From Campylobacter concisus (GTDB lineage Bacteria; Campylobacterota; Campylobacteria; Campylobacterales; Campylobacteraceae): a stretch of DNA of 31,160 bases. The stretch covers positions 1 through 31,160 of the forward strand of contig JAHADO010000001.1 of the NCBI GenBank assembly GCA_018375265.1. Direction: 5' to 3'. This document shows, in pieces, positions 1 to 31,160 of the stretch. The notes under the pieces are model-generated. The model was not told where the DNA came from, did not search any database, and saw only the letters and a list, made by a program, of their open reading frames with translations. Every line of letters starts with the position of its first letter. Position 1 is the first letter of the stretch. The position numbers were made by a program, and so were the translations under genes.

Positions 1-536
1 CTCACACGGCGTTCCATCAAGATAACCATCTTGACTTGTGCCCATTACTCCGTCTCTCATTACAAAAGACATCATCGCTTCGAACACTACTTTTCAGCAT
101 TGATTCATTTGCTTATTATGCTTCGACAAATTACTAAAACGTTCAATACCTTTCGACGTTCCAATTATTCTATCATATCTATACGTAGGTGCTTGTTTTA
201 AGATGCAATCCACAAAAGGCCTTTTAAACCAATAAGGATATTCCTCAACGCATTAGTACTAATCCTCAAATTAACATCTTTTTAGTTCACAAGTTCGTCA
301 GTTTCTATAAACATACTCACCATATATAGGTCATAGACTCCCGCCCTATTAGTACAAATACTGTCAGGCGACTTTACCGAGCTTCACACAAAAATCGTTT
401 CCAATAAATGCATGTCGGAATCTCAGAGTTGATATTTCAAGGCATTACCCTATCATTCTACCAATCGAATAATTAGTTATCCATATAATAAATCATCGTA
501 TGAACGCATAACTTTTCATTATGCAACGTCTCGCAC
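1..536 (-). mobile_element. Group II intron D in the coupling gene (3' end outside window)
   Basis: On the minus strand the intron starts at 536 with GTGCGAG, the group II 5' consensus GTGYG, directly after exon 4. It shares a long block with intron B (the stretch reading GAATGATAGGGTAA, then CTCTGAGA). It carries a small hairpin with a GTAATG loop (about 52-70) that introns B and C also have. At positions 1-15 the minus strand reads GGAACGCCGTGTGAG, the first half of a domain V like that of intron B, so the 3' end should lie within roughly 60-80 nt beyond the window. No ORF is present, so this would be an ORF-less intron of about 600 nt that depends on a maturase supplied in trans. The 536 bases hold no other gene. 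Confidence 0.8.
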
Positions 537-556
537 TGCGTTGTTTGCAGCATTTG
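537..556 (-). CDS. Coupling protein exon 4 (20-nt micro-exon)
   Basis: The minus strand reads CAAATGCTGCAAACAACGCA. Joined to the last C of exon 3 it encodes P-N-A-A-N-N-A, which continues exon 3 (…DDPVW) into the PNAANNAF-type motif I recall from coupling proteins of this family. The left border is fixed by GTGCGAG of intron D. The right border rests on reading frame and on the position of the branch-point bulge in domain VI of intron C. Intron D then interrupts at phase 0. The micro-exon cannot be found by ORF calling. The next exon lies outside the window. Confidence 0.75.
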
Positions 557-581
557 TTGCGGATAGGTTTAACCCCCCGCC

Positions 582-616
582 AAAACCGTGCAAGCAAGTT
601 TCCCCGCACACGGCTT
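582..616 (-). ncRNA. Group II intron C domain V
   Basis: The minus strand folds as AAGCCGTGTGCGG, then GAAA, then a partly complementary arm ending GCACGGTTTT. It has the AGC catalytic triad and a GNRA-type loop. Its position just upstream of a short domain VI and exon 4 is as expected. Confidence 0.85.
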
Positions 617-643
617 TCCATGTAACTATTACATCTTTATATG

Positions 644-1615
644 CTATCTCTTTTTCGTGTGTGGCGCAAAAAATGTAGTACCATATAACGTCTTAATGAT
701 TTGCCCACGATACACTCTCACAGTGCTATCCCCATCTTTTTTGTGATAACCACACCGATTATCCCTTGTAAGTTGGTGATAGCACCAAATATCAAGCTCT
801 CTCGCTATCTTACCGAAATCATCATTGATGCGTGTTGCATAACGAAAATCGCGCCTAAAGCGTCCAATAAGCTTATTATATGCAAAAACATCTTTTGCAA
901 TATCTTTTGACGCCATAACTCGCTTAAAAGCTTTCTTTAAATCAGCTTTTATAGCTTTACAACGCTCCATTTTCACACGTGTCTCTGCAACATACTTTCC
1001 ATGTCGCACCACAAGACGAATTGTAAAATTATGAAAACAAATTTTACCTTTTCTCATATCAATAACTTTTGGCACTTCAATATCGACACCCTCAAAACGC
1101 TTCAATTTATTTGCAACAGCAAATGCAAGCTTTTTCATATCGCTTACATTTTTACCTAAGCAAATAACACTTTGGTTATAACGAACGTAATAAAACTCTT
1201 TCATCTTAGTCTGTCGCATACGAGCGTATTGCTTCGACTTATCAAGAGTTTCACCACGATATTTTCGTTTCAAACCAAAGGATGCAATCTCAGAGTAACC
1301 TTCCCATTGAGAATAAAGCCAAGAATCTAAATCATAATAAACCGCATTATAAAGTCGATGATAATCATCAACTGATAACGCTTTATGAAATAATTTATTC
1401 TGAGTATCTTTTCCAAAACACCCGCGCTTTATACCCAATGAAAGTGCCTTGTCTGACACTAACTTTAAATCATAAGGCAACTCAAACACAATAGCATAAT
1501 AATTTTTGCCTTGATTTAGCCTATACAGGACGTGAGCGAGAGCATGAGCTTCGCTAAATCCGTCTCTATAAGCATACGTATTTGGAGCAAATACCGCTCC
1601 TTCTTTTTCACACAT
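644..1615 (-). CDS. Truncated, catalytically dead group II RT/maturase (intron C)
   Basis: 323 aa; ATG preceded by TAGGAGA at good spacing. It aligns by eye with the maturase of intron B but begins only at RT motif 1-2 (APNTYAYRDGFSEAHAL corresponds to YNHSYGFRPLRNVSHAL). The amino-terminal third of a normal RT is therefore missing. Catalytic positions are lost: YYAIVFEL stands where the other protein has YYAVKIDI, and VRYNQSVI stands for VRYADE/DD. The LLAN-containing motif 4 is also eroded (LYNAVYYDLDSWLYSQWE). The reading frame is nonetheless open for 323 codons through the X (maturase) region (about 230-310), which argues for retained splicing function. It cannot be a functional polymerase. 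No endonuclease domain is seen. Confidence 0.8.
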   Translation of the reverse strand: MCEKEGAVFAPNTYAYRDGFSEAHALAHVLYRLNQGKNYYAIVFELPYDLKLVSDKALSLGIKRGCFGKDTQNKLFHKALSVDDYHRLYNAVYYDLDSWLYSQWEGYSEIASFGLKRKYRGETLDKSKQYARMRQTKMKEFYYVRYNQSVICLGKNVSDMKKLAFAVANKLKRFEGVDIEVPKVIDMRKGKICFHNFTIRLVVRHGKYVAETRVKMERCKAIKADLKKAFKRVMASKDIAKDVFAYNKLIGRFRRDFRYATRINDDFGKIARELDIWCYHQLTRDNRCGYHKKDGDSTVRVYRGQIIKTLYGTTFFAPHTKKR

Positions 1616-2220
1616 AAAATAAGTCTCCTAATCGTTACTTATACTAGTATATACTGTAATAGTTCCACTAAAGGTCATTGCTCCGTCTTCATTACAAAGA
1701 CATCTTAGCTCCACCTTCGCATACCGATAAATTAAGATGCTTTACTATGTAAAACAATTTATATGCATCAACTAAACGTTTCACCGATTCCTTGTTACTC
1801 ACACAACTATCATATTTCATGCACCTTAGAACCTTTGTCTAACCCGAAGTTACTACCTTGAGGCATCGTTAGTATCCTCAATAAGCGTTTTGGTCTCTGG
1901 CATAACCGTGCGCCTTTTCACTTATCTGCTGCGCCAATGAGACGCATCCCTGCTATCGGGTTTTACCTTCCAAAGTTCGTCAGATTATCTCTAATCATAC
2001 TATTCATAGTGCACCAAGACACCATAACTCTGTCCCCGTTCGCTACTCTCGGTTTTGCTGCTACATAAGCTGTAACAACGGACAGTACATCATCAGTCAG
2101 ATTGCTCTTACAACAAGTTATCGTTTAATCTTGCTGCTTTATCCATATTAGTGTTCGCCCAAGTAGGTCGTTACGCTACTTTTAGCATAGGACGAATCGT
2201 TGTGTGCCTACAAGTCGCAC

Positions 2221-2433
2221 GCCAAACAGGGTCGTCGCCGCCATCGACAGGGAAGAAGATTTCTGCGATGTTCTCGACGTATTGCGCTGCTTTATTTCTA
2301 TCGCCCTCTCTAGCAGCCTCCACCGCAAAAACCAGTGGATTATAAATGTCGGTATTAAGAGGGTTGATGAGATTAAATTGTACTGGTTGATACCCACGGT
2401 AAGTGGCTTGGACATAAAATTTTTGTAATAATT
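2221..2433 (-). CDS. Coupling protein (VirD4/TcpA-like) exon 3
   Basis: 213 nt. With the last G of exon 2 it reads E-L-L-Q-K-F-Y-V-Q-A-T-Y-R-G-Y-Q, then PVQFNLINPLNTDIYNPL, a stretch around EAAREGD, and ends FFPVDGGDDPVW plus one C. This is the segment expected after the NDPKG motif in this coupling-protein family. The frame is open only between the two intron borders: a stop lies just upstream inside intron B, and the downstream reading degenerates inside intron C. Introns enter at phase 1 on both sides. Codon use resembles the other transfer genes, not the introns. Confidence 0.9.
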
Positions 2434-2481
2434 ATACTGATAGGTAAGCATTTGATATTATCTCCAGCTTTTCCCCCAGTC

Positions 2482-2517
2482 CAAACCGTGCGTGAAACTT
2501 TCGCCTCACACGGCTAT
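2482..2517 (-). ncRNA. Group II intron B domain V
   Basis: The minus strand reads ATAGCCGTGTGAGGC, then GAAA, then a complementary arm ending GCACGGTTTG. The AGC triad and tetraloop are present. It is nearly the same as the half-domain V at positions 1-15 of intron D. Confidence 0.88.
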
Positions 2518-2561
2518 CCATCTAAATAATTTTCTTGATTAACAAATATTTACTAAAAATC

Positions 2562-4004
2562 TTATTGCTTATTCTTTGCACTAATAGCGCATCTACCTTT
2601 AACGCTATATATACTCATTGATTGCCTATAATTCATAGGATTTTTATGATGCACAGCTTGAATCACATATAAGGGCACATCATTGACCTTATAAATTTTG
2701 GTCCAAGACTTTACACCAACATTCAATTTTTTATATGACTTATCCAAAGACTTATATTCAACAATCTTAGCTTTATTGCCTAATCTTATTTTAATACTTT
2801 TGCTAAGACCTCTAGCTATAGAATCTAAATCTAAATAAACCATCGTTGCATATTTATAATAATTTTTAATTGTCATAAGACAATAATTATAATTATTACA
2901 CGCTCTATCAGAATAAGTATTTCTTTGAATATTCATTATTTTAGACTTTAACTCAGTCTTTATTTTCTTCAAAGCTTCATCTGATATATGTGTTGCAGCA
3001 ACATAGCCATTTTTTGTTGTACCTTTTGGCACGGCCTTTATTTTGAAACCTAAATAATCAACATATTTTTGTTTCAAATTGACAATCTTTGATTCATTTT
3101 GATTAACCGACAAATGCAATCGTTTGTCTAAAAACTCAGATACAGCAAATTGCCACCTAACAGCATATTCATATTTCTTAGTCAAAATAATAATCTCATC
3201 AGCGTATCTAACGATATAACCATGCTTCAAAGATAAATCTTTTTTATTATGAAACACATGAACGTTGCCATTACAAGGAAAATGCTCCCACTGAGATTCA
3301 ACCCATCTATCTAAATCAGTCAAATAAACATTAGCCAAAAGCGTACTTAAAAGTCCACTATGAATTAAACCCTTTGACTCATAGGTTGACAACATAGATT
3401 TTATCACAGACAACAGTCGTTTGTCTCTAATGCCAAACGACCAAAGTTTGTCCATCATAATCTTCTGGTCCACATTCTCAAAAAAAGAATTTATGTCTAT
3501 CTTTACAGCGTAATAGCATTTTCCCCTATTTATTAAAGAAACAACTCGCGACAACGCATGCGATACATTTCTGAGCGGTCGAAACCCATAACTGTGATTA
3601 TAAAATCTAGCTTCACAAATAGGTTCCAACACTTGCAAAATACTTTGCTCAATCAATGTGTCATATATACTCGAAATGCCAACAGGATACAACTCGCCAT
3701 AATATTTAGACTTATATCCTCTTTTTGAATGCTGCGGAACATAATGAGATAACCTCTTTCTCACAAAAGAAACATATTCATCTTCAGATAGTAACGTTAA
3801 ATCTTTAATTGATTTACCATCTAAATCAACTATCTTAGTTGCCATATGAGTCTTCAACTCATTATATGCTAATTTGATATTTCTTTCGTCTAAAACCAAA
3901 GGCATCAAATTATACACATTATCACCATTTTTGCTATTGTTGTACAAATCATCGAACTCTTTTGTCAAACCAAAATAAGCAATATTTTCTAACTTAGTAT
4001 TCAT
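2562..4004 (-). CDS. ltrA: Group II intron reverse transcriptase/maturase (altered active site)
   Basis: 480 aa; ATG preceded by AAGAAGAA, a weak ribosome site. RT motifs run in order: an RT1 region with YPVGISSIYDTLIEQ (about 106-120), the conserved SYGFRP (138-143), YYAVKIDINSFF with the first metal-binding Asp (D170), motif 4 and motif 5. Two core motifs are changed. The usual PQG(G) before SPLLAN is IHSG-LLSTLLAN (214-225), and YADD is YADE (267-270). A maturase X domain follows (about 340-440). No DNA-binding/HNH endonuclease tail is evident. The likely role is splicing of intron B and perhaps of C and D in trans. Reverse transcription may be weak or absent; that is inference. The symbol follows the LtrA family. 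Confidence 0.85.
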   Translation of the reverse strand: MNTKLENIAYFGLTKEFDDLYNNSKNGDNVYNLMPLVLDERNIKLAYNELKTHMATKIVDLDGKSIKDLTLLSEDEYVSFVRKRLSHYVPQHSKRGYKSKYYGELYPVGISSIYDTLIEQSILQVLEPICEARFYNHSYGFRPLRNVSHALSRVVSLINRGKCYYAVKIDINSFFENVDQKIMMDKLWSFGIRDKRLLSVIKSMLSTYESKGLIHSGLLSTLLANVYLTDLDRWVESQWEHFPCNGNVHVFHNKKDLSLKHGYIVRYADEIIILTKKYEYAVRWQFAVSEFLDKRLHLSVNQNESKIVNLKQKYVDYLGFKIKAVPKGTTKNGYVAATHISDEALKKIKTELKSKIMNIQRNTYSDRACNNYNYCLMTIKNYYKYATMVYLDLDSIARGLSKSIKIRLGNKAKIVEYKSLDKSYKKLNVGVKSWTKIYKVNDVPLYVIQAVHHKNPMNYRQSMSIYSVKGRCAISAKNKQ

Positions 4005-4682
4005 TTCTTCTTTATTCCCCTAACTAATTAGTTTAATAAATTTTCACATTCATAATCGAATAGAAATGTCAATTGTTAATCAGTACATTATTGTTTAGAT
4101 TAATGGTCTTCGCTAGATAGCCATTACGCTATCATAATCACTACTATACCATCTCTGCCACGATATTTAAGAATAGTTATGAATTTCTATTCAAGACTTC
4201 AACGAAATTAAGTTCTCAGTCTATATCGCTTCACTTGTTCCTACATAATAGTTTATACGTTATATTTAGGTCTTTCCTATAACCCTGTAATCTTGATTGC
4301 GCCTATAACGCAATATGGATTTTCATAAAGGACGCATCTTACTCATCCACAATTACCACACACTTGTGCGTATCAAAATTTCTTTTGATATCCCTTATAG
4401 AGCCGTCATTTCGGAAATTCGTCTTAGCTTACGCTTATTCTAACCATATATAACATTATCTCCCGACATAACTCACAACCATATCTATAAGACTTAGGCT
4501 GTTTTCTGCCGACTTCAGCGAGCTTACAACAATCAATATCTTAACCTATATCATGCTGTTCGCAGTCTCAGAGTTAGTGTTTCAAGGCGTTACCCTATCA
4601 TTCCACTATCTATCATGTAAGTTATGTGTTGTGCAAAATTACGCAACACACTCGCATCTTTTCAATACGAAACAAGTCGCAC

Positions 4683-4791
4683 CACCTTTGGGGTCATTGA
4701 TTACAATGTTAGAAGGGATTTTCTCCCTTAACCACATCGAAATCGTTGGTTCAATATATGTCTGACCCTTACCCGCTCTAGTTATTGCCAA
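4683..4791 (-). CDS. Coupling protein (VirD4/TcpA-like) exon 2, with P-loop
   Basis: 109 nt encoding L-A-I-T-R-A-G-K-G-Q-T, then YIEPTISMWLREKIPSNIV and INDPKG, plus one G. TRAGKGQT is the Walker A region of the coupling ATPase, and NDPKG is the next conserved motif of the family. The exon is bounded upstream by the group I intron and downstream by GTGCGAC of group II intron B. A short open frame spanning it exists by chance, but its flanks are intron RNA. The 5' border may move by up to two bases because the sequence GTT is shared at both intron ends. Confidence 0.9.
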
Positions 4792-4798
4792 CTCTTTA

Positions 4799-4995
4799 TT
4801 TTGCAAGTCTACTACTGCAAAATTTAACATTCGCACTTTCATGCGAACTCTGACTATTTGTCAATCTTGGCTATTTTCGCACCAAGACCTCGCATTTTTC
4901 TTCCCGCACCAACTCTGGTGCAGGCTTTACCCCACAATCTTGAAACAGATTGCTTCGCGTTAATTCGCTCCCCCGTCAGGGGATAGTCGATGAAC
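4799..4995 (-). ncRNA. Group I intron 3' core (P7, P9 hairpins)
   Basis: R element 4981-4995, S-side strand 4852-4857 completing P7, and two consecutive hairpins at 4830-4847 and 4799-4822, ending a few bases before exon 2. The segment between R and S is large enough for P3', P8 and peripheral hairpins; I did not resolve them. Confidence 0.7.
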
Positions 4996-5004
4996 ATGTT
5001 ACTT

Positions 5005-6870
5005 TTATCTTACAAATTGCCAAATCTTTGAACCGACACGATAGACTCTATCGTAGCCGTGCCCATCGTCAAAACGATGAGGCATCTTTGTCTCAATATA
5101 CTCGTCTATCTCATTCTGAGCAGACAACTGTGACGTATATTTCGACAACACACCACTTTTAGCACTCCACGGCGTTGCAATTTGCCACGAGTACACATCG
5201 AGTCCATTACTTGGCGAAATAAAGCACAAAGAAGTCTTAATCTCTCCAACTAACTCAGCGCCAGCTCTAGCATAACCAACTCCATCACCGATATTATTGT
5301 CAGAGAAAGACTTAATGATATCGCAATCAGCATCACTCTTAAAATATGCCTTAATGAACTTAGACAGACCACCAAGCACTTGCACACCACGTTTAAAGCA
5401 TAAACGCTTTAACTCAACATAGCCTTTATGCTGCTTGAACGACGCTACACCGACAAGTTCGCCGCAATATTCCATTGCAAAATATTTTGTTGCCGTAGCT
5501 GAACCCTGTAGATGATATTCATTCAAAAATGCAACACACTTAGTACGAGCATCTCTTTTAGCTTCATACACAACTGTCTTTCGTGCATAAATCTTCTCAT
5601 CGTATCCGCACAATTTCTGCTTTAACAAGTACTTTGTTTTCTTCTCAAATTGTTCTGGATTCAAATCATACTCAAAAAGTTGAAGCAACACAACACCAGC
5701 TTTCTCAGCTGCTTTATACTTGTCATAATGATATAACTCTTCTTTAGAACCAAAAAGTCTACCTCTATTTTTAGCATATTTATTAGAATTATGCGACACA
5801 GATGGGTTAATCTCGATACCAATCTTTTTCTCTGGAATATAAAAGTCAATTTCTTTTCCGCCTAAAACACTTCTGTTATTGACCTCATATTTCACGCCCA
5901 AACTATCAAGATAGTTTGCGACCATAAGTTCATATTGAGATTTAAAGCAATTAAAATTGCTTGGCAATGAAATTAAACCTTTTTTAGCATCATCATTCAA
6001 AAACGTTGAAGCCATAACGACAGGCATCTTAAAAAACGTATTTGTCGGGTACTTAATCGCACCACGACCAACTTTTTTCCATGCTTTACACAACGTCTCA
6101 ATATGGTCTGACACCTGCATGCTTAAAATAAAGTCTCTATGATATAAAGGATACTCCTTGTACAGCATATCATAAGCGACTTTTTTATCTGATGCTAACT
6201 TCTTTAGCACCCGCACCCAAGCACTGTCGCTCATAAGCATGTCATAACAACGTTTACTAAAATCGTAAACATCATCGCGAGCCATTAGATTGCAAGGCAC
6301 ACCATATCGTTCCATCATAGTCTTTTGCAAATGCTTCTTGCCTGTGTCGGTTTGCATAATATTCTCAGCACCATATTTTGCTTTAACAGTCGCTTTCTGC
6401 TTAGCTTGAATATCAGCAACTTTTGCTGAACTATCAACACCATAAAGCTCCAAGCACGTATGCTTTTGCACATACTTTTTATGCTGTTTCCAATATTCAT
6501 TCACATCAACATCAAGTACCTCTAAAAATGCTTTCTTCAAATCATAATAATAAAAACCATATTTCACAGATAAGTCAATTAAATCAGTTTTCCCTTTTGA
6601 AAACAAAAGTAAATCTTGTTGGACCTCATCAATTTTTTTCTTCAATTTATCAAGCAGATATTTATAACCATCTTTTTTATTAGGTCTACTCTTGCAATTA
6701 TCATGAATTACTCTATCAACCATATCCGTACAAACAACCACTTGATATAAAAACTGAGGGCTTGCGTGTCCATATACATAAAGCGTATATAGCTCATCAT
6801 AGGTCAACTCAACTTTTGGAAAATACATTGACTTATCTTTTAACTTAACAAAATCGCCTGTTTTTCTCAT
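5005..6870 (-). CDS. Intron-encoded homing endonuclease, Vsr-like/EDxHD type
   Basis: 621 aa. The start is the ATG at 6870, preceded by AAAGGAGGTGA at 7 nt; a longer TTG frame is not needed. The N-terminal 130 residues are helical. Two KYG/RYG repeats of the kind found in phage homing proteins follow (about 134-190: KATVKAKYG, KTMMERYG). The nuclease-like domain is at about 311-401 and has the order SQYE (E314), EIDFYIP (D342), IGIEINPSVSHNS (E353, H360), YHYDKYKAAEKAG and LLQLFE. This fits the Vsr-related EDxHD homing nucleases. The C-terminal domain (about 444-560: FLNEYHLQG, ASF, KRLCF, GGLSKFIK, GYARAGAELVG) resembles the DNA-recognition/GNAT-like tail of phage intron endonucleases. It presumably drives homing into intron-less coupling genes. 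The assignment is by motif memory only. Confidence 0.7.
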   Translation of the reverse strand: MRKTGDFVKLKDKSMYFPKVELTYDELYTLYVYGHASPQFLYQVVVCTDMVDRVIHDNCKSRPNKKDGYKYLLDKLKKKIDEVQQDLLLFSKGKTDLIDLSVKYGFYYYDLKKAFLEVLDVDVNEYWKQHKKYVQKHTCLELYGVDSSAKVADIQAKQKATVKAKYGAENIMQTDTGKKHLQKTMMERYGVPCNLMARDDVYDFSKRCYDMLMSDSAWVRVLKKLASDKKVAYDMLYKEYPLYHRDFILSMQVSDHIETLCKAWKKVGRGAIKYPTNTFFKMPVVMASTFLNDDAKKGLISLPSNFNCFKSQYELMVANYLDSLGVKYEVNNRSVLGGKEIDFYIPEKKIGIEINPSVSHNSNKYAKNRGRLFGSKEELYHYDKYKAAEKAGVVLLQLFEYDLNPEQFEKKTKYLLKQKLCGYDEKIYARKTVVYEAKRDARTKCVAFLNEYHLQGSATATKYFAMEYCGELVGVASFKQHKGYVELKRLCFKRGVQVLGGLSKFIKAYFKSDADCDIIKSFSDNNIGDGVGYARAGAELVGEIKTSLCFISPSNGLDVYSWQIATPWSAKSGVLSKYTSQLSAQNEIDEYIETKMPHRFDDGHGYDRVYRVGSKIWQFVR

Positions 6871-7136
6871 ATCTGTTTCACCTCCTTTAACAATTTTCTC
6901 TATACTAATATTTATCAAGACAAAAGTAACTTTGCTGCTAAACCACCATTGTAAAAACCCTTAGCACCCCATTCGGAGCTTTTATTTCAGCATAGGTCAT
7001 CCTTTTTATTTCTTTCTGCTTTCGCAGCCATCACGCTCGTCGTTACCGACCACGTTGTGGCAAAAAAGGCTTTAGGTTTTCAAAGCAATTAAACGATTGA
7101 TACACACCTGTCACCAGATATGCAGTGCCGACATAA

Positions 7137-8339
7137 CACCAAAGTATTAACTGGCGCAGTATCAACAATGTATGCACCCGCAGGTCTCTGGGTTTCATAC
7201 GACGGAATGTCCCAATCACCGTTAATAAGGTCTGCAACAGTGTCATAGCCTTTCAGCTTGTCTCTGTTTTTGTCACCCTTATTATAGTCGATTTTATTTG
7301 GGTCATACCATTTACGAATGCTTGTCAATGCTCCAGACGCCTCATAAAGTTCATCCATGAACTTCTTATCGAACATTGGCTTTTTCTCTGTCAGCGCATT
7401 TCCTTCCTCATCACGAAGAATCTCGCCTTTCAGATAGACGACATCGCCGTCTGCATCCACAATATCTTCTTCTGCACGTTTTGAGACGTCAACCGACTTA
7501 ACGCCTTTATTGCTTAACGCAACGTGCGAAATCATACTGGCAACCTGTACACTTGAATGTGCGCCAGCATCAGGGAAGTAATCGAACTTTCTCATTACTT
7601 CCTCTGGTAAAGCAATATGTTGGTCGTTCTGATACTGATTGATATCAGACGTATCCCTCATAGCATTTTGAGCTGCAAGATTGCGCATTAACAACTCGTA
7701 CAATAATGCGAACACAATAGCAGCAATACCAAACGTTACCAAGAACTTAATGACAGTGATATGGAAAAACCAATACCAATATGTCTTCTTTTCTTTAGCA
7801 ACACGGACCTCTTGCTGCTTTGCCTCAATCTCTGCTTTACCTTCTGGAGTTGCAGCCTTTTCCTCGTAAGACTGCTTGGAAGCTGCGTACCAATCTGGTT
7901 CGGGGACATCACTTAATGAATCATAAATTGGTCCATAGACGTCACCATTCTCATCAACAGCTTGATACCGTGTCTTATAGACAGAGTTACCACTAGAGTC
8001 TGTTACAATACCACCAACTTCTTTAATGTAATTATAAGGATTATCCTCATTATACGACAAAGTCTTTGATGCATTAGAACTACTGTCTGCGGAAGCACTC
8101 GAAGACTGACTTGCACCTGCACTCACATACGAAGCGCCCATTTCAATAGCACTATACACTGTCCATGCTAGGACAAGCGAAAGCAGCGAAACAACTGCTG
8201 CAATAATAATACGTGATACTGGGGATTGCTTTTCCTCAATCTTCGAACGGTCTAACTGCTGGTCTTCATAGACATCCCTATAACGTGTGTCCTCACTAGG
8301 GTCTCTGTCTTGAAGTTTTTCCCAGTTAGTTTTAGCCAT
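7137..8339 (-). CDS. Conjugative coupling protein (VirD4/TcpA-like), exon 1
   Basis: 401 codons. ATG start with AAAGGATGG about 10 nt upstream. The cytoplasmic N-terminus is followed by TM1 (about 42-64), an external Ser-rich loop, TM2 (about 189-216), and the start of the ATPase domain. It ends RPAGAYIVDTAPVNTLV, which leads directly into the P-loop segment of exon 2. Coupling proteins take the relaxase-DNA complex to the secretion channel as membrane ATPases. The raw frame reads on for 15 meaningless codons into the group I intron. Exons 1-4 together give 515 residues, and the gene continues beyond position 1. It looked at first like a truncated gene, but the in-frame continuation in three more exons shows an intron-split gene. 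It has its own promoter at 8534-8562. Confidence 0.88.
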
Positions 8340-8495
8340 AGCTTCACCATCCTTTCAAAACTTTTCTACAATACAATATGCAACTATCAAGGTACGTAAA
8401 CTTTATATACTTCCTGTGATAATAAATACAAAGGAACATAATGGCGTCTTCGAGGAACCCTTTGTATCGAACGCACACACTCCATATATAAAGGT

Positions 8496-8532
8496 GAAGC
8501 AGAGCCTGTGAAAACTCCACAAACTCTGCTTC
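8496..8532 (-). promoter_or_regulatory. Inverted repeat across the coupling gene start site (operator candidate)
   Basis: Nine-base arms GAAGCAGAG (8496-8504) and CTCTGCTTC (8524-8532) flank 19 bases that contain a smaller TGTG/CACA repeat. The right arm begins one base past the -10 box and covers the expected start near 8527. It could be a repressor site or a 5' hairpin of the transcript. The leader that follows is about 190 nt with no gene (8340-8533). Confidence 0.5.
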
Positions 8533-8533
8533 T

Positions 8534-8562
8534 AGTATAACAACAACAATAGTAAATGTCAA
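8534..8562 (-). promoter_or_regulatory. Sigma-70/A promoter of the coupling gene
   Basis: -35 TTGACA (8557-8562), 17-base spacer, -10 TATACT (8534-8539) on the minus strand. It lies between the end of the 721-aa gene and the coupling gene. Confidence 0.8.
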
Positions 8563-8605
8563 GTCAGAATTTAAAAAATTTCGCCAAAAGGGGTGTTCTA
8601 ACTAT

Positions 8606-10771
8606 TTACTGACCTGACTTATTGTTGGTGTTGTTCTGAGGTGCCTGATTGTTGCTATTCTCAATCTTATCCATACGAGACTGGTAATCTTGAGTAATAG
8701 CGGTACTTGTCTGCTGTTGCTGTGCACCAAGGTTCATGTTGGTACCAACAAGAACACCAATAGCGAGTGCAGCAATTACACCGACAGCTGCAAGAGCAAC
8801 AATAAAGATATTGTTCTTCTTATGTGCAGCAGCAAGGTAGTCGTACTTATCGCTCCAAGCCTCAGCTTCATCCTTAGCCTGTGCTAGACGAGCCTCATAC
8901 TCACGACCCTTGCGCTCGTCAATCTGGGCATACTGCTCCATAAGCTCATCAAGCTTGGACTGAACCTCATCCTTTTGCTTCTTAACATCCTCAACCTTGG
9001 AAGCGCACTCTGCCTTGTACTCAGCAATCTGCTTCTGCATATCTTTCTTGTCGTTAGCAACCTCCTGCTCAAGCATACGAGTATGTGCCTCAAACTCAGC
9101 ATCCTTTGCACGAAGTTTCTCAGTGTACTCAGCAAGAACCTTATCTGCCTTCTCTTGCTGCGCAAGCTCCTCAGCCAATGCCTTTGTACGAGCGATATCG
9201 TCTTTACGATTATTATCAAGGAACGTATTGATGCGCTCACGCCACTCATGGCACAAAGCAGACTCATCTGCAAGGCGCTTCTGATACTCACGTGAGATAT
9301 CCTGAAGAATGAGAGAAACACCAAGGTCCATCTGACGTGCAGCCTTAGCCTTACGGTCCTTCATGAACTCACGCTTGCCCGACTCACGGCTTGCCTCAAT
9401 CTCAGACTTAATAGCGGCAGGAATAGCGTTAACATCAGCCTCATGCTGACGACCATGACGCTCACGATACTGCTTCTCAGCAGCAGCGCGTGCATCCGCG
9501 ACAAATGCTTCCTTTGCCTCATTGTAAGCACGCTTCAGCTCATCAGTCTTTTCAGCAACCTTTGCCTCAACACCATCAAGAGCCTGTGCATATGACATAT
9601 CCATATCGCGCATAAGCTGACCAAACTCAGTCTCAGGATTAGTGATATCAAAGTCTTTCTGGATATGCTCTGCATGCAGAGAGAGAAGATTATAGAACTT
9701 AGAACGAAGCTCAAACAGATTTGCCTCGTGGAGACGCTTCATATCAATATTAGCATCACGAGACATCTCGTTAAGCTGGTTATTCAGCCAACCCTCTGTG
9801 CGATTCTCATCAAATGGAATATAAGGGTTGCCATGAAGGAACTGGGAATCAAATGCCTCAGTAGAAACCTCAAGACCAAGCTCATCGGAGAAGAAACGAC
9901 GGATAATAGTCTCATCAAACTTATCCTCGACCTCTGGAGTTAACTCTTCATCCTCTGGCTCCTGCTCAACCTCTGGCTCAGCCTCAGACTCTTGAGCATC
10001 TTCTTGCTCTGACTCAGGCTCGTCATTCTCTACAGAACCATCGTCTTCGTTACCATCAAAGTCGTCCTCATCCTCATCTGGAAGGAAAGGAACCGCTTGC
10101 TCATCATAATCAGGGTCTTCTGGCTCAAAATCGTCATCCTCAGATTCACCAGCGACCTCTTCGTCACCCTCGTCCTCTTGCTCATCCTCAGACTCATCAT
10201 CCTCAGAAGACTCCTCATCAGGCTCATCTAAATCAGACATATCATCTTGCTGCTCTTCTTCACCACCAACAAAATCAGTAATGTAAGCGTCACCTGTTGA
10301 GATATCACAAGCCTCATCATAGGTCATTGCAACATCAGTTGTCGCAAAAGAGCCGTCCTTAGCAACAAGTACAACGCTATACTGAGCACCAGTGAGAATA
10401 CCATACTCTTCCATATTAGCAAGAGTATCATCGGTTGGGATAATGATGAATTTCTCTTCTGCGAGAAGCTCAGGGGTTGCATAAATACTAAGCTGATTAT
10501 TACGAATCATCTCGAGAATGCTACCCTTATCCTCATCCTTAACCGCTTTACGACCAAAGCCGCCAATAGTCTCAGTATCGAGAAGAAGTCCTGCGTACTT
10601 ATCCTCTCCATCAACCTCAACAACAAAAGCATCATTAGTCTTAAAAAGCTCAAGAGCACGCTCTGGAACAGACTCATCTACAACAGATGCAAGTCCATCA
10701 CGCTTACCCTTCTTTGAAGTAGAAACAGGAGCATCAGCTGCTGCTTCTTTCTTCTTACCAAATAGTCCCAT
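8606..10771 (-). CDS. Acidic, coiled-coil, C-terminally membrane-anchored protein
   Basis: 721 aa; AAAGGAC 7 nt before ATG. I do not recognise a named family. Residues 1-170 look like a small alpha/beta domain (LLLDTETIGGFG, FIIIPTDD). About 172-285 is almost entirely Asp/Glu/Ser. About 290-640 is helical and Ala/Lys/Glu/Gln-rich, with long coiled-coil stretches. One TM segment (NIFIVALAAVGVIAALAIGV) comes near 650-672, and a Gln/Asn-rich tail of about 45 residues ends the protein. It has its own promoter and lies between the AAA+ ATPase and the coupling protein, so a structural or scaffolding role at the transfer site is plausible but unproven. Confidence 0.6.
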   Translation of the reverse strand: MGLFGKKKEAAADAPVSTSKKGKRDGLASVVDESVPERALELFKTNDAFVVEVDGEDKYAGLLLDTETIGGFGRKAVKDEDKGSILEMIRNNQLSIYATPELLAEEKFIIIPTDDTLANMEEYGILTGAQYSVVLVAKDGSFATTDVAMTYDEACDISTGDAYITDFVGGEEEQQDDMSDLDEPDEESSEDDESEDEQEDEGDEEVAGESEDDDFEPEDPDYDEQAVPFLPDEDEDDFDGNEDDGSVENDEPESEQEDAQESEAEPEVEQEPEDEELTPEVEDKFDETIIRRFFSDELGLEVSTEAFDSQFLHGNPYIPFDENRTEGWLNNQLNEMSRDANIDMKRLHEANLFELRSKFYNLLSLHAEHIQKDFDITNPETEFGQLMRDMDMSYAQALDGVEAKVAEKTDELKRAYNEAKEAFVADARAAAEKQYRERHGRQHEADVNAIPAAIKSEIEASRESGKREFMKDRKAKAARQMDLGVSLILQDISREYQKRLADESALCHEWRERINTFLDNNRKDDIARTKALAEELAQQEKADKVLAEYTEKLRAKDAEFEAHTRMLEQEVANDKKDMQKQIAEYKAECASKVEDVKKQKDEVQSKLDELMEQYAQIDERKGREYEARLAQAKDEAEAWSDKYDYLAAAHKKNNIFIVALAAVGVIAALAIGVLVGTNMNLGAQQQQTSTAITQDYQSRMDKIENSNNQAPQNNTNNKSGQ

Positions 10772-10816
10772 GTTTCTGTCCTTTCGACGAAATCAAATAA
10801 CTGTGTTATACACGAT

Positions 10817-10845
10817 ATAATAACACACTAAATATAGCTTGTCAA
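10817..10845 (-). promoter_or_regulatory. Sigma-70/A promoter of the 721-aa gene
   Basis: -35 TTGACA (10840-10845), 17-base spacer, -10 TATTAT (10817-10822), with an AT-rich stretch upstream of the -35 box. Confidence 0.78.
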
Positions 10846-10899
10846 GAGTAAATTACAAAAAAATTGAATATTTTTCGTAAATTTTCCCAACAGTAACTC

Positions 10900-13788
10900 C
10901 TATCGAACACCTTTCACCACAATATAAGCATCAGATTTAAGCTTATCTTTATTGTCAATCTGCAGGTCGCCCGCAACACCGACAAAAAGCTTTGTTTCAT
11001 AAGGATGCTCGTTAATATACTTAGCAACTGCAACGACTACCTCAGTATCAATACAAGAGTTAATCGCACGAGCACCACCAGCATCAGAGTCTGTAGTTGA
11101 TTTATCAAATACAATATATCTCACAAGCTTATCCATATCGTATTTCACATCAACTCGATGCTTCTTCAAAACATCGCTTCTTAAAGTCTTGAGCTTATAC
11201 TCAGCAATCTTCTTCATAGTATCTCTTGACAATGGATTGAAAGGTACAATCGTATCAATACGGCCAAGAAGCTCTGGTGGGAACCTATTGTCTCCCGTAG
11301 TTGACCTAATAGAGCGACGAATCAGCTTGCCATACTCACGAAGTGCTGCGCCAGTGCCCTCATCATCCTCGCCATAATCAGCAACGGTCTTATAAATCTC
11401 CGATGCTGCATTGGTAGTCATGATGATATAACAGTTCTGGAACGATGTCTCTCGACCATTACGGTCGGAAAGGCGACCATCATCCAGTACCTGCAAAAGA
11501 ATACGGGTAACAGGAGAACACGCCTTCTCAATCTCGTCCAAAAGGACAATCGAGTGTGGTTTCTCCCAAATACGGGTCGTTAATTCGTCACGAAAACGCT
11601 CTAATGACTCAGGCATAGCATACTCAGTCATGTCGAAACGAATCATAGATTTTTCGGAACCAAAAATTTTCTCGGCTAGTGCTTTAGTTACGGCTGTGTT
11701 GTGAGTAGCCACATACTGACCAGCAAGATACAAATGCTCGTCATCTTGAACATAAATACACTGAGCTGACTGCTTACCAATATATTTAATATCAGCAATA
11801 CCAACCATACTAAAATCTCTTACACGAACTTTATCAGTGCGCTTATGCTTAGCAAGAATATCTAATTTGCGAGACAAAGTAAAGAATCTACTTTTCTCTT
11901 CATCTGTAGATTTAACACGTAACGTGTATTCCTCTTGCTTTCGCTCTTTATTACCATCTTTACGATATCTCACATAACGATTTATAGTATTAGGAACTCC
12001 AAGCGAAAATAGCACAGAACTAATGTCTTCAGCCAAACCTTTACTAAACGTACTATATGATACCCTAACTCTATCATCAGCAGAAATAGTTCCATCTGTA
12101 TCAAAAAGACCTTGAATCAAGCGCCAACGTTGTTCAATAGAGCCATACATATATTTCTTTGGAATTCTTCTATCTTTTGAATAACAGCCATACAACGCTC
12201 TTGCATCAGATAAAACATCCCTTGTCTGAAACAATGTAACATGACCCTTACGCATATCTGTTGGTAAATAAAAAGTATGATTATAATTTCCCTTATGCCT
12301 ATGTACACCCATCGCACCAATGCTTTTTGCAACAGTATCAATAATTTCGGAGTCATTGCCTGAAATAGTAAACGCGCTATCTGTCAAGCAACCATCACCA
12401 ATAGCAACGCCTAAAACATAAGGGTCAACAGCATAATCAAGTTCCTCCCATTGAACAGCTTCATTCATAGGGATATAATACTTTAACTTGTCACGTCCAT
12501 TGTCACGGTTATAATAAAGCCCGTTATCCAAAAGTTCTTTAGTTGACATAACAAAAGGTTTACATCTTGAATAATCACCCTTGTGAGATTGTCTCTGTTT
12601 AGACGTATAAACAGTCCACAGATGCTCATCACCAACATCAAGCGTACGACCATCTGCCAAACGAACACGATACATTTTGACATCTTTGTGTGGAAAAATT
12701 CCCAAGACTGTTTCAGGTTGTCCTTTGCGGCCAAATACGATATCGCCTGGCTTCAAATCGCCATGTCGCTTAATACGTATGTTGCCATCAACATATACAG
12801 GGACAGGCTCGTAATTTGCTATTAATTTACCCGTTCCTGAACTGCCCGTGAACAACATAGTCGATAATGGTTTCGTCTTATCGTTCAAATCAGCAGCACA
12901 GATATTCAAACGTTGCTCAATAGATGATGTTGCAAACTTCTGAGCAAATACTTTAGAGTCAAGATACTCTTTAACCTCATGAGCATCAATATGAATATCA
13001 ATATGAACACCCTCACTTTGCTCAATAACATCTGTAAGCAACTTCTTATCCATAGGAGAGCCATCAAAACGATGCCAACCAACCATAGCATCGAGAATCA
13101 AAATTGACTTTCTTGGCTGCGCATTTGCTGGAATATAACGGTTCGTATATTCATAAATAAGCTCAAAAATGCTATCGTTATAAAATTGTGAAGACACATT
13201 ATAAACACGAGCCATATCCTTCAAAATAGCAACAGTCATAGCTTTATCTGCCTCAGGAAGAACAATTCTCTGAAGACGCTCAACAAGTGCTTGATTTGGA
13301 GAAATAAATTTCCTAAACTCTTCAAAGGTTGACGCAACCATAACACGGATATCACGAGTACCAGAGTCTGCAAGCAATGGCTTTAACGCCTCAACAGCGG
13401 CATCTGAGAGTTGAACAACCTGATGAAACTCGTCCATAAAAAGAACAATAGGCTTATCTTCAGCATTACTATAATTCGCAGCTTGCTCGAACAATGCTTT
13501 AAGAATAGCAGCCATCTCATTAGGGTCATTAAGCTTAGAAATCATCTTAGACAAGTCAACTTCGAGATAAATATGCTTATTATCTCTTTGTGCAAGACCT
13601 TGAACAAAAGCGGTTTTGCCCGAGCCAGCGTTTGCAATAAGAAGTACATTACAAAGCTCTGGGCGCACAAACGCAGCAAGCGCCTGTTTCATCTGCAAAT
13701 CACGACCAATAACAGGACGCACTGGCTTCTTAACTGGCGTGGTATACTGGACTAAAAGAGGATATACCTCAGCATCAATTTCAAACAT
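10900..13788 (-). CDS. Clp/Hsp100-like double AAA+ ATPase with intein
   Basis: 962 aa precursor; about 586 aa after intein removal. I chose the ATG at 13788, with AAAGGTG 8 nt upstream; ATG 13794 and TTG 13806 are alternatives. AAA domain 1 begins VIGRDLQMKQAL with Walker A NAGSGKT (about 53-59) and Walker B VLFMDE (D119, E120), much like ClpA/ClpB. Domain 2 has Walker A GSSGTGK-T split by the intein, Walker B IVLLDEIEKA (D751, E752), TTNAA as sensor region, and LLGRID with the arginine-finger position. There is no Clp N-domain and no long middle domain. It is probably an unfoldase or remodelling ATPase serving the transfer system. I saw no ClpP-docking loop. The gene stands alone, with its own promoter. 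Confidence 0.82.
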   Translation of the reverse strand: MFEIDAEVYPLLVQYTTPVKKPVRPVIGRDLQMKQALAAFVRPELCNVLLIANAGSGKTAFVQGLAQRDNKHIYLEVDLSKMISKLNDPNEMAAILKALFEQAANYSNAEDKPIVLFMDEFHQVVQLSDAAVEALKPLLADSGTRDIRVMVASTFEEFRKFISPNQALVERLQRIVLPEADKAMTVAILKDMARVYNVSSQFYNDSIFELIYEYTNRYIPANAQPRKSILILDAMVGWHRFDGSPMDKKLLTDVIEQSEGVHIDIHIDAHEVKEYLDSKVFAQKFATSSIEQRLNICAADLNDKTKPLSTMLFTGSSGTGKLIANYEPVPVYVDGNIRIKRHGDLKPGDIVFGRKGQPETVLGIFPHKDVKMYRVRLADGRTLDVGDEHLWTVYTSKQRQSHKGDYSRCKPFVMSTKELLDNGLYYNRDNGRDKLKYYIPMNEAVQWEELDYAVDPYVLGVAIGDGCLTDSAFTISGNDSEIIDTVAKSIGAMGVHRHKGNYNHTFYLPTDMRKGHVTLFQTRDVLSDARALYGCYSKDRRIPKKYMYGSIEQRWRLIQGLFDTDGTISADDRVRVSYSTFSKGLAEDISSVLFSLGVPNTINRYVRYRKDGNKERKQEEYTLRVKSTDEEKSRFFTLSRKLDILAKHKRTDKVRVRDFSMVGIADIKYIGKQSAQCIYVQDDEHLYLAGQYVATHNTAVTKALAEKIFGSEKSMIRFDMTEYAMPESLERFRDELTTRIWEKPHSIVLLDEIEKACSPVTRILLQVLDDGRLSDRNGRETSFQNCYIIMTTNAASEIYKTVADYGEDDEGTGAALREYGKLIRRSIRSTTGDNRFPPELLGRIDTIVPFNPLSRDTMKKIAEYKLKTLRSDVLKKHRVDVKYDMDKLVRYIVFDKSTTDSDAGGARAINSCIDTEVVVAVAKYINEHPYETKLFVGVAGDLQIDNKDKLKSDAYIVVKGVR
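11698..12825 (-). mobile_element. Class 3-type intein with LAGLIDADG endonuclease in the Clp-like ATPase
   Basis: 376 residues (about 322-697) between GSSGTGK and T of the second P-loop; removal restores GSSGTGKT. The first intein residue is Leu, so there is no N-terminal Cys/Ser nucleophile. Block B reads VGDEHLWTV, with His and a Trp two residues later (W391). Block F is SAQCIYVQDDEHLY with Cys (C677). Block G is VATHN followed by Thr +1. These are the W, C and T positions that define class 3 inteins. LAGLIDADG motifs LGVAIGDGC and IQGLFDTDG keep their acidic residues, so the homing endonuclease looks intact. Confidence 0.88.
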
Positions 13789-13820
13789 AAACATAACACC
13801 TTTCAACGAAATTTTATATC

Positions 13821-13849
13821 ATAATAACACAAACATAAAATGTTGTCAA
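13821..13849 (-). promoter_or_regulatory. Sigma-70/A promoter of the Clp-like ATPase gene
   Basis: -35 TTGACA (13844-13849), 17-base spacer, -10 TATTAT (13821-13826). It starts just after the terminator of the upstream gene. Confidence 0.78.
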
Positions 13850-13857
13850 GTATTATT

Positions 13858-13898
13858 TTGAAAAAAAAAATTAGGGGCTGACAAGCAACCCCTAATTT
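13858..13898 (-). terminator. Rho-independent terminator of the 186-aa gene
   Basis: On the minus strand the arms AAATTAGGGG (13889-13898) and CCCCTAATTT (13868-13877) are followed by a run of about ten T. It is a textbook terminator 25 bases after the stop codon. Confidence 0.92.
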
Positions 13899-13923
13899 CA
13901 CATTGGATGGACAAATAGTCCGA

Positions 13924-14484
13924 TTAGACCTCTGGAGTATCCTTAGTGGTCTCAGCCTGAGCCTCAACCTCTGTACCCTCGGACTGAATCTGAGCATCGC
14001 GGAACTCACGAGCTGCAGTGGTAACAGCAGCCTGACGCTCAAGAATAGTCTTGGTAAACTTAGGATTCTTAGAATGAGTCATTTCCTTAGAGGTATCAAT
14101 CAGAAGCTCGCCCTTAGCATTCTTAAGAAGGCTTGCGCGAACGCCATAGACAGTACCTGGCTTCTCACCCTTAATCTCACGAGTATAGTTCTTACCAGCA
14201 GCATTAGCAATTGCCTCGAGCTGAGACTGCTTATAGAAGACACGGTGAGATACATACTCGCCACCAGATGGATGCTGGACCTTACGAGAAGTCAGATGTG
14301 GGTTAGTGTCAGCCTGAGCCTCACCAGTCAGAACCTTATCTGGGTTCTTCAGAGACTGGTCAACCTGTACATCAAGATACTTACCGTTGGTCTTACCATC
14401 CTTGCTCTTACCAGAGCCATTTGTTGGTGCAAAGACAATGAGATTAACGTCTTTAAATGCACCCTGTCCACGTAGAATAGCCAT
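13924..14484 (-). CDS. Unknown 186-aa protein of the transfer region
   Basis: ATG with AAAGGTAGGTAG upstream. Not recognised. It is soluble and mixed-charge, starting MAILRGQGAFKDVNLIVFAP. A Gly/Ser/Lys linker near residue 23-33 (NGSGKSKDGKTNG) is too irregular to be a P-loop. A Glu/Thr-rich tail follows from about 165. It is transcribed alone between its own promoter (14559-14587) and a strong terminator, directly downstream of the relaxase gene. The position would suit a DNA-processing accessory protein, but nothing in the sequence proves that. Confidence 0.6.
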   Translation of the reverse strand: MAILRGQGAFKDVNLIVFAPTNGSGKSKDGKTNGKYLDVQVDQSLKNPDKVLTGEAQADTNPHLTSRKVQHPSGGEYVSHRVFYKQSQLEAIANAAGKNYTREIKGEKPGTVYGVRASLLKNAKGELLIDTSKEMTHSKNPKFTKTILERQAAVTTAAREFRDAQIQSEGTEVEAQAETTKDTPEV

Positions 14485-14558
14485 AATAACTACCTACCTT
14501 TCTGTGAAAAAAAAAATAATATAACGGTCATGGCTGCTCATTTCAACCAATCATGTGT

Positions 14559-14587
14559 ATTATAACATATTCTGATTCACTTGTCAA
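14559..14587 (-). promoter_or_regulatory. Consensus sigma-70/A promoter of the 186-aa gene
   Basis: -35 TTGACA (14582-14587), exactly 17 bases, -10 TATAAT (14559-14564): a full match to consensus, so probably the strongest promoter in the window. A leader of about 65 nt follows. Confidence 0.88.
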
Positions 14588-14607
14588 GTATTATTTCAAA
14601 ATATTTT

Positions 14608-14660
14608 AAAAAAATTGTTAGGACGTCTAGCTGGACAAAGCACAGCGTAGACGGACTAAC
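14608..14660 (-). terminator. Hairpin and T-run after the relaxase gene
   Basis: Arms 14617-14633 and 14643-14660 pair over 15 base pairs (GTTAG, two mismatched bases, CGTCTA, then GCTG/CAGC). On the minus strand the hairpin is followed by a run of seven T (14608-14614), so it should terminate relaxase transcripts. Its place beside the relaxase gene also makes it a candidate oriT hairpin. I found no nic-site sequence I can name. Bases 14661-14717, up to the relaxase stop, hold nothing else I recognise. Confidence 0.75.
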
Positions 14661-14717
14661 CGCGTAGCGAAAATGGATTATCCGCTTAAAGATAGAGTGA
14701 GTGCATTGAGCGCAGCA

Positions 14718-16829
14718 TTACTCATTAAACTCAACAGAGTTAATGACAGCGCGAATTGCTTGCTTCATATCCTCGTCAAAACTCATGTCTAAAGACACCG
14801 TGTCACGCTTCTTACCTTTACCACCATTACCAGTCTTTTTGCTCTCAATAACCTTATTGCCTCGTGACAGCATGTCGGCGTACTCAACCATAGAGGTAAC
14901 ATCTTGCACAGGCAACTGTGAGACAATAAAGCCCTGACGTGACGAACGCAGATACTTAACAGCAGCATTAAGCTTCGCCTCACGCTCGTGAGCCTTCGCA
15001 ACGAACGCATCAACGTTCGGCTTCGATATAGGCGCATCATAAGGGAAGTCATAACCCAAATGGTGTAAATCTAAAGCTTTTACATCGTCAAACTCATAAG
15101 GTGGCGTCGTACGAACCACTTGTTTCTCGCCATCCTCAATCATGCTCATGCCCATATCAGCTAGCTTATCTTTAAATTCACTCACATGAGTTTCGTAAAG
15201 GCTCTCAAAAGCGTCACGACGTTGCTCAAGACGCCTTGGATTATCAACCATCCAATGTCCGCCAGCAGTGTCATATACTTTTAAGCCATAATCTTCAGCA
15301 GACTCTGAGCTACGGCGTTTCATACCCTTATCGGCCATCATTTGCTTTAACTTAACAAGCTTATCTCGCTCCGACATTAACGTCTCAAAATCACTCTCAT
15401 ATTCTTCCGTTGGCGGCAAAAAAGCTAAGAAGTGCTGATACTTAGCCATAAGCTCAGCATTATATTCTTCCTCAAACTTATAAAAATCATACAAAACATG
15501 AGCATCGGGCGCAACATTACCTGCGGCTTCTGCTTCCTCAAACTCTCTCATTGCGTCCTTATATTTATGCTTTTCCTTCTTATGATGCTGAAGTCGTGAC
15601 GAGTATGACCTAAGTTTAAAGCCAAACTCAATCATTGGGTCACTTGTTGCTTCAGCCATTTCTGTATACTCCATGCTCATAACATCGAGCATAGGAGTAG
15701 TAACATTTTTTTCATAAGAAGGAATTGTTGACAACACCGCATAAACACCGTTCATGCAATCAGTAATCAGACGCTCACGACCTTGGCTAATAAGTTTACG
15801 GAACTCTGCGCCTTTTAATTCTTCACGAGATTGTCTTGCTAACGCATAAGACTCAATCTCACGAAGAGCCTCTTTGTAACCACTATCAGGCTGCGCCAAT
15901 ACTGCCTCAACATACTCTCTAACAATAGCGTTGGCTTTTTTCATCTCACGCCTATGCGTACCTGCACGCCACATGTTCTTATCATCTGGCAAACACGCCA
16001 AAAGTAACTGTGACGTACCATTGCGCTCCATCACTGCGTGAGTAAATTTTTTAATAAAACAGCGAGCATTCCGCCTATCATAAGCAACATTCGATGCAAG
16101 CATCTTCACAGGGGACATCTCGTCTAAATTCATATCAATAGAGCGACGAAGCGTACGCTTATCCGTCTCATCAAGTTTACCCTTCTGCTCGCCATTTCCC
16201 ATTTGACGACCTTGTCCCTTGTCAACCATACAAAGGTGACAGTGAACATGCATAGTGTCTACTTGGATAACACCAACCCATTCTAGGTCATCAAACCTCT
16301 TACCCATCTTTTTCATACCATCAATAATGGCAAGTCGTAATTTAAGTTGGTCAACATTACCTCTATAATCGCCACGCCTTTGTGGTTCAAAGTCTGGCTC
16401 AACAATTCCCATACGCTTTAGATAGGAGAGGTCAAACGATAGAACCGTTTTCATAACAGTTTTTCCCGACTCAAACTGCTTCTGAATATCTTTAGAAACT
16501 CGTTTCACTTTTCTATGAGACATTGAAACGTCCCCGTCATCATATTTACCACTAGACCCAAAAGCAATACCACCTAGCTTTTGTGCTTCACGCATACCAT
16601 CTTTAATACGACCTACACTATCATATTTTTCTGTAGCATCTTTTCGTGCCATATATCTTGTAACATATAAGTCGGGGTCATCAAGACGCACTGGAGTTAA
16701 ATCCTCCACCGCATCACCTCGGGCCATATAACGCTCAACATATTGTCCTGGTGTGCCACCACGGGTGCCACCCGATGGTGTCTTAACTGAAAACTCACTC
16801 ACGACAACAATATCTTGCTTCAAACCCAT
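14718..16829 (-). CDS. Relaxase, MobP-type (MobP2-like)
   Basis: 703 aa from the ATG at 16829, which has AGGAGGT 7 nt upstream; the in-frame GTG at 16838 overlaps that site. The HUH metal motif is QVDTMHVHCHLCMVD (H194, H196, H198). The N-terminus carries two copies of a Y-V-x-R-Y-M-A-R-x-D-A element (about 30-41 and 55-66), like the tyrosine-containing start of MobP2 relaxases, and it may hold the catalytic Tyr. The C-terminal half is helical and charged, with no helicase or primase motif seen. The role would be nicking at oriT and piloting the strand to the coupling protein. No promoter lies directly upstream; expression must come through the hairpin at 16853-16890. Confidence 0.82.
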   Translation of the reverse strand: MGLKQDIVVVSEFSVKTPSGGTRGGTPGQYVERYMARGDAVEDLTPVRLDDPDLYVTRYMARKDATEKYDSVGRIKDGMREAQKLGGIAFGSSGKYDDGDVSMSHRKVKRVSKDIQKQFESGKTVMKTVLSFDLSYLKRMGIVEPDFEPQRRGDYRGNVDQLKLRLAIIDGMKKMGKRFDDLEWVGVIQVDTMHVHCHLCMVDKGQGRQMGNGEQKGKLDETDKRTLRRSIDMNLDEMSPVKMLASNVAYDRRNARCFIKKFTHAVMERNGTSQLLLACLPDDKNMWRAGTHRREMKKANAIVREYVEAVLAQPDSGYKEALREIESYALARQSREELKGAEFRKLISQGRERLITDCMNGVYAVLSTIPSYEKNVTTPMLDVMSMEYTEMAEATSDPMIEFGFKLRSYSSRLQHHKKEKHKYKDAMREFEEAEAAGNVAPDAHVLYDFYKFEEEYNAELMAKYQHFLAFLPPTEEYESDFETLMSERDKLVKLKQMMADKGMKRRSSESAEDYGLKVYDTAGGHWMVDNPRRLEQRRDAFESLYETHVSEFKDKLADMGMSMIEDGEKQVVRTTPPYEFDDVKALDLHHLGYDFPYDAPISKPNVDAFVAKAHEREAKLNAAVKYLRSSRQGFIVSQLPVQDVTSMVEYADMLSRGNKVIESKKTGNGGKGKKRDTVSLDMSFDEDMKQAIRAVINSVEFNE

Positions 16830-16845
16830 GATAACCACCTCCTAA

Positions 16846-16890
16846 ATAAAAACGGCTCACTACCTATAAAACCATATAAGCAGCGAGCCG
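16846..16890 (-). terminator. Terminator or attenuator between the 294-aa gene and the relaxase gene
   Basis: On the minus strand CGGCTCGCTGC (16880-16890) pairs with GTAGTGAGCCG (16853-16863) over 11 positions with two G-U pairs, followed by TTTTTATTT. The relaxase ribosome site AGGAGGT begins directly after the T-run. As no promoter lies between, the relaxase is likely made only by read-through. Confidence 0.75.
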
Positions 16891-16910
16891 CAAAACCTTA
16901 AAAATTCAAA

Positions 16911-17795
16911 TTAGTAAGAGAAACCATCGTCTGAAGAAGGATACTCATTGAATGGCTGAACATCCACGCGCTCTGGCTCCTGCTCGTTAGCAGGCTCTGT
17001 AACTTGCTCGTCAGAACCCTCTGCCTCGTGAGAAATCTCTGGCTCATTCTGAGCCTCAGCCTCAGCGGCTTCTTTCTCAGCAAGACCCTCGGTCATAATA
17101 CGGTCATACTCGCTTGCAAGTTCCTCTTGCTCTGGAGCATCCTCGACTTCAGTCTCAGGTTCAACAGTCTCCTCAACTTTCTGCTCATCCTCATGCTCAG
17201 GAGTCTCAATCTCGTTGAACTCACGCTCATCAATATACTCTTCTTTATCCTCGACAGGTTGCAGCTGAACCTGCTCAAAGTAATCAGCAAAACGATAGCC
17301 ACTGTTCTGAAGATTAAGAACAAGAGAGTTTCTGTGCTTAATATCCGCAAAAACGATAGGCAAATCGTTCTCCTGTGCAGGAAGAACTGTTACCAAATCA
17401 CAAGCAAGCGGAACGTTAATAGTAATATCCTCGCGAGTCATAATTTCTGGAACTTTAAAACCCTTATGATAAAGTCCTTTGAGCACAAGCTCGGAAATCT
17501 CTTTATCGCTAAACTCATAGAAAATATCAACGTCTAGGGCATTCTCGTCATTAAACGCTAGACCATGAACGCCATCGCCTAGCTCACCACGAAGTCCAAT
17601 GCACTTACCAACAATATGCAGATAAGGACGACCTGGAGAATCGGGGTCTTGCCATGAACGAGCATCTAAAAATGCAGACGTTGCATGGATATCAGCATCA
17701 CAAATCTTATCGTAATCATAAGAAAGTGCTTGGTCATCAAAACCATGAGCCATAGACAGAAGATTATCTGTCATTGTTTTACCTGGAATAATCAA
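16911..17795 (-). CDS. Unknown acidic-tailed protein upstream of the relaxase
   Basis: 294 aa. The start is TTG at 17795, with AAAGGAG at 6-7 nt; an ATG at 17800 opens only a three-codon frame. Residues 1-180 appear globular (PYLHIVGKCIGLRGELGDG; IFYEFSDKEISELVLKGLYHKGFKVP). Residues 185-294 are Glu/Pro-rich and probably disordered. Not recognised. It shares a transcript with the relaxase, which suggests an accessory role in DNA processing (inference). The GGAG of the ribosome site lies in a small TTCTC/GAGAA repeat. Confidence 0.6.
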   Translation of the reverse strand: MIIPGKTMTDNLLSMAHGFDDQALSYDYDKICDADIHATSAFLDARSWQDPDSPGRPYLHIVGKCIGLRGELGDGVHGLAFNDENALDVDIFYEFSDKEISELVLKGLYHKGFKVPEIMTREDITINVPLACDLVTVLPAQENDLPIVFADIKHRNSLVLNLQNSGYRFADYFEQVQLQPVEDKEEYIDEREFNEIETPEHEDEQKVEETVEPETEVEDAPEQEELASEYDRIMTEGLAEKEAAEAEAQNEPEISHEAEGSDEQVTEPANEQEPERVDVQPFNEYPSSDDGFSY

Positions 17796-17840
17796 AGCAT
17801 TCTCCTTTCAAGAGAACCCACTAAGTTTAAGATATCACAT

Positions 17841-17869
17841 AGTATACTATACTCTATCTCATTTGTCAA
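17841..17869 (-). promoter_or_regulatory. Sigma-70/A promoter of the acidic protein-relaxase unit
   Basis: -35 TTGACA (17864-17869), 17-base spacer, -10 TATACT (17841-17846). Confidence 0.82.
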
Positions 17870-17890
17870 GAGTAAATTACAACTTTTTTA

Positions 17891-18232
17891 TTACTTTTTC
17901 GACTTTTTCTCGGCAGCCTTACGCTTTCTTTCCTCAAGCTCATCCTCACGCTTATTACATAGATAAATAGTAAGACGAGCGTTTGCAAAACGATTCACAC
18001 CACGAATCATATAAAACGTTGCAATGAACAATAACCCGCTAATGAACATTGTTGGCAAAAGCCAATAGGTTACAATAGCTGGCAACGTTGCATCAGCGGT
18101 AAGACCCGACGCAATCGCAATTCCTAGAGCAACAATACGTGTGCCAAACAGTCCGAAAATCGTAACAGCGAATAGCGTAAAGACAATTACAACAAAATAA
18201 CGAAGAAAATAAGCAATACTAGTCTTAAACAT
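17891..18232 (-). CDS. Small two-TM protein of the T4SS operon
   Basis: 113 aa. TM segments lie at about 10-40 and 48-75, followed by a Lys/Glu/Arg-rich tail (EDELEERKRKAAEKKSKK) that should be cytoplasmic. The ATG is 5 nt after the stop of the preceding gene, and its only ribosome-site-like sequence (GGATT) is inside that gene, so translation is probably coupled. Size and topology recall VirB3/TcpE-type small channel proteins, but I see no diagnostic motif. Confidence 0.6.
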   Translation of the reverse strand: MFKTSIAYFLRYFVVIVFTLFAVTIFGLFGTRIVALGIAIASGLTADATLPAIVTYWLLPTMFISGLLFIATFYMIRGVNRFANARLTIYLCNKREDELEERKRKAAEKKSKK

Positions 18233-18237
18233 AATTT

Positions 18238-18813
18238 TTAATCCAATCCGATATAGTCGATACCGACAATTTTACCTTCAACATTTACTTGGAACTTAAA
18301 CATAGTGTTCCACGGCTCAAAACCATATGCGGTATACTGACAATAGACATAATACGTATACACATAATCCTTAAAATCTACTGGGTACACCGCAATAGTT
18401 GTTGGTAATGGAAGATAACCACCGATTTTGATATTATCAATGGTCACGCCATTACCTAAAGGGCCTTCCTTAGGTAAAAACTGTGTTGCAACAGTAGAGT
18501 TTTCAGGAAGATTATAGGAACTTAGGAAGTTAGTCCTTCCTTTATCGTAACCATTAGTCCACGTAACAGCAGAAATAAGTGCAGAACGAATAACAGAAGT
18601 GTCTTCAATACTACGATTCTTGTCAATCGTCACTTCACGCTTATTAGTATCTTTAGCGGCTGTCTGAACGGACTGCTTATTTTGTAAAGAACTAATCTGT
18701 TGCTTTTGGGCGTTCATATCTGACGCTGTTGATGCAACAACAATGCCCGTAGCAACACCTGCAAGCACAGCAATAACAGCTAAAACACCAAGAAAAATAT
18801 AACGTTTACGCAT
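18238..18813 (-). CDS. TM-anchored VirB8-like protein, pair 2 second member
   Basis: 191 aa from the ATG at 18813, which overlaps the previous stop (ATGCGTAA); an in-frame TTG lies 15 nt upstream. TM at about 5-28, a short coiled coil (QKQQISSLQNKQ), then a domain with TWTNGYDKGRTNFLSSY, FLPKEGPLG and a C-terminal beta-rich part ending FKFQVNVEGKIVGIDYIG. It parallels the 206-aa protein at 19512-20132 (TWSDADSYNAARTKLRDDY, FMPEVKDAPLG), so the two are paralogs. The NTF2-like fold of VirB8/TcpC is the best guess for this external domain. Confidence 0.65.
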   Translation of the reverse strand: MRKRYIFLGVLAVIAVLAGVATGIVVASTASDMNAQKQQISSLQNKQSVQTAAKDTNKREVTIDKNRSIEDTSVIRSALISAVTWTNGYDKGRTNFLSSYNLPENSTVATQFLPKEGPLGNGVTIDNIKIGGYLPLPTTIAVYPVDFKDYVYTYYVYCQYTAYGFEPWNTMFKFQVNVEGKIVGIDYIGLD

Positions 18814-19432
18814 TATTACCAACTCCAATAGCGGCAGAAATCACGCTCTTTGCTTTAGCTGTTTGAGACGAATCCAATTTCTTACCAGCGCTTGTCACAA
18901 TGAGATTAAATGAATCAAACGTTTTAGTCTGAACATGGTAAATCCCAGTTACAAAAGCAACAATATTACCATCTTTGTCCTTTGCAACCCACATACTGTC
19001 AACATCGTCATACTCGTTATAAGCCGTACTGGTTGAGACAAAAGACCAAGTAATAGAACCGCTTATAGGAACAAACCAAGGCAATCTAAAATCACCCTTG
19101 CCATCATAATCAGCAATACCTTTATCTGCATCCTTAACAGCATCGTTGTTGACGTTCACTGTGTTTAGCTGCGAATATTGTGTCTGAACATCTGCAATCT
19201 TCATGCCAGCTTCTGATAAAGTTGAGGTGCTGGTCGGAATGTCTTTTTGCTTATCTGCATCAAGACCACTTTGCAGCTTACTAATCTGCGTTGAGTTCGC
19301 AGCCGATGCTTGCTCATATGATGTTAGCACTACACCAACAGTAATACTGCAGCCAATAATAACAGCCACAAGAATACTTGTGATGGCAATAAGCACTCTC
19401 TTTGACTCAAAAAATCGTTTGCCAAAAGACAT
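18806..19432 (-). CDS. TM-anchored VirB8-like protein, pair 2 first member
   Basis: 208 aa; AAGGAGA 5-6 nt before ATG. TM at about 12-33, a coiled-coil stretch with SEAGMKIADVQTQYSQL, then WSFVSTSTAYNEYDDVDSMW, KDGNIVAFVTGIY and FDSFNLIVTSAG. The same pattern occurs in the first protein of pair 1 (SDAGRAVADLQNKYANL; WSFRTSYSFNED; GNLLGYVTAQY). It overlaps the next gene by 8 bases and so is translationally coupled to it. It is probably part of the external scaffold of the secretion channel (inference from place and topology). Confidence 0.65.
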   Translation of the reverse strand: MSFGKRFFESKRVLIAITSILVAVIIGCSITVGVVLTSYEQASAANSTQISKLQSGLDADKQKDIPTSTSTLSEAGMKIADVQTQYSQLNTVNVNNDAVKDADKGIADYDGKGDFRLPWFVPISGSITWSFVSTSTAYNEYDDVDSMWVAKDKDGNIVAFVTGIYHVQTKTFDSFNLIVTSAGKKLDSSQTAKAKSVISAAIGVGNNA

Positions 19433-19462
19433 TATCGTCTCCTTGTCTTAAATATAATTCTA

Positions 19463-19505
19463 CCTTGCACTATGAGTATAACATAAGCAAACCCATAATG
19501 CAAGG
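19463..19505 (-). promoter_or_regulatory. Internal promoter of VirB8-like pair 2, inside an inverted repeat
   Basis: -35 TTGCAT (19498-19503), 17-base spacer, -10 TATACT (19475-19480). The core sits between the arms CCTTGCA (19463-19469) and TGCAAGG (19499-19505). One arm covers the -35 box and the other the expected start, as in a repressor-bound promoter. Confidence 0.55.
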
Positions 19506-19511
19506 CAATTT

Positions 19512-20132
19512 TTAAGAATTATTTGCTACCATATTTGACACAGTACCATTAGCATCAACATCGTACGTAAAGATAGTATTACCCTCACCACTATGGCCTT
19601 GAACATCTTTTGATAGAACATTGACTACGGTGAAATATGAGTACACTCCATTATCAACACCAACAACATAACTATGCATCTTAACATAAGTCATATTAAG
19701 ACCATAGGCATCAATGGTGTTAATCATCTTACCATCTTGTCCAAGAGGAGCATCTTTAACCTCAGGCATAAAGGTAGATAACATTTGACTATCATCAGCA
19801 AACTTATAGTCATCGCGAAGCTTAGTTCGTGCTGCGTTGTAACTATCAGCATCGCTCCACGTAGTGGCTGTCTTAATAATCTCTGTGGCAATTCTATCAT
19901 CAGTTGCGACACGAGAGGTATCAAGACCAAACGAGTTTTTAGTAACAGTATTCACCTCAGAGGTTCGCTTATCACTTGCCTCTTTCTTTTGTTGCTCCAA
20001 AGTCGCAATCTCTGTCTGCTGAGACGATAACACAGCGTTTCTCTGCGTATCAGTGATAACAAAAGCAGCAATGGCAAGAAGCATAAAACCAATACTTACT
20101 GTCCAGAGCACCTTATCTTTCTTATCCATCAT
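19512..20132 (-). CDS. TM-anchored VirB8-like protein, pair 1 second member
   Basis: 206 aa. Starts ATGATG. The first ATG overlaps the stop of the previous gene (TAATG), and the ribosome site AAGGAGGT is encoded in that gene's last codons. TM at about 9-27, coiled coil (SSQQTEIATLEQQKKEA), then an external domain with TTWSDADSYNAARTKLRDDY, FMPEVKDAPLG and a beta-rich end (YFTVVNVLS, TIFTYDVDANGTVSNMV). Paralog of 18238-18813. Confidence 0.65.
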   Translation of the reverse strand: MMDKKDKVLWTVSIGFMLLAIAAFVITDTQRNAVLSSQQTEIATLEQQKKEASDKRTSEVNTVTKNSFGLDTSRVATDDRIATEIIKTATTWSDADSYNAARTKLRDDYKFADDSQMLSTFMPEVKDAPLGQDGKMINTIDAYGLNMTYVKMHSYVVGVDNGVYSYFTVVNVLSKDVQGHSGEGNTIFTYDVDANGTVSNMVANNS

Positions 20133-20839
20133 TAGTTACCTCCTTGGCTCTGACGCATTTGCTCACGTGCCGAGAAAATATCAGAAACATCTTTTTCAGA
20201 CACATTTGATGTTGTATCGCCAACTTGCTGCTTAATAGCATCTACGGTAGACTGTACTTTCTCTGCATCATCTTCGGGTCTATCATGAGTTACAGACGCT
20301 GACGAATTACCTTTAGTCGTAATCGTCTTAGTAAAACCAGAGAACACTTTATCTTTACCCGTGTACTGTGCCGTCACATAACCTAAAAGATTGCCATCAG
20401 CGTCCACACAGGTCCACAAACAATCAAGAGTGTCCTCATTAAAACTATAAGAAGTTCTAAACGACCATGTACCATTTTGTAGCCAAATAGCACCAGCATT
20501 AGATGAAGTATCACTAAAATACTTCTTAATCTCTGCGGCATTGGCTTTAATGGCATCCTCATCGCCAATAAGATTTGCATACTTATTTTGCAAATCAGCA
20601 ACAGCACGACCAGCATCTGACGCATTTGTCACAACATCCTCAACCTCTTTTGGTGTAACAACACCTTGAGAAGATAATGTTGAAATATCAGCTTTAAGGT
20701 TCTGAATCTGCTGAGCATTAGTCTTATACGTATCAGCATAAGCGTTTCCAGCATAGCCAGTAAAACCTGCCAGTCCGATGCCAACAACAACAGGGACTGC
20801 TTTAAGATATGGTCCCAACTTAATCTTTTTAATTTTCAT
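20132..20839 (-). CDS. TM-anchored VirB8-like protein, pair 1 first member
   Basis: 235 aa from the ATG at 20839; the in-frame TTG at 20845 is an alternative and no strong ribosome site precedes either. The N-terminus is basic (KIKKIKLG). A TM or signal anchor lies at about 14-36, then a coiled coil (AQQIQNLKADISTLSSQ; SDAGRAVADLQNKYANL). An external domain follows (GTWSFRTSYSFNED, LWTCVDADGNLLGYVTAQY, FSGFTKTITTKG) and a helical tail. Paralog of 18806-19432, with an extra C-terminal segment of about 40 residues. Confidence 0.65.
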   Translation of the reverse strand: MKIKKIKLGPYLKAVPVVVGIGLAGFTGYAGNAYADTYKTNAQQIQNLKADISTLSSQGVVTPKEVEDVVTNASDAGRAVADLQNKYANLIGDEDAIKANAAEIKKYFSDTSSNAGAIWLQNGTWSFRTSYSFNEDTLDCLWTCVDADGNLLGYVTAQYTGKDKVFSGFTKTITTKGNSSASVTHDRPEDDAEKVQSTVDAIKQQVGDTTSNVSEKDVSDIFSAREQMRQSQGGN

Positions 20840-20864
20840 ACTCAAACCAATCTCTACTTTTACT

Positions 20865-20893
20865 AACTAATAGTATACCATAACTTATTAGTT
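20865..20893 (-). promoter_or_regulatory. Possible extended -10 promoter within an inverted repeat
   Basis: TGGTATACT on the minus strand is an extended -10 element (TATACT at 20872-20877) without a good -35 box. It is enclosed by the arms AACTAATA (20865-20872) and TATTAGTT (20886-20893), which also include the stop of the hydrolase gene. It may be a weak regulated promoter for the VirB8-like genes. Confidence 0.35.
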
Positions 20894-22591
20894 AGCACCA
20901 GCGCCAGCATCTTTATATTTAGTACCATTATCAGGCTTAACGCAGCGATAAACTGTGTAATCTGACTCACCAGCACCGCCTTTAAGATAATACTCAATAT
21001 GAGAGCCAACACCTGGAGAACGCTCATCTAATGAACCAGACACCATGTTACCATTACTGTTAGGATATTTCTGCTTTACAAGCTCGTTACCAACATACAT
21101 AATAACATGGCTGCTTCTAATAATAATATCTCCTGGCTTCAAATCTTTCTCCTCTAAATTATGAGATAAATCAACTTTCTCCCACTTATCTGAAGAAGAA
21201 AAATAAGAAATCAATGCAGGGCAATCGCCTGCTGGAATTTCCTCATCCGTACCAGACCAACGAAGTGCCGTGGCTACGGTACGGTCACAAGACATATAAT
21301 TAGGGTCACCTGGGAAAATATTTTGGAACACGGTCTGCCAAAGCTTAGTACCATTATTGCCCTTAGACTCTTCCTCAGTCTCGTATGCATAAGAAATCGC
21401 AGCCGCAGCAGCAGAAGAATTATCATAATTTTGAGCCTTAGTACAAGACTGTAGAGCACTAGACGCTGCGCCATCAGATGCAACCATACCAAGGTTCTGA
21501 CTCATAGAAATGACAGACGCCGAAAACGCAGAATCTTCTGACCATGACGCCATCTGAGATAGCCAATGCTCCGCAGCAGCTTGACGTTCGCCATAAGCCA
21601 TACCGGCATTACCCTCCCAATCATGCGTAAAGCTCATAGCCATCGCACTAGCAGAACCACTTTCTTTTTTATACTTATTCCAATAATCTTGGATACCTGT
21701 TGGTGATGGTGTAGCAAGAGCATATGCAAGCTGAAAATCAAGGTCGTACCAATTTTTATTAACACTTTTCGCTGCACCAATAAGCTTCTCACCATTACCA
21801 CCAGTCCATTGGCCTAAGCCTAGACCTGGATAATAATTGCCATCAGAGCCTTTGTATGCGCCGTGGTTAATGCCAAGACCTTGAGCGGCATATTGAGAGA
21901 ACAAACTCTCAGTCCATGCATTCATATTATTGTATGCGTCAGTATGCTTAGGTCCTGTTGGCTGAAAATGTTCAGAATAAATACCCTCAAAACCAGATGG
22001 GTCAATTCCTGACTCAACAGACCAATTACCAAGAATACCAGCAATTTGTTCGTTAGACAAACCATATGCTTTAAAAACAGACCACACTTTTTTAGCATTA
22101 TCTAACGTAATAGCTTCTGTATTAACTGCTTCCGCTTTAGCATCTGCAGCCTTACTAATCACTGTTCCACAGTCAGTAACAGCAACATCATACTGTCCTT
22201 GATTGTTTATCATTGCAAGACCACCACCGACGGCGCCTACGGCACCCAAACCAGCGGCAGTTGCAGCGGCAGCAGTACCAGCGGCAGATGAAACACCAAA
22301 CGTTGAAGAAACCCAACTACCAGCACCTGCAAAAAAGCCGCCTACACCATTTGCAACAGCGCCTGGGATGCCCGCAACAAAAGACGTTGCACCATGCCAT
22401 AAACTACTACCAGCACTTGCTGCCACAGAACCAACATTTCCTAAGCCTGCTTTTGCAGCGCCCAACATATTGGTAAAAGCGCTACCGTGCATAGCGGCGC
22501 CACCATTGGCAGCACCGCTTGCAGCTTTTCCAACACTATTTCCTGCCTTGCTCGCAATAGAACCAAGGCTTTTATCTTCAATACCAGGCAT
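20888..22591 (-). CDS. Two-domain peptidoglycan hydrolase of the T4SS (lysozyme + NlpC/P60-like)
   Basis: 567 aa from the ATG at 22591, preceded by GAGG; the frame also allows a TTG at 22615. An Ala/Gly-rich region carries one hydrophobic segment near 100-128. A phage-tail-lysozyme-like domain follows (about 165-345): SNEQIAGILGNWSVESG with the likely catalytic Glu (E193), and GLGLGQWTGG. The C-terminal domain (about 428-555) has MSCDRTVATAL (C435) and LKPGDIIIRSSHVIMYVGN (H495), the Cys/His layout of NlpC/P60 or CHAP peptidases. It corresponds in role to VirB1 and to Tn916 Orf14/TcpG, which open the cell wall for the channel. Confidence 0.78.
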   Translation of the reverse strand: MPGIEDKSLGSIASKAGNSVGKAASGAANGGAAMHGSAFTNMLGAAKAGLGNVGSVAASAGSSLWHGATSFVAGIPGAVANGVGGFFAGAGSWVSSTFGVSSAAGTAAAATAAGLGAVGAVGGGLAMINNQGQYDVAVTDCGTVISKAADAKAEAVNTEAITLDNAKKVWSVFKAYGLSNEQIAGILGNWSVESGIDPSGFEGIYSEHFQPTGPKHTDAYNNMNAWTESLFSQYAAQGLGINHGAYKGSDGNYYPGLGLGQWTGGNGEKLIGAAKSVNKNWYDLDFQLAYALATPSPTGIQDYWNKYKKESGSASAMAMSFTHDWEGNAGMAYGERQAAAEHWLSQMASWSEDSAFSASVISMSQNLGMVASDGAASSALQSCTKAQNYDNSSAAAAAISYAYETEEESKGNNGTKLWQTVFQNIFPGDPNYMSCDRTVATALRWSGTDEEIPAGDCPALISYFSSSDKWEKVDLSHNLEEKDLKPGDIIIRSSHVIMYVGNELVKQKYPNSNGNMVSGSLDERSPGVGSHIEYYLKGGAGESDYTVYRCVKPDNGTKYKDAGAGAN

Positions 22592-22623
22592 ATAATCCTC
22601 GCAACTCACTTCCAATAAATCAA

Positions 22624-23886
22624 TTAGTACAAACGCAACACATTGTCGTTCGTGTTAATTGAAGAACTACTCACAACCAAATCGGTTGTTGCTTCCAAAT
22701 CAAGCAAACGACCAAGGTCGGTACGCTGATACTTCTCTTTTGCAGAATAATAATTCTGCCATGCGGTCACAAGACCCTCAGTGTCAGCATAAATCTGCTG
22801 ATAACGACCGCTATTGGAACCATTCTTCAAATCCTCAAGCAATGTACCATCAGTAAGTCGCCACTGAACGCTTGTATCAACACCACTCTTTGTAAGTTGT
22901 GCTTCTTTATTCATCTTCGCAAATAACGCATCAGATGTCATAGTCGGGTCACCAAGCTGCTCATAAATTCCCTTGAGATAACCATCGGCAACATAACGAT
23001 TCTGCCAATCAAAATTATAACCGCCAGGAACAACGCTCTTGAAATCATAAGCATACGTACCGTCTTTAAGCTTAGCAACACTATCGCCATTGATAGAATC
23101 AGGCTGTGCTGGCACCTGAACGCCGTCCTGTGCACTCAAACGGTCAGTATACTCCTTAATGTTTGCTTGAGCAGTAATCATATCGTCTAAATCAGCATAC
23201 AAATCCTTACGAATTGCTGACTCTTGATTAGTAACAACTGCCTCATTATACAAACCCTTAACCGTAGGTGCGTTACCATTAGAAAGACACTTCAAAACAG
23301 TTGCATCGGTAGCACCTGGATTTGCATAAATTCTAAACTGGTCATAGTTACTAAAAGACTCATCATTAGCATATTCGTTCGAAGCATTATCCGACTTCTT
23401 CACAAGCTCAGCGTTTGCTCGAACAACAATATCAAGAATCTGTGTTGGGAAACCCTCATTATTAACAAGATAGATTCCCATATAGCCACTGTTGCCAAAC
23501 ACATAAACAGAGCCTGCAGGAGAACTCTTTAATGTCTCACGACGCTTCTGACCGTTGATACCAGTCATAAAGACTTGATAGTTATTAGCATTAGTTGAAA
23601 TAGACTTAACATCATCAAACTTCATAAGAATAAATGCTTTAGTCCTATCTTCGCTTGCATACACGCCAACCACAGTGCCAGGGATATTAGTCTTAGATGT
23701 ACTAAAATCTGTTGTATAAATAGCCTTAGAAGAAAGCGTGTTATTTTGCTGCTGAATAAACATGCCAAACGAAATAACCGTCACAACTAAGATACCAAAA
23801 ATCAGAATGCCAAAAGACACGGCAAAAGTCTCCATGCGCTTATGACGACTGGTCATGTTACTAAAAAAGTTACCTAAAGAACTCAT
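22624..23886 (-). CDS. One-TM exported protein of the T4SS operon
   Basis: 420 aa from the ATG at 23886, with AAAGGA 6 nt upstream; a TTG one codon earlier is less likely. A short cytoplasmic part is followed by TM (about 22-46) and about 370 external residues. These begin beta-rich (TVVGVYASEDRTKAFILMKFDD; SPAGSVYVFGNSGYMGIYLVN) and become helical and Gln/Tyr-rich. I do not recognise the family. It is first in the operon with the hydrolase and VirB8-like proteins, so it is probably a channel or surface component. Confidence 0.6.
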   Translation of the reverse strand: MSSLGNFFSNMTSRHKRMETFAVSFGILIFGILVVTVISFGMFIQQQNNTLSSKAIYTTDFSTSKTNIPGTVVGVYASEDRTKAFILMKFDDVKSISTNANNYQVFMTGINGQKRRETLKSSPAGSVYVFGNSGYMGIYLVNNEGFPTQILDIVVRANAELVKKSDNASNEYANDESFSNYDQFRIYANPGATDATVLKCLSNGNAPTVKGLYNEAVVTNQESAIRKDLYADLDDMITAQANIKEYTDRLSAQDGVQVPAQPDSINGDSVAKLKDGTYAYDFKSVVPGGYNFDWQNRYVADGYLKGIYEQLGDPTMTSDALFAKMNKEAQLTKSGVDTSVQWRLTDGTLLEDLKNGSNSGRYQQIYADTEGLVTAWQNYYSAKEKYQRTDLGRLLDLEATTDLVVSSSSINTNDNVLRLY

Positions 23887-23927
23887 CAACTATCCTTTCG
23901 ATAGACTAAACATCATATTCATAACCT

Positions 23928-23956
23928 ATGATACCATATCATCACAACTCTGTCAA
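23928..23956 (-). promoter_or_regulatory. Sigma-70/A promoter of the hydrolase/VirB8-like operon
   Basis: -35 TTGACA (23951-23956), 17-base spacer, -10 TATCAT (23928-23933), immediately after the terminator of the VirB2-like gene. Confidence 0.75.
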
Positions 23957-23975
23957 GCATCAAAAGAAAAAAAGT

Positions 23976-24009
23976 TAAAAAATCTCGGCAGCATTATACC
24001 GCCGAGATT
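23976..24009 (-). terminator. Rho-independent terminator of the VirB2-like gene
   Basis: The arms AATCTCGGC (24001-24009) and GCCGAGATT (23981-23989), read on the minus strand, are followed by TTTT and more T-rich sequence. Confidence 0.92.
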
Positions 24010-24031
24010 CTCTTTGACATATAAGATATTG

Positions 24032-24352
24032 TTACAGAAGTGGCAGAATAACGCCAGAAACAATATCCTTAACCGTCTCGTTAGATGCCTGACCAGCTGA
24101 CATAAAAATTGAGATTCCACCAAAGGCAAAGACGCCGCCGATGACAAACATCAGAGCAACAATAACCCATGGGGTCTTAGGCTGACCTTTAGCAAGAAGA
24201 TTGGAACCAAGGAAAACGGCACCAACAACAATCAAGATGACACCGAACATGGCAATAAAACCACCACCAGCCTCGGTAACAATCTTAGAAGTGTTAGAGA
24301 AGATATTGGTAATCTTTGGTGTTGCCAACAGCATTTGCATAAAAAGATTCAT
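24032..24352 (-). CDS. VirB2/TrbC-like small membrane protein
   Basis: 106 aa with two TM segments (about 29-55 and 64-90), a short loop with KGQPKTPW between them and a hydrophobic C-terminus. This length and topology are those of VirB2/TrbC pilin-like or small T4SS channel subunits. No conserved residues prove it. It is a single-gene unit with its own consensus promoter and strong terminator. That would permit a higher expression level than the flanking operons, as expected for a subunit needed in many copies. Confidence 0.6.
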   Translation of the reverse strand: MNLFMQMLLATPKITNIFSNTSKIVTEAGGGFIAMFGVILIVVGAVFLGSNLLAKGQPKTPWVIVALMFVIGGVFAFGGISIFMSAGQASNETVKDIVSGVILPLL

Positions 24353-24386
24353 GATATCACATCCTTAATAATCTGCTTAAAAATCT

Positions 24387-24406
24387 TTACGATATGCATA
24401 TCGTAA
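24387..24406. promoter_or_regulatory. 20-base perfect palindrome in the VirB2-like leader
   Basis: TTACGATATGCATATCGTAA, with no spacer. It lies about 15-35 bases after the expected transcription start and 35 bases before the ATG. The shape suits a dimeric repressor site better than an RNA hairpin, which would need a loop. Confidence 0.5.
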
Positions 24407-24427
24407 CCTATGTGTCACGATATTGGT

Positions 24428-24456
24428 ATTATAACATATCTAAATTCATTTGTCAA
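24428..24456 (-). promoter_or_regulatory. Consensus sigma-70/A promoter of the VirB2-like gene
   Basis: -35 TTGACA (24451-24456), 17-base spacer, -10 TATAAT (24428-24433): full consensus. Confidence 0.88.
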
Positions 24457-24487
24457 GAGTTATTTTAAACTTTTTCGAAAATTTTAA

Positions 24488-24525
24488 GTGAGAGATAGCA
24501 GTCATAAACAACCACTATCTCTCAC
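24488..24525 (-). terminator. Terminator of the VirB4/VirB6-like operon
   Basis: Eleven-base arms GTGAGAGATAG (24515-24525) and CTATCTCTCAC (24488-24498) on the minus strand, followed by TTAAAATTTT. The stem is strong but the T-run is broken. Confidence 0.75.
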
Positions 24526-24535
24526 CATAAACATC

Positions 24536-27500
24536 TTACATTCCACCAAGCTTCTTCTTAGCAATCTCAACAGTCAGCTCACCTGCTGCTTTCTTAGCGG
24601 CTGATGAAGGACCCTTCTCCTGAGAGCTTCCCTTAGTTGTCTCGCTTGTCTGAACGTGGACACGTCTGTTCTCAGTATTCTGCTTATTAGCCTGAGACTG
24701 ACTTGTGGTTGTCTGGGCAGCATTAACTTCGGCTTCACCGTTAGCTTTAAGACCGCTATGAATGCCCTTCAAGCCACTAGCTGTTTGTGCGGCACCACCA
24801 CCGACATCACCCGCCATCATACGAGCACCGCCCATACCTGCATTTACCGCACCCTTGAGACCCTCAAGAGCGGCTTCTTTCTGTGCCTTCTTCTTATTGC
24901 GCTCAATCTCCTCATCTTGCAGATGAGTTGTCTGACCACTAGCAGAAGCAAGTTTAGTCTTCTCTTTAAGCTCATTCTTCTCTTGACGAGACATCTTCTG
25001 CTCTGCACCCTCGCCTTTCTGTCGAGTTGCTTCAGCAATAGACCCAGCAGTACTTGCAAGAGCTGCACCACGAGACATATCAGCACTATGAACATTATCA
25101 ATATCAGTCATATTAGAATGTGACTCAATGCTTCCCCCATTAACTATCACATTATCAGGAGCAGCTGTGACACCATCAATGCCATCTAGACCTGTATCAC
25201 CCTTCTGACCGATAACGCCATCATCGCTAACACCCTTTGTCTGAGAAGGATTGTGTGTACCGTTAACGAAGCGGTTTACAGCACCTGCTGCTGCCATACC
25301 AGCGCCAGCAGAAACACCTTCGCGCACAACATCGCCGAGAGAACGACTATTAAGATTGTTACGAGCCGAATCAGAATTAAAGAACCTATCAACCCAACCA
25401 GCCATTGCTTCGTCCATAGACTTAACAAGCGTCTTTCTCAGCTTAACAGCCTTAATCGTAATAACAATATTCACAATAGACATAATGAACGCAACAATAG
25501 GTAGAGCCATACCTGTAACCGCAGCGGTAACACCGTTATAATCAGCGGGCATACCTGGAATAATAGCCGCTGAAACATTACCATTATTAAAACCTGTGAG
25601 CAAAGGCGTCAAAAAAATCTGCTGTAACGCAATAAACAGTTCCACAACCAGATTATACACAATAAGCGTACCATAAATCTGTACAATCATTGACACTGTA
25701 ATACCAACAATCTTAGATATTGCTCGAACAGAACCAACAGCAGCAAATGGAATTGAAGTAACCATCTTGATACCACGCTTGACAGAGCCACCAATAAGAC
25801 CGAACGCATAAACAGTACCAACAACCGCAATAAAACTAAGAATAGATACCATATTCAACCAATACACAATGCCCATCACGCCACCACCGACAAGAGAGAC
25901 AGAATGGTGTGTATCGAGAACATAATCTGAAGCAAGCTTAGTTGAAGAATAATTAGTAACCGTATCATCAGCAAACTTAGTGGTCAAATAGTTATACATA
26001 GAAATAGTTGACAAACCACCAGTACCGCTGCTTGTAGTAGTACCAAAAGATTTTGCTCGAGGACCCATCACATGCTCATTAACAGAATCCATAGCCTTCT
26101 CAAACTTACGATAAGCAGTTCCTGGGGCATATTTACTAATCTTGCCATGGCCTGTGTAAACAATACTACCGCCAGACATAGACACAGAGAATGTAGATGG
26201 TGTTCCATCACTCATAAAACTTGTATTCTTATTATCCAATTTAGATGCATCAGCATTTGGTGACAAAATATTATTAACTGCAGCATATTTATCTTTATTG
26301 CCTGTTACCTTCAAACCCTCAGCCATCTTACCGCCACTAATGGTCTTCATGTATGTCTCATACGCGCCAGCAGTGTAGCGAGTAGAATTAGCGAAACGAT
26401 TCAATAAGTCAAAGACCTCAAGAATCTTTCCTAACTGTCCATTACCAGAATAACGAGAACTCATAAGATTATCTGTCAAATTACTTGCATCAGTGTCGTC
26501 ACCATCAACAAGACTACCAGAAGCAGTGTTAATCTTCAAAGCAAATGTCTGAGGTGCAGTAGTACCACCCATATCAACAGTACCTGAGCCAGAACCAGAG
26601 CCATTGCCATTTACCTTAATAGTCGTTCCCTCAGGCAATGCTAAATTATTCTTTTCTGCCCATGCTGCGAAATCAACAAACGTTGCAGCTACAGCTTTAT
26701 TTGCCATTGGTGCAGAAGCAGAAAAAGAATCAGCAGCATTATTCAAAGCAGCAGTATATGTCATGCCGAGAAATGGAAGACCTGCTGCAATAAATAACAA
26801 ACGAATAACGAATTTCTTGAAATGAGAACCCATATTATTCGACTTACGCCAGAACAAAATGCTCATGCCAATGCCAACAGCTAAAATAAGTGTTGCAACA
26901 TAAAGACCCATACCTGCGAACACATTATAAAGGTCAGTAACAAAACCCTTAACACCAGCTAACGCGGGAGCTGTCTCGCCACCACCAATAGCTTCGCTTA
27001 CCATCCAGTTGAATGGATTTAATGTCTGCATAACATTAATAGTAAAGCTAAAAGCAACCTGTGGCACAAGAGCACCAACATATACTGACATGCTCAAATA
27101 ACCTAAGAACATGCGACCAATAGCCATAAAATCAAACTGATTAGATGAGACTGTATCAAGACCAAGAGCCTGAAGTGCATGTCCATACTGAAGGTATGCT
27201 GCTACCGCCTGATTGTTAGGTGGTACCGTGTAACTCCTTGACTGAGTACCCATAGTAGTTTGTGCGATGTTGTTAGTAAAATCCCAAAATGGATAGTCTT
27301 TGTCAACATAACCCATAAAAGCACCGACATTAGCCATCTGCTCTGGCTTGCTAAGCATAGCATTTATCTCAGAGCCTTGGTCAGGAGTCTTCTGAAAATT
27401 ATAATTCTCACCCATGAAATCAAAAGAACTATCATAGAATGAACCAGCAACCGACGCTGTTTTATAAAATGAAGCATCATTATCATCGCCAGCAAAAGCA

Positions 27501-27607
27501 AATCTTGCTGCGCCTAAAATAATAGAAGCAGCAATAGCAAGCGTTACAATAACACTCACAATCTTACCTGCTGTTGACATAATAGACTTTCGTAACAATC
27601 TAAACAT
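24536..27607 (-). CDS. VirB6/TrbL-like polytopic membrane protein
   Basis: 1023 aa. The ATG directly follows the stop of the preceding gene (TAAATG), with GGTGGAG encoded at that gene's end. The N-terminal segment (12-36, ending ARFAFAG) may be a signal peptide or anchor. Further hydrophobic segments lie near 163-188, 233-252, 266-288, 575-612, 635-668 and 695-722. A loop of about 270 residues in the middle, rich in Gly/Ser/Asn, should be external. The charged Ala/Gln/Lys/Glu-rich tail (about 730-1023) should be cytoplasmic. Large multi-TM proteins next to VirB4 are the VirB6/TrbL component of T4SS channels. The tail with KKLGGM end has no domain I recognise. Confidence 0.72.
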   Translation of the reverse strand: MFRLLRKSIMSTAGKIVSVIVTLAIAASIILGAARFAFAGDDNDASFYKTASVAGSFYDSSFDFMGENYNFQKTPDQGSEINAMLSKPEQMANVGAFMGYVDKDYPFWDFTNNIAQTTMGTQSRSYTVPPNNQAVAAYLQYGHALQALGLDTVSSNQFDFMAIGRMFLGYLSMSVYVGALVPQVAFSFTINVMQTLNPFNWMVSEAIGGGETAPALAGVKGFVTDLYNVFAGMGLYVATLILAVGIGMSILFWRKSNNMGSHFKKFVIRLLFIAAGLPFLGMTYTAALNNAADSFSASAPMANKAVAATFVDFAAWAEKNNLALPEGTTIKVNGNGSGSGSGTVDMGGTTAPQTFALKINTASGSLVDGDDTDASNLTDNLMSSRYSGNGQLGKILEVFDLLNRFANSTRYTAGAYETYMKTISGGKMAEGLKVTGNKDKYAAVNNILSPNADASKLDNKNTSFMSDGTPSTFSVSMSGGSIVYTGHGKISKYAPGTAYRKFEKAMDSVNEHVMGPRAKSFGTTTSSGTGGLSTISMYNYLTTKFADDTVTNYSSTKLASDYVLDTHHSVSLVGGGVMGIVYWLNMVSILSFIAVVGTVYAFGLIGGSVKRGIKMVTSIPFAAVGSVRAISKIVGITVSMIVQIYGTLIVYNLVVELFIALQQIFLTPLLTGFNNGNVSAAIIPGMPADYNGVTAAVTGMALPIVAFIMSIVNIVITIKAVKLRKTLVKSMDEAMAGWVDRFFNSDSARNNLNSRSLGDVVREGVSAGAGMAAAGAVNRFVNGTHNPSQTKGVSDDGVIGQKGDTGLDGIDGVTAAPDNVIVNGGSIESHSNMTDIDNVHSADMSRGAALASTAGSIAEATRQKGEGAEQKMSRQEKNELKEKTKLASASGQTTHLQDEEIERNKKKAQKEAALEGLKGAVNAGMGGARMMAGDVGGGAAQTASGLKGIHSGLKANGEAEVNAAQTTTSQSQANKQNTENRRVHVQTSETTKGSSQEKGPSSAAKKAAGELTVEIAKKKLGGM

Positions 27608-29497
27608 TTACTCCACCGCCCTTCGTTTACGTCGCTTTACCTCTGTTGGGAATAACTGTAACTCTCTCTCAAAAACAACATTATCAAATCCTCGTCTCAG
27701 ATATGTTTGCCTTGGACTTTTAACATATAATGCCGTCTTTAGGTCAGACGGAAGTGCAAGACCAAGTAATTTCTCGTACTCTTCTACGGCATTTGGTGAC
27801 ATAGAGCCAAGAATAGTATAATCTGCCTTATCAAAATTGTTGAAGCTTTTATCTCCCAATAGTTTATCAATATCGTTATAGATATACACGACCCTACCGC
27901 CGTGGAAGAAAAGATGCGCTAACTGGTCATTGACATAATCTCTAATACCTTCGTCAATTCTTTCGGCACCGTGGAAAATCACCACATCGCCGTCATGCAG
28001 ATTGCCGACAGCAAAGCCGATGACGTTGACAAGCTGTGCCATTGCAACGCCTTTGCCACGACGCATAAGGTCTGAGAAGTTATAAATAACTCGCTTGCCA
28101 TCACGGACACCATCAACTTTATCACTGGTAACCACATTGAAAAGGTCACCGTTGGCTGAAAGTAAGTTCTTAAATGTTGCCCTTAATACTGACAAAGCGT
28201 GCAACTTCTCATCATCGCGCACGGCATTATTAGCCATAGCAGTATAAGCAACGTCTAAGTAGGAAGTAAACACATCAAGCTTTGGAACCTCATTATGGGG
28301 AACGCCAACAACACGAAGTTGGTCACGATGTGCCTTTGCGTTCTCACGCCACATATTTTGCTCTACATAAAACTCAGTTGCAATAGACTCCAATGACGAG
28401 CGAATGATAGCACGGTCATGCTCGTTTGTCTCATAAGCCTGCTCAGCCATAAGAACCAATTTTTGCAACTGCGATGCAAAAATAGACAGCTCGTCTTTAA
28501 CATCGCCGAACATTTCAAACATGTTCATGTCGCCCTTGTTCATATCAATAGTATAAGTTAAAGACCTAAAATCAGGACCGAGTTGCTTCATATCTGCCTC
28601 ATTAAGAATAATATGAACAACCTTATGGTTATCAAGAAGAGCAGACTGTGCAATCTTAGAACCCCACATGTCGCACGCAGCAATTCTCGTCTCTCTTTTC
28701 TCAACCTGGTCTGAACCAATCACGACATGATGGTCAAACTTATCAGCATCAAAAAGCACAGCCGAGGTATTAACATCGCCCGACATACGACCAACGAACT
28801 CACCAGCAGCATCTTCCATACCTTGAGTCACCAAGGAGTAAGAGCCTGCATACTCAATTGACGTATAATAGAAACCTTGTCCGCGTTTCTTCTGATTCTT
28901 TGCAAAAAGATTAGAAATCTCTTGACGTTGCTCACCAATATAAGGAGCAGCTCTTAATGTCGAAAAATTGTCCAAATAAATACGGCCAATTTTATCAACA
29001 GCAGCATCCAATTTCTCAAGAGTTGGAGCTTTAACCAGAATCCTATTCTGAACATTAAGATAAGACGCACCATTATTAAGTTCCTGAGCAATAACAGCTA
29101 AGTCACCCAAACTTTTCTCAGCAGTCTGACGAGTAGTGTTCGTACCTGTCTGCAGCTGAGCATTTGCATCCATCTCAGAGGCATGCTCTGCCTTAGTCTG
29201 ATGCTCAGAAATCCAATTGTCAGTCATGCGGCTAACTTGCTCAAAGTTAATTGCCGAAACACCTTGCGGCAAATCATAAGGAATACGATTTACACCCCAA
29301 AATGCTGCAAAACCATCCACAGCACCATCAGTATGAAAGAAACTCATAATAGTTGCGTAACTATTATCAATCTTAAAATAGTCACTATAAAACACATACT
29401 TCTCACGAGGCTTAATGTCCATAAGGAGAGGTACCTGAGAGATATGCTTAATCTTCTCTGGTTTTGCCTCAGCATCTTTCTTTTTACCGAAAACCAT
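27608..29497 (-). CDS. VirB4-like T4SS protein lacking a P-loop
   Basis: 629 aa; AGGAG/GGAG repeats precede the ATG, 6 nt after the upstream stop. The layout resembles the VirB4-related proteins of actinobacterial conjugative elements (SCO6880-type, by memory). Where Walker A should be, after FDHHVVIGS, it reads DQVEKRE (about 256-270), with no GxxGxGK[ST]. The Walker B-like strand is VVIFHGAERID (505-515) without the Asp-Glu pair. Other conserved stretches remain: NMFEMFGDVKDELSIF, YNFSDLMRRGKGVAMAQLVN, GGRVVYIYNDIDKLL. It is therefore a VirB4-fold protein probably without ATPase activity. The N-terminal VirB4 domain is encoded in the preceding gene. Confidence 0.75.
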   Translation of the reverse strand: MVFGKKKDAEAKPEKIKHISQVPLLMDIKPREKYVFYSDYFKIDNSYATIMSFFHTDGAVDGFAAFWGVNRIPYDLPQGVSAINFEQVSRMTDNWISEHQTKAEHASEMDANAQLQTGTNTTRQTAEKSLGDLAVIAQELNNGASYLNVQNRILVKAPTLEKLDAAVDKIGRIYLDNFSTLRAAPYIGEQRQEISNLFAKNQKKRGQGFYYTSIEYAGSYSLVTQGMEDAAGEFVGRMSGDVNTSAVLFDADKFDHHVVIGSDQVEKRETRIAACDMWGSKIAQSALLDNHKVVHIILNEADMKQLGPDFRSLTYTIDMNKGDMNMFEMFGDVKDELSIFASQLQKLVLMAEQAYETNEHDRAIIRSSLESIATEFYVEQNMWRENAKAHRDQLRVVGVPHNEVPKLDVFTSYLDVAYTAMANNAVRDDEKLHALSVLRATFKNLLSANGDLFNVVTSDKVDGVRDGKRVIYNFSDLMRRGKGVAMAQLVNVIGFAVGNLHDGDVVIFHGAERIDEGIRDYVNDQLAHLFFHGGRVVYIYNDIDKLLGDKSFNNFDKADYTILGSMSPNAVEEYEKLLGLALPSDLKTALYVKSPRQTYLRRGFDNVVFERELQLFPTEVKRRKRRAVE

Positions 29498-29503
29498 ATA
29501 CTC

Positions 29504-30373
29504 CTACTCCTTTCCCTTAAAAATCGATTTAAGAACGCCAATAATATCGTCGTAGTTCAGTCGAGCACAACGCTTAAACACCATGCCCGAACCTTCTACT
29601 TCAGATTGTAACACATTCTTCGCAACTTGTAAAGACTCATCGCCCTTAGCTTTCAAAATTAAATACTGATGAATTGACTTATAACGAGAACCAACATCAT
29701 CACGAAGAATCCTAAATGAGGTATCAGCCATTGCAAGCAAGTCTGGGTCATCATTATCGAGTGCGCGATAACGTTTTTCCATAGCTGAAAGCTGACGATA
29801 GACCTTTTGTGGCTCCTTAACCGTAATATAAATATGCTCACAATCTGTTCTATTCTTACGGTAAAAAGTATCGCAACGGTCAATGATAGCGTCTCGGTCC
29901 TGCTCGAACAAAAGCACCGATGCAGAACCACTCACGCGATACATGGTGCCGATATCACCATCAAGAAACTCAATATTGCCATCGTCATCAACTGACTTAA
30001 TACCGACAAAATTAAGGAAATCAACATAATCTGAGTTCTTGCGAGTCATAATAGTACGCATACTCTTTGGTAAATAATTCAGCATGGTAATTACCAGCGA
30101 CATTTGTGGTACATCAGTATCATCTTTCTTCAAAAGCATTACTGCAAGTAATACATAGAAGATACTGAAGACAATAATACCACCAATGCCGCTTGCCTTA
30201 ACAAAGGTCTGACTAATAATCAAGAACCATACCAGCAAGGCACCGAGATAAGACAAAAGTGACGCGACAGTAACAGGCTTACCAAACGAACCATCTTTGG
30301 TCGTGAGAGGAATTCGCGCCTGAAGAACACTTTTGTCCAAAGTGTCAGGAATTTTGTACGAAGCTTTAGCCAT
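29504..30373 (-). CDS. PrgI/VirB3-like membrane protein fused to a VirB4 N-terminal domain
   Basis: 289 aa. Two TM segments (about 38-58 and 62-82), then VPQMSLVITMLNYLPKS, and a soluble part with FVGIKSVDDDGNIEFLDGDIGTMYRVSG and ERDAIIDRCDTFYRKN. That soluble pattern is the N-terminal domain of VirB4/TraE-type proteins, here attached to a PrgI/VirB3-like hairpin. It is probably the membrane partner of the next gene product: together they make the VirB3-VirB4 unit from two polypeptides. It is first in its operon. The stop and the ribosome site of the next gene overlap, which suggests coupled synthesis. Confidence 0.7.
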   Translation of the reverse strand: MAKASYKIPDTLDKSVLQARIPLTTKDGSFGKPVTVASLLSYLGALLVWFLIISQTFVKASGIGGIIVFSIFYVLLAVMLLKKDDTDVPQMSLVITMLNYLPKSMRTIMTRKNSDYVDFLNFVGIKSVDDDGNIEFLDGDIGTMYRVSGSASVLLFEQDRDAIIDRCDTFYRKNRTDCEHIYITVKEPQKVYRQLSAMEKRYRALDNDDPDLLAMADTSFRILRDDVGSRYKSIHQYLILKAKGDESLQVAKNVLQSEVEGSGMVFKRCARLNYDDIIGVLKSIFKGKE

Positions 30374-30385
30374 AGGTTATAACCT
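30374..30385. promoter_or_regulatory. Palindrome covering the ribosome binding site
   Basis: AGGTTATAACCT abuts the ATG of the 289-aa gene. Its first half is part of the GAGGT ribosome site, so pairing could hide that site. Confidence 0.35.
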
Positions 30386-30409
30386 CATTTCAACAATCTT
30401 ATAGAAAAA

Positions 30410-30439
30410 CAGAGTAAGCAATTTTCATCACTTACTCTG
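30410..30439 (-). promoter_or_regulatory. Inverted repeat across the start site of the VirB4/VirB6-like operon
   Basis: Arms CAGAGTAAG (30410-30418) and CTTACTCTG (30431-30439) flank 12 bases. The repeat starts two bases after the -10 box, the same position as the repeat at the coupling gene promoter. Operator candidate. Confidence 0.5.
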
Positions 30440-30441
30440 CA

Positions 30442-30470
30442 AGTATAACACAGCTCAACAGTTATGTCAA
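30442..30470 (-). promoter_or_regulatory. Sigma-70/A promoter of the VirB4/VirB6-like operon
   Basis: -35 TTGACA (30465-30470), 17-base spacer, -10 TATACT (30442-30447). Confidence 0.82.
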
Positions 30471-30504
30471 GTGTTATTTAATAATTTCTACAAAAAATTT
30501 CTAG

Positions 30505-31152
30505 CTAGTTAAAATGAGGAATGATTCCCATTCGACCACTCTCGTTCTTGCCATAAGAAACCTCAACATCAAAAGTATTACCTTTCTTAGAAATAGCACC
30601 CTCGATAAAGACAGTCTCACCAGACTCAAGTGCTTTCTTCTCAGCAGCAGTAAACTCATGCTCACACCACTTTACAGGAACCTCATTGGTCGAAGCAAAA
30701 CCAGTACGCTCAAAGCCTACATACTTACGACCATTATACTCCTGCTCAGAAAGCTGACCTACGATACCATAGGTGGTGCCTTTCTTAGAAATAAGACCAT
30801 TAATGGTAATCTCCTCGCCAGCGCAAAGCTTCTCGCACTCCTCGTCAGAGAAACGATGTCCGCCCCACTCACGAGTAAACTTCACAGGACGACCGTTCCA
30901 GACGCCCTCAAACTTCTCTTTCTCAACAAAATCAGCCATAATTCCTTTATCCTTTCTTAGCTTAGAGCCGTTGGCTTTCATTGTTTCAATATCATCTTTA
31001 ATAAGGTCCTTGACTTTTGCAAGCTCTGTGTCTGCATCAGCTTTGCCCGATGCAATATCACGCATGACCTTCATTAAATTCTCGGTAATACCCAAGTCTC
31101 CAATATGAGTATCTGGCAAAAGACCATAACTCATATCTCCATATTGGGTCAT
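30505..31152 (-). CDS. Protein with two DUF3945/TopoIII-tail-like repeats (5' end uncertain)
   Basis: At least 215 aa. The frame is open to the window edge, so the ATG at 31152 may not be the start. Two related repeats occur: VKFTREWGGHRFSDEECEKL with GEEITINGLISKKGTTYGI, and VKWCEHEFTAAEKKALESGE with EGAISKKGNTFDVEV. This pattern is known to me from DUF3945-type proteins and from tails of topoisomerases III on conjugative elements. The first 71 residues are helical and different. The internal ATG at 30939 has AAAGGA at 4-5 nt, so a 144-aa form could also be made. It may bind DNA or be a fragment of a topoisomerase-linked system; function unproven. Confidence 0.55.
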   Translation of the reverse strand: MTQYGDMSYGLLPDTHIGDLGITENLMKVMRDIASGKADADTELAKVKDLIKDDIETMKANGSKLRKDKGIMADFVEKEKFEGVWNGRPVKFTREWGGHRFSDEECEKLCAGEEITINGLISKKGTTYGIVGQLSEQEYNGRKYVGFERTGFASTNEVPVKWCEHEFTAAEKKALESGETVFIEGAISKKGNTFDVEVSYGKNESGRMGIIPHFN

Positions 31153-31160
31153 ATCAATCT

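Follow-up and report, generated by a model that had tools for sequence, protein, structure and literature searches.

A conjugative coupling-protein gene of Campylobacter concisus split by at least four predicted self-splicing introns

Background

How can a conjugative element make a protein whose coding sequence lies in pieces? The question is raised by the first 8,339 positions of a 31,160-nt stretch of Campylobacter concisus DNA (contig JAHADO010000001.1), referred to below in its full length as the window. A preliminary description had read the minus strand here as a coupling-protein gene split by a row of four introns of two classes, and had called the arrangement unusual for bacteria. We find a bacterial gene that is interrupted by four or more introns, predicted to be self-splicing, and whose product likely couples DNA to the cell-to-cell transfer machine.

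Results

Joined in the order 7137-8339, 4683-4791, 2221-2433 and 537-556 (minus strand), the four segments give 1545 nt, in frame and free of stop codons, and translate to 515 residues, as had been proposed. Exon 1 (7137..8339, minus strand, as are all features below) comprises 401 codons for the N-terminal membrane part up to VNTLV, and its ORF continues into intron 1, to 7089. By translation and alignment with homologues, exon 2 (4683..4791, 109 nt) runs from a Walker A-like TRAGKGQT to NDPKG, exon 3 (2221..2433, 213 nt) from ELLQKFYV to DDPVW, and exon 4 (537..556) is a micro-exon of 20 nt encoding PNAANNA. The alignment that the preliminary description had suggested as a check shows no gap in the last 114 residues (402-515) against 43 uninterrupted homologues. 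These residues keep 48 of the 51 positions that are invariant in the 43 loci, and are 75-78% identical to the nine homologues printed. All three junctions (PVNTLV/LAIT, NDPKG/ELL and DPVW/PNAANNA) are points at which the uninterrupted homologues simply read through. The fit of the exons to these homologues is far beyond chance.

The identity of the product was likewise supported. Exons 2-4 matched the NCBIfam profile conju_CD1115 at E 5.8e-17 (61.7 bits, where the cut-off of 250 is set for the whole protein), and a precomputed Pfam PF02534 (T4SS-DNA_transf) match is present on 78 of the 120 homologues listed; joined exons 2-4 found no match among PDB sequences at E ≤ 1. By these profile matches the gene is assigned to the conjugative coupling proteins of VirD4/TraG type. 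The window ends inside intron 4, and uninterrupted loci encode at least 1217 aa; the gene thus extends past the window, and four introns are therefore a minimum. A separate candidate reading, in which the segments encode four small proteins, was ruled out by the absence of an own-frame start codon from exons 2 and 4.

It is extremely improbable that an assembly error joined unrelated contigs here. The window is an unplaced record, which would leave room for such an error, but a homologous protein (P0001, cluster of 715) has the same read-through from exon 1 into intron 1 at 97% identity, and the DPVW|P site of intron 3 is also cut by a group II intron in another locus, L047.

Intron 1 (4792..7136, 2345 nt, site VNTLV|L) had been described as a group I intron with an endonuclease ORF. 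Its 5' core resembles a group I intron in L042 that is recognised by Rfam (78% over 64 nt, E 7e-12), and it matches the L047 intron at 75% over 112 nt, while the 3' part gave no significant match in the same comparison. A P7-like pairing, GACUAU/AUAGUC, can be read from the sequence by eye. The Rfam group I model RF00028, run on positions 1-8400, did not match intron 1 even at E ≤ 5; the inserts of L001, L047 and L048 likewise went undetected, and among the four genomes that contain L001, L042, L047 and L048 the model found matches in one. The core of intron 1 is split by a 1.9-kb ORF. At the frame-restoring junction, the U that should end the 5' exon and the G that should end the intron cannot both hold, and the same is true in L047. 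Intron 1 is likely group I, a class assignment resting on its likeness to the Rfam-recognised L042 intron. Its ORF (5005..6918, 637 aa) likely encodes a homing endonuclease of the Vsr/EDxHD type, with Pfam DUF7487 matching at E 1e-9 and the Vsr profile at E 0.056 only, under its cut-off.

The other three introns all begin with GTGCG and match Rfam group II models, as expected from the preliminary description. Intron 2 (2434..4682, 2249 nt, GTGCG...CAGTAT, site DPKG|ELL) matches group-II-D1D4-5 (RF02004) at 4452-4626 with 100.2 bits and Intron_gpII (RF00029) at 2434-2518 with 59.8 bits, and resembles the L042 intron at the IYN|P site (~59% over 1.9 kb). Intron 3 (557..2220, 1664 nt, GTGCG...CCGCAA, site DPVW|P) matches RF00029 at 556-618 with 55.7 bits. 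At the frame-restoring junction its last two bases are AA. The Rfam alignment takes in one more base and so reaches the customary AC (556), an end that would break the frame; departures from the usual 3' end have been described (PMC4424553). Intron 4 (1..536, site NNA|F) runs off the window; it matches RF02004 at 330-481 with 118.7 bits, and is 67% identical over 505 nt to the intron at the AS|VYG site of L042. Its in-window part (1-536) contains no ORF of 80 aa or more. The catalytic domain V that had been claimed for these introns scores above the RF00029 gathering score in introns 2 and 3, but in intron 4 only 20 nt that read as its start lie inside the window. Sixteen of these 20 recur at an L042 domain V, where GATGGAACGCCGTGTG is found again at 13301, in the first intron of L042. 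A scan for EBS/IBS pairings did not discriminate between the introns. The claim of four introns holds as at least four, of two classes, the fourth being only partly in the window, with no ORF seen there.

The 'RT ORFs' attributed to the group II introns did not stand as such. The intron 2 protein (2562..4004, 480 aa) is an RT/maturase without the HNH end; it matches RVT_1 at E 5.2e-21 and group_II_RT_mat at E 6.7e-59 (199.8 bits, below the cut-off of 300), and has IHSG in place of PQGG and YADE in place of YADD. The protein of intron 3 (644..1615, 323 aa) is a fingerless, RT-dead maturase-like protein with a predicted maturase-like fold, in which both PQGG and YADD are absent and YNQS stands in place of the latter. 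It has lost the RT motifs and retains the thumb/X domain and an open frame, the combination by which O.i.I2 and MatK-like proteins are recognised. Its RT-dead relatives share 50-95% identity and a near-constant length, with the frame still open at 50%, and judging by this spread the family is old. An intact RT was found in none of the three group II introns of the window (introns 2 and 3, and intron 4 as far as it lies in the window). The loss of RT motifs from the group II intron proteins is a point that the preliminary description did not contain.

These degenerate proteins, together with the AA end of intron 3 and a somewhat faster change in exons 2-4, might suggest that the gene is dead, destroyed by successive insertions whose introns no longer splice. 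We consider this very unlikely. The exons are free of frameshifts and stop codons and have kept their gapless alignment and invariant residues, and the degenerate 323-aa ORF is itself conserved down to 50% identity. Moreover, the 90%-identity clusters hold hundreds of member sequences (644 and 270 for P0121 and P0129, besides the 715 for P0001).

The row of four, though present, proved too narrow a description, being one case of a gene that is interrupted at about 15 sites across relatives. The protein search took lengths of 283-901 aa only, so that uninterrupted homologues were excluded, and 120 of 530 matches were listed; these 120 show where breaks occur and not how often. Eighty-seven of these truncated homologues share their stop residue with at least two others, where a uniform distribution has a mean of 2.3. 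By reading, 99 were assigned to 12 sites, and 21 (contig ends, frameshifts, lone or paired sites) were omitted. Among the listed homologues, the residues read beyond the stop agree with an intron beginning GTGYG at site 463 (R[AV], 13/13), 502 (RA, 7/7), 669 (VR, 10/11) and 660 (C[DE], 19/26). The coupling genes of L042 and L047 hold three introns each. On an exon-1 tree of 145 rows, the first-site labels require 58 changes where the minimum is 12, and intron gain and loss therefore recur; the tree was made by a quick method with a long-branch warning, and omitted L013, L020, L024, L029, L044, L048 and L050 as well as the 21 unassigned proteins. The coupling gene is likely a hotspot for such introns, with relatives, distant ones among them, breaking off at the same and at many other conserved spots.

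The family is rare in the genomes of both order-wide searches: among 288 genomes only the seed genome was positive (0/287 others), and among 397 there was, besides the seed, one weak match (E 2.7e-4) in the other 396. Neither exon 1 nor the 323-aa protein had a relative among viral contigs, and phage records gave none. Eight plasmid records have exon-1 relatives, all below 60% identity. The 323-aa protein matched 240 plasmid records; the 20 listed are at 24-29% identity, and 16 of these are annotated ltrA.

Another reading is that the gene offers convenient homing sites to ordinary mobile introns, recent and active parasites with no specialisation for splicing only. Site occupancy does change fast (L043 is uninterrupted beside P0097, which stops at 946), and intron 1 has an endonuclease-like ORF. 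Nearly all listed relatives of the intron 2 protein keep the RT motifs, [YF][ASG]DD in 117 and QG[GCS] in 118 of the 120 listed out of 2552; a motif table had covered 30 of these, and a later check all 120. However, the want of any intact RT in the window's group II introns, and the age and constant length of the RT-dead family, speak against this explanation, which we regard as rather unlikely.

Discussion

We think it probable that this is a coupling gene with at least four predicted self-splicing introns, that its group II introns are largely splicing-only, and that the gene collects introns at shared sites. The ribozymes would excise themselves from the mRNA with the aid of the thumb/X (maturase) portions of the 480-aa and 323-aa proteins, and these proteins would act in trans on intron 4, which seems to have no ORF. 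With their RT motifs gone, the group II introns would have largely lost retro-mobility and would persist as splicing-only introns, while the group I intron may still move via its endonuclease. Intron accumulation in this gene is likely explained by its conserved motifs, which offer the same target DNA in related conjugative elements that come together in a single cell.

A further possibility is a regulatory gate, in which the efficiency of intron splicing sets the level of coupling protein and hence the transfer rate. With Ll.LtrB in a relaxase gene, both expression of the host gene and conjugation are reduced (PMC6003770), and that dependence would be multiplied here. However, 47 of the 52 loci in the genome scan are intron-free in the coupling gene, so the element family works without introns, and we hold a regulatory role to be unlikely.

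A stronger form of our preferred reading, put forward tentatively, is an organelle-like splicing system in a bacterial mobile element. All group II introns would be without retromobility and would rely, in cis as well as in trans, on a fingerless RT-dead maturase lineage kept under selection over deep divergence, and conjugation would need several splicing events. On our main reading, the coupling gene shows an organelle-type state (splicing-only introns, RT-dead helpers) inside a bacterial conjugative element, and provides a bacterial system where the step from retroelement to dedicated splicing factor could be tested. This step is thought to underlie Prp8 and the spliceosome. This single coupling gene also gives a natural map of how introns travel between conjugative elements.

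Several known systems share parts of this arrangement, and beside two of them, the VirD4 homologue of pAW63 (PMC1196294) and the multi-intron genes of Trichodesmium (PMC4649490), 'unusual for bacteria' was too strong. B.th.I2 of pAW63 is likewise a group II intron in a coupling-protein gene and, as seems to be the case for intron 4, has no ORF; another tra gene of the plasmid carries a second intron, one with an RT. In pAW63 the gene has one intron (PMC1196294), whereas the present gene has four or more, belonging to two classes, and its relatives are interrupted at about 15 sites. Ll.LtrB, in ltrB of pRS01, also belongs to group II and lies within a conjugation gene, and transfer requires that it be spliced, but it is described as a single mobile intron in a relaxase rather than a coupling-protein gene (PMC4256276, PMC6003770). 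A known bacterial housekeeping gene with inteins and group II introns likewise carries several self-splicing elements.

Phage group II introns with EDxHD/Vsr-like endonucleases are reported where group I and group II introns with related endonucleases share one gene, and resemble those of L042 and L047; that report concerns phage genes, whereas in the window such an ORF is found in intron 1 only (PMC12350094). Mitochondrial cox1, with more than 40 intron sites, is likewise one conserved gene with group I and group II introns at many sites, but its group II introns show no preference for conserved sites, unlike those here (PMC2814812).

In bacteria, most group II introns are said to be mobile elements that stay out of housekeeping genes, while in organelles there are introns that only splice and have RT-dead helpers (PMC4424553). 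The protein of O.i.I2 in radC of Oceanobacillus iheyensis lacks YADD and retains an open frame, as here, and was named in 2015 the sole known bacterial example; the present gene has two such proteins, one of them fingerless and from a conserved family (PMC4424553). MatK and other RT-dead organellar maturases have lost the RT motifs, retain thumb/X, and occur with a needed host gene and with ORF-less introns alongside (PMC4424553). Here the setting is a bacterial mobile element, and the likeness drawn is one of features.

Coupling-protein gene

As the preliminary description had proposed, the minus-strand segments 7137-8339, 4683-4791, 2221-2433 and 537-556 (exons 1-4) join in frame to 515 stop-free residues, and the proposed borders were confirmed to the nucleotide. 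The one doubt concerns the 3' terminus of intron 3, which is AA at the in-frame junction, while the Rfam alignment favours AC one base on, out of frame. The identification of the product as a VirD4-type coupling protein also held: joined exons 2-4 matched the CD1115-type VirD4 family in a profile search (E 5.8e-17), and PF02534 is present in 78 of the 120 homologues listed. In favour of the exons being alive, residues 402-515 align with zero gaps to 43 loci that have no interruption (23 remain when thinned at 90% identity), retain 48 of the 51 residues invariant in those 43, and are 75-78% identical to the nine homologues printed. Uninterrupted homologues of at least 1217 aa, whose upper lengths are overestimates since frames were opened at the first possible start, occur in Nocardiopsis, Streptomyces, Arthrobacter, Paenibacillus, Shouchella and others. 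The ratio of exon 2-4 to exon 1 divergence is 0.62 in the window; pairwise values average 0.48 (SD 0.12), and the highest other row has 0.65. This divergence, above the usual value, counts against the exons being alive.

Introns of the window

All three group II introns open with GTGCG immediately 3' of their exons, as first described, and the Rfam group II search placed D1D4-5 at 4452-4626 and 330-481 and domain V/VI at 2434-2518 and 556-618. Introns 2 and 3 each encode a protein. Intron 4 probably lacks an ORF and measures roughly 0.6 kb, because its 536 visible bases hold no ORF of at least 80 aa and a domain V start can be read in the last 20 bases at the window edge; 16 of these recur in the interrupted Evansella locus L042 at 13301. 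A scan for EBS did not discriminate between introns. A 475-aa relative of the intron 2 protein (P0140) also lacks the RT motifs, with other letters (FGKR for YADD).

Intron 1 (4792-7136, minus strand) is likely group I, as first described. Rfam did not call it as group I, but its 5' core is similar (78% over 64 nt, E 7e-12) to an L042 intron that Rfam does call (73 bits); the 3' part gave no significant match in the same comparison. Intron 1 also resembles an insert in the Virgibacillus locus L047 (75% over 112 nt), and a P7-like pair, GACUAU/AUAGUC, could be found by eye. Its ends depart from the usual U/G rule, as do those of the L047 intron at site 404. The 637-aa protein inside it matches DUF7487 (E 1e-9) and, weakly, Vsr (E 0.056).

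Interrupted and uninterrupted relatives

Scanning the exon-1 region in one genome per species gave 52 loci, 47 of them intron-free within the region compared (one, L050, frameshifted; another, L020, compared over a shorter stretch). Among the remaining five, interruptions are present in L042 and L047, the sequences of L001 and L048 stop within a group I-like insert, and L013 is truncated where its contig ends. L042 (Evansella clarkii DSM 8720) carries an RT-bearing group II intron at 463 (sites are numbered on the uninterrupted Nocardiopsis protein L002) and, at L042:13883-16408, a group II intron at 660 with a DUF7487 endonuclease-like ORF and no RT, a short exon of ~17 nt, and the group I intron at 667. 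Three introns likewise interrupt L047 (Virgibacillus sp. AGTR 4): one at 404 that is group I-like, an RT-bearing group II intron at 502, where the window has its intron 3, and another group II intron at 946 (L047:16536-18511) whose 402-aa zinc-ribbon-like non-RT product, with a weak DUF2726 match, is perhaps an endonuclease. In L048 the insert, at GKG| (L048:3840-4433), is followed by an ORF that by eye resembles an IS3-type transposase OrfA and then by the contig end; it may be IStron-like or an IS-carrying intron.

A probable insertion hotspot

The homologue search was confined to 283-901 aa, so every match is a cut product. Of the 120 homologues listed, 87 end at a residue common to at least three proteins, where uniform ends predict 2.3 (maximum 16 in 10,000 draws). 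Mapped on L002, the break points of 99 of the 120 proteins were read as 12 common sites: 395, 404, 409, 463, 502, 505, 660, 669, 877, 940, 946 and 963. By eye, the residues after the break are mostly compatible with a GTGYG start read in each site's own phase: R[AV] at 463 (13/13), RA at 502 (7/7), VR at 669 (10/11) and C[DE] at 660 (19/26), where three of the remainder are tail-less and four have another tail. With 431 and 509 from the window and 667 from L042, the sites total 15; intron DNA was seen at nine (395, 404, 431, 463, 502, 509, 660, 667 and 946), and the rest are read from protein ends.

Introns are gained and lost repeatedly at these fixed sites, because first-break labels require 58 changes on the exon-1 tree (minimum possible 12; shuffled mean 93.9) and the uninterrupted locus L043 adjoins P0097, a protein cut at 946. 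The tree (145 rows: 99 proteins, 45 loci and the window) was built by a quick method, with modest support and long-branch warnings. The sites fall in conserved stretches: mean local conservation is 0.946 at the 15 sites versus 0.792 across the 390-970 region (23 loci), a value that no draw out of 20,000 reached; for the seven sites assigned to group II, taken alone, p is about 5e-5.

The surrounding element

The window is likely a conjugative element, judging from its gene content, because the coupling gene is accompanied by a MobL relaxase (Pfam MobL, E 1.6e-44) and two VirB4-like pieces (27608-29497 and 29504-30373, minus strand) with weak family matches and ~50% identity to three actinobacterial plasmid proteins, from Streptomyces, Gordonia and Rhodococcus. 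These pieces are two ORFs of a single split VirB4-like protein, whose ATPase part, by eye, seemingly lacks the GxxxxGK[ST] Walker A. Also on the minus strand, a 575-aa protein with a Phage_lysozyme2 domain (20888-22615, E 1.2e-24) is likely the cell-wall hydrolase of the element, and the product of 30505-31152 at the window edge, with DUF3945 and topoisomerase C-terminal repeat matches, is probably the end of a DNA-processing protein. A ClpB/ClpA-like AAA+ gene (10900-13806, minus strand) holds an intein-like insert with LAGLIDADG_3 and Hom_end matches at its second Walker A, GSSGTGK|T. By eye, the insert has Leu at its start, HN/T at its end, and W and C in blocks B and F, features that we take to be reminiscent of class 3 inteins.

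Proposed working

After transcription, each ribozyme would excise itself from the pre-mRNA, the maturase parts of the 480-aa (intron 2) and 323-aa (intron 3) proteins each stabilising its host intron and possibly intron 4 as well, and the joined mRNA would be translated into the coupling protein. Any related element entering the cell would present the same DNA targets, in the form of its conserved coupling-protein motifs. Group II mobility has likely been lost in the window's gene; group I mobility is perhaps retained.

Comparison with known systems

Several precedents exist. The pAW63 VirD4 gene has one ORF-less group II intron (PMC1196294), Ll.LtrB is located in a relaxase gene and reduces conjugation (PMC6003770), several introns and inteins lie within one Trichodesmium gene (as cited in PMC4649490), and in phage genes both group I and group II introns occur, their endonucleases being related (PMC12350094). 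A 2015 review knew of a single RT-dead intron protein from bacteria (PMC4424553). Among the matches listed in the open-licence literature, neither a multi-intron coupling gene nor the RT-dead family of the 323-aa protein was found described. The coupling gene differs in its choice of sites: a preference for conserved sites is reported to be lacking in group II introns (PMC2814812), whereas the coupling-gene sites, those of group II alone included, favour conserved stretches.
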